From: Prorocentrum cordatum
Taxonomy: Eukaryota; Sar; Dinophyceae; Prorocentrales; Prorocentraceae
Assembly: GCA_963575745.1 (NCBI GenBank)
Contig: CAUYUJ010012669.1
Location: 448,501-512,500, forward strand
DNA length: 64,000 bases
Reading direction: 5' to 3'
Made by a program: the position numbers and the translations under genes. Below, one piece after another: positions 1 through 64,000 of this stretch; positions within the stretch are counted from its first letter, which is position 1; every line of letters starts with the position of its first letter. The notes under the pieces are model-generated. The model had not been told where the DNA came from. It worked only from the letters and a program-made list of their open reading frames with translations, and did not search any database.

Positions 1-611
1 GGACCCGTCGGGCGACTCGTCCAGTCGCTCCAGCAGCTCCGATGGACCTGGCCCACATTTGGCATCATGTACGATGACTGGGGCTGCCCGATCAGCTGGC
101 TGAATCTACCCCAAAACGCCTTCCTGCACATGCTGCGGGCCTCACAACGCAGGGCATTTCTGCGGAAGATCAAGCCACGGCGACACGACCTTGGCTACCT
201 CGCCTCGGTCAGACAGGGCCTTGACCTCTTCGCCAGCACGTGGCTCGCGCGAACCAAAGGAGCAGCCAAATGCACTGCCTGGCAGCTGGCGCTCCTCCTG
301 AACTACCTGTCGGGCGGGGACCACACCCAACAGCGACGATCCCGATCCAACACGTCGGCAGACCCCAGCCCCATGTGCCGCTACTGCGACGAGGAAGAGG
401 AAACTCAGGAGCACACTGTCCGCGACTGTAAGTGCTGGGCCCGAGAAAGAGTTCCTCTCACCACCCTCATCAGTGACGACCAGTGGGCCCGTCTTCCGCC
501 GCACACAAGACACTGCGGGCTCTTCGACGAAGACCCAGCCCTCCTCGACCTGCAGGCCGACCTCGCGAGGGACCCGCTGCCACAGCCCATCCCGCGGCCC
601 CCCCCTGAGGG
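1..611 (+). pseudogene. LINE-A ORF2, first piece (RT C-terminal part and zinc knuckle), interrupted
   Basis: This piece is the region downstream of the RT active site in a LINE ORF2. It is open from base 1 to 611 in the frame containing the ATG at 67. It is nearly identical to 23292-23902 of copy B, with scattered substitutions only. It contains a zinc knuckle (C-X2-C-X8-H-X4-C, near 376-430) that comes before the RNase H domain in copy B. The reading frame stops where a copia LTR begins at 612 and resumes at 10105. The excised segment (607-10104, 9498 bp) is a multiple of three, so the pre-insertion ORF was intact here. The 5' part of the copy lies outside the window. As it stands the gene cannot make full-length ORF2. 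Confidence 0.88.
607..611. repeat. Target site duplication of the copia element, left copy (GAGGG)
   Basis: GAGGG lies immediately before the LTR start at 612 and again after the second LTR at 10105-10109. The uninterrupted copy B (around 23898-23904) has GAGGG only once. Five-bp duplications are typical of Ty1/copia integrases. Confidence 0.95.
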
Positions 612-1118
612 TGCAATGGTCCCGCTTAGAACCACTGCCCTGATAGCAATCCTGAATGATGCTACTCTCTTCTCTGCTCTGACAACGTGTCGAGGGCACC
701 GTTGGCGGTGTTGAACTCGTCGCAAGACGGGTCGAATATGAGGGCAGTGACTGTGCGATGCTGATCGCACTATGGTGATGAACAGGATCTGTTTATCAGC
801 GGGCAGTTCGCTGTCCTGCGTCTCTCAGACGCACACCAGAAGTCCAGCGTCGCTGAGACGCTGCAAAGGCTTGAGCCAGAACGGTTTCGGATGAACCTGT
901 TCTGGGATATTATAATGGGGATCTCGAAGGATCTCGGAGGGCCTACTAAGCAAGGCTGGCTGCAACCTGGAGGCTAAAGGGGGCCCGATTCGCCGGGAAA
1001 CGCTTGGCTAACATACATGGGGCTCCTTTGGAGCCTGAAGCTTATATCACGCACGGCCTCTAGAGGCCATCTGTCGTAAGTAGGCTCTAGTGAGGCAGGC
1101 TCGGGGCTGTGAATTGCA
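612..1118 (-). repeat. 3' LTR of the copia element (507 bp)
   Basis: Direct copy of 9598-10104 with two substitutions. The + strand begins TGCAATGGTCC and ends GAATTGCA. The pol stop codon (1129-1131) lies 10 bp inside the element from this LTR, leaving almost no room for a separate polypurine tract, and none is evident. Confidence 0.95.
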
Positions 1119-1128
1119 TGCCCAAAAG

Positions 1129-4100
1129 CTAAAGATCGATGTTACGGCATCGAGACCTGCCTCTGGCAACTGAATTCACAGAAAGCACAGAGCGCGTGAG
1201 AGGCTTCACAGTGCCCCAAAGGGCTATATCTCCGGCAGGGGTCTCCTGCTCGTAGGGATTGTCGCGAGCGAAGTAGATCAGGGCCTCCAGCATAGCTTCA
1301 TCGTCATCTGCTGATAACGGCTTGCCGTGGTCCAGCTTGTCCATGCCCTCGGTCTTGCGCTTCCTAGCACTGCGGTGCAGGGGGTCGTCCACGAGTCTCC
1401 AGCGCTGACCTGACCGGAAGAACTCCAGCAAGACCTTGGCGGCTCGATCCTCGGTGAGGCCGTCGGCTAGCATGGCATCGCTGTGGACCCAGCGTATCTG
1501 GAGGGCCGTCTGCTCCTTCTGCTGTCGAATGCCTAGACACTCGATGCTCGTCCGCTTATCGCGTAGGCCGAGACCAGCTGACTCGCTCTTCTCGATCGCG
1601 TCGTAGCCCGACTTACCGTCTGTGACCAGTACGCCAGGGCAGGATGAGATGGCGTCGTTCACGTGCTGCTTGTTGGTGTAGTCCACTTGGCCGCACTCCA
1701 GCTCGTAGATGAACAGGCGCACGTAGCTGATCTCGTCGAGGGTCTCTGTCATCATCTGAACCTCCGCACTCGTACTGCTTCTGGCCACTCGCGGTAGTTT
1801 GCATGATCTCCATGAGATAGGCGCTACCGTCTCTGTCGAGCCACTCAGGAAAGACAGTGGTGCCAGCACGATCATCTCGCCACCCTGGGACTCGCCAGTG
1901 ATACGAGCGGCCCAGGCAGCATCGCCCCAGCCAACCACAGCGATCTGCTCGATGGCCGGGATGAGCATGACCACGTCGGCAGTGTCATTCATGGTGCGGA
2001 TCAGCTTGTTGATCTTCTGGATGGTAGAGACCGTCGCCGTAGGTATCTCCGCTTGAAGTAGAGAGACTTCTGCACTGAGCCACGGGGCCGACTGCTGAGC
2101 TCGCCATCCGACTGTACCAAGTCGGCCTCGTAGATCTGATCTCTCCTTGTCTGAAACTCCTTCCGTGGGCTTGCGTCCACGTCGTATCTTGATGGGCTCC
2201 ACGTTCAGGCTGTAGCTGTCCTGTGCGAGACTGCAGGTGTAGTCCTCATTCTGTCGAATACTGATGCCGCACTGCACAAACGCTCGGCTCTCCCAAGGTG
2301 TCCACTCGAAGGCCTGTTGTATCTCCTGTCGTTTCTTGAGGAAGGCCGAGTTGTGATGGTCGCCGGCGATCATCATGTCGTCGACGTGTAGGATAACCAT
2401 GCCGACCAGCTTCGTGCCGTCTCGAATGACCCAGACGCACGGCTCGCACTGTATCACCTCCAGCTGCAGCGTCCTGAGCGTGTCCTTGAAATGGAGCCAC
2501 CATTTGCGAGGAGCATGTACAAATCCGTACATAGGCTTGAGGAACTGCAGGACCTCGTCGTCTTTCATGCCGAAGGCCTGACGCACGTCCTTAGGCGGGT
2601 CCGCGTAGATCTTCCTCTTCTCCTCGTCCGTCTCGCCCTGGAGGAAGGCTGTCACTGCATCGGCCTTCTCCAGTTTCCACCTGTGTCTAGCTGCCATGGC
2701 CAGTAGAAGTTGACGTGCACGTCGGGAGGCAACTGGTGATTCTGTCCGCAGGTGCAGCAGGTCGGGGTCGCTGAAGCCGAGCACGACCAGTCTGGCTTTG
2801 CCTCGTAGCACGTTCCCCTGGTCATCCTTCTTCCAGGTCAGCACGAAGCGGCAGCGCAGCAGGCGCGCCGGGTCGATCCCCTGTCGGCTGAGGATCCTGA
2901 CGGCCTTCGTGCTGAGGACTGAGGTGCACTCCTTCTGCTGGGCCTCGAGTAGCAGCTTCTTCTCCTCAGGCGTCGCCTTCTTAAATGAGACCTCCACTCG
3001 GCCCTTGCGGGCCTGCGATGCCACGAAGTTGCTGGGGTCGTCCATGTAGGCCATGAACGCATGCTCGTTGCTGACAGGGATGTCCAGCACGATGAGTTCG
3101 TCGTTCTCCTTCATATCGTCGTACTGCTGGACACTGTAGGCATAGTCGCTGTAGAAGTTACCCTCTTGCAGGTAGTAGGAGAAGGCCTCCTGGGTCGCAG
3201 CGTTGACCCGCTGCTTCTTAGCCGGGGGCTCGGTTGAGCCGGGCTCTCGGATCCGGCGCTTATCGTTCACGTCGGGCGCCGAGATATCGTCGAGGTCATC
3301 GTCAGTCTCCACCTCGATGGGCCGCTGCGACGCGCGCTCCTCCTGGTCGTCGCCGGGAGGGGCTTCCATGACGATCTCCTCCTCGATGGGCTGCTCAGCT
3401 TCTTCGGGTAGTCCAGCTTCGTGGCCGTCTTCCTGTGGAATGCCTGGTGGAACTTCTGGCTGAGCTGGCCGGATGAGAGGTTCCTGGACCTCGGTCGCCT
3501 CGTTCCAGGGATTACCCTTCTTCCGCATACGCTTGGGAGGTCGCGGTCCAGGTAGAGGTCGCTCTTCCAGTCCGGGTGGTGCCGCCAAGGCTCCACCACC
3601 TCCGCCGCCTCCTGGGTCAAGACTACGAGGGTCTCCTTGTGGAACAGGAAGATCATCGTCCTCAGAAATGGCCCAGGGTCCGCTCGCGTTGCTCTCGAAG
3701 GTGCGGGCGCTGACCGATTCACCGTCATCAGCGGCCAAATCCTCGCCAGTGGGCGGGGACTCGTTCGACAAGTCGATCACCTCGTTAGTGTCGAGCTGCT
3801 TCTGGACATCGCCGAAGGTCCAGGTCCCCGGCTGCTCGCGGCGCGAGCGTAGGGAGTCCATCGCCTCCTCAGAAGGCGTGGCAGGTCGAAGTTGTTCGGG
3901 AGCAACTCGGTAGAGGCGGCCAGCCAGTGTGATATTGACCACCGTCCCAGGTAGACCAGGTCGGTGTCCCGAGCTCGCTGGCTCGTGACAAAGTACTCGT
4001 CCAGGTCCGTACCAGCGTCCTCGCCCAGGCATTGAGCGAGGCTGTCTCTTCTTGCGCCAGGCCCCTGGTGGGAGCCGCCTGTAGACGAAAACCATATCGC

Positions 4101-5955
4101 CCGTCTCGTACTTCTTGAAGGACCTGAAGCGCGCGGCCTCCGCTCGCTTAACTCGGTCAGAGTTCTCGGTCTGGATGTGAGCCAGCCGCGCCATCCGTCG
4201 TACCTGGGCGTCCCTGCTGAAGGTACCGTCCTGCAGCTCGGCACTGATGAGCGGCAGGTTGTTTGGCTCGTCCGACAGGTTGACTGTCGTCCCAGTCGGC
4301 GTCCGTCCCGCGTAGCGCTGCAGCGGGCTGAACCCGTCGATCCTGATCAGGTCGTTCCTGGCCGCTGTCTGGAGTCCGAGCATCTCGCTGGTGGGTACTT
4401 CGGCTGAGACCATCTCGTCGAAAGCGTCGAGGGCCTCCTTGAAGGCTTCAATGGCGCGCTCGATCTTGCCGATCTGCCAGTGGGCGTCGGCCGCGCATGG
4501 GAGACAGTAGACTCCCTGGCCCTCGATCCACTCGCGGAACTCGTCGGAGATGGCGCTGCCGGCAGGGTCATAGCGCATGACCTTCGGGCGTCCCATCCAG
4601 GGGAACCATTTTGTAGCAAAGATATGCCGAAGGTCGCCGGCACGAACTTGTCGAGTCGTACCCGGGATCGGCTTCTCGTCGATCAGCCGCACGTAGAGGG
4701 TGTCCGAGCCGGCGTCGAGTATCGCCAGCGCCATCACGTTCGTGTTCGTGCTGCGACGGATCCACGAGAAAGCGTCGAAAAGCACCTCGTGACCGTTTTG
4801 GGGCTGCTCTGCTGATGAGGCTGGTGGCCGCTTAGTAGGTGGTCGATGTGCGTCGCAGATGTCGCACTTGAAGGTTCTGGCCAGACGTAGCACCTCTGGT
4901 CGAGCGCCACGGTCGCGAAGGTATCGTAGTAGATGAGCTCGAGGTAGGTGTCCGAGGTTGGTATGGACCAATCTGATGTAGCTCTCGAGCTTCTTGACCG
5001 TCTCGTTGGTGAGGTTGTGCGCTTCCTTGCCGTCTTGTGGTGGAAGAGACGGCTCGTCCTCCTCTGGCGTAGGCTCTGTCGGTGGCTGCTGGGTAGCTGC
5101 CATGCAGAGGCAGTTCACAACCTCGTCCTCGAAGTAGTTCTGGTTCTGGCTCTTGGTCAGAGCCCTGAGGATCCGGCGGCACAGCATCTTGGGGTAGGAG
5201 CCCGAGGCCTCGGTCCTCAAGCTGCTCTCTATCTCCTCGTGGTAGTGTCCTCCACGGCACTGTAGAGGTTGTAGGGCTACCCAGATCCTCCTGTCATTCG
5301 TCAGGAACTTCCAGCGCTTCTTCATGAGCTCGCCCGTGTCAGGGGCTCGTAGTCCGCAGGCGCAGCCATCCACGATCACCTCGCACGGTAGGATCTTGTG
5401 GAGATCCTTCCAGCAGGTCTTCTGCCACGACCGACTGTTGTGGGGCTGCTCGGCGAGGGCCGAGCCGTTCAGGTGGAGCACCTGGTGCTCGATGAGCCTC
5501 TTGTTGTTCTCGAAGATCCGCTGGCTCTTGAGCCGCTTCCTGCGAAGGTTCTCCTTCTGTTGATCGTTGCGCTGGTTGACGTTCTGCATTATCGACCATG
5601 GACCGCAGGGTGGTGTACTGACGAAGAGCTCCGGGCGCTTCTCGTCTAGCAGGAACTTCGCCTTGTGGTAGCCCTGCGGCTTGCTGAGGTCGTTCTCGTT
5701 GAAGAGGCCGAGCCGCTCGTAGTGGTAGCCCTTCTCGTCGCACACCTTCCCGATATTCGAGTCCTCGTGGGTGCACGCTTCGACCATCGTCAGGCGGCCG
5801 AAGGTTGCGAGGGCGCACATAGCTCCGAAAATGGCCGACCTCGTCGTATGTGTAGCTGCCCGTATCGCCTGGCGCTGGTGGCCCTTCAGCGGCCTGCTCT
5901 CGTCGCCGCGCCACCGAGACCTCTCGGCCTGAACCTCACTCAGGCCTTCGTCTTG
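1129..5955 (-). CDS. Copia Pol: methyltransferase-like segment, integrase, reverse transcriptase, RNase H
   Basis: This frame stays open from 7446 to the TAG at 1129-1131. From about 5955 onward it is the true coding frame (before that the neighbouring frame looks coding). Integrase: an HHCC-type finger (HTNLGH near 4971, then CDIC), a core with aspartates in LFDAF (about 4770) and RYDPAG (about 4567), then a glutamate in an E-rich helix. Reverse transcriptase: KARLVVLGF, SPVA, the copia-like KPMYGF and the catalytic VDD in ILHVDDMM (about 2368-2398). RNase H: GWGDAAWA (about 1910-1934), SAEVQ, VTDGKS and WVHSDAMLADGLTE (about 1460-1500). An acidic, proline-rich stretch separates integrase and RT. 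No stop occurs across all these domains, so this part is well preserved. The protein would act in a cytoplasmic virus-like particle and, for integrase, in the nucleus. Confidence 0.93.
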   Translation of the reverse strand, partial: QDEGLSEVQAERSRWRGDESRPLKGHQRQAIRAATHTTRSAIFGAMCALATFGRLTMVEACTHEDSNIGKVCDEKGYHYERLGLFNENDLSKPQGYHKAKFLLDEKRPELFVSTPPCGPWSIMQNVNQRNDQQKENLRRKRLKSQRIFENNKRLIEHQVLHLNGSALAEQPHNSRSWQKTCWKDLHKILPCEVIVDGCACGLRAPDTGELMKKRWKFLTNDRRIWVALQPLQCRGGHYHEEIESSLRTEASGSYPKMLCRRILRALTKSQNQNYFEDEVVNCLCMAATQQPPTEPTPEEDEPSLPPQDGKEAHNLTNETVKKLESYIRLVHTNLGHLPRAHLLRYLRDRGARPEVLRLARTFKCDICDAHRPPTKRPPASSAEQPQNGHEVLFDAFSWIRRSTNTNVMALAILDAGSDTLYVRLIDEKPIPGTTRQVRAGDLRHIFATKWFPWMGRPKVMRYDPAGSAISDEFREWIEGQGVYCLPCAADAHWQIGKIERAIEAFKEALDAFDEMVSAEVPTSEMLGLQTAARNDLIRIDGFSPLQRYAGRTPTGTTVNLSDEPNNLPLISAELQDGTFSRDAQVRRMARLAHIQTENSDRVKRAEAARFRSFKKYETGDMVFVYRRLPPGAWRKKRQPRSMPGRGRWYGPGRVLCHEPASSGHRPGLPGTVVNITLAGRLYRVAPEQLRPATPSEEAMDSLRSRREQPGTWTFGDVQKQLDTNEVIDLSNESPPTGEDLAADDGESVSARTFESNASGPWAISEDDDLPVPQGDPRSLDPGGGGGGGALAAPPGLEERPLPGPRPPKRMRKKGNPWNEATEVQEPLIRPAQPEVPPGIPQEDGHEAGLPEEAEQPIEEEIVMEAPPGDDQEERASQRPIEVETDDDLDDISAPDVNDKRRIREPGSTEPPAKKQRVNAATQEAFSYYLQEGNFYSDYAYSVQQYDDMKENDELIVLDIPVSNEHAFMAYMDDPSNFVASQARKGRVEVSFKKATPEEKKLLLEAQQKECTSVLSTKAVRILSRQGIDPARLLRCRFVLTWKKDDQGNVLRGKARLVVLGFSDPDLLHLRTESPVASRRARQLLLAMAARHRWKLEKADAVTAFLQGETDEEKRKIYADPPKDVRQAFGMKDDEVLQFLKPMYGFVHAPRKWWLHFKDTLRTLQLEVIQCEPCVWVIRDGTKLVGMVILHVDDMMIAGDHHNSAFLKKRQEIQQAFEWTPWESRAFVQCGISIRQNEDYTCSLAQDSYSLNVEPIKIRRGRKPTEGVSDKERSDLRGRLGTVGWRAQQSAPWLSAEVSLLQAEIPTATVSTIQKINKLIRTMNDTADVVMLIPAIEQIAVVGWGDAAWAARITGESQGGEMIVLAPLSFLSGSTETVAPISWRSCKLPRVARSSTSAEVQMMTETLDEISYVRLFIYELECGQVDYTNKQHVNDAISSCPGVLVTDGKSGYDAIEKSESAGLGLRDKRTSIECLGIRQQKEQTALQIRWVHSDAMLADGLTEDRAAKVLLEFFRSGQRWRLVDDPLHRSARKRKTEGMDKLDHGKPLSADDDEAMLEALIYFARDNPYEQETPAGDIALWGTVKPLTRSVLSVNSVARGRSRCRNIDL
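5340..5800 (-). other. Methyltransferase-like segment within copia Pol
   Basis: Just before the integrase finger the polyprotein has a segment of about 150 residues not found in classical copia elements. It runs from MVEACTHED (near 5787), through an acidic NENDLS stretch, to STPPCGPWS (near 5600-5620), then AEQPHNSRSW and a short CACGL stretch. The spacing and the PPC-x-x-x-S core resemble motifs I to IV of C5-cytosine DNA methyltransferases (usual motif GPPCQGFS), but the glycine-rich motif I and a clear ENV motif are missing. Known background: cytosine methyltransferases have been reported inside dinoflagellate retrotransposons. Here I infer only a related or degenerate fold. Activity is not supported. 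Confidence 0.4.
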
Positions 5956-7479
5956 ACCGCACACGCCTGGTGGCACCAACCGTAGAGCCTCACCTTCACG
6001 ATCGGCTCGTTCTTGGCGATGCATCGGCGTAGCTTGCAGTCCGGGTGCTGGCACATCTGAGTGTAGTGAGCTGAGATCGCCGGGCCCACGGGCATGGCCG
6101 TCGTCTCCATCTTCTTGGTATCCGTCTCCTTCTTGATCTTGATAGTCGCTGCCGCCGTGCCGCGCTGCTCGATGATGTACGCGATGATCTTGTCGATCAC
6201 CTCCTCCTTCTTGCCAGTCTGGGTCAGTCCCCACATCTTGCACAGCGGCTTGAGATGGTTGACCAACGTGACCATGCTGAGCTGCTCGTGGATCTGCTCC
6301 GAGCTCAGCGCTGCAAACGCATCCACCTCCGCAAACTTGGTCAAGAAATCTGACTTTGCGGTCTCGATGGTGGCTCGCAGCTCTTGATTCTGCGCGCGCG
6401 CGGCTGCTGAGGCTGCTGACTTCTGGGACAGGGGGCGCTGCTTCGGCTCCGTGCACGGCTGGCACGGCTCGATCTTCGCACGATGCTCGATGTCCGCCGG
6501 CCAGGTCGGGTACCTCTCGGGTAGCAACTGCACAGGTAGTCCGAGGCTGTCCAGCTTCCAGTTCACACGGTCGATCGTCTTGATGAAGACCTTCTGGATG
6601 ATTCGTCCCCAGCGACGGCACTGCGTCCACTGCTGGAGGAGCTTGCTGGACCACATCTCCCAGTTCGGTAGGTGCTCCTGCAGGAAGGTGTCCGTCATCC
6701 GCTTCATGCTGTTGTCCAGCTCCGAGCCCTCGATCGTGTAGAAGATGTGACCCCTCACGTCCTGATGAGCGATCAGTCGCCCCTGCGGCTGCATCCGTTG
6801 TAGTGTAGGCCTTGCCGGCGTCGACGTGAAGGTCGTCGCCGATGATCCCGAGTCCAGTAGCGGGGCCCGAACATCCACCTGCTCCCATGGGCCATCCATC
6901 TCCTCGTTCTCCAGCTTGATCTGCTGGCTCTCTGCTTTGCGACATTTCGCCTCGCGGTTGAGGCTCATGCGAATATGTAGGACAAACTGGATGTTGTCGG
7001 AGCTCAGGGCTCGAATATGGAAGAATAGCTGGTTGCTGAAATCGGAGCTCTGAGCTCGAATCGCTCGCACCAAAAATGGCTCTTGGAGACGGGGATGTTT
7101 CTGTTTGGAGCTCTGGAAACTCTGGGATCTCAGGGAAGGCCTCTGGAGATAACTCCGATAATGCCGTAGGTGATGGAGTCGGGGCTGATACGGATGATGT
7201 CCCTGACGTAAGTGATGATGTCCCCGACGTAATTGATGATGTCCCCGTACTTGTAAATGATGATGATGTTGCTGTAGGCGTAATTGGTGATGGTGCCCCC
7301 GTACTCGTAAATGATGATGATGTACCTGGGGCCTGTAGGGCTCCATTATCTGGGACCTCGTCGGGGAACTCCTGGGGCACCACTGCAGACGGTTTATCGT
7401 TCTCGCTTTTGATCGGCTGCTCTTTTTCATGTTTTCCCTCCGGCACCGTAGCAGTCTCGGGTGTCGAGGGCGTGGACCC
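5940..7479 (-). pseudogene. Copia linker region with SAP-like motif, split over two frames
   Basis: After the TAG at 7480-7482 the protease frame continues as a Ser/Thr/Pro-rich, low-complexity linker to about 7070. Coding then appears to switch to the other minus-strand frame (same frame as gag) until a stop at 5940, and back to the Pol frame near 5955. The switched part is rich in charged residues and carries a SAP-like helix pair (LKPLCKMWGL then GKKEEVIDKII, near 6180-6260) and a Cys/His cluster at the end (CQHPDCKLRRC, then GWCHQAC). SAP motifs bind DNA or chromatin in other proteins, and a role in targeting is possible but unproven. The competing frame in this interval is long but compositionally odd (Gly/Ala/Arg-rich), so I treat it as a shadow. 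Confidence 0.6.
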
Positions 7480-9533
7480 CTACTCGAGAGATGCCACGAA
7501 GCCAAAATCGGCTTGTCGAACAAGTGGCAGTGCAAGATGACCGCTCGGAAGGACGAGCAGTTCGGCTCGGCGCCCGAGCTTCTTGAAGTAGACAGAATGC
7601 GCCTCGCAGTCGGTCACAGCTCCTAGGCGGCTCAAAACATCCACTCCGATCAAGAGCGGGGCATCTGCGTCGAGGATGTTTATCTCGAGCTCGCCGTCCA
7701 CACCGGCGATCATAAGAGGGAAGGTTGCCTTGCCGGTGCAGGTCTTGGCGTTGCCATCTCCAAAGATAAAGGTACTCTTCTGGCTAACGTCCATCTTGAT
7801 GTTTTTGCCCGTCTGCTCATAGATGATATCGCGTAGATTCTCGGCAGCCTCGATGCCCATGATGCTGGAGGTCGCGCCGATGTCCAGAATACCGAAGCCC
7901 TTGGAGGAGCTCTGCTTCACACTCATGAGGATCCAGTCGTCTAGCTTCTCCAGGGTTGGCCAGCTCGGTAGTTTCACATGATGGACTTGCTCTCGCCTCT
8001 CGATGGATTTCTCCACCTCCAGGTACATCGTCTTCTCGAGCTGTTTCTTCGGAAGCTTCGGTCGATTCTTGATCACTGGCTTATTGTTGAGCGTCGTCTC
8101 CAGCTCCAGGCGCGAGGTCTCGTCCCTGATGAGATTTGCCTCCATCTCGGCGTCCTGCTCGGCGCCGAAGAACACGTAGGCTCCGAAACCTCGCTTAGGT
8201 CGTTCACGATCTTTGCTGCTGGTGGAGGAAGCGCGGTCTCGGTGATCCTTAGTCTCGTGATTGCCGCCGCACTTCAGACAGGGTCCCTTACGGGGCGGCC
8301 GGCCCTGGGAGCGATCTCCATCACGTCGGGGTGGTACATCGCGTCGTTGTCCGCTCCCTCGGCCTCGTCCTTTCGATGATCCAGAGCCTCGGGATCCAGC
8401 TCGAGGTCCCTGGAACTTGCGCTGTCCTCCGCGTCCTTCTCGCTTCTTGTTCTCATCCACGGGGTAGAACTTCCTGGCGGTCTTCACTCGTCGGAGTAGA
8501 TCTCGAGCTTCTTCGAAACTGCGCTGCTGGGCGGCGAACGCGGTCTCGGCCTCCTCGATCTCCTGGGCGCTGTAGAGCGGCTCCTCGGGATCTCCTTCGT
8601 CCTCGTCGCCGTCCGCGTCCTCATAGGTGGCCTCCGACTGGTCGCCATCGTAGTAGCTGTAGTCGTCGTCGTCCTCGCTGTTCTCCTCCCAGCCGGCATG
8701 GATCCGACCTCGCTCGCGATGGCGATGGTTGTCCTTGCCGTGCTTCTTATCTCTGTTCGTCAGCTCGTCATCTGGCCAAGATACTCGTAGCTGCTCGCCG
8801 ATGCTGTCGTAGTCGAAGTTGCCTTTGACTGCGCTGATAACTGCCGCACGCTCCGTCGGGGAAAGTCTTGATCTCTGCAGCAGTAGCCATCCGCGCAGCT
8901 GGTCAAGAGGAATCGCCTGGTTGAAGTCGGTTCCGAAATCTGGATGCTCAGGGACTCCTCAAGTCCAGTCTTGGTGAAGTTCCAGAGCTGGTAGTTCAAC
9001 TCCTTGGCCTTGTCGGCGGCGTCCTCCGGGCCCTCCTGCTCGATCTTGTACAAGAACCAGTTGAGCTCCGAGTAGAGGGTGTTCCACTCCTTTGACCTTT
9101 CCGACAGCCGGGCCGTGCGCTGCTTCTTGAAATACTCGGTGTCGAAACCCTTGACCACGTCGTGGTAGGCCTCATCGTCTCTGCTTATATAGCTCGGCAT
9201 TGGCTCTCCAGTGTCTCGACGAAGATCGAAGATCCATCGGGCCAGATATTTGCCTGCATCCTGGATGGGCTGAGCTCCGAGCTTGGCACGAATGTGTCGC
9301 AGTAGCTCAGCTGCACCGTCGTCTCTCTCAATGCGGTCCCAGTCCACATCCTTGGCTGCTTGTCGTGCTCGACCTTCCAGTCGTCTCCACAAACGAGGGC
9401 CGCATACATATCGTTCATCTCGACGGGTTCCTCGGATGTAAGCTTTGACGTCTCTCTCGTAATCGTCCACCGTGGTGAGATCTCCGTTCCACTTCGGTAC
9501 GATGTCATCGCTGTTATTGTTGTTCTTCGCCAT
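7480..9533 (-). pseudogene. Copia Gag and aspartic protease, one frameshift
   Basis: The ATG at 9533 (MAKNNNN) opens a Gag-like frame. Near 8930-8945 the coding moves to another minus-strand frame, which continues without a stop through an acidic, Tyr/Asp-rich stretch, a basic Gly/Arg region, a zinc knuckle variant (CLKC then H and H, about 8242-8280; the usual last Cys is His) and a retropepsin-type site (LDIGATSSIMG, active Asp codon near 7882-7884; the usual Ser after Asp is Ile). It ends with LLIGVDVL and a TAG at 7480-7482. Gag would coat the RNA in the particle and protease would mature the polyprotein. The frameshift could be a mutation or, less likely, programmed recoding. Confidence 0.85.
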
Positions 9534-9574
9534 GGCTCAAACGATGAACTTATATCCGTGAATCTGTAGTCCGT

Positions 9575-9597
9575 GGAGCTTGATAGCTCCGCTACCA
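9575..9597 (-). other. Primer binding site and adjoining hairpin of the copia element
   Basis: Directly inside the 5' LTR the sense strand reads TGGTAGCGGAGC (9597-9586), which fits priming by the 3' end of a tRNA (...GCTACCA). It resembles but does not exactly match the initiator-Met site common in copia elements (TGGTATCAGAGC or TGGTAGCAGAGG types). The site overlaps a perfect hairpin, GGAGCT-TGAT-AGCTCC at 9575-9590. Confidence 0.7.
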
Positions 9598-10104
9598 TGC
9601 AATGGTCCCGCTTAGAACCACTGCCCTGATAGCAATCCTGAATGATGCTACTCTCTTCTCTGCTCTGACAACGTGTCGAGGGTACCGTTGGCGGTGTTGA
9701 ACTCGTCGCAAGACGGGTCGAATATGAGGGCAGTGACTGTGCGATGCTGATCGCACTATGGTGATGAACAGGATCTGTTTATCAGCGGGCAGTTCGCTGT
9801 CCTGCGTCTCTCGGACGCACACCAGAAGTCCAGCGTCGCTGAGACGCTGCAAAGGCTTGAGCCAGAACGGTTTCGGATGAACCTGTTCTGGGATATTATA
9901 ATGGGGATCTCGAAGGATCTCGGAGGGCCTACTAAGCAAGGCTGGCTGCAACCTGGAGGCTAAAGGGGGCCCGATTCGCCGGGAAACGCTTGGCTAACAT
10001 ACATGGGGCTCCTTTGGAGCCTGAAGCTTATATCACGCACGGCCTCTAGAGGCCATCTGTCGTAAGTAGGCTCTAGTGAGGCAGGCTCGGGGCTGTGAAT
10101 TGCA
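9598..10104 (-). repeat. 5' LTR of the copia element (507 bp)
   Basis: TG...CA ends; 505 of 507 positions match the LTR at 612-1118. As the 5' LTR it should hold the promoter, but no dinoflagellate promoter motif could be assigned. Confidence 0.95.
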
Positions 10105-10109
10105 GAGGG
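10105..10109. repeat. Target site duplication of the copia element, right copy (GAGGG)
   Basis: Matches 607-611. LINE-A coding resumes in frame at 10105. Confidence 0.95.
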
Positions 10110-10112
10110 TGA

Positions 10113-10133
10113 TCCTGCGGCTTCAGCCCAGGA
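10113..10133. repeat. Palindrome P11 in LINE-A (duplicate of 23907-23927)
   Basis: Outer arms TCCTG/CAGGA, unpaired C at 10118, inner stem GGCT/AGCC, loop TC. It starts three bases after the copia target duplication. Confidence 0.75.
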
Positions 10134-11240
10134 CACCTACACCACCTACCTTGACAACGACACTGGATGGACATGGGTCTATGCTGCCACGGACGGTGCG
10201 TGCACCAACCAAGCCATCCCACTCCTAGCACGAGCGGGCTACGGCGTCTACTACGGCATCGACCACCGCATGAACTACAGTGCACGCGTTCACGGCCTAA
10301 CGCAGAACGCCCAGGTTGCGGAGACCCTTGCCATCGTCCACCTTACGGCGTGTGCCGAACGGCCCGTGCACGTCTTCGTGGACAACCAGGCGGTGGTCGA
10401 TGGGTTCCAAAGCATCATCGACGGACATCCAGCGCCGCAGGGCACGCACGCGGAGCTCTGGGCAATGATTCACCGATGTGTCATGGCCAAGCCCGACATG
10501 TTTCGCGTCGAAAAAGTCGCCAGCCACCTGGGAGACCTGGGCATCGACCTTGGGCTCATCGGGCCCATCGCGGAGGAGTTCAACCGTCAGGCCGACGCCC
10601 TTGCCACAGCGGCGGCACGCACGCACAACCTCCCCGACGACATCGTTGAAGCTGCCATAACCCGACATCGCCAAGCGACCGTGCTTCACGGGGTCGCTGT
10701 CGCCATCTACGAGCGCAGACACCGTACTCTGCCGCTCCCACACCGCAGGGCTGGGTTTACAGCGGCTGAACTCAGCAAAATGGAACCGAACCCCCTGCTG
10801 TCGGACCAGGCACCACCCGCGGCTGGACCAGACATCCCGCAGAACCCGGACGAGCTCTGGGCCGAGGCCCAACGGGCGATGTACGACGAACAGGAGGACG
10901 ACCCGTTCGGCTTCGGCGGGGGACTAGACTTCCTGGACGACGGGCCAGCCAGCGCCAACCTTGCCCCGTCGGGCATCCGCACGACGCCCACCTCGACTCC
11001 GCCACCGAGAGCGGCACCGCACCCACATGATGACGTCGCTCACCTCCAAGACGCCGACGAGGACTTTTATGATCCCCTCGGATTGGGTGGCAGCATAGAC
11101 GACGTCCCGCCGACACCCCACGCTGCCGACGATGCCGCTTCATCGAGTCGCCACCCGGTCACGCGGCCGACCTCTGAGCCCTCGCACGGCATCATGATTG
11201 GTCCCTCCGTGCCACCAACCCCGTCCCCCCACCAGCGCCA

Positions 11241-11274
11241 GCCCGCGGGGGCGGCTTCAGCCCCCCCGCAGGGC
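11241..11274. repeat. Palindrome P12 in LINE-A (duplicate of 25035-25068)
   Basis: Arms GCGGGGG/CCCCCGC, unpaired C at 11252, inner stem GGCT/AGCC, loop TC. A second pairing GCCC/GGGC follows beyond an unpaired A at 11270. Confidence 0.75.
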
Positions 11275-11360
11275 ACTGAGCCAGTCAGGCCGTCGCGCCC
11301 CGTCCACGCTCCTACTGTTGCAGGCTGCGAGGCTGCGGCTCCTCCGTCCTCATGGGGCGT

Positions 11361-11387
11361 GGCCCCAGCGGCTTCAGCCCTGGGACC
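11361..11387. repeat. Palindrome P13 in LINE-A (duplicate of 25155-25181)
   Basis: Arms CCCAG/CTGGG, unpaired C at 11369, inner stem GGCT/AGCC, loop TC, with GG/CC beyond a C-A mismatch. Confidence 0.75.
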
Positions 11388-11775
11388 GCGCGACACCCTC
11401 CAGTCGCCTCGCCACGGCGACGGCCGCCAGCGCACGGACCGCCGCACCGCGCTGGTCCACCACCTGGCCAGGCGCACCGATGACCTCGCCCCCGCCGCGA
11501 GGCCCGCGGCCGCGGGCACAGAGCAGCCGCCCCGCACCGACCGCGAAGCCGAGCTGTCCCAGTCTACGGCCGCTCTCCAGCAGAGGTGCGCAGCTCTCGC
11601 CGCCGACCTTGCCGCTGCCCAAGCCCGTCAAGGCCCTTTGCTCCAGCGCCTCCACCGCGCCGGTCGTGCCTTCGCCGAGCTGCTTACACCCCCGCCCGAT
11701 GGTGCTGCGCCGCCACTCACCCTCCATGCTATGCTGTCATCGCTCCGCGGCGCTCCGCCTGGAGCCCCGCGCTAA

Positions 11776-12141
11776 TCTCCGCCATTCTGCCTGCCCGTGT
11801 GCACGCGTGGCCCCGCGTCCACGGTGTCAGGGCGTGGGGGCGGGGGGTGCCCCGTCCCTGCGCGCCGCGCTGCGGCCAAGCGCCCAACTGGCGGTCTGCC
11901 AAGCCGCCTAGCCACGTGTCCGCACGTCGCCTTTCTTGTTGGGGCCTTCTTCGTCACGCGGTCTGACACGTGAGATCTTCACAGTCTGTCCGCCGTCCGT
12001 AGCTTCAGACGCAATGCGCCGGGGGAGGGGGTCTGTTGCCCGCCCTCGTATCTTAAGGCTGCACCGCCGCTAATAGTGTTTTGCGGGTTGTCGCACCGCA
12101 GTGCGCCTCGCGGACGGACCCTGGTCCGCCTACTTGTCCGG
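11776..12141 (+). other. LINE-A 3' untranslated region
   Basis: About 366 bp after the ORF2 stop, nearly identical to 25570-25934 in copy B. The similarity ends at a (TC)n tract in both copies, which marks the 3' end of the element. Confidence 0.8.
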
Positions 12142-12175
12142 TCTCTCTCTCTCTCTCTCTCTCTCTTTTCTCTCT
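12142..12175 (+). repeat. (TC)n terminal tract of LINE-A
   Basis: Short TC/CT microsatellite at the end of homology with copy B. A terminal simple repeat in place of poly(A) is known for several LINE groups. Confidence 0.8.
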
Positions 12176-12376
12176 AAGGGTCGGGCCACCCAGGACCCAT
12201 ATTGAAGGTGCCTCAGAGAGCCCGCCTCAGCCCTCCGAGGAAGCGCCTTCAGAGGCACCGCTCCCCTCTTCGCGTCGTATCTCTTTCTTGTTACCTCATG
12301 TCTGTTTTGGCAGCAGCACGCGCAAGCTCTCTGGTGTAGGGACACCCGTAGTCTTGCAGGGGGCGTGATTGTAGCG
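12176..12376 (+). other. Probable 5' untranslated region of LINE-B
   Basis: Sequence between the LINE-A tail and the first ATG of LINE-B ORF1. It has a perfect 8-bp inverted repeat, GGTGCCTC at 12207-12214 and GAGGCACC at 12252-12259. No spliced leader is present. The exact 5' end of copy B is not defined. Confidence 0.5.
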
Positions 12377-15300
12377 ATGTACATGAGCATTCAGGGGTGT
12401 ATGAGGACGTGTGCTGCCACGCAGCTTTCGGCTCATCGCTCGCGCCGCCCGCCAGGCCTCGCCATCATGCGGCGCCTCGCCTGCGGCCTGGCCCTCCCCT
12501 CGCTGGCTGGAGCACACCCGTCTTCAGGCGGTGCGCCCCAGCACGGAGGAGAGGCTTTCCTGCGACATGCGGAGCGTAGGACGTACTTCTACCTTTACGA
12601 TGACAGCAGCTACAAATACGATCACAGCGCCATTTTGGACCCGATCGTGAACAGCACCGCCGCCGCTGGTCCGTGCGGCACCGGGCTGCTGGGCGCCCCC
12701 GCGAGCGCCTGGCCTGAGCAGCACCAGGGGCCCTGCCCCACGCGCTGCCCCCCTGGGACTTCGACGGCTACTACTATGCCTACGCCGAGTACCAGCACGT
12801 CTCCTACGAGCACGCCCTCGTCAACTACGACACATGCATCGCAGTCGACCGCCGATTTTGCCGCAGCTGAGCTGACTCCTGCGTCCTCCGGCCACGCCTC
12901 GCACCGCATGCAAGTTCAGCTACGAGGGCTACCATCACTCAATGCGACGCCTGCGGTCGACCGTCGTACAGCATATCCTCGATGGCACCCTGTCTTCAGC
13001 TTGTCCTCGACCGTCGTGCAGCATATCCTCGACAGGACCGCTGGCAAGGCCCAGGCACGCAGTGGCGGCTTCAGCCCCGCTGCAGTGCCCTGGCTGCCAC
13101 CGCCCCCGCATGACGTACACGGCCTCACTACCAGCAACGCAGAGAGTCCCGCTTCCCCTCTGGGCGCCAGGGGTGAACCTGATGAGGATCCCGCCTTCTG
13201 GCACCTGATGAACATCCGAGCACGGCTCATCCCGTGCGCCGCGGCGTGGGCACCAGGTGAGGACCATCAGGACGTTTACTGGGCATGGCTCGAGGACTGC
13301 GTCCCGCACGTCCTGGCGACGCTCCATCTGCCACAGTACGACCACCTTTTCCAGGAGGACTCCGCGGAGAAAAACGACGCCCTGCGTCACCGCACCGCGT
13401 TCGACATGTGCGAGGATATCTGGCACAGAGCGGGCCCCGACAGACAGCGCACCAACCGCAACCTCACTCGTATTCAGGGCAGCCACGAGTACCCCACCCG
13501 CTACCTTGGCCTCCTTCTGGAATACCAGTGCGCGCGTGCCCAGCTCGTCGGCCCTGAAGCTTTCGCGGCACCACTGCCGCCATACCTCTCACGGGCCCAC
13601 GCCTTGCTGCCAAGAGGCCTCCCTCCGCCCGACCAAGACGCCCTGGCGTATCTCGTGGATGTGATCCCGCACCACCCGCCACACCTACAGCCGCTTGTCG
13701 AGGCGGAGCTCGCCGCGGCATCGATGGAACCGCTAAACCTACCACCGCCCGCTGGCCCCCCCGCCCAAAACGCCACGTGTGACCAGCCCGCGGACGACGC
13801 TGATCCGCTTCTGCTCCAGCACACAGCTGCCAGCGATATCAGCAACATATCCCTGGACTCGTTCCACGTGTCGGACGATAGCCAGAACGACTCCATCCAC
13901 GACGCGGAAACCCAGGACCCCGACGGCACGCCACCGCCAAGTGACGCTGCCCAGCGCGACCGTGACAGCGATCCCCACACAGGGCGCTCCCGGTCGCGCA
14001 GCAGTGCGCCCAACAACTCGGCCCAGGCCGACCCCAGCGCACAGCTCAGCGACGCCGAAGGTGCCACCGCCGCCGACGAGCCAGGCCATGCCACCGCACC
14101 GCCAGCTCCCACCAGCCCGCGCAGTGGCGGCTTCAGCCCCGCTGCAGCACTGGCTGGACCTGGGCGTCTTCAGACCTCAGGTGGCAGGACCCCGTCCCGC
14201 ACCCTTGTCCGCCGAGCTAACTCGACTGACTCCAACTCCAGCCCCGTCGACCACTGGCAGGCTGGCCTCGACAACGATCCCATCGAGGACGCGGACCCCG
14301 ACGCCAGCGGTTCCCAAGAGGCCCCGCACAGCGCAGCGGCCTCTCGACGCTGCGGCTGTCTCATCTGCCTCTTCGCGGTCACGTACGCCATCTTGGTAGC
14401 CATGCCGTACCAGGACCAGATCGACGGGTACCTGCCGACACCGAGCCGAGACCCCAGCTACCGGCAGCGACGACGCCGTGAAGCTGCGGCACCAGGCCCA
14501 GCCGTGTCCACTACGCCCCGACGCACAATAGCATACGACGCCGCGACCGCCCTGTGGGGTCTTCTCAGGTGGACCAGCGCCAAACTCAGAGACACTGCCT
14601 CGGGCGGAGCCAGCGCAGTCGGGTCTGGCCTCTGGGGCGCCCTGAAATGGGCCAGCGGCAAACTCGGAGCTATCGCCACAGGCGGAGTGGTTTGCGGCCT
14701 CCTCCTGGTCGGCGCCAAGCTTCTCGCTCAAGGAGCCGTCGGACACGTAGGAGCCCGCATCTGTGCGCGCGTCCTGGACTCACCCACGGCCCAGTGGTGC
14801 CTCCGCTGTTGCCAACCGACCAGGAGCCCGCGCGATGAGGCCCCACACACGCTTCCGCGCACGCATCCCGACGACCCCGAGAGCCAGCACGTGCATCCCC
14901 TCCGACACCCGCTGCTACAGGAGCACTACGCCGCTGTAGTTGCCGCCGCAGTCGCCGATGTCACCACCGCCACCACCGCCGCCATCGCTGAAGTCACTGC
15001 CGCGGTATCGCGAGCCTCGTCTGTCACGCCACGGTCGACCAGCCCGTCCCCGCGAGACGGCCCCACAAGCGGCGCGGCCTCTGGCAACCCGCCGACTCAC
15101 GAAGCCGCCGCAGCTCAGGCCACCGACGCCGAGGCAAGTGAAGCACGTGAGCGCACCCTCGACGGCGACGGCGTGCACGGAGCGCCCGACGACGAAGCGG
15201 ATGCAAGCAACGCCCGTGGTTCCTCTTCCGACATGGACACCCAACCACCACGACGGCGAGCACGCCACGCATCACCCGCCAGGCCCCAGGCGCCTTCAGG

Positions 15301-18300
15301 CCCTGGTACGCCCCACCCAGCCCTCTGGCCACCGACGCGCAACTTACGCAGCACCATCCAGCGCGACCCAGCGGCCCCCGTGCCGCCGACGAGCATCCTC
15401 ACCTCCCTGTACCAGAACGGCTTTGCGCTTGGTAACAGTGGCGTGACCACGGAGGACATCGAAGACGCCCTGCGACTCTACGACCATCCTCGATACACCC
15501 ATGACCCAACGCTCCAAGCGTTGGCGCCGTGGACCGACATCATGCAGAGGCCCCCGAACCGACTCACTTGGGTGCTGGAAGACTCGGGCGGGAACTCAGG
15601 CGAGACGATCTTCCCCTACCTCACGTGGGACCTCCGTGCTCCTACCACTGACACGCCCACGGTCTTCTGGCACGGGACCCGCGGCGACCTTGCGGCCCGT
15701 CTTGCTTTCAACGGAGGTCACCTCCTGCCGGGCCCCCGCCGTGAAGCGAAGGGCCGAACCGCCACAAATGTCGACCGCACGTACGTGGGTGTGCACCCGT
15801 CGCTGGCCGCGTGGTACGCGGTGCCGCCTCACCCGCCCCGCAGCCTCGAAGACGACACCCTCGCCTGGGGACCCATCGCGCTCTGGATGTGCGAGGCTAC
15901 CAAACCGCCGCGCGGTGAGAACTGGCACAACTTCGTGAACGGGGAGGCTCACGGAGCGCGCCTCATCTACCCACGGGTCCTGGGCCTCCTCATCCGCATG
16001 GACTGGTGTGCCCCCACCGAAGCTGCCTCCAGGTGCCGTGCCCTCCCGCACACCTGTGGCATGGGCGACTGCACGCACGCCCTCCACATTGCCGGCTTCG
16101 ATCACCCAGACCTCCGCGAGGCGGCTGAAGCCCGCGACCAGGAGGCAAAGATCTGGCGCCGGCTGGACACCGCGGCAGCGTGGCCACCGCCACAGGCACT
16201 ATACTCGCCAGAGGCAGCGCGAGCATGGGCTACACAGCACTACGACACCGAAGCAGCCACCAGGGCCGACCCAAACCAGCCCCGTCCGCGTGCCTCGCTT
16301 CGCAAGCTCCAGCTGGACCCGCAGCCACTGATCGACCTGGTGTACACTGCCACGGCGCAGGCTGTACCCGAGCGGTGGCAGTCTGACGTACGAGCGCCGC
16401 GCCCCAGCGGCTCCAGCCCTGGGGCCGCGTCTGGCCCATCGCACACCTCTCAGCCAGGTGCCGCCTCGGGACACAGTCCAGACCGCTCACCGACGGCATC
16501 GGGAGCCGACGACCGCCGTGCGCCGTCCCTCATCAGCGCGGCCGCCGCCCTCGCCCGAGGCCATGCTCGCGCACGGCGCTCCGCCTCACGTTCGTCACGG
16601 CAGAGCGGCGGCAACTCCGCCTCTGACAGCAGCGACATCGATACGTGGGAGCACATCGAGACGGAAGAGGAGCCGACCGCCTACCACGTCCTCGCCTTCC
16701 ACGTCCGCGATGTGCGGTCCCGTGTGAACGCCCCTGGCGTCGAGGTCTGGCTCGACCCAGGCGAGCATCACGATGGCGCCTACCTACCGTGGGGGACGAC
16801 CGTTGTGGGCCACCGCGTCACTGACCCTGCGGTTGCGGGTCGCGATGGCTGGGTCATCCTTCACCACGACCACGGCGACACTACCACCAGGCTCTGGGCA
16901 CCGACCCAAGTCCACGTCAAGGCGGACGACACTTGGCGCACGGTCATGATCGCAGCGGACCTGGGGCCCCAGTGGATCCAGCGCCATGCTGACGACGCTC
17001 GCCTCCCCGCGGAGGCGGTCCGCACTACAGGCCAGTCCTGGTTCGCCGACGTCTGGCCTTTGTGGGATCGACCCCGACCCCACCCAGACGACGCAGTCAC
17101 CGACGAGCAAGCGTTCCCGCCCCTACCAGGACGCTGGATTTGCCTACAGTGCCGATTCCAATGCTGCCAGTATTGTGCTGCCCGCCGCAACACGCAGCTC
17201 GGCACCTCGGGCCATCCCACGTGCCCGGACTGCTCCCTCAGCGGACTGCGTGCACCTATGGACTGGTCCACGGACTACTCTTGCAACAGCTGGACGTGCG
17301 TGTACAGCACCGACGACAGGGCCGCCGACACATGCTGCCTCTCCAGCAGATGCCCGCACCCGCCTCGTCCGCACAGCCTGCTCGACGTCCGTGCCACAGG
17401 GATGCCTCCGCACATCCTCGCCCGCCAATACGGCAACGCGCCAGCCCAGCACGACCTCATGGAGCCCCCCCGAGCGCCTTCAGGCCCCGGGGGGGAGCCT
17501 CCGCAACCAGGCCAAGCAGGATACCAGGGCCAATGGTATCTACCACCGAGGCCGCGTCGCGTCCCCAAGCAGGGATTGCCCGACGGCACGAGGCGGCCAC
17601 CAGGGTTCACAGGGACGGGGATGCCTGAAGACCCGTCTCCCGACCAACCGCTGTGGAAGGAAGGCTACGTGCTCTTCGGCCCGCACCAGGCCCTCAAGGA
17701 GGATTTCATCTTCAACAAAGCGGTGCGCCGACCTTACTCCCTAGCCATCACCAACATGTACAGGGATCGTGTCACAGTCAGGACCGTCTGCGAGTCTATC
17801 GCCGAGCGCATCCACACTACCCGCACGCGCTGGCGGGATGTGGTACTGTACTGGGATGCCGAGGGCGGCCCTGGGCCTCAAGCTCTCGACTACGACATGC
17901 GCCTCTGTGACGCCATGGTGAGTCGTGCCACGACCGAAGCCGAGTTGAACCACGACCGCAACAACCGTGGTAGCTTCTGTCTCTATGGACCAGCGCACCA
18001 GCGGGCTGTGAACATCACGGTGCTCCCCGAGCCGCAGAACATTGACTTTGTGGAGCATGTGCGGCGCTACTCACCTGACGGGGAGACTTACCCAGACCAT
18101 GCCTTCGAGCACGTCTACCAGGGCTGGCGGCGGCCCGACGTGCCGCCCATCCTCCCCGACACCCGCCCGCTCTCGAGAGCCGACCAGCAGCGCTACCAGC
18201 AGCACCAGCAGCGCACCCAGCAGCGCGACCAACGCGACGCAGGTCAGCCGAGCACGCCACGCAACCGCTCTCCTGCGCGCGTCCCGACAGGCGACAGAGC

Positions 18301-20077
18301 GGTGCACGGCGGAGGCGCCGCCTACCACCGCGGCCCCATTGGTGCCAGGCCCGCGGCGGCAGGGGCAGCCGCGTCCAGCTACGGCCACGTCCCCCACGCC
18401 AGGGTGCACCCAGCGGTCGTCGGCTACCCGCGCGCACTCGCGCAGGCTCCCCCACGGGCCATCTCGCCCGCGCCAGGGTCCACGCGTGCCTGGGGCCATT
18501 ACCCAGGCCGCCACGACAGCACCGCCAGCAACCAGTCCGCAGCGGCACCCCTTGCGGCTTCAGCCCAGGGGGCTGCATCAAGCCGCGGCAGGACAGGGCG
18601 CCCCGAAGGATGGCGCGAGGCGAACGTGCGCGCCTGGCAACCGCGCCAACACACGCCCCCGCCAAACGTGGCCGCAGCGCAGCGCCCTGCCCAGGCAAAG
18701 CCCGCCCCCCCTGAGCGCGAGCGGCAGCCGCTCGTCCCGCTCGTCCTCACGCACACCCAGGCACACCACAGCGCCTCCCCGCGGCACAGCGAGGGTAGTG
18801 CCCACCGCGTCAGCCCCCGGCCTGACGCCGCCGACCCTGACCAGGCTGCAGCCTCGGCGGCGGGCGGCACAGGCGGCTCCCGCCCGCCCAGCCCAGCACC
18901 CAGCGCAGCGCCGATCCGCTCCCCCAGCAGGGCGGACTCTGCGCGCGCCAACGCCCAGGCGGCCTCGCCACGTGACCGCCACACGGGCGGGCGCGTCCCG
19001 CGCAGCCGGCCCAGCAGCCGCCACAGCTCGCGCAAGCCCCCTGGGAGTTCCACGAGCTCGCCGCCCCGCGAGACTCAGGCTGACGCCCAAGCCCCCGAGG
19101 TGATGCCACGTTTCGGTGCCGGCGCCAAAGACCCTAACGAGGTCGACCTCGAGCCGACGCCGTCCACGGATCAGGAGCTGCCACCGCCCACCCGCGTCGC
19201 CCCCCCCGACGAGGCGCCGACCTTCGACCCCTTCAAGAACAAGTACCGCGTCAAGGACCTCGCGGCGGGCTTCGGCGGCGGCTCACCGCTGTCTCCTCAG
19301 AGCCATGGCGGCGCCCCCGCCACCTCTGCCGCTGCCGCGGCAGCGGCGGCCCCGCGTGGAGTCAGCCCTGTCCGCAACGCGAGCCTCACGGCAGCGGGCA
19401 TGGACGAGGCTCAGCGCCAGGCCACCGACCGCGCCGCTCGCCACGCCCAGCTAGTGGCTGACGCGCTGGCAGGGCGTGCACCGCCGCAGCCACAGGGCCC
19501 ACCGCCCGAGGCGAGCGCGGAGGGCGCACATGAACAAGCTGTTCCAGCTGATGCTGCTCATCACGGCACTGACGGGGCGGGCGCGCCGCCGCAGGACGGA
19601 CCAGCGGTGTCGCGTGCGCAGTATTCGCGCGCGCGCTGCGCCGCTGCCGCGCCACGCTGCCGCCGCTGGTTTGCTTTTGCTCTTGCGCTCGGCAGGATGG
19701 ATCGAGGAGTCGCCTCCCTCTCCCCCTGCTGCCGTCTCACCTTTCCTCCCTCCGCCCCCCACGGTACAGGAGTGAGGAGGTTTTTTCGAGGCAGTTTTAC
19801 CGATGTTTATGAACCCCCCCCGGCGCAGCGTCGACCATGCCTTGCCTGCACTTTTGGCCCGACGGCGGCTTCAGCCCCGTCCAAGCCAATCTGCTGTGAC
19901 GCTATGAGCTCCTACTGTGGCCAAGCCTCCTACCTGGGTGTGGCCAGGCCGCCCTCCGCCGTGCGGGGCGTGCTAACCCCAGCTCCACCGACGGAGATGG
20001 GCCAGGGCGCACCATCCACCTCGTCAGCCTCAACATCACGAGTCTTCCAGCGAACTGGCCAACCATTACCGCCCTAG
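12377..20077 (+). CDS. LINE-B ORF1, giant protein with ART-like and Cys-rich segments
   Basis: The first ATG of the open frame is at 12377 (2567 codons including the TAG at 20075-20077). Visible segments: two hydrophobic stretches (about residues 659-678 and 770-790, possible membrane segments); an ADP-ribosyltransferase-like segment with FWHGTRG (His near residue 1099), NGGHLLPG, then RTYVGVHPSLAAWYA (about 1136-1149); a Cys-rich segment with CLQC, CCQYC and CPDC (about 1590-1690); and long Pro/Ala/Ser/Arg-rich, probably disordered spacers with a Gln-rich run. It contains nine palindromes of the family described below. Its last 178 bp overlap ORF2 in the -1 frame. The frame is intact over 7.7 kb of GC-rich DNA, which supports selection on it, but no full-length homologue is known to me. 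By position it should bind the element RNA, and other roles are unassigned. Confidence 0.72.
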   Translation: MYMSIQGCMRTCAATQLSAHRSRRPPGLAIMRRLACGLALPSLAGAHPSSGGAPQHGGEAFLRHAERRTYFYLYDDSSYKYDHSAILDPIVNSTAAAGPCGTGLLGAPASAWPEQHQGPCPTRCPPGTSTATTMPTPSTSTSPTSTPSSTTTHASQSTADFAAAELTPASSGHASHRMQVQLRGLPSLNATPAVDRRTAYPRWHPVFSLSSTVVQHILDRTAGKAQARSGGFSPAAVPWLPPPPHDVHGLTTSNAESPASPLGARGEPDEDPAFWHLMNIRARLIPCAAAWAPGEDHQDVYWAWLEDCVPHVLATLHLPQYDHLFQEDSAEKNDALRHRTAFDMCEDIWHRAGPDRQRTNRNLTRIQGSHEYPTRYLGLLLEYQCARAQLVGPEAFAAPLPPYLSRAHALLPRGLPPPDQDALAYLVDVIPHHPPHLQPLVEAELAAASMEPLNLPPPAGPPAQNATCDQPADDADPLLLQHTAASDISNISLDSFHVSDDSQNDSIHDAETQDPDGTPPPSDAAQRDRDSDPHTGRSRSRSSAPNNSAQADPSAQLSDAEGATAADEPGHATAPPAPTSPRSGGFSPAAALAGPGRLQTSGGRTPSRTLVRRANSTDSNSSPVDHWQAGLDNDPIEDADPDASGSQEAPHSAAASRRCGCLICLFAVTYAILVAMPYQDQIDGYLPTPSRDPSYRQRRRREAAAPGPAVSTTPRRTIAYDAATALWGLLRWTSAKLRDTASGGASAVGSGLWGALKWASGKLGAIATGGVVCGLLLVGAKLLAQGAVGHVGARICARVLDSPTAQWCLRCCQPTRSPRDEAPHTLPRTHPDDPESQHVHPLRHPLLQEHYAAVVAAAVADVTTATTAAIAEVTAAVSRASSVTPRSTSPSPRDGPTSGAASGNPPTHEAAAAQATDAEASEARERTLDGDGVHGAPDDEADASNARGSSSDMDTQPPRRRARHASPARPQAPSGPGTPHPALWPPTRNLRSTIQRDPAAPVPPTSILTSLYQNGFALGNSGVTTEDIEDALRLYDHPRYTHDPTLQALAPWTDIMQRPPNRLTWVLEDSGGNSGETIFPYLTWDLRAPTTDTPTVFWHGTRGDLAARLAFNGGHLLPGPRREAKGRTATNVDRTYVGVHPSLAAWYAVPPHPPRSLEDDTLAWGPIALWMCEATKPPRGENWHNFVNGEAHGARLIYPRVLGLLIRMDWCAPTEAASRCRALPHTCGMGDCTHALHIAGFDHPDLREAAEARDQEAKIWRRLDTAAAWPPPQALYSPEAARAWATQHYDTEAATRADPNQPRPRASLRKLQLDPQPLIDLVYTATAQAVPERWQSDVRAPRPSGSSPGAASGPSHTSQPGAASGHSPDRSPTASGADDRRAPSLISAAAALARGHARARRSASRSSRQSGGNSASDSSDIDTWEHIETEEEPTAYHVLAFHVRDVRSRVNAPGVEVWLDPGEHHDGAYLPWGTTVVGHRVTDPAVAGRDGWVILHHDHGDTTTRLWAPTQVHVKADDTWRTVMIAADLGPQWIQRHADDARLPAEAVRTTGQSWFADVWPLWDRPRPHPDDAVTDEQAFPPLPGRWICLQCRFQCCQYCAARRNTQLGTSGHPTCPDCSLSGLRAPMDWSTDYSCNSWTCVYSTDDRAADTCCLSSRCPHPPRPHSLLDVRATGMPPHILARQYGNAPAQHDLMEPPRAPSGPGGEPPQPGQAGYQGQWYLPPRPRRVPKQGLPDGTRRPPGFTGTGMPEDPSPDQPLWKEGYVLFGPHQALKEDFIFNKAVRRPYSLAITNMYRDRVTVRTVCESIAERIHTTRTRWRDVVLYWDAEGGPGPQALDYDMRLCDAMVSRATTEAELNHDRNNRGSFCLYGPAHQRAVNITVLPEPQNIDFVEHVRRYSPDGETYPDHAFEHVYQGWRRPDVPPILPDTRPLSRADQQRYQQHQQRTQQRDQRDAGQPSTPRNRSPARVPTGDRAVHGGGAAYHRGPIGARPAAAGAAASSYGHVPHARVHPAVVGYPRALAQAPPRAISPAPGSTRAWGHYPGRHDSTASNQSAAAPLAASAQGAASSRGRTGRPEGWREANVRAWQPRQHTPPPNVAAAQRPAQAKPAPPERERQPLVPLVLTHTQAHHSASPRHSEGSAHRVSPRPDAADPDQAAASAAGGTGGSRPPSPAPSAAPIRSPSRADSARANAQAASPRDRHTGGRVPRSRPSSRHSSRKPPGSSTSSPPRETQADAQAPEVMPRFGAGAKDPNEVDLEPTPSTDQELPPPTRVAPPDEAPTFDPFKNKYRVKDLAAGFGGGSPLSPQSHGGAPATSAAAAAAAAPRGVSPVRNASLTAAGMDEAQRQATDRAARHAQLVADALAGRAPPQPQGPPPEASAEGAHEQAVPADAAHHGTDGAGAPPQDGPAVSRAQYSRARCAAAAPRCRRWFAFALALGRMDRGVASLSPCCRLTFPPSAPHGTGVRRFFRGSFTDVYEPPPAQRRPCLACTFGPTAASAPSKPICCDAMSSYCGQASYLGVARPPSAVRGVLTPAPPTEMGQGAPSTSSASTSRVFQRTGQPLPP
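12515..12533. repeat. Palindrome P1
   Basis: Arms CACC/GGTG, unpaired C at 12519, inner stem GTCT/AGGC (one G-T pair), loop TC. Confidence 0.6.
12957..13034 (+). repeat. Direct repeat of about 25 bp inside LINE-B ORF1
   Basis: CGACCGTCGT-R-CAGCATATCC is found near 12957-12982 and again near 13010-13034, about 53 bp apart, so the spacing is not a multiple of three. The two copies are translated in different frames. Confidence 0.7.
13051..13093. repeat. Palindrome P2
   Basis: Arms GCAGTGG/CCGCTGC (one G-T pair), unpaired C at 13066, inner stem GGCT/AGCC, loop TC. It extends through GGCAC/GTGCC beyond an unpaired A at 13084, then CCA/TGG. Confidence 0.85.
14112..14157. repeat. Palindrome P3
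   Basis: Same core and arms as P2 (GCAGTGG/CCGCTGC, unpaired C at 14128, GGCT/AGCC, loop TC). The outer flanks differ yet still pair (CCAGCC/GGCTGG). It abuts P4. Confidence 0.82.
14158..14182. repeat. Palindrome P4
   Basis: Arms ACCTGGG/CTCAGGT (one G-T pair), unpaired C at 14165, inner stem GTCT/AGAC, loop TC. The inner stem differs from P2 and P3 with both strands changed together. Confidence 0.8.
15286..15306. repeat. Palindrome P5
   Basis: Arms CCAGG/CCTGG, unpaired C at 15291, inner stem GCCT/AGGC, loop TC: a compensatory version of the GGCT/AGCC core. Confidence 0.8.
16398..16429. repeat. Palindrome P6
   Basis: Arms CCCCAG/CTGGGG, unpaired C at 16408, inner stem GGCT/AGCC, loop CC. 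It extends through CGCG/CGCG beyond an unpaired C at 16425. Confidence 0.8.
17461..17502. repeat. Palindrome P7
   Basis: Inner stem GCCT/AGGC, loop TC, unpaired C at 17475, then GAG/CCC with one mismatch and seven C pairing with seven G. GGAG/CTCC pairs beyond a 3-nt bulge. Confidence 0.75.
18545..18576. repeat. Palindrome P8
   Basis: Arms CCCCTTG/CAGGGGG (one G-T pair), unpaired C at 18555, inner stem GGCT/AGCC, loop TC, then GCA/TGC beyond a bulged C. Confidence 0.78.
19854..19889. repeat. Palindrome P9
   Basis: Arms GACGG/CCGTC, unpaired C at 19866, inner stem GGCT/AGCC, loop TC, then TTGGC/GCCAA beyond a small internal loop. It lies just before the ORF1/ORF2 overlap, and the ORF2 frame opens 10 bp after it. 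Confidence 0.82.
19900..20077 (+). promoter_or_regulatory. ORF1/ORF2 overlap requiring a -1 frame change
   Basis: ORF1 (ending 20077) and ORF2 (opening 19900) overlap by 178 bp, with ORF2 one base back in frame. ORF2 has no ATG before 20560. No canonical X-XXY-YYZ slippery heptamer was found in the overlap, so the mechanism is open: frameshift, reinitiation, or non-ATG start. Confidence 0.6.
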
Positions 20078-23000
20078 GTGTCGACCACAACGCCGCAGTC
20101 ATAGCGCTGCAGGAGACCCGTCATGCCAAGCCTACCAGGCAAGCCATCGCCACCAACGCCGCCAATCCACACCACGGAGGATACCAGGCCAGTCTGGGAC
20201 CTGACCTGGACCTGGCGCGTGCCCAGCGCAAAGCTGCTCACGGTGGCACGGACCACACGGTCGAGGGCAACACCGGCGCCTCGGGCGGGGTTGCCATCCT
20301 CTCTAAGGACGCCATCGTCGACTCCACCGTCGACGACATTGCGACCTGTATCGCCACCCTCAAGGCCAAGAAACGATGGCACGAGGTCTTCCTCCCGCTC
20401 TGCACCCAGCACCGCCGCAGGCGGCGACGAAACAACCACGGTCCCGCTGGGATCTACATTGCGAGCCTCTACGGGGTCGCTGGAGGGGACAGCACCGATA
20501 TATTTCGGCTTGCTGATTGCGCCGCCGCGAGGGTCGGCTCAGCCCCGTATTTCATTTGTATGGACGCCAACACGAACATCGACGACAATCCACACTTGCT
20601 GCACATGATGCAGCACGGATGGTCCAACGTCGCTGAAGGCACACCAGACCACACCATGCACACATATGGCAATATCCCTGACTGGGACCGCGTCACCAAG
20701 TGCCCCCGCACTTCGCGCATCGACTATGTCATCGCCAACCAAGCTGCGCGATCCCTTGTCACCGACTTCTGCTATCTGCGTGACTTGCCAGCGAAGTCCC
20801 ATGTTGGCCTGCAGGTCACACTCGACCTAAGCCGCCTCGATCACACGGCCCCACGCCTTTTGGCCCCCACGCCATACCCTCCAAACGACGGAGCTCATGA
20901 GGACCACGAACTCCAGGCACTAGGGACCCACATCGCCGGACGATACCACGACCGCATGGAGCAGGCTGACGCACGCGACGATGTGGAACGCATGTTCGCC
21001 CTGGCAAACGAGGCCAGCCATGAGTACCATCTCACCCGGCTGCGGGACCTGCCGCCCCCACCGCCAGACCACCCAAAAAAGAAGGCCCCTACCATGCACG
21101 GGCTCACACCCACGTTCGAGGAGCGACCCGCCGTCCCCCGCGCCTTTCCCACCTACGGAGCTTCCACGATTCACATGAACCGCCTTCGCAAGCTCCATCG
21201 GCAACTTTGCGAGCTTCGCTTCATCGGACTGCACCATCATATAGACTGCCGTGCTATCCCGCCGCACCTGGCGCAACGCATCGACTGCACGTGGGCCGCG
21301 GCCCGCCTTCTCTGCCACAAGCCGCGCCCCACGGCCCTCCTGGCCTTTCCTGACGCCTGGACCCCCGACGTGCCAACGCCACGCGGAGAGCAGCTCGATC
21401 GTCTGATCCAAAATCTAGACTCGGAGCTGGCGCGACGTGCAAACCGAGCCAAAGCCGAACGCATCAAGATCTGGTCTGAGGGCGTCCGCGAGCCAAGCGG
21501 GCGCAAGGCGGCCATATACGCACGGGCTGCCGACTGCTCGCCCACGGCGTACCTCCGCACGCCTACCACTCCCGACGATGCACAGCTCCACTGCGACATC
21601 ACCGCCTTCCACCCTGACCAAGCTAGCACGGACGACAGTGATGCCGACACCGACGCCGGCGGCTTCAGCCCCGGCGACGGTAGCTCGCCCGACACGGACA
21701 ACGACGATGGCCCCATTCGTGGCCCACTACCAGCCCAGGTTCCCGACGCCCTCCCCGCCAACGCTATCGTTGCCAACACCAAAGACATGCTCAAGCTCAT
21801 GGTCGACACCTGGGAGCCCATCCTGGCCACGTACCGCGCTCGCGCGGGCCATGACGCCGAAGCTATGCCGACGTGGGCGGACTTCTACGACGAATACCGC
21901 CAAGAGCTGCCTACGCCATCACCAGCAGCCCCCTTCCACCTTACCGACGACCAACTCATCCACTTCATTCGCACCCGTTCACCGCGCCGCGCGGGGGGAC
22001 TCGACGGCTGGACGACCAAGGAGGCAAAGGAGTTACCCGACGACATCCTTCGCCTCTTCGCCAGCGTCTTACGTGCTATGCAACGCACTGGCACCATCCC
22101 CGAGCCCCTCCTGCACGTGCCAAACCCGTGCCTCCGAAAAGGCCGAGGGGAACTCCCGACGGACCAACGGCTTCTCTCGGTTCTTTCCGTGTGGATGTAT
22201 GCGTGGGAGGCGCCGGCCTACCGTAGCCTCACGACCTGGCGGCAAGGATGGACCCATGCCACGAGCTTCGGCGCCGTTCCCAAAGCCACCATTGGGGATG
22301 TCAGCACTTCTCTCGCCCTGCGCATCGAACACGCCAGGACTTTACTCCTCCCCTTAGCTGGAGCAGCCCTTGACCGACAGAAGTGCTTCGACTACCTCAT
22401 CACGGACATCTGTCTAAACCTTGCGCTGCACGCGGGGTGCCCACAAGACATCGTTACTGTCCGCCGAAACTTCTACAGACACCACAAACGCTACATCCGC
22501 ATGAACGGAGCGTACTCCAGGGACCTGGCCAGGACAAACGGTCACCTCCAGGGCAGCTCGTGGTCCCTGGATGACATCAAGCTGCTCATGTGCGTGTGGA
22601 CAAAGAGGCAGCACCGATACGTTCCTCGATCACTCAGCACTACCTTCGTTGACGACAGCAACTCCACTACCCACACCGCTCCTGAGCTGCAGAAATCTCT
22701 CGACGAAACCGCCAAGTTTGACCGATTCTCCGGTCAACGCATTCACCCTGGTAAAGTGGCAGGGTGGGCGCTCACCGATGAGCTGCACGCCGCCGTCACC
22801 CAGCTCACACTGGCGGATCGCCCCCTCCGAGTGGTCGATTCCTTCAAGCTCGTCGGGAGTTACATCAACGCCGAGGCAGCGCCGGCTCCAGCCGCGCTTA
22901 ACCTCACGGCCACCGCAGACGCCCGTGTGCGGAGGGCGACTATCCGCCTGCCGCGCATTGGCAAGCTCCCGTCGCCGATGCTTATCAAGGCGCGGCACGC

Positions 23001-25569
23001 CCGATCCCTGGCCGCCAGCGTCTGCACCACGGGCACCGACATCCAAGCACCATCAGGCCCAGCCAAGACTGCCTACAACCACGCCCTCAAGGCGGCTATA
23101 CGCCCCAAGGGGAACAAGTGGGTCGAGTTCTGGACTCTCATGGCCGTGTGCGTGCCGGGACACGCCCTTGAGATCGACGCCATCACGCAGCGTGAAGCAT
23201 TCCTGTGCCTGCGGCGTCAGGTTAACCGCGACGTCACACTCTGCGGGCTCGCCAGAGACCTCCAACACCACGTCCAGACCCTGTTTGGCGGAGGACCCGT
23301 CGGGCGACTCGTCCAGTCGCTCCAGCAGCTCCGATGGACCTGGCCCACATTCGGCATCATGTACGATGACTGGGGCTGCCCGATCAGCTGGCTGAATCTA
23401 CCCCAAAACGCCTTCCTGCACATGCTGCGGGCCTCACAACGCAGGGCATTTCTGCGCAAGATCAAGCCACGGCGACACGACCTTGGCTACCTCGCCTCGG
23501 TCAGACAGGGCCTTGACCTCTTCGCCAGCACGTGGCTCGCCCGAACCAAAGGAGCAGCCAAATGCACTGCCTGGCAGCTGGCGCTCCTCCTAAACTACCT
23601 GTCGGGCGGGGACCACACCCAACAGCGACGATCCCGATCCAACGCGTCGGCAGACTTCAGCCCCATGTGCCGCTACTGCGACGAGGAAGAGGAAACTCAG
23701 GAGCACACTGTCCGCGACTGTAAGTGCTGGGCCCGAGAAAGAGTTCCTCTCACCACCCTCATCAGTGACGACCAGTGGGCCCGTCTTCCGCCGCACACAA
23801 GACACTGCGGGCTCTTCGACGAAGACCCAGCCCTCCTCGACCTGCAGGCCGACCTCGCGAGGGACCCGCTGCCACAGCCCATCCCGCGGCCCCCCCCTGA
23901 GGGTGATCCTGCGGCTTCAGCCCAGGACACCTACACCACCTACCTTGACAACGACACTGGATGGACATGGGTCTATGCTGCCACGGACGGTGCGTGCACC
24001 AACCAAGCCATCCCACTCCTAGCACGAGCGGGCTACGGCGTCTACTACGGCATCGACCACCGCATGAACTACAGTGCACGCGTTCACGGCCTAACGCAGA
24101 ACGCCCAGGTTGCGGAGACCCTTGCCATCGTCCACCTGACGGCGTGTGCCGAACGGCCCGTGCACGTCTTCGTGGACAACCAGGCGGTGGTCGATGGGTT
24201 TCAAAGCATCATCGACGGACATCCAGCGCCGCAGGGCACGCACGCGGAGCTCTGGGCAAGGATTCACAGATGTGTCATGGCCAAGCCCGACATGTTTCGC
24301 GTCGAAAAAGTCGCCAGCCACCTGGGAGACCTGGGCATCGACCGTGGGCTCATCGGGCCCATCGCGGAGGAGTTCAACCGTCAGGCCGACGCCCTTGCCA
24401 CAGCGGCGGCACGCACGCACAACCTCTCCGACGACATCGTTGAAGCTGCCAAAACACGACATCGCCAAGCGACCGTGCTCCACGGGGTCGCTGTCGCCAT
24501 CTACGAGCGCAGACACCGTACTCTGCCGCTCCCACACCGCAGGGCTGGGTTTACAGCGGCTGAACTCAGCAAAATGGAACCAAACCCCCTGCTGTCGGAC
24601 CAGGCACCACCTGCGGCTGGACCAGACATCCCGCAGAACCCTGACGAGCTCTGGGCCGAGGCACAACGGGCGATGTACGACGAACAGGAGGACGACCCGT
24701 TCGGCTTCGGCGGGGGACTAGACTTCCTGGACGACGGGCCAGCCAGCGCCAACCCTGCCCCGTCGGGCATCCGCACGACGCCCACCTCGACTCCGCCACC
24801 GAGAGCGGCACCGCACCCACACGATGACGTCGCTCACCTCCAAGACGCCGACGAGGACTTTCATGACCCCCTCGGATTGGGTGACAGCATAGACGACGTC
24901 CCGCCGACACCCCACGCTGCCGACGATGCCGCTCCATCGAGTCGCCACCCGGTCACGCGGCCGACCTCTGAGCCCTCGCACGGCATCATGATTGGCCCCT
25001 CCGTGCCACCAGCCCCGTCCCCCCACCAGCGCCAGCCCGCGGGGGCGGCTTCAGCCCCCCCGCAGGGCACTGAGCCAGTCAGACCGTCGCGCCCCGTCCA
25101 CGCTCCTACTGTTGCAGGCTGCGAGGCTGCGGCTCCTCCGTCCTCATGGGGCGTGGCCCCAGCGGCTTCAGCCCTGGGACCGCGCGACACCCTCCAGTCG
25201 CCTCGCCACGGCGACGGCCGCCAGCGCACGGACCGCCGCACTGCGCTGGTCCACCACCTGGCCAGGCGCACCGATGACCTCGTCCCCGCCGCGAGGCCTG
25301 CGGCCGCGGGCACAGAGCAGCCGCCCCGCACCGACCGCGAAGCCGAGCTGTCCCAGTCTATGGCCGCTCTCCAGCAGAGGTGCGCAGCTCTCGCCGCCGA
25401 CCTTGCCGCTGCCCAAGCCCGTCAAGGCCCTTTGCTCCAGCGCCTCCACCGCGCCGGTCGTGCCTTCGCCGAGCTGCTTACACCCCCGCCCGATGGTGCT
25501 GCGCCGCCACTCACCCTCCATGCTATGCTGTCATCGCTCCGCGGCGCTCCGCCTGGAGCCCCGCGCTAA
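19900..25569 (+). CDS. LINE-B ORF2: endonuclease, reverse transcriptase, zinc knuckle, RNase H
   Basis: The frame is open from the stop at 19897-19899 to the TAA at 25567-25569. Its first ATG (20560) is inside the endonuclease, so translation probably depends on a -1 shift from ORF1 or on a non-ATG start. APE endonuclease: SLNITSL, ALQETR (catalytic Glu), GGVAILS, CMDANTN (about 20556-20576), RIDYVIAN and KSHVGL in place of SDH. RT: AALDRQKCFDYL (motif A, about 22363-22400), NGHLQGSSWS (motif B) and TTFVDDSN (motif C, about 22648-22659). Then a C-X2-C-X8-H-X4-C knuckle (about 23665-23720), RNase H with all four acidic residues (about 23966-24420) and a Pro-rich, helical tail. The endonuclease nicks chromosomal DNA and RT copies the element RNA at the nick. 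All domains appear intact. Confidence 0.92.
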   Translation, partial: RYELLLWPSLLPGCGQAALRRAGRANPSSTDGDGPGRTIHLVSLNITSLPANWPTITALGVDHNAAVIALQETRHAKPTRQAIATNAANPHHGGYQASLGPDLDLARAQRKAAHGGTDHTVEGNTGASGGVAILSKDAIVDSTVDDIATCIATLKAKKRWHEVFLPLCTQHRRRRRRNNHGPAGIYIASLYGVAGGDSTDIFRLADCAAARVGSAPYFICMDANTNIDDNPHLLHMMQHGWSNVAEGTPDHTMHTYGNIPDWDRVTKCPRTSRIDYVIANQAARSLVTDFCYLRDLPAKSHVGLQVTLDLSRLDHTAPRLLAPTPYPPNDGAHEDHELQALGTHIAGRYHDRMEQADARDDVERMFALANEASHEYHLTRLRDLPPPPPDHPKKKAPTMHGLTPTFEERPAVPRAFPTYGASTIHMNRLRKLHRQLCELRFIGLHHHIDCRAIPPHLAQRIDCTWAAARLLCHKPRPTALLAFPDAWTPDVPTPRGEQLDRLIQNLDSELARRANRAKAERIKIWSEGVREPSGRKAAIYARAADCSPTAYLRTPTTPDDAQLHCDITAFHPDQASTDDSDADTDAGGFSPGDGSSPDTDNDDGPIRGPLPAQVPDALPANAIVANTKDMLKLMVDTWEPILATYRARAGHDAEAMPTWADFYDEYRQELPTPSPAAPFHLTDDQLIHFIRTRSPRRAGGLDGWTTKEAKELPDDILRLFASVLRAMQRTGTIPEPLLHVPNPCLRKGRGELPTDQRLLSVLSVWMYAWEAPAYRSLTTWRQGWTHATSFGAVPKATIGDVSTSLALRIEHARTLLLPLAGAALDRQKCFDYLITDICLNLALHAGCPQDIVTVRRNFYRHHKRYIRMNGAYSRDLARTNGHLQGSSWSLDDIKLLMCVWTKRQHRYVPRSLSTTFVDDSNSTTHTAPELQKSLDETAKFDRFSGQRIHPGKVAGWALTDELHAAVTQLTLADRPLRVVDSFKLVGSYINAEAAPAPAALNLTATADARVRRATIRLPRIGKLPSPMLIKARHARSLAASVCTTGTDIQAPSGPAKTAYNHALKAAIRPKGNKWVEFWTLMAVCVPGHALEIDAITQREAFLCLRRQVNRDVTLCGLARDLQHHVQTLFGGGPVGRLVQSLQQLRWTWPTFGIMYDDWGCPISWLNLPQNAFLHMLRASQRRAFLRKIKPRRHDLGYLASVRQGLDLFASTWLARTKGAAKCTAWQLALLLNYLSGGDHTQQRRSRSNASADFSPMCRYCDEEEETQEHTVRDCKCWARERVPLTTLISDDQWARLPPHTRHCGLFDEDPALLDLQADLARDPLPQPIPRPPPEGDPAASAQDTYTTYLDNDTGWTWVYAATDGACTNQAIPLLARAGYGVYYGIDHRMNYSARVHGLTQNAQVAETLAIVHLTACAERPVHVFVDNQAVVDGFQSIIDGHPAPQGTHAELWARIHRCVMAKPDMFRVEKVASHLGDLGIDRGLIGPIAEEFNRQADALATAAARTHNLSDDIVEAAKTRHRQATVLHGVAVAIYERRHRTLPLPHRRAGFTAAELSKMEPNPLLSDQAPPAAGPDIPQNPDELWAEAQRAMYDEQEDDPFGFGGGLDFLDDGPASANPAPSGIRTTPTSTPPPRAAPHPHDDVAHLQDADEDFHDPLGLGDSIDDVPPTPHAADDAAPSSRHPVTRPTSEPSHGIMIGPSVPPAPSPHQRQPAGAASAPPQGTEPVRPSRPVHAPTVAGCEAAAPPSSWGVAPAASALGPRDTLQSPRHGDGRQRTDRRTALVHHLARRTDDLVPAARPAAAGTEQPPRTDREAELSQSMAALQQRCAALAADLAAAQARQGPLLQRLHRAGRAFAELLTPPPDGAAPPLTLHAMLSSLRGAPPGAPR
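21649..21681. repeat. Palindrome P10
   Basis: Arms CGCCGG/CCGGCG, unpaired C at 21660, inner stem GGCT/AGCC, loop TC, then ACCG/CGGT beyond an A-A mismatch. It lies between the endonuclease and RT domains of ORF2. Confidence 0.85.
23907..23927. repeat. Palindrome P11 in LINE-B
   Basis: Arms TCCTG/CAGGA, unpaired C at 23912, inner stem GGCT/AGCC, loop TC. It falls between the zinc knuckle and RNase H. Confidence 0.75.
25035..25068. repeat. Palindrome P12 in LINE-B
   Basis: Arms GCGGGGG/CCCCCGC, unpaired C, inner stem GGCT/AGCC, loop TC, outer GCCC/GGGC beyond an unpaired A at 25064. Confidence 0.8.
25155..25181. repeat. Palindrome P13 in LINE-B
   Basis: Arms CCCAG/CTGGG, unpaired C at 25163, inner stem GGCT/AGCC, loop TC, with GG/CC beyond a mismatch. 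Confidence 0.75.
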
Positions 25570-25934
25570 TCTCCGCCATTCTGCCTGCCCGTGTGCACGC
25601 GTGGCCCCGCGTCCACGGTGTCAGGGCGTGGGGGCGGGGGGTGCCCCGTCCCTGCGCGCCGCGCTGCGGCCAAGCGCCCAACTGGCGGTCTGCCAAGCCG
25701 CCTAGCCACGTGTCCGCACGTCGCCTTTCTTGTTGGGGCCTTCTTCGTCACGCGGTCTGACACGTGAGATCTTCACAGTCTGTCCGCCGTCCGTAGCTTC
25801 AGACGCAATGCGCCGGGGGAGGGGGTCTCTGCCCGCCCTCGTATCCTAAGGCTGCACCGCCGCCAATAGTGTTTTGCGGGTTGTCGCACCGCAGTGCGCC
25901 TCGCGGACGGACCCTGGTCCGCCTACTTGTCCGG
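25570..25934 (+). other. LINE-B 3' untranslated region
   Basis: Almost identical to 11776-12141. It ends at the (TC)n tract. Confidence 0.8.
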
Positions 25935-25956
25935 TCTCTCTCTCTCTCTCTCTCTA

Positions 25957-26015
<59 letters not shown>

Positions 26016-26087
26016 ATGTCATTCATTCTCTCTGTCTGTCACTCTCGCTCTTGTTCCTTCTCTTTCTATATATATATATATATATAT
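25935..26087. repeat. (TC)n terminal tract of LINE-B and following (TA)n
   Basis: TC/CT repeat to about 26014, then CT-rich sequence and a (TA)n run at about 26068-26087. Copies A and B share nothing beyond the TC tract. Confidence 0.85.
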
Positions 26088-26159
26088 GCATCGAATTCTT
26101 GACGCTTCGCGCATCCCCGCCAGCCCATCCAAAAAACGATGCCCAGGCGAATTGAGGTG

Positions 26160-26790
26160 ATCAGGGAAGTGAGGGAGCATAAGAGCCTCCTACTAGGATG
26201 TCTCTTGAAAGTTGTTCTGGAGTCCTCTTGGAGCGTCTGGGGGATTCGTGGATGCCTCGGGGGGCTCTTGGGACCTCTTAAGTCTCGGGGGTATCTTGGG
26301 AGCTTATTGGAAGCGTTTTGGGCGCTTGTTGGGGCCGTCTGGGCGCCTCTTGGGGCCCTCTTCTCGGTGCACTCTTGAGGGGGTTTTCGGGGCGCTCTTG
26401 GGGCCATCTTGGAGAACATCGATCAAAGAAGGGGTATCCTTAATTACGCCCCCCCTCTTGGGGCTCTCTTGGGTTTCTCTTGGGGCTCTCTTGGGCCATC
26501 TTGGAGCCATCTTGAGGCCTCGGATGACCATCGGAAGCGAAAAAAGGCGAGAAAGCAAAACAACAAGTATTTCCCTTAGGTGTTTGAATGATTTTGGCCT
26601 CGTGGGGGCCACCTTGGGATGCTCTTTTGCCTCTTGGAGCCGTCTTGGGGCGGTCTCGGGGCCTCTTGGGGCATCTTCGGAGCCATCTGGGGGCAGCTTT
26701 AGGCTATCTTGAGCCATCTTAGAGCTCATCTTGGGCTCTCCGAGGCGCTCTTGGAGCCGTCTTGGGCCATCTTGGACGCCCCAACGCGTC
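26160..26790 (+). repeat. CTTGGG-rich dispersed repeat, copy 1
   Basis: Degenerate array of short TCTTGGGGCC-like units interrupted by a less repetitive block (GGAAGCGAAAA near 26535, then an A-rich stretch) that recurs in copies 2, 3 and 4. Long reading frames across it are by-products of the repeat. Confidence 0.75.
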
Positions 26791-27435
26791 GCGCCCCCCC
26801 CCAGGGGGGGGGTAGGGGGGGGGCAAGCCCCTCCCCGAAGGGGAAGAAGGAGGTTGGAAGAGGAAGCTCCTTAAAGCACCTACGCCCAGAGGGCTGGTGG
26901 GATTTCGATGATGATTAAGTTTTCGGGGGGCGTCTCGTTCCTTTTCCTGGGCCGTCGCCGTGGCTGGATTATCATCGGCTTGCTTCGAAAAAACCGTTCG
27001 ACCCCAGGGTGCGACACTTCGTCCGGGGGCGCGCGCGGCCCCGGGGCCCCGGTTGCACTCCCGCGACGAAGCGGTCCGATACACGACGGGATCGCTGTCG
27101 CAGGTCGCGGGCGGCGCGCAGAAGATCATCGGTCGGGCCGCGGGGAAGGGGGAAGCAGGGGGGAAGGGGGGGGGCGGGTGGGCTGCGACGAGGGCGCAGC
27201 GACAGTCAAAGCTGGCATCTACGTCAATGCCCCATCGCCCCCTAAAGAAGGTTTCGAGTCGGCACGTGGCGGGGCCTCCAACGCGAGAACATCACATACT
27301 CCCCAAGAAGAACGCGCCGCAACGAAGGACCAGTAATTTGATCCAACTGCGTTCCAGTGGGGGTTCAAGAATGCCCAGTGTGGCGTCAACACGCTATCGC
27401 GACCAACATCACTCACCATCAACATTAACGACCTG
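26791..27435. other. Interval without a recognised gene
   Basis: G- and C-homopolymer-rich sequence (26785-26830 and 27150-27180), then unique-looking GC-rich DNA. No coding signal or known motif was recognised. Confidence 0.5.
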
Positions 27436-27957
27436 ATGGTAATCACCATCATCACGCCGTCATCACCATCGCCAGCATCATCAGCATTATCGTCGCTGTC
27501 ATCACCGTACTCGTCGTCGTCGTCATCATCGCCATCACCAAACAACAAAGTTCTTTGCGCATTTCCCGGAGCTGGACTCGCACGCCCCGCGTTGACGTCC
27601 GCTGTGAGTCACGCCCAGAACGGGCCCCAGAGCACCAGAGCAGCAGCTCAAACTATCCAAGACAAGCACCGACGCTACCCGGCGGGCCGCGCCCCGTGGG
27701 GCATGCTGCCCCTCGCCCTGGAAACGGGCGGTCGGCACGGGCGCGCAGCCCTTCAGCACCTGCGGGAGCCCGCGCGCGGGGAGGCGGCCCTCCTGGGCGA
27801 GGAGGCCGCGCCTGCCGCCGCCAGCGCGCTGGCCAGCCGGTGGGGCACGGAGCTGAGCGTCGCCCTGCACAGGGCCACGGCGCGACAGCTCCGGTCCGCG
27901 CTGGGCGCCGACGGCGCCTGTCGCGCGGCGGAGCTCCGGGCCGCCGGGGCGGCGTAG
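27436..27957 (+). CDS. Unassigned coding-like segment
   Basis: An open frame whose second half (from about 27700) encodes a helix-prone Ala/Arg/Leu/Glu-rich sequence ending at a TAG at 27955-27957. The first part is Ser-rich and reflects TCA/TCG repeats. It could be the last exon of a host gene or chance coding in GC-rich DNA. No domain was recognised. Confidence 0.22.
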   Translation: MVITIITPSSPSPASSALSSLSSPYSSSSSSSPSPNNKVLCAFPGAGLARPALTSAVSHAQNGPQSTRAAAQTIQDKHRRYPAGRAPWGMLPLALETGGRHGRAALQHLREPARGEAALLGEEAAPAAASALASRWGTELSVALHRATARQLRSALGADGACRAAELRAAGAA

Positions 27958-28413
27958 CAGCGCCGCAGCTGGACCGGCCGCTGGCCGGAGGTCGCCTGCT
28001 CCTATAGGGTTCGTCGCCTTTTCCAACGTGCTCAGGGGGTGTGCCTAGAGTGTGGCGCAGAGGCTTTCTCTTTGGCACTTGCAGGAGGGGGAGATGGAGG
28101 ACGATCAGGGTCAGGAGCAGGACGAGGAGGAGGGTGCGGAGAAAGTGGAGCAGGAGGAGGCGGAAGAGGACGCGTAGCAGGAGGAGGGAAGAGAGGGCCA
28201 CGAGTAGCACTGCCGCGGAGGGGCACTCGGGACAGGGTGGAGTGGCGCGCGCGCCTGCCCCTGACCTCGGCGCACCGCGGCGAGCCGACCGGCGCGTGGG
28301 CCGCAGGCGCGCACGCGCGCTGCGGTCGCCGATCGGCGCAGCGGCCGCCCTGCGGGATCGATCGGTCGGTCGATCGGTCGCTCTTCCATTTCCTGTCCTC
28401 ATGAGCAACTTTT
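27958..28413. other. Purine-rich and GC-rich interval without a recognised gene
   Basis: Holds a GGAG-rich stretch (about 28085-28210) and a short CGATCGGT repeat near 28360-28380. Open frames on both strands are low-complexity. Confidence 0.5.
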
Positions 28414-29286
28414 CCCTGTCGCGCCCCGGAGCCTGTTTTTAGGGCGGGTCGGGCGTTTCGCCTGAGACTTCCTCACCACTTATGACTCTGAAGCTTAAAA
28501 TTTGGCAACCGCTTCGCAGATGGAGGGCGGGTCGTTTTCAAAATGTGGCTCTTTCTTTAGCGCAGCGCACGTTCGTTTTAAACGTTTGCAAGAGTTTCAC
28601 GGATTGAGGTGGGTCGTTTTTTGAAAATGTAACTCTCGCTTCAATGCGGCCCAATCAGTTATTAAACAGTTGCAATAATTTCACGGGTTGAGGGCGGCTC
28701 CTTTTTTAAATGTGGTTATCGCTTCAGCGCGGCGCATGTTCGTTTTAATCATTTGCAAGAGGTTCACGCGTTGAGGGCCGTTCCTTTTCGACATGTGGCT
28801 TTCGCCGTAGCGCGGCGCACATTCGTTCTACGGGTTCCCATCATCAACGTGCCAGAATGTGTGTTTTGAGCGGATTCTGGATCATGCTGGTGCAACGGTT
28901 ATGTTGATCTGCTGTGCTGAAGTTCCAAGAATGGCATTCTGGCGCGACTCAGGATTGTCAAAACGCATCAGTCAGGTTGATCCATGGCGTTGGAATCCCG
29001 AGAACAATGTTTTGGCATGTTCCAGGGTCTTCAAACGGTTGTCTTCCAAAGAGGTAGTTTCTTCAATGGAAATGAACCGCTGTAGGGGCCTATGAAGAGG
29101 GAGCTTAATTAGAGGGAGGGTTTATTTCAACATCGTTGATGCCTCTTTGGTTTACATTGGTCCTCTTCCTCCTCCTCATCCTCCTCCTCCTTCTCCTCCC
29201 CCTTTCATGTAACATCCCTATCCGACCCCTATTCCTACACCTCCTCCTCCTCCTCCTCCTCCTCCTCCTCCTCCTCCTCCTCCTCG
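28414..29286 (+). repeat. Dispersed repeat R2, + copy, with tandem units and (CTC)n end
   Basis: Starts near CCCTGTCGCGCCCCG, contains imperfect tandem units of roughly 85-90 bp (each with GCGGCGCA, CGTTTTAA, TTGCAAGAG and TCACGG-like segments, about 28500-28850), then a block around 28850-29110 and a (CTC)n tract to 29286. The same order is found in inverse orientation at 61835-62773. No coding capacity was recognised. Confidence 0.8.
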
Positions 29287-30800
29287 CTTACCCGAACCCT
29301 ATCCACATCCCAATCCCCATCTAGACCTCCATCTCACCCCCCCAGTTGGGGATATACCCCTGGAGCCCCGAAGGAAACGGCTTATATCCCCGTCAAGGTT
29401 TACAAATCGGGCAGTTCGGACCCAGGCCACTCCCATAGGGGATAAGGTCTGTTAAACGATACTCATCGTTCAGTTTCGGTAGCAATTCACGGGAGCCTTG
29501 TATACCGTCGTAATTATGTGTTTAGAGTGTACTAGCGTGGCTCAGCATCTGCTAGTCGATGAGATCGTGCCGTTTTTGCGTCGTTTAGCGTCGATTTAGC
29601 GTCGATTATGCAGCGTCGATGCGTCGATTCGCAAAAGCCGGCCAGATGGTATGGAAGGCTCCCATGAGTTGCCGCAGAATTCGCGCATTCAGAGGGCACC
29701 CGCCCAAACAAGTCGACTGAGGAACGCTACACGAGTTGACTCGACGTTGGCATACGAGTGTGCCGGTGCAGTCCCCCTTGGTTTCGCCAGATACATTCGC
29801 TCGTGGTTCCGCCCGCTGGCACTCGGAATACGATGCCGCCCGCATCCGTCGAGTGCCAAAGCAGCGTTCTCTCAAGGGCGTCTCGCTAGAAAGATGTTTC
29901 TGTCAATCCTCGACTCAACGACATGGGCTCTGCCTGGATTGCCCAGCTGAACGGCAGCGGACTGCATCTTCTATACTGCTGCCAGTTTTCTGTCCTCGCT
30001 TCTCGGATCGCCTTCTTTCCCTTGCCCGCCCTTCTCTTGCTAGCCGGTGCCGCTCCACACGGGCTCTTCTTTGCAGATGTTGGGCCTCCTCCTCCTCCTC
30101 CCCATCCTCCTGCACTCTCGACGGACACGCCGTCTCCTCCTCCCCTCCGTCCTGTTCTCTCCCCCCCTTTTCCTTCTTCCTCCTACCCCACCCTCTCGGG
30201 TCGGACGAAAGGGGGGGGGCAGGGTAGAGTTGCGACATCTGTTGCATGCAGCTGTTTTCGGCCCCACCGCCGGGCGCCTCCCTCGACACACTGGCGCCAG
30301 GAGGCGCACCCCACCTTCGTCCAGCCGACTCTTCCTCCTCCTCCCCCTCCTCCTCCTCCTCCTCCTCCTTCCCTCGTGCATTCAGAATCAGACCCATCCA
30401 CCACGTCGGAACAGATGCGAACACCGCAGCCCTGTCGCGTCGGTCCCTCCTTGCCCTCGGCAGGCCGCCGAGATGATTTCGCATTTTTCGGGTGGCTCTC
30501 TCTTGGCTCCCGCCAATCCATAATCGAAGGGGCTGCAAAAGGGCCCCCAAACACCACCGACCACCTCTACCCCACACCTGTAGGGCGGAGCCCAAAGGCC
30601 AGGACCGCCATACAAGCGCAGGGCAGAGGCCCAGGTGCCTGGCTGCCCCCAGCCACCACCCGCAGGCAATGGCCAAGTCCGCCGCCCGCCCACAGCGAAG
30701 GGGCGAGCACGCACAGACAAATAAAACGAAATGAGTGTGAATGTGGAAAATAACAACTAATTAGAGGTAACGCAACTGGCCCCACCACTCGCCACCAGGG
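29287..30800. other. Interval without a recognised gene
   Basis: Contains short GCGTCGATT repeats (29578-29625) and CTC/CCT-rich tracts (30085-30200 and 30320-30370). The open frames spanning 29.9-30.75 kb on both strands are Pro/Ser- or Gly/Glu-rich and follow the repeats, so I do not call them genes. Confidence 0.5.
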
Positions 30801-31117
30801 TCCTCTTCTGGGCGAGCCAGGGGCCAAGGGCGCGGCATGTGCAGGCCCTTAGGCCATGGGCACTTGCCATTCAGAATATGATATTTCTGTTGCTTGAAAA
30901 CCTTCTCGCAAGGCTCTCCGATTTTTCGGGGAAGGCCCGAAGTGTAGGCCCCGCATCGAATGCACAAAACGGAGGGTACACTAGTCTCTACAATTCTGCA
31001 CACGTGAAGGCTGTGCGGGGGAGAGACTTCTAATTCAACCACCTGCCTGAGGTTGGGGGTCAGGGCGGCACACGCACTCTTTGGGTTCTTATGGCGGAGG
31101 ACGCGGGCACACTTGAC

Positions 31118-32274
31118 TCACCTCCACGCCGAACCAGTCCAGAGCACTCGGTGAGGGCGGCCACTGGAGACAGCCATCGGACGAGGGACGGTTGGATTAC
31201 GGGCTAAATCACCGAACAATTCTTTAGCTTTCGGGAGTTCTAGGAGAATATTGGCCTTACCTAAAGCTATTTCCTCCCAGCCTGCCAGACACACTTCGTA
31301 CTTATTGATATCCTGGAGAACATCGGGCTGATGACGTTTCGCACCATCTTTAGCCAACTCATCGGCCTTGTCGTTGCCCGGTTGGTGGCGCAGGGCTACC
31401 CCCGTGAGCTCGCCCTTCACATGGGCCTTGACTTTTTTCAGACACCACTGAGGAACTGCTGAACGATCCTGGGCACGCCATACTTTGACAGCGGACTGGC
31501 ACCTGTATTAGCCTTCCAAGGATCACGGTAACCTTCTAGAAGCGCTTCGCAATCAATGCGAATCACATACTCGACCCCGTCGGGGTCGTCCTCCTCTTCT
31601 GGCTCGAGGTGTGTGAGACCAGATAGGAGCGCATACACTTCTCCCAATTCCGAGTTCTGGGGAAGGAAAGCAGGAACATTCCCATATATGCCTCTGATGA
31701 ATCCTCCCTCCTCGTTGACAGAAACAAAACCCCACCCAGCTCTAGAAACATAATCGTAAGTACCAACAGACCAAGGCCAATCGCTGTAAAGAAACTCGTT
31801 ATTGTTGAAACGGAACGGCTCGATGGGCCCGTCAGGGCCGAGGAAAAATATGGTTCCTTCCCAGGGAGGTTCGTGCAGCTCGTTCGGCACAGGGAGCCAC
31901 GGACAATTGAAACATGGATCCTCGGGTCCTGCCTCCAGTCCTGCTGCGGCCCACTCGGCAGGTAGATGCTTGGCTCGACGGTCGGCCAGTGCGGGGCATG
32001 CAAAACACCTGTGCCAGACTCCGTCAATGGCGCCGTGCACTCCGTCTCGGCAGAAAGGGCAGAGCGGCTTCAGTTGGTAGCCCCACTTGTGCAAGCGACT
32101 AGCCGTCACGAAAGACCGTGTGAACTCTTGCTTCATCGCACGTTGTTGGGGCTTGCTAGGACGCTTTGAGTTCCAGAAGGGCCTAGGGGGGTTGCCCCAG
32201 AGGCCCCGCTCCAATATCTCAGACTCTCGCTCGTGTTCACAGTCTTTAAGCCTGGCCTGCACACTCTGCTTCAC
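31118..32274 (-). pseudogene. LINE-2 zinc finger and RNase H, frameshifted
   Basis: Residues near 32055-31980 form a CPFC...H...CFACP finger like those after RT in many LINEs. RNase H-like sequence follows: RAGWGFVSVN, SELGEVYALL (Glu), VIRIDCEALL (Asp), then a stop at 31438. The last part, HQPGNDKADELAKDGA (Asp, about 31375-31330), lies in another frame from 31420 and ends at 31118. The pieces together match a cellular-type RNase H broken by one frameshift. Confidence 0.75.
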
Positions 32275-32490
32275 GCACTCCGTACCTCGGTCCCTGACGA
32301 ATTATTTACAAACTGAAACATATGGTATAGCAGAAAGAACACCTGGAGAACCGTCACGCGTTGGAGAACCGTCACGCGTTGTAAAAATCCCAGGACCACG
32401 AATTGACCATCCTGCTCTGGAAACCCATTGAAGCATATCCCCCAGAGATCCCCAGGCCAGACAGTTCCAAGACGCTTTCGGTCGTATCTT

Positions 32491-34046
32491 CTAGAAGCGG
32501 TGAACCTCGTTAACCAGCTTGACCAGGTCCCCAACAGCAACGCAGCCCCCAGGCCGAAGTTCAGATCGCCAGCACTCGTTCGCAAACCGAGTTAAGGTAG
32601 CGCCTGCATGCTTGATCGGGCACTTGCTAGGCTCCAAGGCTAGGGCGAGGTTGAGGTCCGCAACGCACGTGGTGAGACTCAAAAAGCCTGCAGCTTGTGA
32701 CCTGAGCTTCCTAATCTCGCGGGCGTTCACCCCGCCACCTCCTCAACGTAAGTCGTGGCTGGTTCAACTAAACAAAACCAAGTCTTGGCCCTGGGTCCCG
32801 TTGGGTTTTTCAAAGTCCGAATCTTGGCTAGACGCTGTCTCCCTTTCCTCCACCTCTCCTTCCGCGTGGCCTCGGCCTTGGAAATGGATTTGGTCTTGCT
32901 AGGCGCTAAGTCCACGCCCAGGTAGATGATGGAATGATTCAACTCGCCAGCGTACTGGCCCAACTGGCTCTGCGCGAGCTCGACAAGCTCAGCGCTGGCG
33001 CCAGTGATCGCAAACTTGTCGGAGGCAAAGCTTAAGTTGAAGTGAGAAGACAGCTGCTCTACCAGGAATGCCATAGCCAGGCCCATACTCCGTACACAAT
33101 TGCTGCTACAACGATCGTACATGTTCAACGAGAAATCATCTATGTGCACGGCTAGCGCGGGTCCGAAACTGAGCTCCAGGAAACGATTCACCGTGGGTAT
33201 GCAGTAGCATGTTATTTCGAACGTAGCGGTACGACTACCAGCCACGATTCTTTGCCCAGTGTCCACCTCCTCCGAAACCATCCCTTCAATACTCAATACA
33301 CGTGCCCACTTATATGTGTGAATAGCAAATCGTACAGTGGAGAGGGGATCCAGCCAATCCGCGCATGCGAGTACAATTTGCGGATGTCGCGCGTGTTCAG
33401 AACATTGCTTAAGGTCGCCGAGTACAGTTAAAGCTGCTTGACGACTTGCTGCAGCTAGATATCCTCGAATCTGTTGCCTCCAAACCGCGCCAGGTGCACT
33501 GCGGCCAGGGGCCATCGAGAATTCACCTCGATCGGAAACTTTATTTTGCCATTATTTGCAGTGCCTAGGGTGCCATCTAGAGGTCATTCTGATGAGGCTC
33601 TGAAAGAATCCGATCGGGCGCCTGCCTGACACGGGCTTCTGGAACAAGGCCACTGCGAGCTTGTGCATCCAGATCGCCGTGGAGCCTTGCACGGTCATGA
33701 GGCCCATGGCCAGGCTGAGGACTGCAAGAGCAGGGCGGCTAAAAAGATGGTAATGACGAGGATGACATCCATCGGCTGCAATTGTCGAGCGTTTTAAACT
33801 TTTACTCAAAGCCGCTATTTCTCCAGGGTCGGGAGGTTTCGGAATGATCTTGTCGGGGGGCCACTCGATCTCCTCATTCTCCTCCTTCTGATCCTCTCCC
33901 CATGCCTTCCTCCATTTCTGGACCTCATCCAAAAGCTGGCTGGTGAGACGCGACGCGTGCATGCCGTCGTCCGTCGGGGGCATGGCCTGGCGCTTGTCGC
34001 CCGCCACCTTCGTGTAGGCGTGAGCCCACTTCGCTCCGCCTGACAA
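32491..34046 (-). pseudogene. LINE-2 reverse transcriptase, broken
   Basis: 34046-33552 encodes the RT fingers (KSLKRSTIAADGCHPRHY). 33515-32727 holds the palm with VHIDDFSLNM, where IDD replaces the usual xADD at motif C (about 33150), and YLGVDLAPSKT (about 32930). 32730-32491 continues in a third frame. At least two frame changes and one stop lie inside, so it is inactive. Confidence 0.75.
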
Positions 34047-34065
34047 CGCCTCCGAGCACTAGTAT

Positions 34066-35420
34066 TCATTTCTGAGCTTTTTCATGTTTCCCACGGGGGA
34101 GATAGGTGGAGGCCATGAACGAAGCACGATGATGAAGCGCTAAGAGTGACCCCGCACGTGCCTCCAGGATATCCACGGCGCCCGGGGCCTGGCGAGGAGA
34201 AACTGTCTCGCGGAGTAGGCCAGTCCACAATTCTGAGCCGCCAGGGAAGTGGTAAATGCCTCCCGCCCTCGTCACTGACCAAGTCGAGCGAAACAAACTT
34301 CTAAAGTAATCTGAAATCTCCAGGTACTTTCCGCTCCGAAGTAGACTGTCTAGCTCATGGGTCCTTTGAGACAGCCAATGCATAGCACGATACGGGCTCC
34401 TGGTAGGGGACCTCTTGGTGCACAGCAGGTCGCCTATGGGGATCTCCTGAGTCGTATGTGGGCTTCCTCCTCGAGCTCCTTGAGGGCGGCATTGCAGGGC
34501 CCCCTGAAGTTCATCCCAAGACCTATTGCACCACTTAGAGTAGTTAGTGTCCAGGCCTTCTTGAAGCCCTCGATATTCTTCAGGCCGAGGGAGGCGACAA
34601 CCTTCGGGAGCCCGCAGAGGCTGAAGGAGACGATCGAGGTTGTCCACCAGATCTTGGTAGTCTGGAGGCTCAGGAGCTGGGCCCACAGGTAGGTCTACTG
34701 GGAGCTTTGCATACTGGACCCAGCGGCGCACCGTGAGCTTGTCTAAGTCGGTCTTAAAGCTCAGGCACACCGGTCTGCGCGGTTGCAAATCTGAGTTCAG
34801 ATCAGTCTTGGCCGTGCCGATACAAGGCAGCAAAGCCTTCGCCACTAGGAAGTAGTCGTAGCACCGACCAGGCGTCGCCGACATACAAGTTGCAGCTTGC
34901 GACGGCATCGCCAGCTGCGCGTTCATCTTGTAGGGCGCGAAGCCCTCCTGAAACACGTTGGGCTCTAAGTTGTGGCCACAGCCAGCGATAAAAGGAAGAG
35001 AGTGGTGCAGCACGCTGTCCCCCAACTGCTTGGCCATGTGCAGGTTGGTCTGGCCAAGGCCCTCGTCATCCTTCCAGTGGCCGCAGTACACTGAAACCAC
35101 GCCCAACACTCTGGTTTTGAAAAATGCCTGAGTTAATATGTGCGGGGCGAGCGGTTGATCATAGCCTAGAGCTCGCCAGGCAGCAAGGCGTGCACGGAAC
35201 AAGATCGCGATTCCACTGCTGCGGCCACCCTTGGCTGCGATGGCGCATGGAGCCCAGAGCGACTTCCAGCCCAACTTGCGAGCCTTTTCGCGCTCGTCCC
35301 ACATCGCTCGACCTTAATTATTTGTTTCTTGTACAAGTACTATGTGAGCCTCACTCCCAAGAGTGTACGACTTTGTAGAATATCAGCTGTTAGCATTGAT
35401 AGCGAGGATCTGCAAGCCGC
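34066..35420 (-). pseudogene. LINE-2 APE endonuclease, broken
   Basis: The N-terminal motifs lie just before the long frame: LQILAINANS near 35415-35385 and IVLVQET near 35330, each followed by a stop. The frame starting at 35304 continues with SSGIAILFRA, GVVSVYCG, FIAGCGHN in place of GDFN, and a CYDYFLVAK motif. The missing Asp/Asn residues at the GDFN position suggest loss of activity. A Glu/Arg/Leu-rich linker toward the RT follows. Confidence 0.7.
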
Positions 35421-35446
35421 CGCGGGAGTACCGCGTCTGCTGCGGG

Positions 35447-36599
35447 TTACCCATGCGGCAGCCTGGCACCCGCCGCCGCAGCCTCCCCCTCGTTCCTGCG
35501 CTTGGCTGCGTTGGCAGCCGCCTCCTCGGCTGGGCGCCTGCCCGCCAAGGGGGCAGGGGGCATGGGCGCGTCGGCAGCCGCTGCTGCTGCCTCCTCTCCT
35601 GCACCTCTGGCCGCCGCCGCTTCCTCGGGAGCTGCCGCCGCCTCTGCTTCAGCTTCGGCTTCTTCACGTTGAGGTGCTTCTCCCTCTGGCGCTGCACGGC
35701 TGCTGCCCGCAGCGCCGCTGAACTCCATGCCGCGAAGGTGCGCCGCGAACGCTGCCGTGGGCGCCGCCAACTGCTCCGTGAGGTCATCGGGGAGGCTGTT
35801 GTGCAGGAAACTCATTCTGTTGAGGCACGCCTGAGCTGTGTCGATCGGCCCACTCTGCGCCATAGCCATGATCGCTGCCCCTTCGCCTGCTGGGAGAGCC
35901 AACCCTGGAGGCAACTGCGACATGTAAGGATCCTGGAGAGCAGACTCCTGCTCTCGCAAGAGGTTGTAGACCTTTAGCTCCAGCTCCGACTTCGTGATCT
36001 TCGCCGCCTCAATGTCGGCGATGAGTAGCGCGCGCTCCACCTCGAGGTCGTCGAGGCTCTGCTGCTGCTTCTCTATGTGCCCAGACTGCTGCTCGAGCTG
36101 CTGCTGGGCTTTATGCAACTTGGTGTAGATCGCATGTGTCATCTTGCTCTCAGTTCTGTCAGCATCGCGGTCAAGACGAAGTTGTGCCATAACTCCCTCG
36201 AGGGCCGTCATCGCCTGTACAGTTCGGGCCTCATCCCGACCCTCTGCCTTTCACCCCATCCCTCTCAAGAGGTCCAGAGACTGCTGCAGCTTGAGGATCC
36301 GCGGGCCCGTCTTCTTCTCATCGGTGGTCAAATTGGGCTTCGCCCCTGGAGCCGCCGCGTCTGGACGTCCAGGATCCGCTGGTGGTGAAGCATCCCAGTG
36401 CCTTCCGCACTGCCAGCACCACTGGTGACGAAGGCTGACACTGGCAGAACAATACTCGCAACTCCATGAGAAAGACTGCGCCTCCTGAGGCGGTGGCGGC
36501 GGCGGCGTCTTGGACTTGGCTGGGGCCTTGCCCTTGCCTTTGCCCTGGCCTCCATGGGCCTGGCCGCCTTTCCGCCCGCCTTTACCTCGGCCTCCCATC
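35447..36599 (-). pseudogene. LINE-2 ORF1, zinc ribbon and coiled coil with in-frame TGA
   Basis: The ATG at 36599 (MGGRGKGG) opens a basic Gly/Lys-rich N-terminus, a Pro run, and a zinc ribbon CEYC...CWQC (about 36455-36395). A TGA at 36251-36253 interrupts, but the same frame continues with a clear coiled coil (LRLDRDADRTESKM to LEVERALLIADIEAAK, about 36190-35990) and an Ala/Glu-rich tail ending at 35447. The coiled coil would drive oligomerisation of the RNA-binding ORF1 protein. The TGA makes this copy defective unless read through. Confidence 0.65.
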
Positions 36600-37560
36600 G
36601 CGTAACAGAAGAAACGGAGGTAGGGTGCGTTCTCCTTGCGGCCCTGCTTTGGCCCAGGTCGGAAGTGCAGGGGGATGCTGGAAGGCTCTATGCCACTCGA
36701 GCCCTCACCCCTCTCGAGCGAGAGGGAAATGGCTTGAGCCAGGGCTACGGATGATGTCGCACTCCCTCCCTCGTGCTCCTCCTCTCCCGCGTCGCGCCCT
36801 GGCTCCTCACCCTTCTGGGCCTCTCCGCTCCGAGGGGGCCGCACGCCCCGCTGCCGCTTCTTCGCGCTAGCTCGGGAGGCCTCGCGCCTTGACCTCCCTG
36901 GCCCTCCTCGTTCCCCACCTCCGCCTCCCCGTGGATGCGGAGAAGGCGGAGGCGGAGGAGGCGGAGGCGGAGGCGGAGGCGGAGGCGGAGAAGGCCGAGG
37001 CGGAGGAGGAGGAGGAGGAGGAGGAGAAGGAGGAGCAGGAGGGCCTCTACTTCCCCCGTCTGCACAAGCCTCTCTGGCCAGCTTTCGGCTTCGATTCGGG
37101 TAACAGGCCCCTGTCGTCGTCCCCCGTCCCTCCCCCTTCCTTCGTCCTGCTCCACTGCTCTCCGCCCTCCCTCGCTCCCCCACGGTAAGGTGCCAGGACT
37201 GGCCATGTCTTGCGGGCAACCTACCCATCACACCTTTGACACCTGGAAGCTGATCTTGGGAGGTAAGCGTCTGAAGTTGCTTAAGAGTCAAGGGGTGACT
37301 ATCACGACGGGTCTATGGTCTGCACGTTAATTCATCCTAACCGAAGTCCTTACTACCAAATCCTTCCCTTCTTCTTCCCCTCCCTCTTCCGATGTCGCTC
37401 TTCCCCCGAGCGTTTCACCCCTTCGCTCCCCTGATCCCTCCTCCTACCCCTGCTCCGCCACGGTCCCTCTCTCCGCCTCCCTCCCCTTCGTCCTCCTCGC
37501 CCTTGTCGTCGTTGCATCCGGGGCCAAAATTGACCGACGCCGTCTGTCGTGATGTTCGTC
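36600..37560. other. Interval with purine-rich minisatellite, no clear gene
   Basis: A (GGCGGAG)n-like tract lies at about 36940-37040. The minus-strand frame over it gives a polyproline protein that I take as repeat-derived. CT-rich sequence fills 37360-37500. No functional feature was recognised. Confidence 0.5.
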
Positions 37561-37610
37561 ACGACGCGAGGGGGCCTGGGGTTCGAGGCATGCATTCCCC
37601 GGCCTGGCAG

Positions 37611-37728
37611 GTCCCGCGGCGTCAACCTCAGCGGCGGGAACCAGCGGAAGCTGCACGTCGCGTGCGCCCTCGTCGGGTCCCCGCAGCTCCTGTGCCTGGA
37701 CGAGCCGTCCAACGGCCTCGGCCACAGT
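37611..37728 (+). CDS. ABC transporter (ABCA-like) exon with signature motif and Walker B
   Basis: The + strand encodes RGVNLSGGNQRKLHVACAL followed by VGSPQLLCLDEPSNGL. LSGGNQRKL is the ABC signature loop and LLCLDEP the Walker B with catalytic Glu; the spacing and wording fit the ABCA subfamily of lipid transporters. The start is set at an AG acceptor (CTGGCAG before 37611). The match to ABC domains ends at NGL, where family members continue with Asp-Pro; the exon may end near 37728, with an intron starting GC (GGCCTCG/GCCACAG), a donor type used in dinoflagellates. Walker A is not in the window. Both exon borders are inferred. Confidence 0.7.
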
Positions 37729-38133
37729 TCGCTCCTGGCGCCGTCGTCTCGTCGCCTTTCGATAGTCATGGAACTCGCCTGCCGACGACGCAGGCCTCGA
37801 ACTTCGAACTTCGACGGTCGAGGCCTTCTTGGGCCTCTGGGGAGCTTCTCGTCGCCACGGCTGGGTTCGCCTCCAGCTTCTCGTGAGAGCGCGGGCAAAT
37901 TGTTGCAGTCTTCAGCCTCTGGAGGCACTCTCTGGCCCCGTGACCCAGCGAATGGTCGAGACCTGGGTGTCCACGTGCAAAATCATGATGTCCGGGGTCT
38001 GGCTACGGCGAAACACCGCCGCCCCTTGCCTTTTGAAGGCGCAGATGTGGCCAAACGTTGGGCCGAAGTCTTGCCAACTTATTGCTCATCCATTGCTCAT
38101 CCATATGTGGGAGTATGTGTACACGTATGCTTA

Positions 38134-38641
38134 TATTCCCCAATCAGAGCTTGCTTCTGTAGGGGTCCTAGCGGATATAAAGCTGAGGTGAGGTCGGCGG
38201 CCGATTTCGGTGGCCGGGGCCGGGTGCCCGGGTGCCCGGGGGTGCCCAGGTGGCCGATTTCGGTGGCCGGGCCCGGGTGCCCGGGTGCCCGGGGGTACCC
38301 GGGTGCCCGGGGGTGCCTGGGGGTGCCCATTAGCCCAATAGCCCAGTAGCCCTATAGCCCTATAGCCCTATAGCCGTATAGCCCTGTAGCCCTGTAGCCT
38401 TGTAGCCTTACATCCCTATAGCCCTAATAGCCTTATATCCCTATAGCCCTATAGCACCATAGCCCATATAGCTCTATAGCCCCATAGCCCTATAGCCCTA
38501 CGGCCCTATAGGTCACAGTCATATAGCCCGATAGCCCTATAGCCCGATAGCCGTATAGCCCTATAGCCCAATAGCCCTATAGCCCAATAGGCCTATAGCC
38601 CTAACAAAATTCGGATTGGGTTTTTCTCCGGTATCATATGA

Positions 38642-38673
<32 letters not shown>

Positions 38674-39200
38674 TCCCCAATCAGAGCTTGCCTCTGTGGG
38701 GGTCCTAGCGGATTCATATGGTTAGGTTAGGCTCGCCGCCGATTTTCGCCGGACAACAACCGGGTGCCCGGGTGCCCCGGGGTCCCCGGGTTGCCCGGGG
38801 GTTCCCGGGTGCCCGCGGGTGCCCGGGCGTGCCTGGGGGTCCGGGGTGCCCTGGTGCCCGGGTGCCCTGGTGCCCGGGTGCCCGGGCGTACCCAGGGGTA
38901 GGGTGCCCGGGGGTGCCCTATAGCCCTACAGCCCAATAGCCCAATAGCCCTACAACTCTATAGACCTATAGATCGATAGCCTTATAGTTCAATATTCATA
39001 AGGTTAGGTTAGGTTTGCCGCCGATTTTCGCACGCCCGGGTGCCTGCAGGGGGTGCCCGCGGGTGCCCGCGGGTGCCCGGGTGCCCGGGTGCCCGGGCGT
39101 GCCCAGGGGTGCCTGGGGGTGCCCGGGGGTGCCCTATCAATAGCCCTATAGCCCTACAACTCTATATCCCCCCTAGCCCTATAGCCCTGATTGGGTTTTT
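38134..39200. repeat. Composite satellite: three module types repeated
   Basis: A conserved block (TTCCCCAATCAGAGCTTGC, GGGTCCTAGCGGAT, then CGCCGATTTTCG) occurs at about 38134-38230 and 38671-38755, with a shorter version at 38996-39035. Each is followed by a GGTGCCCG minisatellite and then a CCCTATAG/CCAATAG array; two are separated by (TA)n (38640-38670). The order block, GC minisatellite, AT-rich octamer array is repeated three times. Confidence 0.8.
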
Positions 39201-39336
39201 TCTCCGGTATCATTTGAATACATATATATATATATAGCTATATATATGCATATATATACACATGTATATACACATGCTTATATGCATATACATGTATATA
39301 AGTAGAAGGTGCGTATATATATTTATATGTATATAC

Positions 39337-39371
<35 letters not shown>

Positions 39372-39380
39372 TGGATGTAT
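39200..39380. repeat. (TA)n/(TATG)n microsatellite
   Basis: TA, CATATA and TATG repeats in an AT-rich tract between the satellite and a CTTGGG repeat. Confidence 0.85.
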
Positions 39381-39439
39381 GTATATGTATGCATGGAATT
39401 AGTTTGGGGATCCCTGGGCCTCAAAGTGCACGGATTTGT

Positions 39440-40250
39440 CTTCCAGCCGTTTCGGGCTCGGCGGGGGGCGCCAAAGAAACGTCAAAGGGGGTGGTCGAGA
39501 GACGTCCAAGAGCGCTCCAAGAGAGCCCAAGACCGCACAGGAGCGTTTCAAAATTGGTCCAACATGGTCTGAAAACAGCCCAAGAGGGCTTCAAGACGGC
39601 CAGGATGCCCTCAAAAGGACTCCCACGAGGCACTCAGGAGGAGAAACAATTAGGTTTCTTTATTCAATGGTTTTCGAAGGTTTTTCGTGTTCTCGCTGTT
39701 TCGTGCTTCCGACGGCCCAAGACAGCCCACGAGGCCCCAGGAAATCAGCTCGAGACGGCCCAAGAGGCACCCAAAGAGGGCGGCACGACGGCGCAAGAGA
39801 GCCCCAAGACGGCCCAAGAGTGCCCCAAGACGGCCCAAGAGGCGCCCAAGATCGCCCAAGAGGGCTCCAAGACGGCCGCAAGAGGGGCCCAAGAGGGGGA
39901 ACACGAACCGACAATTCGAGCCTTCCGTTCCAAGAGGCCTCCAGGAAGCCCCAGGAGAACCCCAACAGCGTCCAAGAGGCCCCCTAGAGGCCCCACGAGG
40001 CCCCAGAGGGGCCCAAAAAAGACGCCCCACGAGTACCCCAAACGACCCCCAAGAGGCCTCCCAAACTGCCTTCAAGAGGCCCTCAGGAAGCCTCCCACGA
40101 AGTCCAAACGAACTTCCAAGAAGCCTCTATCCCACAACTCAGGCACGGTGGCGGGATGGGCCCAAGGCCACTATCGGGAATGTGAACCGAGAACCCGAGA
40201 GCTTCGCCCCAGGAGACCCTCAGGAGGGGTCAAGAGGTCCCCAAGAAGCA
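39440..40250 (-). repeat. CTTGGG-rich dispersed repeat, copy 2 (reverse orientation)
   Basis: CCCAAGAC-rich on the + strand. It contains both family blocks: GGGGGAACACGAACC near 39895 and the GAAGC/AAACAGCGAGAACACG-like block near 39660-39710. Confidence 0.75.
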
Positions 40251-40378
40251 TGGCGACAGATCACCGTCGACCAGTCGATGAGAGCGGAGGAATGAGGAAG
40301 AGGCAGTAGGAAACAGAGAAGACTGACCTCACTATTCATGACCGCCTTGCTGTCTCAATGCGGTCAGCACTCGACCAG

Positions 40379-40419
40379 CTAGAACCTAAGCGCGCGCGAA
40401 GCGCGCGCGATGGTTCTAG
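40379..40419. repeat. 41-bp GC hairpin at the LINE-4 insertion site
   Basis: CTAGAACC (40379-40386) pairs with GGTTCTAG (40412-40419), and an alternating GC stretch pairs around a GAA loop. Bases 40385-40404 recur exactly at 50301-50320. Confidence 0.85.
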
Positions 40420-40421
40420 CA
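40408..40421. repeat. Target site duplication of LINE-4, left copy
   Basis: CGATGGTTCTAGCA, identical to 46008-46021. Confidence 0.8.
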
Positions 40422-40439
40422 AGCAAGCAAGCCATGCAT

Positions 40440-41180
40440 CATGAAGACGCGTAGGCAGAGACATGACTAAAAAGTTATGGTGGTACGCCAAACGCGTCCC
40501 AGAAGCAGTCCGCCAAACGCGCTGCGAAGACGATGGTGTGACGCAACGGCCTGCTTTCATGCGTGAAGAAGCCTCATCGCGTACACTTCGTGTGCCCACT
40601 GCTGTCTTGGGCGGCCTCTGCGCCGGCGAAGAGCCCAGTCCTTCGGGGTACCGTCTGCTTCGCATACGAGCTGCTTCACCAGGGAATGGCCTGGCTGCGC
40701 AGCGATTTTTCGGTACAGGCTGACTTCTGGTCGTGTAATATCTGCGATAATGATTTGGAGCCTGCCCTCTCCAACACTGTTGCATTAGAAATGCGCGAAT
40801 AATACGAATGCGGGATACCAATGATTTATCGTAAGCATCTGCAATGAAAAGCGCCTAAACGATCTCTGTCCGCCTTGAGAAGCCACCAGGAATCTAAATA
40901 ATATAGAAGCAATGGGATATATGTAAAGCTGTCTGTTTTTACCAATTGCTGCGTGCGCCCAAAGTTTCTGTAGCTGTTTGAATGTGTTCGTGCTTTCGCC
41001 ATTCGGTGGTATAACTCATGCTTTGCCCGCCCATCGCAAGACACGATCCCACCCGAGTAGACGGCGTCCCTGACGTTCTGCACCGGCTCGCCCGTGGGCA
41101 TTCAAATCGTATCTGCACATGCGACTTGGATTTTTACCGTCTTGTCCCAATTTATCAATCGCTTCGCTCATTCCGCCGGC
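40440..41180 (-). pseudogene. LINE-4 RT C-terminal region, broken
   Basis: Encodes the region after the RT palm typical of LINEs: NVRDAVYSGGIVSCDGR (about 41075), LLYYLDSWWLLKADRDRL then FHCRCLRRI (about 40915-40850), continuing as GIPHSYYSRISNATVLERAG to about 40770. Stops follow. It is separated from the RT active site only by the CTTGGG repeat. Confidence 0.72.
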
Positions 41181-41214
41181 CCATATTGCAGCATCGCTGG
41201 CGCTTGCTCGCGTG

Positions 41215-41890
41215 CTCGGGGGGGCATTTTGGGGGCCTCCTGGGGCCGCTTGGGGGCTTCTTGGGAGCTTGGGGGGTCTCTTGGGGCCTCGTAGGGGCCT
41301 CTTGGGACCTCCTGGGGGCTTCTTGGGGCCGAGGGCTGGAAATGTTGTTTCGTGTTCCCCCTCTTGGGGCGTTCTTGGGGCCCTCTTGGGCCGTCTTGGA
41401 GACCTCTTGGGCCGTCTTGGAGCCCTCTTGGGCCGTCTTGGGGCTCTCTTGGGGGCCTCTTAAGCCCTCTTGGGGCGATCTTGGAGTCGTCTTGGGCTGT
41501 CTTGGGGCTTCGGGAAGCGAAAAAGGTGGAAAAGCCAAAATATGTCCAAAACCTAAGGAAAAGCAATGAATTTTGCCTCTTGGGGCCCTCTTGGGAGTAC
41601 GCTTGGAGACCTCTTGGAGCGTCTGGGGGCCATCTTGGGCGTCTTGGAGCGATCTTGTGGCATCTCGGACGCCTCGTGTACCATCTTGGGGACCTCTTGC
41701 GGGCCTCTTGGTTTTGTTTGGGTCCTCGGGGACGTTTTCGGAGCCCTGTTGGTGCGCTCGTGGAGCGCTCGGGGGGACCCGGCCGGGGACCCGGCCGGGG
41801 ACCGGCCGGGACCTGGTCGGGGTACTTTTCGTCTGGGGACCCCCAGGGGCCGCCCCGCGCGCGCGAAGTAGAAACATTGTAGAGCAGTTA
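41215..41890 (+). repeat. CTTGGG-rich dispersed repeat, copy 3, inside LINE-4
   Basis: Array of TCTTGGGGCC-like units with both family blocks (GAAATGTTG then TCGTGTTCCCC near 41337-41362, and GGGAAGCGAAAAAGG near 41511). It ends in GGGACCCGGCC repeats. It splits the LINE-4 RT, so it arrived after LINE-4. Confidence 0.75.
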
Positions 41891-41939
41891 CCGGAGATCT
41901 TAGCACGCCTCTGGCCCGTTGGGCCGGCGAATTTACATG

Positions 41940-43090
41940 CCAGAGTTTTGCCCCTCCAGAATGATCGCCCCAAAGGTAATATGTAATTTGGATAGATGCT
42001 TGGATACAAGCGAAGCGTCGTCAGCGTATATCACGGGTAACAATCTATTCGGGCTCGCTTTCCAGAGCCAGAGGAGCAAAGGCGTCGTGTAGCATGACAC
42101 TTTGTACTGCTATAAAAAGGTATGGTGACAAGGGGCACCCCTGAGCGATGCCTGCGCGTTGTTGCCTTTCACTGGAGCGCCCACAATGGTCCACCATGGT
42201 GAAAAACCGTTCTGAATAGATACTGCTGATCATGTCCACCATAGGGAATGGGATGCCGAAGCGTTCGAGGGCTTTGCAAAGACAGTCCGGTTTGAGGCGG
42301 TCGAAAGCTTTTGCCCAATCGAGCAAGACCAATATCATTCCATCTCCTTTGTTGTTCTTATACGCTGCGTCCACCATCCTCCTGATAAGCATGAGGGCGT
42401 CTGATGTGCCACGCTTTGGACGGAAACCGAAATGGGATTCTCGCATGCGTCCTTCGGCTCCTCCTTGCACTAGCCGGTTGTGTATCATTGTTGCCAAAGC
42501 CTTGTACCCCACAGCTAACAAGCAGATGGGGCGGCAGTTGTTGGGGAGCGTGGCGTCGCCCTTCTTGAAAAAAGGAGGGACGCGCTCGCTGTTCTCCATG
42601 CTTTCGCACAGATTTTCTTTTCCCAACATTTGACGCACATCTACAGTAAGGCTTCGCATGCGTAATCGTTTTGACCAACAGCTTTCCAAAATTCTGTCGG
42701 GATATCATCAGGTCCCGCTGCTTTCCGGCTTTTCATTTTGCGAAGGGCCGTCTGCAGCTCAAGCTTGGTGAAGGTGGTCGTTTTCACGCTGAGGGTCGGC
42801 CCTAAAGCTTGTGTCGAAGATGGTGTCAGCTCTGGGAAGCGTACCTGCCACTGAACCTTTTTCATAATAATCCGCCAAAGCGTCGGGTTGTGCAGCGGTG
42901 TCGGTAAGGTGCCCATCCAAGTCTTTCGCACCCGCGTGTTTGGTAGCAGCAGGCCTGCGTAGTTTGCGCACTGCTTCCCAATTCCCTCCCACCAAAGATT
43001 TGTCCATCCACATTCGTTTGTCTTCCCGGCCTGCTCGGCGAATTGCTTTGTTCAGCAACTGTTCATTTCAGTAATCTTGACAATGTCTGT
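41940..43090 (-). pseudogene. LINE-4 reverse transcriptase, broken at the active site
   Basis: 42931-42641 covers KMKSRKAAGPDDIPTEFW. 42689-42045 covers NNCRPICLLAVGYK, HFGFRPKRGTSDAL, VLLDWAKAFDRL (motif A) and GIAQGCPLSPYLF (motif B). The frame then stops at 42045, and the catalytic VIYADDASLVSK (YADD at 42017-42028) follows in another frame. The residues are canonical, so the break is recent compared with the rest of the decay. Confidence 0.82.
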
Positions 43091-43459
43091 AAGAGTTTCT
43101 CCTGCCAATTAAGTCAAGAGTGCTCTGAGATATCCATGGGCGCTTCGCAGTGGCAGCCCGTGCCGGAAGGGTGTTGCAGCCGTCGCGAATGCCATTTCCA
43201 AATTTGTTGCCATAGAGTCTAGGTTTTCGACGTCGCCTGCAGCTCTCCATGCGTCATAGAATGTTGAAGTAAATGTTGAAGCCACCCTGGAGTCGCTCAG
43301 AGAAGCAATATATTTTCGAGGCTCGCGAGCGTCAGCCTTCGTGGAGAAGTTGATGGCCAGGTCGACAAAGAGCAAGTAGTGATGGCTGTTGAGCGCTGCA
43401 TCCCGGCATACTTGACATGTTGATACCAAGGGAACGTAAGAACCGTGACACAGAACGTG

Positions 43460-44811
43460 GTCAATTCGTGCGAAACGATCCGGCGTAATAGGGTCTGTGC
43501 GTTTTGTTCCCAAGTCGCGGTATCAACTTCTCATTTGGGAGGTCAAAGCAAGTGTTGGCAATGACCATGTCTGTTGCGATACAACACTCCACAAGCAATT
43601 GTCTATTCGTGATCCATGTCGGAGTCATCTTTGGAGGGCTCGCCAAGAAGACGTGCTTGCCAATGACGTTGTCTTCCCCCGCTTTCTGCTGCAAGATTTT
43701 GGCGTTGAAGTCCCCATGGCCACGGTCGTACTATGAGACGTGGTAGGCTTGATGAGTTTCTGGAGGTCGTTGTAGAAATCTTGACGCTCTTCCGGATCGT
43801 GCCCATTGTGGGGGGGGGGCATACGCAGAAACCAATGTCAGCATGCCGCCCACCACTTTAACACGCAATGTAGTTGCTCTCGACGAACATGTCCTGAAAG
43901 CCACAGCTGCTGAGGCAGCCCATGGTGTTACAATAAAGCCGACTCCGGCAGTAGATCGGACTGTGACGTCACATTCGCCAGAAAGGCATATGAGGAAGCC
44001 GTCGTCGTCTTTGTAGTAAGCTGTGCCATGGAGTTGCGTTTCTTCAGAGAATTGCTACACTTCTGTCGCGCATTATTTTGGTGAGCTCCACGAACTTGGT
44101 AGAAGAATCGCCCCGAAATCCCTCGACGTTCCACGTCCCGAGAACCTGCGGGGATAGTGGGGTGCAACTTCGGCGTGGTCTGAACCAGGTGGAAGTATCC
44201 CGGGCAGACTGCGATAAGCTCGGCGGCTGCTTCAGATTTCCATGGCCCTGCATATCCAAGTATGTATGTTGATGTCGTTCGTCCTTCGCCACATTTGGCG
44301 TTTGATCAATATCTGAACCTCGCAAGTCAAAATGCGAATGTGAGGAAATACCAAACGAGTCATGTATTTTGCTGCATTGTCGTGAAACTCTGGGTGAAAC
44401 ACTCTCAATCTGCATGTTCGGTACCCCCGCAATGCCTACTGAGCGAAGTGGAAGATCATGGGTGTCAAGGGGTCGAGGAACTTGTGGGGACAGATTTGGC
44501 CAGATGGTATCTTTGCCCATTCTCGCCGTTGACGTCGTCGGTGATTGTCTGTCGGCTCCGGCGCTGGGTCGTTCAAGGTTTCCGTGATGTTCTTGCCCAC
44601 GGGCGTGGTCAGGTGAGGGAGTAGGGGGCAAGGAGGGAGCTCCGGAACAAGGTATTGGAAGATGTGGTGGAGAAGGTACAGCAACAGACGGCCATTGCAA
44701 GACGGTAGCTTTGCCCGGGTTCGTGCGTGTGGTCGTGTTGCCCAACATCGTACTGATACCAACTCCTATCCAGATGTCTGTGTCTAGGCTGGCTCTGGAG
44801 TCCGGCCGCAA
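43460..44811 (-). pseudogene. LINE-4 APE endonuclease region, broken
   Basis: LGTWNVEGFRG (about 44145) is the N-terminal endonuclease motif. The frame stops at 44044, and further coding lies in other frames, including a GDFNAK motif near 43700 followed by 43694-43461. The region 44811-44160 upstream is Ser/Pro-rich and may be linker or chance coding. Confidence 0.65.
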
Positions 44812-44845
44812 TCCCTAGTTCCCGCCGGAACCTTTGAAATGACCT

Positions 44846-45838
44846 TTACTTTTCATGCCCTTGGACGCTTTGTTCAAGAGCGACTCGCACTTCTCCGTGA
44901 GCTCCTTCAACTTTGGATGCTGTTGGTCTTCCCCTTCCTTCCGAAACGGTCAAAGCAAGCTCCCCACCCACGTGCACCTGATACGGGAACGTGTCATTGA
45001 CCCTCACGGTGTACTCGATGTTCACGTGCTGCTGCAACATGTACTTGAGGCCGAAGCACAGACTCCGCGCAGCCATATCCACAGGGTGCCTGTCAGGAGT
45101 TGCCCACACGCCGTTCCCATTTCGGGACAACTTGGCACTCTTGATCATGGCCACGGCGGTGTCCCTGTCCAGCGTGGTGTCGAACTCTGAATGCAATATT
45201 GTGGTGGTGTCCCCTTTGATGTACATGTTGTTCGGGGTCGGCGCAGATAGTGCCGAGAACAGGTCTTGGAGCCACGCCGACGCTGTGTTTAGCAAGCCGA
45301 AACCATCCAAATTAGCAAAAACTCTGGTCAACGCACGTTTCCCATCCACATCTTGTGCACGACTACCTGTAGATGTGTATCGCTGCTTTAAAGCCGCCAT
45401 CTCCTTCTCCAAATGTAATAACTTTGCTTGCGAGGCTGTATCCACTGATGCTTCGGACGTTCGTCCCGAGACCGGCTGGGACGTGTAGTTCGATTCCAAT
45501 AAGCCGATCCTCTTTGTCAAGTCGTCAATCTCGTTCTTCAATTGGTTGATGGCTATTTGGAGGTCACGCTTTGAAATGCCATGCTGCTGAATAGCCATAA
45601 TATCTTGCTGGATCGGTCCCAATTGCTCGTTCAAAATCTCCTGGAAAAGATTTGTCGTCAGTGGTTTAGGGGTAGTGTTCGCAATGTTGGAACCGCTCGC
45701 CACGCTAGTTTCCGAAAGACGTTGCTGGAATTGGTCTTGTAGTGCTTGTTGTCCTTCGTCCTCGACTTGAAGTGGTGAGTTTCCCGTGCGTCGCACTTTG
45801 TCTGCTGTTTTGAGCACGCCTTTTCACAAGAGTTCCCA
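44846..45838 (-). pseudogene. LINE-4 ORF1 with coiled coil and RRM-like fold
   Basis: An open frame from about 45817 to a stop at 44846. It has Gln-rich helices and a coiled coil (KRDLQIAINQLKNEIDDL, then LLHLEKEMAALKQRY, about 45570-45390), then an RRM-like part (RVFANLDGF, MIKSAKLSRNGNGVWATP). No ATG starts this frame: an ATG at 45838 is in another frame and would need one shift. L1-type ORF1 proteins share this coiled coil plus RRM layout and act as RNA-binding trimers. Confidence 0.68.
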
Positions 45839-46007
45839 TGTGGTGTTTCTCAGCCGGCATATTCACGTATGTGGCCAAAGATACGAGCACCCAGAAGAGA
45901 TCGAAAACCTGTGGTGAGGGCGAGAATGCAAGGGTAAGCGGGCATGTAAGGGAAATGTAAGGGAAATGTAGTGGTCTTGAACCGTGCGTCACCGGACGGT
46001 CTTGAAC

Positions 46008-46021
46008 CGATGGTTCTAGCA
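46008..46021. repeat. Target site duplication of LINE-4, right copy
   Basis: CGATGGTTCTAGCA, identical to 40408-40421. Confidence 0.8.
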
Positions 46022-46039
46022 CATTATACATAGTGGCTT

Positions 46040-46797
46040 GCATCATCTATTCACGTGTATATGGGCATGTGTGTATGTATATATGTATGGATGTATGTCT
46101 GTCTGTATGTATGTCTGTATACATGTATGTATGTATGCATGTATGTATATATGTGTGTATGTATGTATGTATGTATGCATGTATGTGTGGATGTGTGTAT
46201 GTATGTATGTATGTATGTATGTGTGTATGTATGTATGCATGCGTCTATGCTTGTATGGTGGTATGGTGGTATGATTGTATGTATGTACGTATCTTTGTAT
46301 GTGTGTATGTATGTATGTATGCATGCATGCATGTATGTATGTATGTATATATGTATGTATGTATATATGTTTGTATGCATGTATGTATGTGTGTATGTAC
46401 GTATACATGTATGTATGCATGTGTATATGTATGTATGCATGTATGGATGTATGTATGTACGTATACATGTATGTATGTATGTATGTATGTATGTATGTAT
46501 GTATGTATGTGTGTATGTATGTATGTGTGTATGTATGTATGTATGTATGTACGTACGTACGTACGTACGTATGTATGTATGTATGTATGTATGTATGTTT
46601 GTATGTATGTATGTATGTATGTATGTATGTATGTATGTGAGTATGTCCATGTATGTATGTATGTATGTATGTATGTATGTATGTATGTATGTATGTATGT
46701 ATGTGTGTATGTGTATACATATTCATATATATATGTATATAATTATAGGCACATATGCAAATATGTGTGTGTATGCATGTGTATTCTTATAGGTGCG

Positions 46798-46842
<45 letters not shown>
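46040..46842. repeat. (TATG)n and (TA)n microsatellite block
   Basis: About 700 bp of TATG/TGTA repeats followed by CATATA and a pure (TA)n run (about 46802-46842). Open on all frames because of the repeat. Confidence 0.95.
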
Positions 46843-46844
<2 letters not shown>

Positions 46845-46849
46845 GTGGG

Positions 46850-47510
46850 CGCGAGGCAGGGGGAGCCCAGACCCAGCCCCCGACGGCGCATGGGGGGACC
46901 GGGCCGCCAGGGACGCCCCCAGACGGCCCAAGACAGCCCCAAAACATATGGAAAGGGCCCCAAGAGGCTTCCAACACTGTCCAAGAGGGCCGCCGAAATC
47001 TCGCTCTGACGCGCCCAAGCTGGCCTCCAGCGGATCCAAAAGGCTTCCAACAGGGCCCAAGGGGTCTCCAAGAGCGTTCCCAAAATGGCCCCAAGAGGCC
47101 AACATCATTGATTCTCCTAGGGTGTTTGATGTTTTTTCGCGTTTCTGCCTTTTCGGCCTCCCGACGCTCCAGGACGGTCCCAGAGGCCCCAAATATCGCC
47201 CCAACACGGCCTCGGAAGCCCCCAAGAGCGCGCCGAGACGGCCCAAGAGGCCCCCACCCTGACAGCCCAAGAGGCTTCCAAGGCTGCCCAAGAGAGCACC
47301 AAGAACGCCTCGAGAGAGACCCCAGAGGGGGAACACGAACCAACATTTCGAGCTCTCCGCCCCTTGAGGCCCCCACGAGGCCCCAAGCGTCTCCCAAGAG
47401 GCCCCCAAGAGGCCCCAAGAAGTCCCCAAGAGGCCACCAAGAAGCCCCAGGAGGCCCTCGAGAGGCCGCCCAAAGCTCCCCCCCAGACGCCCTGAGACAC
47501 GCCTGACGAT
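46850..47510 (-). repeat. CTTGGG-rich dispersed repeat, copy 4 (reverse orientation)
   Basis: CCCAAGAGGC units with GGGGGAACACGAACCAAC (about 47328-47345) and the GCGTTTCTGCC/CCCGACGC block (about 47138-47170). Confidence 0.75.
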
Positions 47511-47519
47511 CCTCGGCGT

Positions 47520-48075
47520 CGTCCCATCACCGAATGCCAGTTGCATCCCATGCCGCCTATGCTTCTTACGTTGCATCTTCGCGGGACCTCGTCAGTCCCA
47601 AAAATTGGTGTCTTTTCTTGTGCCCGACGCAGGCTCGATGCGGATTCGACGCGGAGGTGACGTGGACTCGACGTGGATTCGACGCGAAATCGACGAGTCC
47701 GACGTGGATTGGACGCGGATAGAGGCGAGACGCGACAGAGAGGGTCCCCCGAAGATGCAACATAATGTTTCTTTCGCGCGTCGTCGTTTTCGTCGTCGTC
47801 GTCGTCGCCGTGGTCGTCGTCGTCGTCAAGGAGGAGGAGGAGGAGGCGGAGCAGGAGGAGGAGGAGAAGGAGGAAGAGGAGGAGCAGGAGGAGGAGGAAG
47901 AAGGATGAGGAGGAGGAGAAGGAGGGGGCGGAGGAGGAGCAGGAGGAGGAGGAGGAGGAGGAGGAGGAGGTAGAACGGGAGGGGGAGAAGGACAAATGGG
48001 AAACAGGCCGATGAGGAAAAGCAGGAGGAGCAGGAGGAGCAGGAGGGCGAGCAGGAAGGGCAGAGGCCTCTTGGA
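47520..48075. repeat. Minisatellite and (GAG)n-rich interval
   Basis: GACGTGGATTCGACGC-type units (47635-47720), GTCGTC repeats (47785-47825) and GAGGAG/GCAGGAG tracts (47828-48055). No gene recognised. Confidence 0.75.
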
Positions 48076-48079
48076 TGCC

Positions 48080-48360
48080 TTCGGGAGTATCTTCGGATTT
48101 CTTTCGAGAGTTTCTTGGGGTCCTCTTGGGGCGTCTTGGGGGTCTCTTTGCAGTCTGGCGGCCTCTTGAGGCGTCTTGGGTGCCTCCGGGTGTCTCCTGG
48201 AGCCTCTTGGGGATCTCTTGGGAGCCTTTTTGGGGCGTCTTGGGGGCATCGCCGTGGCGTCTTGGGGCCTCCTGGGCACCTCTTGGGGCCGTCTTGGGGC
48301 ACCCTCGGGAGCCTCGGGGGCCAGCTTGGGGCCAGCTTGGGGGAGGGGGGCTCCTTACTC
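48080..48360 (+). repeat. CTTGGG-rich dispersed repeat, copy 5 (short)
   Basis: TCTTGGGGCGTC units only; neither internal block is present. Confidence 0.65.
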
Positions 48361-49430
48361 GGGGTCGCCCCCAGGAGGCCCAAGTGTGGCCAATGTAGCG
48401 TGCCACGCTGGCGGCCCACGTACGCCGAGGCGTAGGGTTGCAATGTCTTCTCGCGTAAGATTTGTTAGTTGTTGTCGCTCATTAGTGTTCAACCAGGGTC
48501 GCCTTGCTAACGTGCGGCCGTAGAAAGGCGGCACAGGTCTACCCCCCTTGCTTACAATTCTCCATGGGAGCATCTCGACTAGGCCACCACGGAAGTTCCA
48601 CAATCCTCCTGCCCTGATCCAGGACGCCACGCTGGCAATTACAGTTTCCATGGTTTGTGCCTCGGACGCACGATTCTCCAGCGGGCACGCTTGGGACGCA
48701 CTTTGGACTGTCTTTGGCGCACCGTCGCCTTGACCTGGGACGCATCGTCTTGGAGCGGGCACGCTCTGGGTCTGGCCTCCGTGGATCGGGCCAGATCGAG
48801 ACGGGAGCTGTGGACACCCCCTTTTGAAACGCACTATCCTCCGGATTGGGACCCAGGGATCGAGCTGGGTTGACGGCAGATCCGAAGATGACAGTTGGTG
48901 ACCACCAAGGCCCCAAGTGATAAATTCGGTGGTGGGATTTAATGTGAGGCCCCGTCAGACTTCTCGGATTACCTCCCTCCTCCCACCCTTCCCTCTCTGG
49001 TGCATTCTGCCGGTTGTTGCATCTTGCTTGCTGTCACATTTTACCGGTTGGTGCATTCTCTCTCCTTTAATCTTGGTGTTTTTCACCAAGGTTACGTTGA
49101 CCTCCGATTGGCGAGTCCTTGCTGGAAACCTCTGAACAGGACCGTGAAAAGTGAACAGGAGCTGCCATTGTAGGATCGCCAGGCAGCAGCAGCCTAAGTG
49201 GTGCGTTGCGACTCGCGCTTGGGTTTTGCCCAATACCCGCTCTGGCCAGGGACGACGGTTGAGAGGTCCTGCAGCGCTGCAAATCCCACCAGACCTCCGA
49301 TTGGCGAGTCCTTATTGAAAACCTTCTTGCAGGACCTCGAAAAGGAGAAGTGCTTCAGCAGGCTCGCAATTCTGGACTTCTTACATCCGTAGACGGCGCA
49401 AGGGCATGCCGAGATCGCGAGAGAAGGACC
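48361..49430. other. Interval without a recognised gene, with a 22-bp direct repeat
   Basis: The 22 bp at 49099-49120 recur exactly at 49292-49313 (beginning GACCTCCGATTGG), with similar sequence after each. A minus-strand frame at 48834-48355 has balanced composition but no recognised motif. Confidence 0.6.
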
Positions 49431-49439
49431 TGGCTCCAA

Positions 49440-49860
49440 GATTGCATCAAGACGGCCCCGAGAGGGTCCCATGACGGCCGAAGATGCCCCCAAAACGACC
49501 CAAGAAGGTTCCAGGACTGCCCCTACTGGGGGTCCAAGCGGAGGACATCGAGCGGGCTTCGAGAGCCGTGCGCCCTCTCGGCTCCACCAGGGCCCAAGAT
49601 GGGCCTGAAACAACTCAAGAGGGCCCAAAGAGTGCACCCAAAGCGGCTCAAGATGTCCCAAGAGGGCACTCGAAGGGACACCGAGACGGCCCAAGATGGG
49701 CCCCAGATGGCCCAGACGCGGCCCCAAGAGGACTCCAAGACAGCCCAAGAGGCCCCCGAGGCGGTCCCAAGGTTTCAAAGATGGCCCAGGCTGCTCGCAA
49801 GACGGCTCCAAAAACGGACGCCAAAGGCTCCCAGTACCGCATTTTCTGCAGGCGACCAAG
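49440..49860 (-). repeat. CTTGGG-rich dispersed repeat, copy 6 (reverse orientation)
   Basis: CCCAAGA/GGCCCAAGATG units without the conserved internal blocks. Confidence 0.6.
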
Positions 49861-50700
49861 AGGCTTCAAGACGACCCAGCTGGAGGGCGCTGAAGCTCTT
49901 CAGTAATGCCCCCCGCGAAACCAGAGTCATCGAATTGGAGGCCTTGTCAGTTCGATCCAGATGGGTTTTCTTGACTTCGTTGCGCCTTAGCTTAGCCCCA
50001 GGTGCGTGGCCAGGAAGGGAGGGGGCTGCGTTCGATACTCTGTGGTGTGGCTTTGGTGTCGTTCACTTCGGAGCCAGACTCGGACAGTACTTCGTTGTTA
50101 AGCTCCTCCTCTTTCGTCCACGGGTGGATCCAAGGAAGCGCGGGAAACGTCGAATAAGCCCCAGGACTCCCCGACACATCGCTGGGATCCCAAACGTTAA
50201 TTGCCGCAGGTCCCTTTGCCACCCCCGAAGGATCTCCAGAATCGCACCTGCATTCCTCATTGGCAACTTGCAATGCGAGTTCCTTGGGCGCGGCCTGAGC
50301 CTAAGCGCGCGCGAAGCGCTTGCGTGCTTCCAGTAAATGTGTATACGCATATATGCATATGTACGATGTTCTAGTTTCCCACATTTGCGGTTCATAGTGA
50401 TGGGGCGCACCAGCTGTCTGCCGCAGGCGTCGATTCTGTTTGCGTTCGAGACAATTTGATTCGCAGGGTACATCGTCGCCAGGTCTCGCGGGCGAGGCTG
50501 CAACGCCGTGGTCTCCAAAGCCATAATTGTGAGATAATCCGCCGCAGGCACCGATATTGCCCAGGGAAAACCATGGGTTTTGATCGGCCCGCCACATGCG
50601 CCAATTTCGTTGAAGCAGCGCGGATAAATCGTAGGGCGGGTCGACGCTGGGTGGCACGGGGGAGTTTGCACACTGGTTTTGTTCAGCCCAAGTAGTTCGA
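49861..50700. other. Interval without a recognised gene
   Basis: The only feature is 50301-50320, an exact copy of half of the GC hairpin at 40379-40419. Confidence 0.5.
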
Positions 50701-51015
50701 TGTAGTGTAGTGAGAGCGATGTGGGTTGGTCGTGAGGCGGGTGTCGGCGCGGGTGTGTCGCGGGTTGGTCACCGTACGGGTCGGTGGCGGTTGGGTCGCC
50801 GCACGGATGGGTCGCGGTTGTGCCGCGGGCGGCAGGCGGGTCGCTGGTGGGCCGCGGAGCGGGTGGGTCGCGAGCGGGTCGCCGGTGGTTCGCGGTTGGG
50901 TCGCGACGCGGGTCACGACGCGGGTCGGTCGCGGGTGGGTTGCGGCGCGGGCGAGTGGCGGATGGCTTGCGGTGCGGGTCGCGGGTGGGTCGCGTCGCGG
51001 GTGGCGGCTCGGGTG
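50700..51015. repeat. GGGTCGCGG minisatellite
   Basis: Degenerate GGGTCGCGG/GGGTGGGTCGC units. They create long frames on both strands. Confidence 0.8.
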
Positions 51016-53635
51016 GCGGGATGAAGGCGTCAACAGCAGAGACAACGCATTTACAGACCGTTCGCTTTCCATTGCTCGCTTGCCACGCAACATGTGTACT
51101 CAAAGACGATGGGTGCGACCACAACGGCAGCAACGGCGACGGCGACGACGAATGCAGCGACGACGAATGCGCCGACGAAGTTGACGCTGAACGATCACGA
51201 CGAATGGTCCTATGGTTGCAAAGAGTCGTCGAAGCAATCGCAGCATTAGGGTCAGCACTCGCAGCCCTGGTCACGGCAGCCGTTGCGACAGCAGTGGTGG
51301 CCGCAGCGGCAGCAGCAGTGCGCTCAGAAACTACTGCTGTTACTTTCCGGGCCTTCTGCTGGAGCGGCCTTGGCTGCTCGACTACTGCGGACTGGTACTT
51401 GTGCGGGGGCATAGCCGAGCGGGCGGTGATTCCGAGGCCTGGACCCCGTGGCGCGGCGGTCCCTCTGGCGAGCCGTCCAGGAGAAGCTGCGCACCTGTGC
51501 TGCTGCGGCGACGCGCTCTCTGGGAGGAAGCCCCGCCGCTGGCAAGTTGCGTGTCTGTTAGACGTGACCGTCCAACTCCCGCGCAGACGACCACCGAGGA
51601 CAGCCGAAGACGGCCGAAAGATCGATGGGCAACAAGACATGCATTCCGAGGCGGGGACTTGTTGATAATCACCGCCTGTGAGGTCGATCTTCGGAGACGT
51701 CGGTAGGCGTCGGATATGGATATATCCAGGCCCGCGGGGCTCCAAACATATGCATGTTCACCGCCCGCTGGGGTCCCAGGACGTGGGTTGCTAAGGCGCT
51801 GGATCTGGATATGTCTCCGCCTCGCATCTGTGGTCGAAGAAGCAAGGCGTGCCTGAAGCGGACGCCCCTTCCCGCACGGCCCGCTCTTCTCCCCGCCGCC
51901 AGGGGCGGAGGCAGTGCCGAAACGCGCCCAGAGTCCAGCAAGGCATCAGGGTGCTGACCCAACTTGTCTTCCGGATGCTCCGGGGGGGGGGGGGGGCTTC
52001 GCTCAAGGGTGGCTGCAGCACCGCGCAACGATGTGCTGTCAACTACACCTGCAGGGCGGGCCCGGCGGGCCCTTCCATTTGAAGCAGCATCCGTAGCGAC
52101 CGACCTCGCTTTTTTTCCTTGGAGGGCAAAGTCTACCTGCTTCCAGAAGACCAATATAGTGGGCCCATGCCAAATACCGTTCGCACGGTCTAGCCGCAAC
52201 CATCTATAGACGCAGTGGGTGTCGTTACGCATATAGACGCACTCGGGTTGGACACGTGTAAAGGCAACGCGGCCGTTGCGTTCGGCGCAGTACAAGGTCG
52301 GAGAAAGGGTCGATTTGCCTGCGGTATGTTCCTGTTTTAGAGCAGGTCCCACAGGCTACTCCAACTTCCCCCCTCCCCAGATCATCGGACACAGATTTCT
52401 GTCTGTCGCGATCGGTAGCGACAGATCGGCACGCCAAATCGGTCGCGACCTATTTTGAAAGCAAATCGGTCGCGATCGGCACTGGAACTTGAAGCAGCAT
52501 CGGTGGCGGCCGACCGCGTCCGTCGCGACCGATCAGAAATCTGATATTCCGTGACCTGGGCCTGCTCCTCCCCTTTCAGACCTCCGATCACTGGACGTGT
52601 TCCACACGCGGGGCCCCCCAGTTCTCGATCCCCTCCCAGGGGGGCCGGCCTTTCGCAGACTTGCTGCTGACGGCCCCCAGAGTCTCGAAGACGGCCGCAG
52701 GCAGTGCCAGGGGGGGGCCACCGCCAGGGGGGTCGCCAGCTCCTCCTGAGCATCGATCGCCCCAGGGTCGAAGTCTGAAAGGGTTTGGGGACGTCTGGGG
52801 TACAGTGGGGGCGTTGGCTCAGGAACGTGCCCAGGAGGCCTCAGACCCTGGAGGATTCCTCATCCGAGGAGGGCGGCGGCGGCATCCATGGCCAATCCAC
52901 GATTCGAGTTCCGCTGGCTCCAAGAGCCTGGGGTCCTCATCCCGTGGCTCCTCATCCCAAGCCCTCACCGTCGTTTTGGGGCGCTCCGGAGAGTCATGAG
53001 AGGGCCCCACCGCCTCGAGGGAGATCCGGTGGCGACCCCCCGACAGCCGAGACGCTGAAAGAAGAAGCGCTTGCGGCTCCGGAAGGGCTCTGGCTTTCTG
53101 GCCGTTCCTCAGCGCCTGGGTCGGGGAACCTCGCGGCCGAGGCCCGTCGTGGCCAGAGCAGCCGAGTGGCCGTCGGGGCGTTGCTTCTGGCAGCGCGATG
53201 GCTGCAGTGGGGACCCCCCTCTTCATCGGCAGGGAAGCTGGCACCTGTGCAGAACGTCCGCCTTGAGATTTCTCAAGACTCGAGGGGCGTCCACGAGGGG
53301 GTTGATGACCAGGGCGCGGGGGGGGGGGGGATATCATGGCTGGGGCCACAAAAAATCGTCACGGACTTCATGCCGCCTTCTTCGTCTTTCAGCGCGTCCT
53401 CTGGCCCCTTCCTCGTCCGCGCGCACGCCTTTGGCCATGACTGGCGACCCCCCCTCTTGGAAGCACCCTCTCTCGGGCGCCCCCCCGTTTGGGCGCTGGA
53501 GGTCTGGCCCGCCCCTGTCCCCGCCCCTCCAGCTGTCGCGCCGCGCCACGCGGCTCGCCGCTTCCCCCATGTCCAGTCCAAAGCGTCGTCCAGGATCCCA
53601 CCTCCGCTGGCCAAGGTCACAGGGACGGAGGGTGG
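51016..53635. other. Intron-like interval without a recognised gene
   Basis: GC-rich unique sequence with a (GCAGCA/CGACGA)-rich part (51115-51330), a G homopolymer (51983-51995) and repeated CGGTCGCGACCGAT-type words (52080-52540). The long + frame at 52785-53843 has no domain and unusual composition. Confidence 0.5.
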
Positions 53636-53639
53636 CGGG

Positions 53640-54908
53640 CGTTTCGAGGTCGCTCCGCGGCTCGAGGTTCGAGGTTTTCGGCTGCTTTCGTTGGTCATCG
53701 GCGGTTTTCCAGCCTTGGGGGGTGCCTTCAGCAGCTGCGCCTCGCCGACGTCGTTCCGGGGTTGCCCAGATCGTCCCGATCGGCCGCCTGACCCGAAAAC
53801 CAAACCCCCTCGCGATGTGAAAAGGTCGCTACGGCAGGGATGAAGTACCGTCCCAAGAGATTGAATCGAGCCCTGCGGGGCTCGCGTTGTGAAAAATACA
53901 ACGTTGGGAGGTCTGGGACCTTCATCGATCCTGGCTAGGTCCATCCTGGGGCCAGCCACACGTCAGGGGCGACCTCAGGGGGAGATAGGCTGAGGGGGAG
54001 CGCATGGACCCCCGATCGCCCATTCATCGCCGATAGGGGCCCGACAACCCACCCCGCCCAGGAACGTGGGGGCTCGCTATTGTGACTATCGTAGGCCTCG
54101 CGAGGGCCCATCGGCGATGTATCGCCGATTCCAGCTCGATGCCCCCCAACAAAAATCGTTGCCACTCATCGCAGGGTCGGAGGGCGGCACCCATGCACCC
54201 TACACCTGCGCCGATCCTGGCCAGATCCATGCTTCGGTGGCACGCCCGGGGGGAAGGCAGAGGGAGCGGGTCTTCTTCGAAGGCTCACAAAGGCCTCTGG
54301 CCTTCTGCGCAGCGACAAGGGGCTTCTCAGATGGCCAGAGAGCCTCTGGGAAGCCCCGCCGCCTTCTGAGAAGGCATGCCGCCTCTCACTTCCCCCCTCG
54401 GCGCGCCGCCGAATCTTAGGTTCGGGTTTGGGTGCATACGCCTTCCTCGCATAGCCAGGAGGGCGTCGTCACACCGATCCTGTGCCTTCGGATGTGGCAT
54501 GGCTATGGGATCGGTGCTGGTGCACAGCTGGCAGCTGGCGCTCTCCTATGGGGGGGTGGAGGGCCCCTTGCCCTGGCATGTTTGCTGAATGCGTGCCGAC
54601 CCTCGACATCGTGATTGTTTTGCAACGTCCTCCAGAGGTCTCGACTCATTCTCTCTCCGTGGCCAGCTTTCTGTCCCGCGTGGTCTTTTGGGGTGCGCCC
54701 CGGGCCCGGCGAGGGTCCACGGAGGCAGAAAATTGCAACACCGCTTGTCGTTATTTTGGTCACGGTAACTCCCCTCTCTGGAGATCGGGACGATTTGGGC
54801 ACCTTCGGAACGCCCTCGGCGAGGCGCACCTGCCGGAAGGCACCCCGATGCTGCAAAGGCACCGGGAAGCGACGAAAACTACCTTGAACCTCGAACCTCG
54901 AAACCGCA
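53640..54908. mobile_element. Candidate TIR element ending at a splice acceptor
   Basis: About 140 bp at 53640-53782 recurs as an imperfect reverse complement at 54786-54908; the best part (TGCGCCTCGCCGA, then CGTTCCG and ATCGTCCCGATC) is roughly 80 percent identical over about 60 bp. The right arm ends in CCGCAG directly before the ABCA-like exon at 54910. No transposase lies inside, so it would be non-autonomous. It might also be a chance pair of older repeats. Confidence 0.5.
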
Positions 54909-54909
54909 G

Positions 54910-55100
54910 GTGATCGCGACGAAATCCATGGACGAAGCAGAGGCGCTGTGCACCAAGCTCGCCATCCTGGGCCGCGACGGCCGGCTCCACACCGTCGGCT
55001 CCGCCGCGGAGCTGCGAGGCCGCTACGGCGCGGGCCGCGAGCTGCGGGTTACGCTGCAGCGGCCGACGATGGCAGAGGTCTTCGACGCCATCGTCGGGAG
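54910..55100 (+). CDS. ABC transporter (ABCA-like) exon after the H-loop
   Basis: The + strand encodes VIATKSMDEAEALCTKLAIL then GRDGRLHTVGSAAELRGRYG and ELRVTL. SMDEAEALC...LAI is the segment after the switch histidine in ABCA-type domains, and the last part is their usual C-terminal extension. It follows, with about 25-30 residues missing, the exon at 37611-37728. A short exon must lie between them or be lost. At the H-loop position Lys stands where family members have His, which would impair ATP hydrolysis in this domain. The start is set by the AG at 54908-54909; the 3' border is uncertain. Confidence 0.72.
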
Positions 55101-55249
55101 GCGCCCGAGTTTCTGCCAGTCTTCCCTGATATCAGGGATCGGTGTGTATGACGTCCTGCCCGAGTCACGAGGGCGTATTCACCAACCCCAGGCCCAGGTT
55201 GAGCCTGGCCAGGATCGGTGTAGGTGTACAAACAAATCACAAGCAGCAC

Positions 55250-55343
55250 AAACCAAAACACACACAGACACCAACACACACACACACACACGAACACACA
55301 CACAGACACACACACACACACATACACGAACACACACGCATAC
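55250..55343. repeat. (CA)n microsatellite at the LINE-3 target
   Basis: CA repeats with scattered GA and TA units lie upstream of the target duplication. (GT)n follows the right duplication at 60642-60650, so the target was a CA/GT palindromic site. Confidence 0.85.
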
Positions 55344-55360
55344 ACAAAAGCAAACGTGTG
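55344..55360. repeat. Target site duplication of LINE-3, left copy
   Basis: ACAAAAGCAAACGTGTG, identical to 60625-60641. The next base (T) also matches on both sides, so the duplication could be 18 bp. Confidence 0.93.
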
Positions 55361-55382
55361 TCCGTAGCCATTTTGGCTCAAG
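55361..55382 (+). other. Dinoflagellate spliced leader sequence, genomic copy
   Basis: Begins TCCGTAGCCATT and ends TTGGCTCAAG, matching all 22 positions of the conserved dinoflagellate SL (first base variable: A, G or T). It lies directly between the target duplication and the body of LINE-3, so it was part of the RNA that was reverse transcribed rather than an SL RNA gene. No splice donor (GT) follows it. Confidence 0.95.
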
Positions 55383-55537
55383 CGCGAGGGATCTCTCCTT
55401 GCGCCAAATCTCTCCACCGACAAAATCGTGCTGCTTTCTGGGCTACTGCACTGAGTGGCGCCCACACTCACGTGCCCTGCTGGTCCGCCCCAGCAGTGGC
55501 CGTCACGTTTCCGACTCGGCACGTCCCTGCTGGCCGT

Positions 55538-56791
55538 ATGCCCGATGGCGCCGACACTTGTGCTCCGCGACGCTCAGGGCGTGCACGTGCGAGTGGCGAT
55601 GGGCGTCAGTCGCCACGCAGCCGTGTCAGCTCGGCGCGCTGCGAAGATGACGTGCGGAGCAGGAGCCAGGGCTCCCCGATGGCTGCGCGTGCTACTGCCC
55701 ACGCTGGTGCTGCTGGCAGCATGGAGACGGACGATCCGTTGCAGCGCGCTGATCCCTGGTCTGCTGAAGGAGGGGGCGATGGACGAGGAGGCCGTGCTGG
55801 GCGTGGTCAGGCCGCTGCCGCTGGGACGCCGCCTGTTATCGCCATCGACTCCCCGCGCCTCCCCAAGGACAAGACCGCCCCCGTCCTCCACGGCGACCTG
55901 GATGACATTCTGGCCGCCCTTCAGTCAAGCATCATCAGCTCGGTGTCCGCCTCGGTCAAGGAGTCCGCGGATCGCATGCAACGCAGCATCACGGAGAGCA
56001 CGGCCACTGCCATCCGAGCGTTTGCGGCGCGGCAGGAGACCATCAACGAGGAGACCAGTCTTCATCTTCGTGATCTCGATGCCCGGCAGGGCGCGCTGGA
56101 GAAGGCTCACCGTGATATGCGGTCGCAGCTCGCTCAGATGCAGGAGATTGTTCACCAGTGCGAGAAGGCTGCGCCGCCCGAGCTGGATGTCACTAGCAAC
56201 GTCGCCTTCACTCGCGAGCCGAACCACACCATCTTTGTGGCCACCACTAAGGAGCCTGTGGCGATGGCTGCTATCCGCGAGTGCGTGGCCCCCTGGTTGG
56301 CTGAGGGCGGCTTCACTGACGAGCAATGGAAGCTTGAGGGCGATAGTCCAGGCCGCCGCTTCATCATCCAGTTCCTGGGTGCGGAGGGCTTCGCCGCTAG
56401 GCACGTGCACCACGCGTTCAAGCATCTCAAGCTGGCCAGTGGCGAGTGGCGCAGGTTCGACGCCGCCACCCCAGCGGGGGCCCGCACAGCCGTCTTTGTG
56501 GGCCTTGACAAGAGCCCGCAGATGGTGCGGCGCGAGATCGAGACAAAGAAGCTGCTGGAGATTGTTAAGGAGTCGTGCGTGGGCAGGTGGAGGGCGCACC
56601 GCGCTCAGGGCGTCATCTTCAGGGGCTCCTCGCCTGTCATCAAGATCCTCGTCCCCGAGACGCCATCCGAGGCAACAACGCTTCAGTGGAACTACCGCAT
56701 GGTCCTCGAGACGGGTATTGACAAGCAGAGCATTGCGGAGGCGTTCGAGGAGCGCTTTGGCGCGTCCGAGCGCATCCAGTGGGCCATTTAG
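55538..56791 (+). CDS. LINE-3 ORF1, coiled coil plus RRM-like RNA-binding protein
   Basis: The start is the first ATG after the SL (MPDGADTC, 55538); later in-frame ATGs exist (MAARATAH, METDDPLQ). 417 residues to a TAG at 56789-56791. An N-terminal basic, Gly/Ala-rich part is followed by a long coiled coil (ALQSSIISSVSASVKESA through RSQLAQMQEIVHQCEKA), then an RRM-like fold (HTIFVATTKEP, RRFIIQFLGAEGF) and a basic C-terminus. This is the layout of L1-type ORF1 proteins, which trimerise and coat the element RNA. The overlapping frame of ORF2 is also open here but has no coding signal. The frame is intact. Confidence 0.85.
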   Translation: MPDGADTCAPRRSGRARASGDGRQSPRSRVSSARCEDDVRSRSQGSPMAARATAHAGAAGSMETDDPLQRADPWSAEGGGDGRGGRAGRGQAAAAGTPPVIAIDSPRLPKDKTAPVLHGDLDDILAALQSSIISSVSASVKESADRMQRSITESTATAIRAFAARQETINEETSLHLRDLDARQGALEKAHRDMRSQLAQMQEIVHQCEKAAPPELDVTSNVAFTREPNHTIFVATTKEPVAMAAIRECVAPWLAEGGFTDEQWKLEGDSPGRRFIIQFLGAEGFAARHVHHAFKHLKLASGEWRRFDAATPAGARTAVFVGLDKSPQMVRREIETKKLLEIVKESCVGRWRAHRAQGVIFRGSSPVIKILVPETPSEATTLQWNYRMVLETGIDKQSIAEAFEERFGASERIQWAI

Positions 56792-56861
56792 CAGGCGGCT
56801 GGCATGCTGGCGCCCTGTGCTGTCGTCTTCGGGCGCGTCGGGATCGAAGATTCCCCCGGCG

Positions 56862-59800
56862 ATGTTTGGCACTTGGAATGCGCGCGCTCTTCTTCATCAT
56901 GACCGTACCGCGGGTGGCATCCGCGAGCTCAAGCTCCGCTACTTGGCACATTTGCTGAAGCGAGGAGTGGTGATGGCGGTCCACGAAGTCCATGCCACGC
57001 GGGCTGAGCTTCGTCAGGCTCTGCATCGGCTGCACATCTCCTGCCAGGTCTTCGAGTCCATCCCACGCGTGGATGCTGGTGGCGTCTGCATCATCGTGCC
57101 CTGCGATCCCTTGGTTCTGCAGCGTGCGCGCTTTCTTCCTGAGGTGATCGTCCCTGGCCGCATCCTGAGGCTGAGGATCTCTGCGATCGCCGCGGATGGC
57201 AATTCATCTTGCAGCACTGTGATATACAATGTACACAACTTTGGTTTAAGCGATGAGGATCGCTCGAAATTTCGAAGCAAGCTCTTCTCCGACCTCACAA
57301 TGGCCGACTTGGCACCCGAGAAGGTCACCGTTCTTCTGCTAGGAGACTTCAACCTGTACAAGCAAGCGCCCATGTACCCGCGTGCTCCTGAGGTGGACAA
57401 GAGGCGTAGTCAAGGTGATGTTGCTGTGCGCGCTCACGACGCCTTCTGGCAGAGCGTGTTCAGCCGCCTGATGGAGCTGGACAATGAGCTGCCCACACAT
57501 TACGTCACTAATGAGTGGCAGCCCAAGCTCACCCAGATCGATCGCGCGTTCGTATCGATGCCGAGCTGGGCCGCCCTGCAGCAGCACTTCTCGGCGCTTA
57601 CTGAGGATAAGCCAGAGGACCTGCACGAGAGAGGCATAAGCGACCATGTGCCCGTCGTGATCTCGGTCTCGGCCCGTCAGGTAGCGCCCGCCGAGGAGCA
57701 GAGGATCCCCTCCCACTTCTTCAAGGATCCTGAGTACGCTGCTCAATACGAGAGGTTGCGCGTGTTGGTCGATTGGTCCAAGCTCGGGGTGTATGCGAAG
57801 CGGCGTCGGCACAAGGAGCTGATGAAGGAGGCCGCGAAGTATGTGAGGGATCTGCGCAGCCGCAACCCGAAAGGCGAGACGAAGCTGATGGTCTTTCGCT
57901 CGATGTCCCGAGCGGTCTGGCGAGACGATGTCGAGTTGGGACAGAGGCTCCTCCTGACGTGCGAGATCGCGCCGAGGTACATCTCGGTCACTAGCGTCCA
58001 GGTCTCGCTGATCGATCCGCCGACGTTCGCTAGGGACTTCGCCGAGGCCCAGCGCATGCACTTCGAGGCTCGAGCGGCCGCCCTCGCGGAGCAGGAGGCG
58101 AAGGCGTTCGACTCCACATCGTTCAAGATGGTGAATGCTGCCCGGCGCAAGATGCGCAGGCGGGAAGCTTTGTGGTCGCCCTTCAATCGCACGCTCAAGT
58201 TGCAGGGCATCAAGGTGCCCGACGACGAGGGTCACAAGGTGCTCACGGACCAGGTCGACATGGTCGAGGCCCTCCGCAACCACTGGGCCCCGATCTTCCA
58301 GGTCAAGCCGAAGGTTCCCGACTGGCAGGTCCTTGCGAGCAAGTACATCGCAGAGCACGCACCGCAGCTGGAGGTGGCCGACCTGCTCCCCCCTGATCGG
58401 CAGGCGCTGTTGCGCGCTGCTGCTCGAGCGAAGGAGTCGGCGCCTGGGCCCGACGGCCTGCCGTATGCAGCCTGGCGTGCATGCCCTGCGGCGCTGGCGG
58501 CGCTGGAGGACGTGGTCCTGGAGATAGCGTCTGGCAGGCCTCCGCCCGTCGACTGGAACGACCACCTGCTCGCCTTCCTCCCGAAGGGCTCGTACGAGGA
58601 GGATCTCGTGGAAGGCGCATTTCGCACGCCTTGCACCACGCGGGCGATTGCGCTCAAGAATGCGGACTGCAAGCTGGTGGCCTCGGCGGTGAATGCGCGG
58701 ATCAAGGGGCCCATAGAGAAGGCTTCGCCTGCCCCCCAGCGGGGCTTCCTGCAGGGCCGCAACTTCCTGGACAACATCTGCCTGCTGGACGCCACCGCGC
58801 GCGCCGCGGGGCTGCAGGAGTCGAGCAAGCCCATCATGGCTCTGTTCGACTTTGGCGACGCGTTCCCTTCGCTGATGACCGAATGGATGCTGCTCATGCT
58901 GATCCACTCGGGATTCGTGGGAGGCGTTCGGTACTTGCTGGAGGCGCTCTACTGGCTCCCCACGGCGTATGTGGAGCTCGCGGGCGCGATGGTGCACTTT
59001 GTTTGCGTCTCCTGCGGGCTCGCCCAGGGATGTCCGTCTTCTGGGAGTCTCTGGGCTATTGCAATGAACCCGTTCATCCACCACATGATGCAGTACACTG
59101 ACCGCGATGCCAGTCGCCTCTCCGCCCTCGGGGTATGTGCTGACGACGTCGGAGTGGTGCTGCGGTCGCGCCGCTTGCTCCGTGGGCTGTGGCGGGCCTT
59201 CGCTGCTGCTCGGGCGCTCGCCAGCTTGCACCTGAAGCTCCACAAGTGCGTGCTGATCCCGCTGGAGGGCACGCTCACGGACGAGCTCGTCGCAGATCTC
59301 AGAGGGTGGCTGGCCGACGCCCTGGGCGAGTGGCGCTGCATGCAGGTGCGCGACCAGGGGGAGTACCTGGGCGTCGCTGTCGGCCCTGGCGCGACGGAGC
59401 GGGACATCTGGAGGAAGGCGGCGGCGAAGTGGCTCTCCCGCGTCGTGGACATCGCGATGAGCGGGGCGGCCCCGTCGCTGGCTGCTCGGCTTTATAATCG
59501 ACGTGTTTTGCCTGTCTTGGGATATCTCCAACAACTGGCGGCCACCCCGAAGATGCTGCTGGCCAAGGAGGGGTGGGCGGTCGCCAAGTTGTGGCGCATG
59601 CCCCCACAGGCGCTGGGCAGGCACGACTTCCTGGCGCTGGGTGCGTGGGCGCCTGGCCTTCGTATCCGCTCGATGCTGGCCACGGGCTGTGCGGCGGCCA
59701 TGCGCACTGCCCTCTCCACGGTGAGCAACTGGAAGGAGCTGCACGCATGGCTGCAGAGCCAGGTCCTGGACCACGGGAGCCTGTGGGTCATTGGCAGCGG

Positions 59801-60572
59801 CACATTGTCCCCGCCGTATTGGCAGACCAGGCCGATCGTACAGTTCCTTGCCTCCGCGCAGGAGGATTTCGTGAATGATCGTGTGCTCGCGCGCCCAGCC
59901 GCCGCTGCGAGGAGGGCACTCGACCGTGCCATCCGCGACGCAGCCGAGCAGGGCGTGCGAGTGCGTGCGCAGAAAACATTGTATTCCTCGTTGCACGCCT
60001 CGCTCCATCCCGACCTCCTCCACCTCCTGATCCAGCGCCGTCTGAAGGCGTGGGGGCTCGAGGTTGAAGGTCGTGTCGGGTGTCCCAGGGCCTGCGGCTC
60101 CCACGCGGTGTCGTGCCAGGCGCGGTGGGCCGGCCTGAGAGATGCGATCTCGCGCCTCGCGCCGTCGTGGCAGAGTGCGATTCTAAAGACGGTCTCTGGC
60201 GCCTGGCTCACATCGGGCCGCCTTCACGTACAGACTGGCGTCGGCGTGTGTCGCTTTCGGTGCAGGGAGCCTCCTCTGATAGCTGCGCCTGACACATTCT
60301 CGCACTATTTGGACTGTAATGTTCTATGGTCTATCGCTTACCCGCCCCAGGCCGAGATTCCGAGTTGTGCAGTCTGTCGTCTTGGCCTCGGCGGATCGCC
60401 CAGCCCATCCATAATTGAGGCTGTGGTCACCGCCTATCATATTTATAACTCTGCCAGAGTTCTGTGCCCGCCGCCCAACCCCTCTGAGGAAGTTTGGGAA
60501 GGCCACTTGTACGAATTGCGACGTGCTGCCTGTGCACTCGTCGAGCTCACAAGAACTCGAGAGGCTCCGTAG
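56862..60572 (+). CDS. LINE-3 ORF2: APE endonuclease and reverse transcriptase
   Basis: The ATG at 56862 begins MFGTWNARAL, the first endonuclease motif; the frame is open upstream to before the SL but is non-coding there. 1236 residues. Endonuclease: VHEVHAT (catalytic Glu), LLLGDFNLYK (near residue 162), TQIDRAFVS, ISDHVPV (near residue 260). RT: APGPDGLPYAAW, RAIALKNADCKL, QRGFLQGRNFLDNI, ALFDFGDAFPSL (motif A, near 662), GLAQGCPSSGSLW (motif B), GVCADDVGVVL (motif C, near 760; CADD instead of YADD or FADD). A C-terminal CCHC-like cluster follows (CRFRC...HYLDC, about 60250-60320). There is no RNase H. All catalytic residues appear present. Confidence 0.93.
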   Translation: MFGTWNARALLHHDRTAGGIRELKLRYLAHLLKRGVVMAVHEVHATRAELRQALHRLHISCQVFESIPRVDAGGVCIIVPCDPLVLQRARFLPEVIVPGRILRLRISAIAADGNSSCSTVIYNVHNFGLSDEDRSKFRSKLFSDLTMADLAPEKVTVLLLGDFNLYKQAPMYPRAPEVDKRRSQGDVAVRAHDAFWQSVFSRLMELDNELPTHYVTNEWQPKLTQIDRAFVSMPSWAALQQHFSALTEDKPEDLHERGISDHVPVVISVSARQVAPAEEQRIPSHFFKDPEYAAQYERLRVLVDWSKLGVYAKRRRHKELMKEAAKYVRDLRSRNPKGETKLMVFRSMSRAVWRDDVELGQRLLLTCEIAPRYISVTSVQVSLIDPPTFARDFAEAQRMHFEARAAALAEQEAKAFDSTSFKMVNAARRKMRRREALWSPFNRTLKLQGIKVPDDEGHKVLTDQVDMVEALRNHWAPIFQVKPKVPDWQVLASKYIAEHAPQLEVADLLPPDRQALLRAAARAKESAPGPDGLPYAAWRACPAALAALEDVVLEIASGRPPPVDWNDHLLAFLPKGSYEEDLVEGAFRTPCTTRAIALKNADCKLVASAVNARIKGPIEKASPAPQRGFLQGRNFLDNICLLDATARAAGLQESSKPIMALFDFGDAFPSLMTEWMLLMLIHSGFVGGVRYLLEALYWLPTAYVELAGAMVHFVCVSCGLAQGCPSSGSLWAIAMNPFIHHMMQYTDRDASRLSALGVCADDVGVVLRSRRLLRGLWRAFAAARALASLHLKLHKCVLIPLEGTLTDELVADLRGWLADALGEWRCMQVRDQGEYLGVAVGPGATERDIWRKAAAKWLSRVVDIAMSGAAPSLAARLYNRRVLPVLGYLQQLAATPKMLLAKEGWAVAKLWRMPPQALGRHDFLALGAWAPGLRIRSMLATGCAAAMRTALSTVSNWKELHAWLQSQVLDHGSLWVIGSGTLSPPYWQTRPIVQFLASAQEDFVNDRVLARPAAAARRALDRAIRDAAEQGVRVRAQKTLYSSLHASLHPDLLHLLIQRRLKAWGLEVEGRVGCPRACGSHAVSCQARWAGLRDAISRLAPSWQSAILKTVSGAWLTSGRLHVQTGVGVCRFRCREPPLIAAPDTFSHYLDCNVLWSIAYPPQAEIPSCAVCRLGLGGSPSPSIIEAVVTAYHIYNSARVLCPPPNPSEEVWEGHLYELRRAACALVELTRTREAP

Positions 60573-60624
60573 GGCTCGTTAGGGCTCGTTGGTGACCTCT
60601 GAGGACTCCCTTTGAGTACGTGCG
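60573..60624 (+). other. LINE-3 3' untranslated region
   Basis: 52 bp with AGGGCTCGTT twice in tandem, ending GTACGTGCG at the target duplication. No poly(A) or simple repeat tail. Confidence 0.75.
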
Positions 60625-60641
60625 ACAAAAGCAAACGTGTG
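60625..60641. repeat. Target site duplication of LINE-3, right copy
   Basis: Identical to 55344-55360; followed by (GT)n. Confidence 0.93.
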
Positions 60642-60649
60642 TGTGTGTG

Positions 60650-61430
60650 TGTTTTTCCACAGTGCCCAGAGCGCGTCGCCAGCAGACTTCTGCGAGCGCA
60701 GGCATCCAACGTCTCAAGGGCGTACAGGTGTCGTCGAAGTCTAGGGTAGTCGTCTGCTGAATGTTTAGGGCCATCCCGACACGGACTGGGACGGTCTGCC
60801 CTGCTTCGGGCAGTCCCCATTTGGGAGTTGTCATGGCGCCAACATCGCAGAGCGGACTTCGTTCGGAAAACAATAGGATGGGCCCATAGGGTCCTTGAGA
60901 ATTGCGTTCTGGATTTCGAAGTGAATTCCGTGTGGATTTTTTCTTGCCAGGAATGAAGACGAAACAAACATCCAAGTGAAATTCACTTCGTTTTCTCCCG
61001 TTTTTGCGTTGACAAGAATCCACGCAAGTATCCGCTGCATCACGTCTGCAAGGTCGGCGCAGTGAGAGTTGTGGCGAATGGTTCCGTGCCTAGATCCCCT
61101 CGCGTCGTGAAATTGTTCGACACGGAGGTCCCCACATGTGCATCTCATACCCCTGTCACGTCTCGTTGAGGAATTCTGTCTGTGAGCATCGAGGTGAAAG
61201 AGCGAGTCCGCGTATACGACGGGCGCGGCAACGACGACGACGACGACAGCACCGATTTCAGTGACGTCCTCCTCCTCTGGGCATTTTTCAGGAAAGATGA
61301 AGGAAACACAAGTGGAAGAACGAGGGGGAATTCCTCATGCGCTTCTCACTGCGACAATTTTGGCAATAACGCACGGCCTTGCTACGCCGGGTCTCTGGCG
61401 TGTGGTATGATTTGAACGTGGGGCTGACTG
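60650..61430. other. Interval without a recognised gene
   Basis: Unique-looking sequence with a short GACGAC run (61230-61250). No domain or motif recognised; probably intronic or intergenic. Confidence 0.5.
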
Positions 61431-61760
61431 AGTCTAAATGGAATGCGGCGGGGCATGCGCGGGTCTAGATTCGCGTGGGTAGGAATGAATATGAGTGCGC
61501 GTGTTTCTGAGCGCGAGTGAGTCTGAGTGTGCGTGAATGTGAGAGTATGTGACCATGTATATGGGTATGAGTGAACATGAGTCTGAGTGTGAGTGGGCCT
61601 GAGTATGAGTGAGTCTGAGTAGTCTGAATGTGGTGCGTCTGAGTGAGAGTGAGTCTCAGTGTGAATTAGCTTGGTTGCGGGCGAGTCTGAGTCTGAGCGT
61701 GTCTCAAACTGAGTGCGTCCACGTCCGAGCGAGTTTGGATACGAATGGGGAGTGAGTCTC
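61430..61760. repeat. GAGTGTGAGTCT degenerate repeat
   Basis: Irregular repetition of GTGAGTCTGA/GAGTATGAGT words; the same word type recurs at 63560-63840. Confidence 0.75.
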
Positions 61761-61834
61761 TATGTGGTCAGTGGTTCTGGGTGACGATTGGATGCCGAAA
61801 AGTAAATTTGGATTTGAATATTTGCCCCTGGGTG

Positions 61835-62773
61835 AGGGGGAGGAAGAGGAGGAGGAGGAGGAGGAGGAGGAGGAGGAGGAGGAGGAGGAGGAGGAGGAGA
61901 ACGAGGAGGAGGAGGAAAAGGACCAGTTTAAACCCATGAGTCATCAATTTTGTTGGAGTAAACCCTCAGCAAGCTCCCTCTTCACTGGTCCCTACAACGG
62001 TTCATTTCCATTGATGGAACTGCCTCGTTGGAAGACACCCGTTTGAAGACCGTGGAGCATGCCAAAACATTGTTCTCGGGATCCCAGCGCCACGGATCAA
62101 CCTGACTGTTGCGTTTTAACGATCCTGCATCGTGCCAGAACGCCGTTCCTAGGACTTCATTCAACACAGTGAATCAACGCAAGTGTTGCGCCCGCATGAT
62201 CTGGAATCTTTCCAAAACACCGTTTCTGGTACGCAGATGATGGGAGACCGCGAAACTCTTGCAATTTGTTTAAACGAATGTGCGCGGCACTACGGCGAGA
62301 GCCACATTCTGAAAAGGAACCGCCCTCAATCCGCGAAGCTCTTGCAATTTTTACAACGAATGCGCGCCGCGCGAAGGCGAGAGCCACATTTTGAAAACGA
62401 CTCGCCCTCAATCCGCGAAACTCTTGCATTTGTTTTAAATGAATGCGCTCGGCGCTGAGGCGAGAGCCAACTTTTGAAAACCACCCGCCCGCCTTCACTC
62501 CGTTGAATTTCTGTCATTCTTCAAAACGAATTCGCGCCGCGTCAGGCAAAAGCCACATGTTGGAAACCACCTGCCCTCAATCCGTGAAGCTCTTGCAATT
62601 TGTTTTAAACGAATGTGCGCCGCGCTAAGGCAAGAACCACTTTTTTGAAAACGACCCGCCCTCCATCTGCGAAACGGCTGCCAAATTTTTAAACTTCTTA
62701 GTCATAAATGGTGGGGAAGTCTCAGGCGAAACGCCCGGCCCGCCCCAAAAACTGTCCGCGGGGCGCGACAGGG
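61835..62773 (-). repeat. Dispersed repeat R2, - copy, with (GAG)n end
   Basis: Reverse-orientation counterpart of 28414-29286: (GAG)n at 61843-61915, the 250-bp block (61930-62210), tandem units of about 85-90 bp (62210-62690, each with GCAATTTGTTT, CGAATG and GCGAGAGCCACA-like segments) and the end GGGCGCGACAGGG (62761-62773). Confidence 0.8.
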
Positions 62774-62779
62774 ACAGTT

Positions 62780-62782
<3 letters not shown>

Positions 62783-62810
<28 letters not shown>

Positions 62811-62818
62811 AATATACA
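62783..62818. repeat. (TA)n microsatellite next to R2
   Basis: T run followed by TA repeats, directly after the R2 end. Confidence 0.85.
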
Positions 62819-62839
62819 TGGAAAAGGAATGGTGGAGAA

Positions 62840-62940
62840 GGACAACGGAGGATGAGGTCGAGAAGGAGGAGGAGGAAGAAAAGGAAGAGGTGGAGGGGGA
62901 GGAGGAGGTGGAGGAACAAATGAGTGAGTGAGTGAGTGAC
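62840..62940. repeat. GAG-rich and GAGT microsatellites
   Basis: GAGGAGG-type sequence followed by four GAGT units (62918-62938). Confidence 0.75.
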
Positions 62941-63019
62941 GAGCACGCAAGTCCAAAAGCTGGCCTGGGGGGCAGTAGCAGGCAAACCGCTTGAGACATC
63001 TCCACAACCTGGAAACGAA

Positions 63020-63500
63020 TTCTGGACCCTCGGGGTGCCCAAGTGCCACGCCTGCTATATCGCCGCGGTGAGCAGTGGACCACCAGGGAAGGGAGGTCTG
63101 GGAGGCAAAAGCCGGCAAACCGCGCGAGACGTCCCCGCAGTCGGGGCGCCAGCGGGCCCGTGCAAAACCCTGCGGCGGCTTCCCGGTGGGATGCCCACAA
63201 CATTGGGGGGCAGAATCATGTGGGCGCGAACGGGCCTGTGAAGTACACTTCCTTGCCCACATGCAGCGCTTGCTGTACCGCGGTGAGCAGTGGAAGAGAG
63301 AAAGAAGCATGGGGGTCAGGAACAGGCAACTTCCCCGCAATCTGGGCGCGAACGGGCCCGTGAATGCCCCTTTGGCGGTTCCCTTTGTGTTGTATCGAAG
63401 TGAGCAGTGGATTACCACCAATCCGCGCAAAACATTACCGCAATCTGGGCGCGAACGGATCCGTGAAATACCTCTTGGCGGCTCCCTTTTGAGAGTGCTG
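63020..63500. repeat. Tandem repeat of about 90-120 bp units
   Basis: Each unit has a GTGAGCAGTGGA word (63068, 63282, 63401), a GGGCGCGAACGGGCC word (63223, 63346, 63447 region) and a GGCGGCTTCCC-like word (63173, 63372, 63477 region). Long frames on both strands follow the repeat. Confidence 0.65.
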
Positions 63501-63559
63501 AAACCAGCGACTCGCCTGAGGCGTCCTCACAAGCTTTTGTGTGTGAATGATTTGGGGTA

Positions 63560-63892
63560 TGCGTAAGTCTGAGTCAGGAAGAGGGGCGAACGTGAGTGTG
63601 AGTGTGAGTGTCTCTGAGTGTGATGAGCCAGCCTGGTGGAAGACAAGGGGAGATGAGGGTGAATGTGAGTACGAGAAAGTCCGATGAGCGTGAGCGAATA
63701 TATGCGTGTGAGTGAGTTTGAGGGTGGGTGAGTTTGAGTGTAGTGGCAGCCGTGATTACAGATGAGTTTGAGTATGACTCAGTTTGAGTGCAGGTAAGTT
63801 TGAGTATGCGTGATTGTTTTGATCTGAGTGAGCTTGAGTGAGGAAGAGGAGGAGGAGGAGGAGGAGGAGGAGGAGGAGGAGGAGGAGGAGGG
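63560..63892. repeat. GAGTTTGAGTGTG repeat and (GAG)n
   Basis: Degenerate GAGTTTGAGT/GTGAGTGTG words to about 63840, then (GAG)n at 63840-63892. Nothing was recognised from 63893 to the window end. Confidence 0.8.
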
Positions 63893-64000
63893 AGCTGAGG
63901 AGTGAAGTCTTGAAGCGCGTGGGTAATAACAAGAGCCCCGTCTTAGGATAGGGGGCAATCGTGAAGGAAGGTGTTCTTTGCAATTGTCGCCCTCTGAGGA

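Follow-up and report, generated by a model that had tools for sequence, protein, structure and literature searches.

Evenly spaced bulged hairpins in a dinoflagellate LINE and its reverse transcriptase-less companion: candidate RNA tags in a non-LTR retrotransposon

Background

Rickettsia palindromic elements are palindromes that lie within coding sequence, in several reading frames. The iron-responsive element combines a variable lower stem, an unpaired C on the 5' side, and a fixed upper stem (5 bp) and loop (CAGUGN). Among LINEs, we know of no repeated hairpin tag in L1. In single-stranded RNA viruses, according to part of PMC6281560, packaging signals of the MS2 type (stem-loops of variable sequence that share a loop motif and a 5' bulge) direct assembly. 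L1 ORF1p (a coiled coil plus an RRM), the subject of PMC5940361, is an RNA-binding protein of LINE origin that has been proposed to package the RNA encoding it, and PMC5135761 deals with the recognition of 3' stem-loops in LINE/SINE pairs.

The stretch of DNA analysed here (the ‘window’, 64 kb from Prorocentrum cordatum) carries a LINE, termed LINE-B, in which many short hairpins are found. Like Rickettsia palindromic elements, these palindromes lie within coding sequence in several frames; unlike them, they belong mainly to one element family, share one orientation, are orthologous between copies and constrained, and are about 25 nt long. They also resemble the iron-responsive element in their variable lower stem, 5' unpaired C and fixed upper stem and loop, but differ in a UYCA loop, an upper stem of three pairs, and a position in coding sequence, many per RNA. 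Identity with the iron-responsive element was rejected on the basis of that loop and 3-bp upper stem; an Rfam scan of the window returned nothing at the gathering score.

The likeness to the dispersed packaging signals of single-stranded RNA viruses is one of pattern, drawn by analogy: LINE-B, too, has several stem-loops with a common motif and variable stems along its genome, and their UUCA or UCCA loops and 5' bulge fit the xxYA form given in part of PMC6281560. Unlike those viruses, LINE-B is a retrotransposon with no known coat protein, its bulge is a C (an A at some sites of a companion element), its inner stem has three pairs, and its spacing is near 1.1 kb. As in LINE/SINE pairs, a companion lacking reverse transcriptase has LINE-B's 3' end; unlike in 3' recognition, the putative signal also runs through the bodies of both elements, at about one per kb. 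Such hairpins are undescribed in the open-access (as distinct from subscription) literature searched, including the portions consulted of PMC10666404, PMC11453091, PMC10449503 and PMC6281560.

The LINE-B element

The LINE-B features of the window are as follows.

12190..26000, plus strand: LINE-B copy, comprising ORFs, 3' UTR and (TC)n tail (blastn against eight contig stretches, ORFs, 5' part of C21)
12206..20077, plus strand: ORF1, 2623 aa from stop to stop, without a Pfam family (ORF list, Pfam)
19900..25569, plus strand: ORF2, 1889 aa, predicted APE-type endonuclease, reverse transcriptase and RNase H (Pfam, protein comparison)
25579..25998, plus strand: LINE-B 3' UTR (blastn; 89% identity in the companion)
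10105..12175, plus strand: 3' part of an upstream tandem LINE-B (blastn; 98% identity to 23899-25969)

With an endonuclease and a reverse transcriptase predicted in one ORF, LINE-B is an APE-type LINE (a non-LTR retrotransposon). Pfam searches of ORF2 gave E values of 2.9e-6 for the endonuclease (Exo_endo_phos) and 4.8e-7 for RNase H; RVT_1 by itself gave 0.12, and the reverse transcriptase assignment is backed by P0001 (45% identity over 93% of the query; 39-45% across comparisons) and weakly by P0002 (22%, E 1.8e-8), which carries PF00078. Against PDB sequences ORF2 returned RNase H1 alone (E 0.08-0.09), and a 1200-aa piece of ORF1 had no homologue among 7987 scored proteins.

About 2.7 kb of 5' sequence, with a further frame (ORF0) and its two hairpins, is missing from the window copy (window 12190 against L014) and present in other fetched units. 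ORF0 has no Pfam match beyond DUF5930 at E 0.17. Its structure model places RRM-like domains ahead of a low-confidence long helix, an order unlike that of L1 ORF1p, and neither of two ORF0 models had a Foldseek match at E<=0.001. P0005, a 99% identical fragment of ORF0, has been deposited under a Myxococcales MAG and is probably dinoflagellate contamination.

LINE-B copies are many in the 4.128 Gb assembly; a 620-aa query from the reverse transcriptase region gave 71 scored matches among 10,315 candidates. In the window, the truncated upstream copy precedes LINE-B head to tail. Head-to-tail arrays of LINE-B units and the companion were also seen in L009-L028, L038 and L039, where each junction joins a (TC)n tail to a TAGTCTCGGCTCGAGAGT start; such a layout would fit the insertion of new copies into the tails of existing ones.

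The hairpins of the window

The hairpins are given below, with sites labelled by their cores.

12515..12533, plus strand: CACC C GTCT TC AGGC GGTG (fold scan, covariance model)
13059..13083, plus strand, site 13067: GCAGTGG C GGCT TC AGCC CCGCTGC (fold scan, covariance model)
14121..14145, plus strand, site 14129: 25 nt identical to the 13059 hairpin, flanks 13/40 alike, which is background (fold scan, covariance model)
14158..14182, plus strand, site 14166: ACCTGGG C GTCT TC AGAC CTCAGGT (fold scan, copy alignment)
15286..15306, plus strand, site 15292: CCAGG C GCCT TC AGGC CCTGG (fold scan, covariance model)
16401..16425, plus strand, site 16409: loop CC, GCCCCAG C GGCT CC AGCC CTGGGGC (fold scan, covariance model)
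17468..17492, plus strand, site 17476: interrupted outer stem around C GCCT TC AGGC (covariance model, core listing)
18548..18572, plus strand: CCCCTTG C GGCT TC AGCC CAGGGGG (fold scan, covariance model)
19861..19881, plus strand, site 19867: GACGG C GGCT TC AGCC CCGTC (fold scan, covariance model)
21654..21676, plus strand, site 21661: CGCCGG C GGCT TC AGCC CCGGCG (fold scan, copy alignment)
22878..22898, plus strand, site 22884: loop CC, AGCGC C GGCT CC AGCC GCGCT, absent from the earlier list (fold scan, covariance model)
23907..23927, plus strand, site 23913: TCCTG C GGCT TC AGCC CAGGA (fold scan, covariance model)
25039..25063, plus strand, site 25047: GCGGGGG C GGCT TC AGCC CCCCCGC (fold scan, covariance model)
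25158..25178, plus strand, site 25164: CCCAG C GGCT TC AGCC CTGGG (fold scan, covariance model)
10113..10133, plus strand: upstream-copy equivalent of 23907 (fold scan)
11245..11269, plus strand: upstream-copy equivalent of 25039 (fold scan)
11364..11384, plus strand: upstream-copy equivalent of 25158 (fold scan)

An initial reading made from the sequence only had listed 13 palindromes, and all 13 were recovered by the fold scan and core listing, each with its unpaired 5' C and with the loops as described (TC in 12, CC in one). That list was incomplete, since it lacked 22878-22898 in the same copy and those at 10113, 11245 and 11364 in the upstream copy, and its starts at times take in a further paired arm (13051 for the 25-nt hairpin 13059-13083). 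The window copy thus has 14 hairpin sites, and full units have up to 15 exact cores. The outer stem of 4-7 pairs is uninterrupted in 12 of the 13, the exception being that listed at 17461 (one pair, a mismatch, then eight pairs). A further paired segment, as had been proposed, is found past a short interruption at 10 of 14 sites (at least four extra pairs), and extra pairs average 4.2, whereas re-pairing of the flanks gives a mean of 2.7 and in none of 2000 trials reached the observed value; its description as lying beyond an unpaired A on the 3' side fits the best extension at 13067, 14129 (two pairs only) and 25047, but not at the other sites.

Excess over chance

Because the element is GC-rich (63-73% in 2 kb steps from 12 to 26 kb), the hairpins might have arisen by chance or from codon-driven structure. 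Under codon-preserving shuffling, the control that had been suggested at the outset, the element's 11 folds with a TC loop and bulged C compare with a mean of 0.22 and a maximum of 2 in 300 synonymous-codon shuffles, which rules this explanation out. Its antisense strand has two such folds, the sites occupy all three codon phases (0, 1 and 2, as first noted), and one companion hairpin lies beyond an ORF's stop codon; chance is, in sum, a vanishingly improbable source. On the sense strand, with any loop and at least five outer pairs, there are 13 folds with a 5' one-nt bulge, two with no bulge, one with a 3' bulge, three with a 1x1 loop and none with a 5' two-nt bulge.

The window contains the pattern GGCTTCAGCC 12 times, 11 of them on the plus strand, where 0.27 would be expected; genome-wide, GCGGCTTCAGCC has 12,746 matches and the reversed pattern, a crude control, has 3,546. 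At E<=5, a covariance model built from 19 sites matched the 64 kb at 17 places, every one on the plus strand and within the two LINE-B copies; since every match is a member of the model or identical to one over 25 nt, the search speaks for absence elsewhere in the window and not for new sites. Exact hairpin patterns had no matches in viral contigs or in bacterial and archaeal genomes.

Eight isolated core matches elsewhere in the genome were inspected, of which three belong to LINE-B and five (L029-L033) to unrelated sequence. Four of these five have 0-2 outer pairs, that is, no outer stem; L029 and L032 lie in the same context. The fifth, at position 565 of L031 (C48:617862; L040 4365), is a complete fold, AGGCTAG C GGCT TC AGCC CTGGTCT, with seven outer pairs (two of them G.U), for which the probability at a random junction of such composition is 0.0007. 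It sits in a 258-aa open frame that by eye resembles part of another reverse transcriptase and has no Pfam family; in the 8 kb around it (L040) the core does not recur, and neither blastn nor tblastn shows similarity to LINE-B. The fold is concentrated in LINE-B; given L031, confinement to LINE-B is not proven.

Architecture and covariation

The fold consists of a variable outer stem, an unpaired 5' C, three pairs (GNC/GN'C) and a tetraloop UYCA. Nineteen distinct sites give a gapless alignment: seven outer positions are followed by C (A at one site), then by G N C T Y C A G N' C, and lastly by seven more outer positions. One of the two identical hairpins (14129) was omitted, and the alignment includes six sites that are not in the window (three companion sites, two ORF0 sites and the C2 version of 21661). 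N and N' form G-C, C-G, U-G or U-A, and many pair types occur at the outer positions. Pairing is seen in 93.3% of cells, against 63.7% after shuffling of the 3' letters, with a covariation score of 0.70 against 0.15; the count leans towards the fold, because most sites were picked by pairing.

For an unbiased test, all matches to the 11-nt core were collected from the window and eight contig stretches, irrespective of the adjoining sequence. At least four outer pairs were found at 142 of the 160 sense matches, and 16 of the remaining 18 are interrupted forms of sites 17476 and 19867; the five antisense matches include none with more than two outer pairs. In minimum-energy RNA structures, the bulged C, three pairs and UUCA or UCCA loop formed in all 13 folded stretches (22884 was left out), and 12 of these were more stable than shuffles (z -1.9 to -3.3), while site 14166 was no better than its shuffles (z 0.11).

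The compensatory changes that had been reported are strong between sites, most of them chosen by fold. Between copies they are confined to two outer pairs that change on both sides (13059/13083 and 21657/21673), with little variation otherwise; in most other copies the hairpin 21654..21676 has the outer arms GCTGG/CCAGC, a compensatory replacement. Across copies, G.U exceeds A.C by 17 to 4 (a count from which site 14166 was left out, with one outer pair taken for site 17476).

These data bear on a role at the DNA level, in which the palindromes would serve as cruciforms, as places where the tandem arrays replicate or recombine, or as endonuclease targets. The head-to-tail arrays in several stretches would suit such a role, as would a 9.5 kb insert lying 1 nt from a window hairpin. 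But all 142 core matches with an outer stem are in the sense orientation, outer-arm sequence varies while pairing is kept, and units are joined through their (TC)n tail and 5' start rather than through hairpins. The single orientation and the excess of G.U over A.C disfavour a DNA role, which we hold to be very improbable.

Spacing

Spacing was compared with that of random positions (20,000 draws), with neighbours closer than 400 nt merged and random positions treated alike. In C2 and C102b, which are intact units of full length, intervals are 1.03-1.36 kb, plus one of 1.79 kb; the CV is 0.17 against 0.62 for random positions, and 0.00005 and 0.0003 of draws were as regular. Corresponding values were 0.25 (0.006) for the window copy, 0.27 (0.004) for C88 and 0.27 (0.002) for C37, while in C21, where several cores are broken, the value of 0.44 (0.10) was not significant. 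The C67 unit, in which the 5' motif was not found, stood outside the test. Since the units share descent, the six represent one design, not six.

Conservation and selection

Ten LINE-B copies were aligned, nine of them 84-96% identical to that of the window; the truncated C2 copy, C159 (partly N), L037 and the upstream window copy were omitted, and C93 ends near 23687, so that the last three sites have nine rows. For the hairpin mask, site 14166 was left out and 10 nt on each side were taken for site 17476. Nucleotide divergence is 3.5% in hairpins and 12.1% elsewhere in the ORFs, and over the 20 bases next to a hairpin it is 15-19%. Synonymous differences at degenerate codons amount to 1.5% in hairpins and 20.7% elsewhere; when the mask was slid round the sequence, no position out of 4452 gave so low a masked value. 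The ORF0 hairpins differ in 1 of 90 cells, against 390 of 5044, in seven copies. The low synonymous rate indicates that the nucleotides themselves are under purifying selection, and, with the use of all codon phases, upholds the early claim that selection on protein does not explain the palindromes.

Two sites depart from this pattern. Site 14166 is less conserved than its own flanks and folds in two of the ten copies (the window copy and C93), and also in L037; seven of the eight copies without the fold have same-length substitutions, and in C88 the 3' arm is partly missing. Site 21661 is mildly conserved (11.6% against 15.9% in its flanks), with partly compensatory changes. In the C21a copy in L013, a 16-nt deletion takes out the 5' half of the hairpin equivalent to 15292.

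The comparison with other species (P0001, P0003-P0009) concerns peptides only. Against P0001 (39-45% identical), ORF2 sites 21661 and 25047 lie in alignment gaps, 22884 at a gap edge, and 23913 and 25164 in dissimilar stretches; P0001, whose C-terminal end aligns poorly, does not encode the hairpin peptides. The hairpins are thus a lineage-specific layer, placed where the protein tolerates them.

Such placement, with three of five ORF2 sites in or at gaps and two in dissimilar stretches, would also be expected of mobile micro-palindromes of the Rickettsia type that insert into the element and are conserved only because they are young. The complete fold in L031 fits the same explanation, as do look-alike sites: two site pairs have 7/7 identical outer pairs (mean 0.08 after column shuffling; 0.0018 of shuffles reach two), an excess that becomes marginal at 6/7 or more (4 against 1.28; 0.05), and look-alike pairs share 13-19 of 40 flanking positions against a mean of 12.5. 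Identical or nearly identical outer arms were seen at 13067/14129, at 16409/25164, and at 25047 and companion site 13526 (C2-oriented). Look-alike arms with little flank similarity hint at the copying of hairpin-sized modules, and leave room for a mobile origin. As a description of the present state, however, the ‘mobile micro-palindrome family’ of the sequence-only reading does not hold: the sites have one orientation, are orthologous in copies 84-96% identical and are far more conserved than their flanks, and the search for clean insertions that it had recommended found no insertion-type presence or absence at 14 sites in 10 copies (nine for the last three sites), 14166 differing by substitutions in seven of eight. 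Mobile palindromes are accordingly an improbable explanation.

The companion element

Between two LINE-B units on C2 lies a 7.1 kb companion segment. With tblastn at E<=1e-3 none of ORF0, ORF1 and ORF2 of LINE-B matches it, and three of its ORFs (one cut at the locus end) have no Pfam family. Its 5' start is LINE-B's own (...TAGTCTCGGCTCGAGAGT...) and its 3' end is the LINE-B 3' UTR, at 89% identity over 426 nt; in between, outside C2 and among the blastn matches listed, the body matches LINE-B in 20 pieces of 29-41 nt, at the GCGGGGG hairpin. A probe from the middle of the companion, for which 40 of 258 candidates were scored, found at least 40 copies, spread over 40 contigs and 98-100% identical, and both of the two further copies inspected are followed by a LINE-B 5' end. 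Multi-copy, lacking reverse transcriptase and bearing the LINE's ends, the companion is probably a non-autonomous partner of the LINE. From the common ends only, we infer that LINE-B machinery may mobilise it in trans.

The C2 companion has six folds, two with a bulged A, and one lies about 100 nt past the stop of a 986-aa ORF. In three companion copies, all 18 core matches are sense; the outer stem has at least six pairs in 14 of the 18, an early mismatch occurs in four, and one further site lacks the core. With up to 15 exact cores in 16.2 kb of LINE-B and 6-7 in about 7 kb of companion, both carry about one hairpin per kb.

Possible function

The suggestion that the palindromes are ‘RNA packaging or structure signals’ stands in so far as they form a selected structure at the RNA level (sense orientation, synonymous constraint, presence in the companion). 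We infer that RNA is their acting form, as hairpins in the genomic or messenger RNA of LINE-B. There they would constitute a multi-copy recognition tag for an RNA-binding protein encoded by the element, whose binding would build the retrotransposition RNP and let the machinery tell its own and the companion's RNA from host mRNA; the candidate reader is the ORF0 product, from its weak RRM-like model. That the hairpins are selected tags of this kind is the reading we favour, at close to an even chance.

The main rival is a host RNA-binding protein that reads the same hairpins and would help the intronless 16 kb RNA to leave the nucleus, to remain stable, to be translated or to evade silencing. 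The evidence for selection at the RNA level applies equally to it, repeated and evenly spaced sites would also suit coating by a host factor, and L031/L040 supplies a single complete fold in an unrelated coding-like stretch; against it, four of the five unrelated genome matches (a small sample) lack an outer stem. A host reader is, on balance, unlikely.

A more ambitious form of the element-protein tag, which we put forward as a doubtful yet serious possibility, is a distributed RNA ‘address’, in which hairpins placed every ~1.1 kb would nucleate an ordered, capsid-like or filament-like RNP of ORF0 protein, with the companion as an RT-less parasite riding along on the same code. If true, this would amount to a packaging-signal system of viral type in a non-LTR retrotransposon. 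The hairpins suggest that such elements may contain RNA signals which, as in viruses, are dispersed and present in many copies. They also bear on cis preference (how LINE proteins pick their own RNA among thousands of host mRNAs) and on how non-autonomous partners cheat: LINE-B RNA carries a discrete, countable, selected motif some 15 times, common to its RT-less partner and absent from a related LINE. RNA recognition could be tested with one 25-nt hairpin and silent mutants.

A separate observation concerns the insert near hairpin 10113. This 9.5 kb sequence (window 614-10104) splits the upstream LINE-B copy, carries a 2116-aa ORF at 1129-7479 on the minus strand, and is flanked by a 7-nt duplication, GAGGGTG (607-613 and 10105-10111), which ends 1 nt from the 5' edge of that hairpin.
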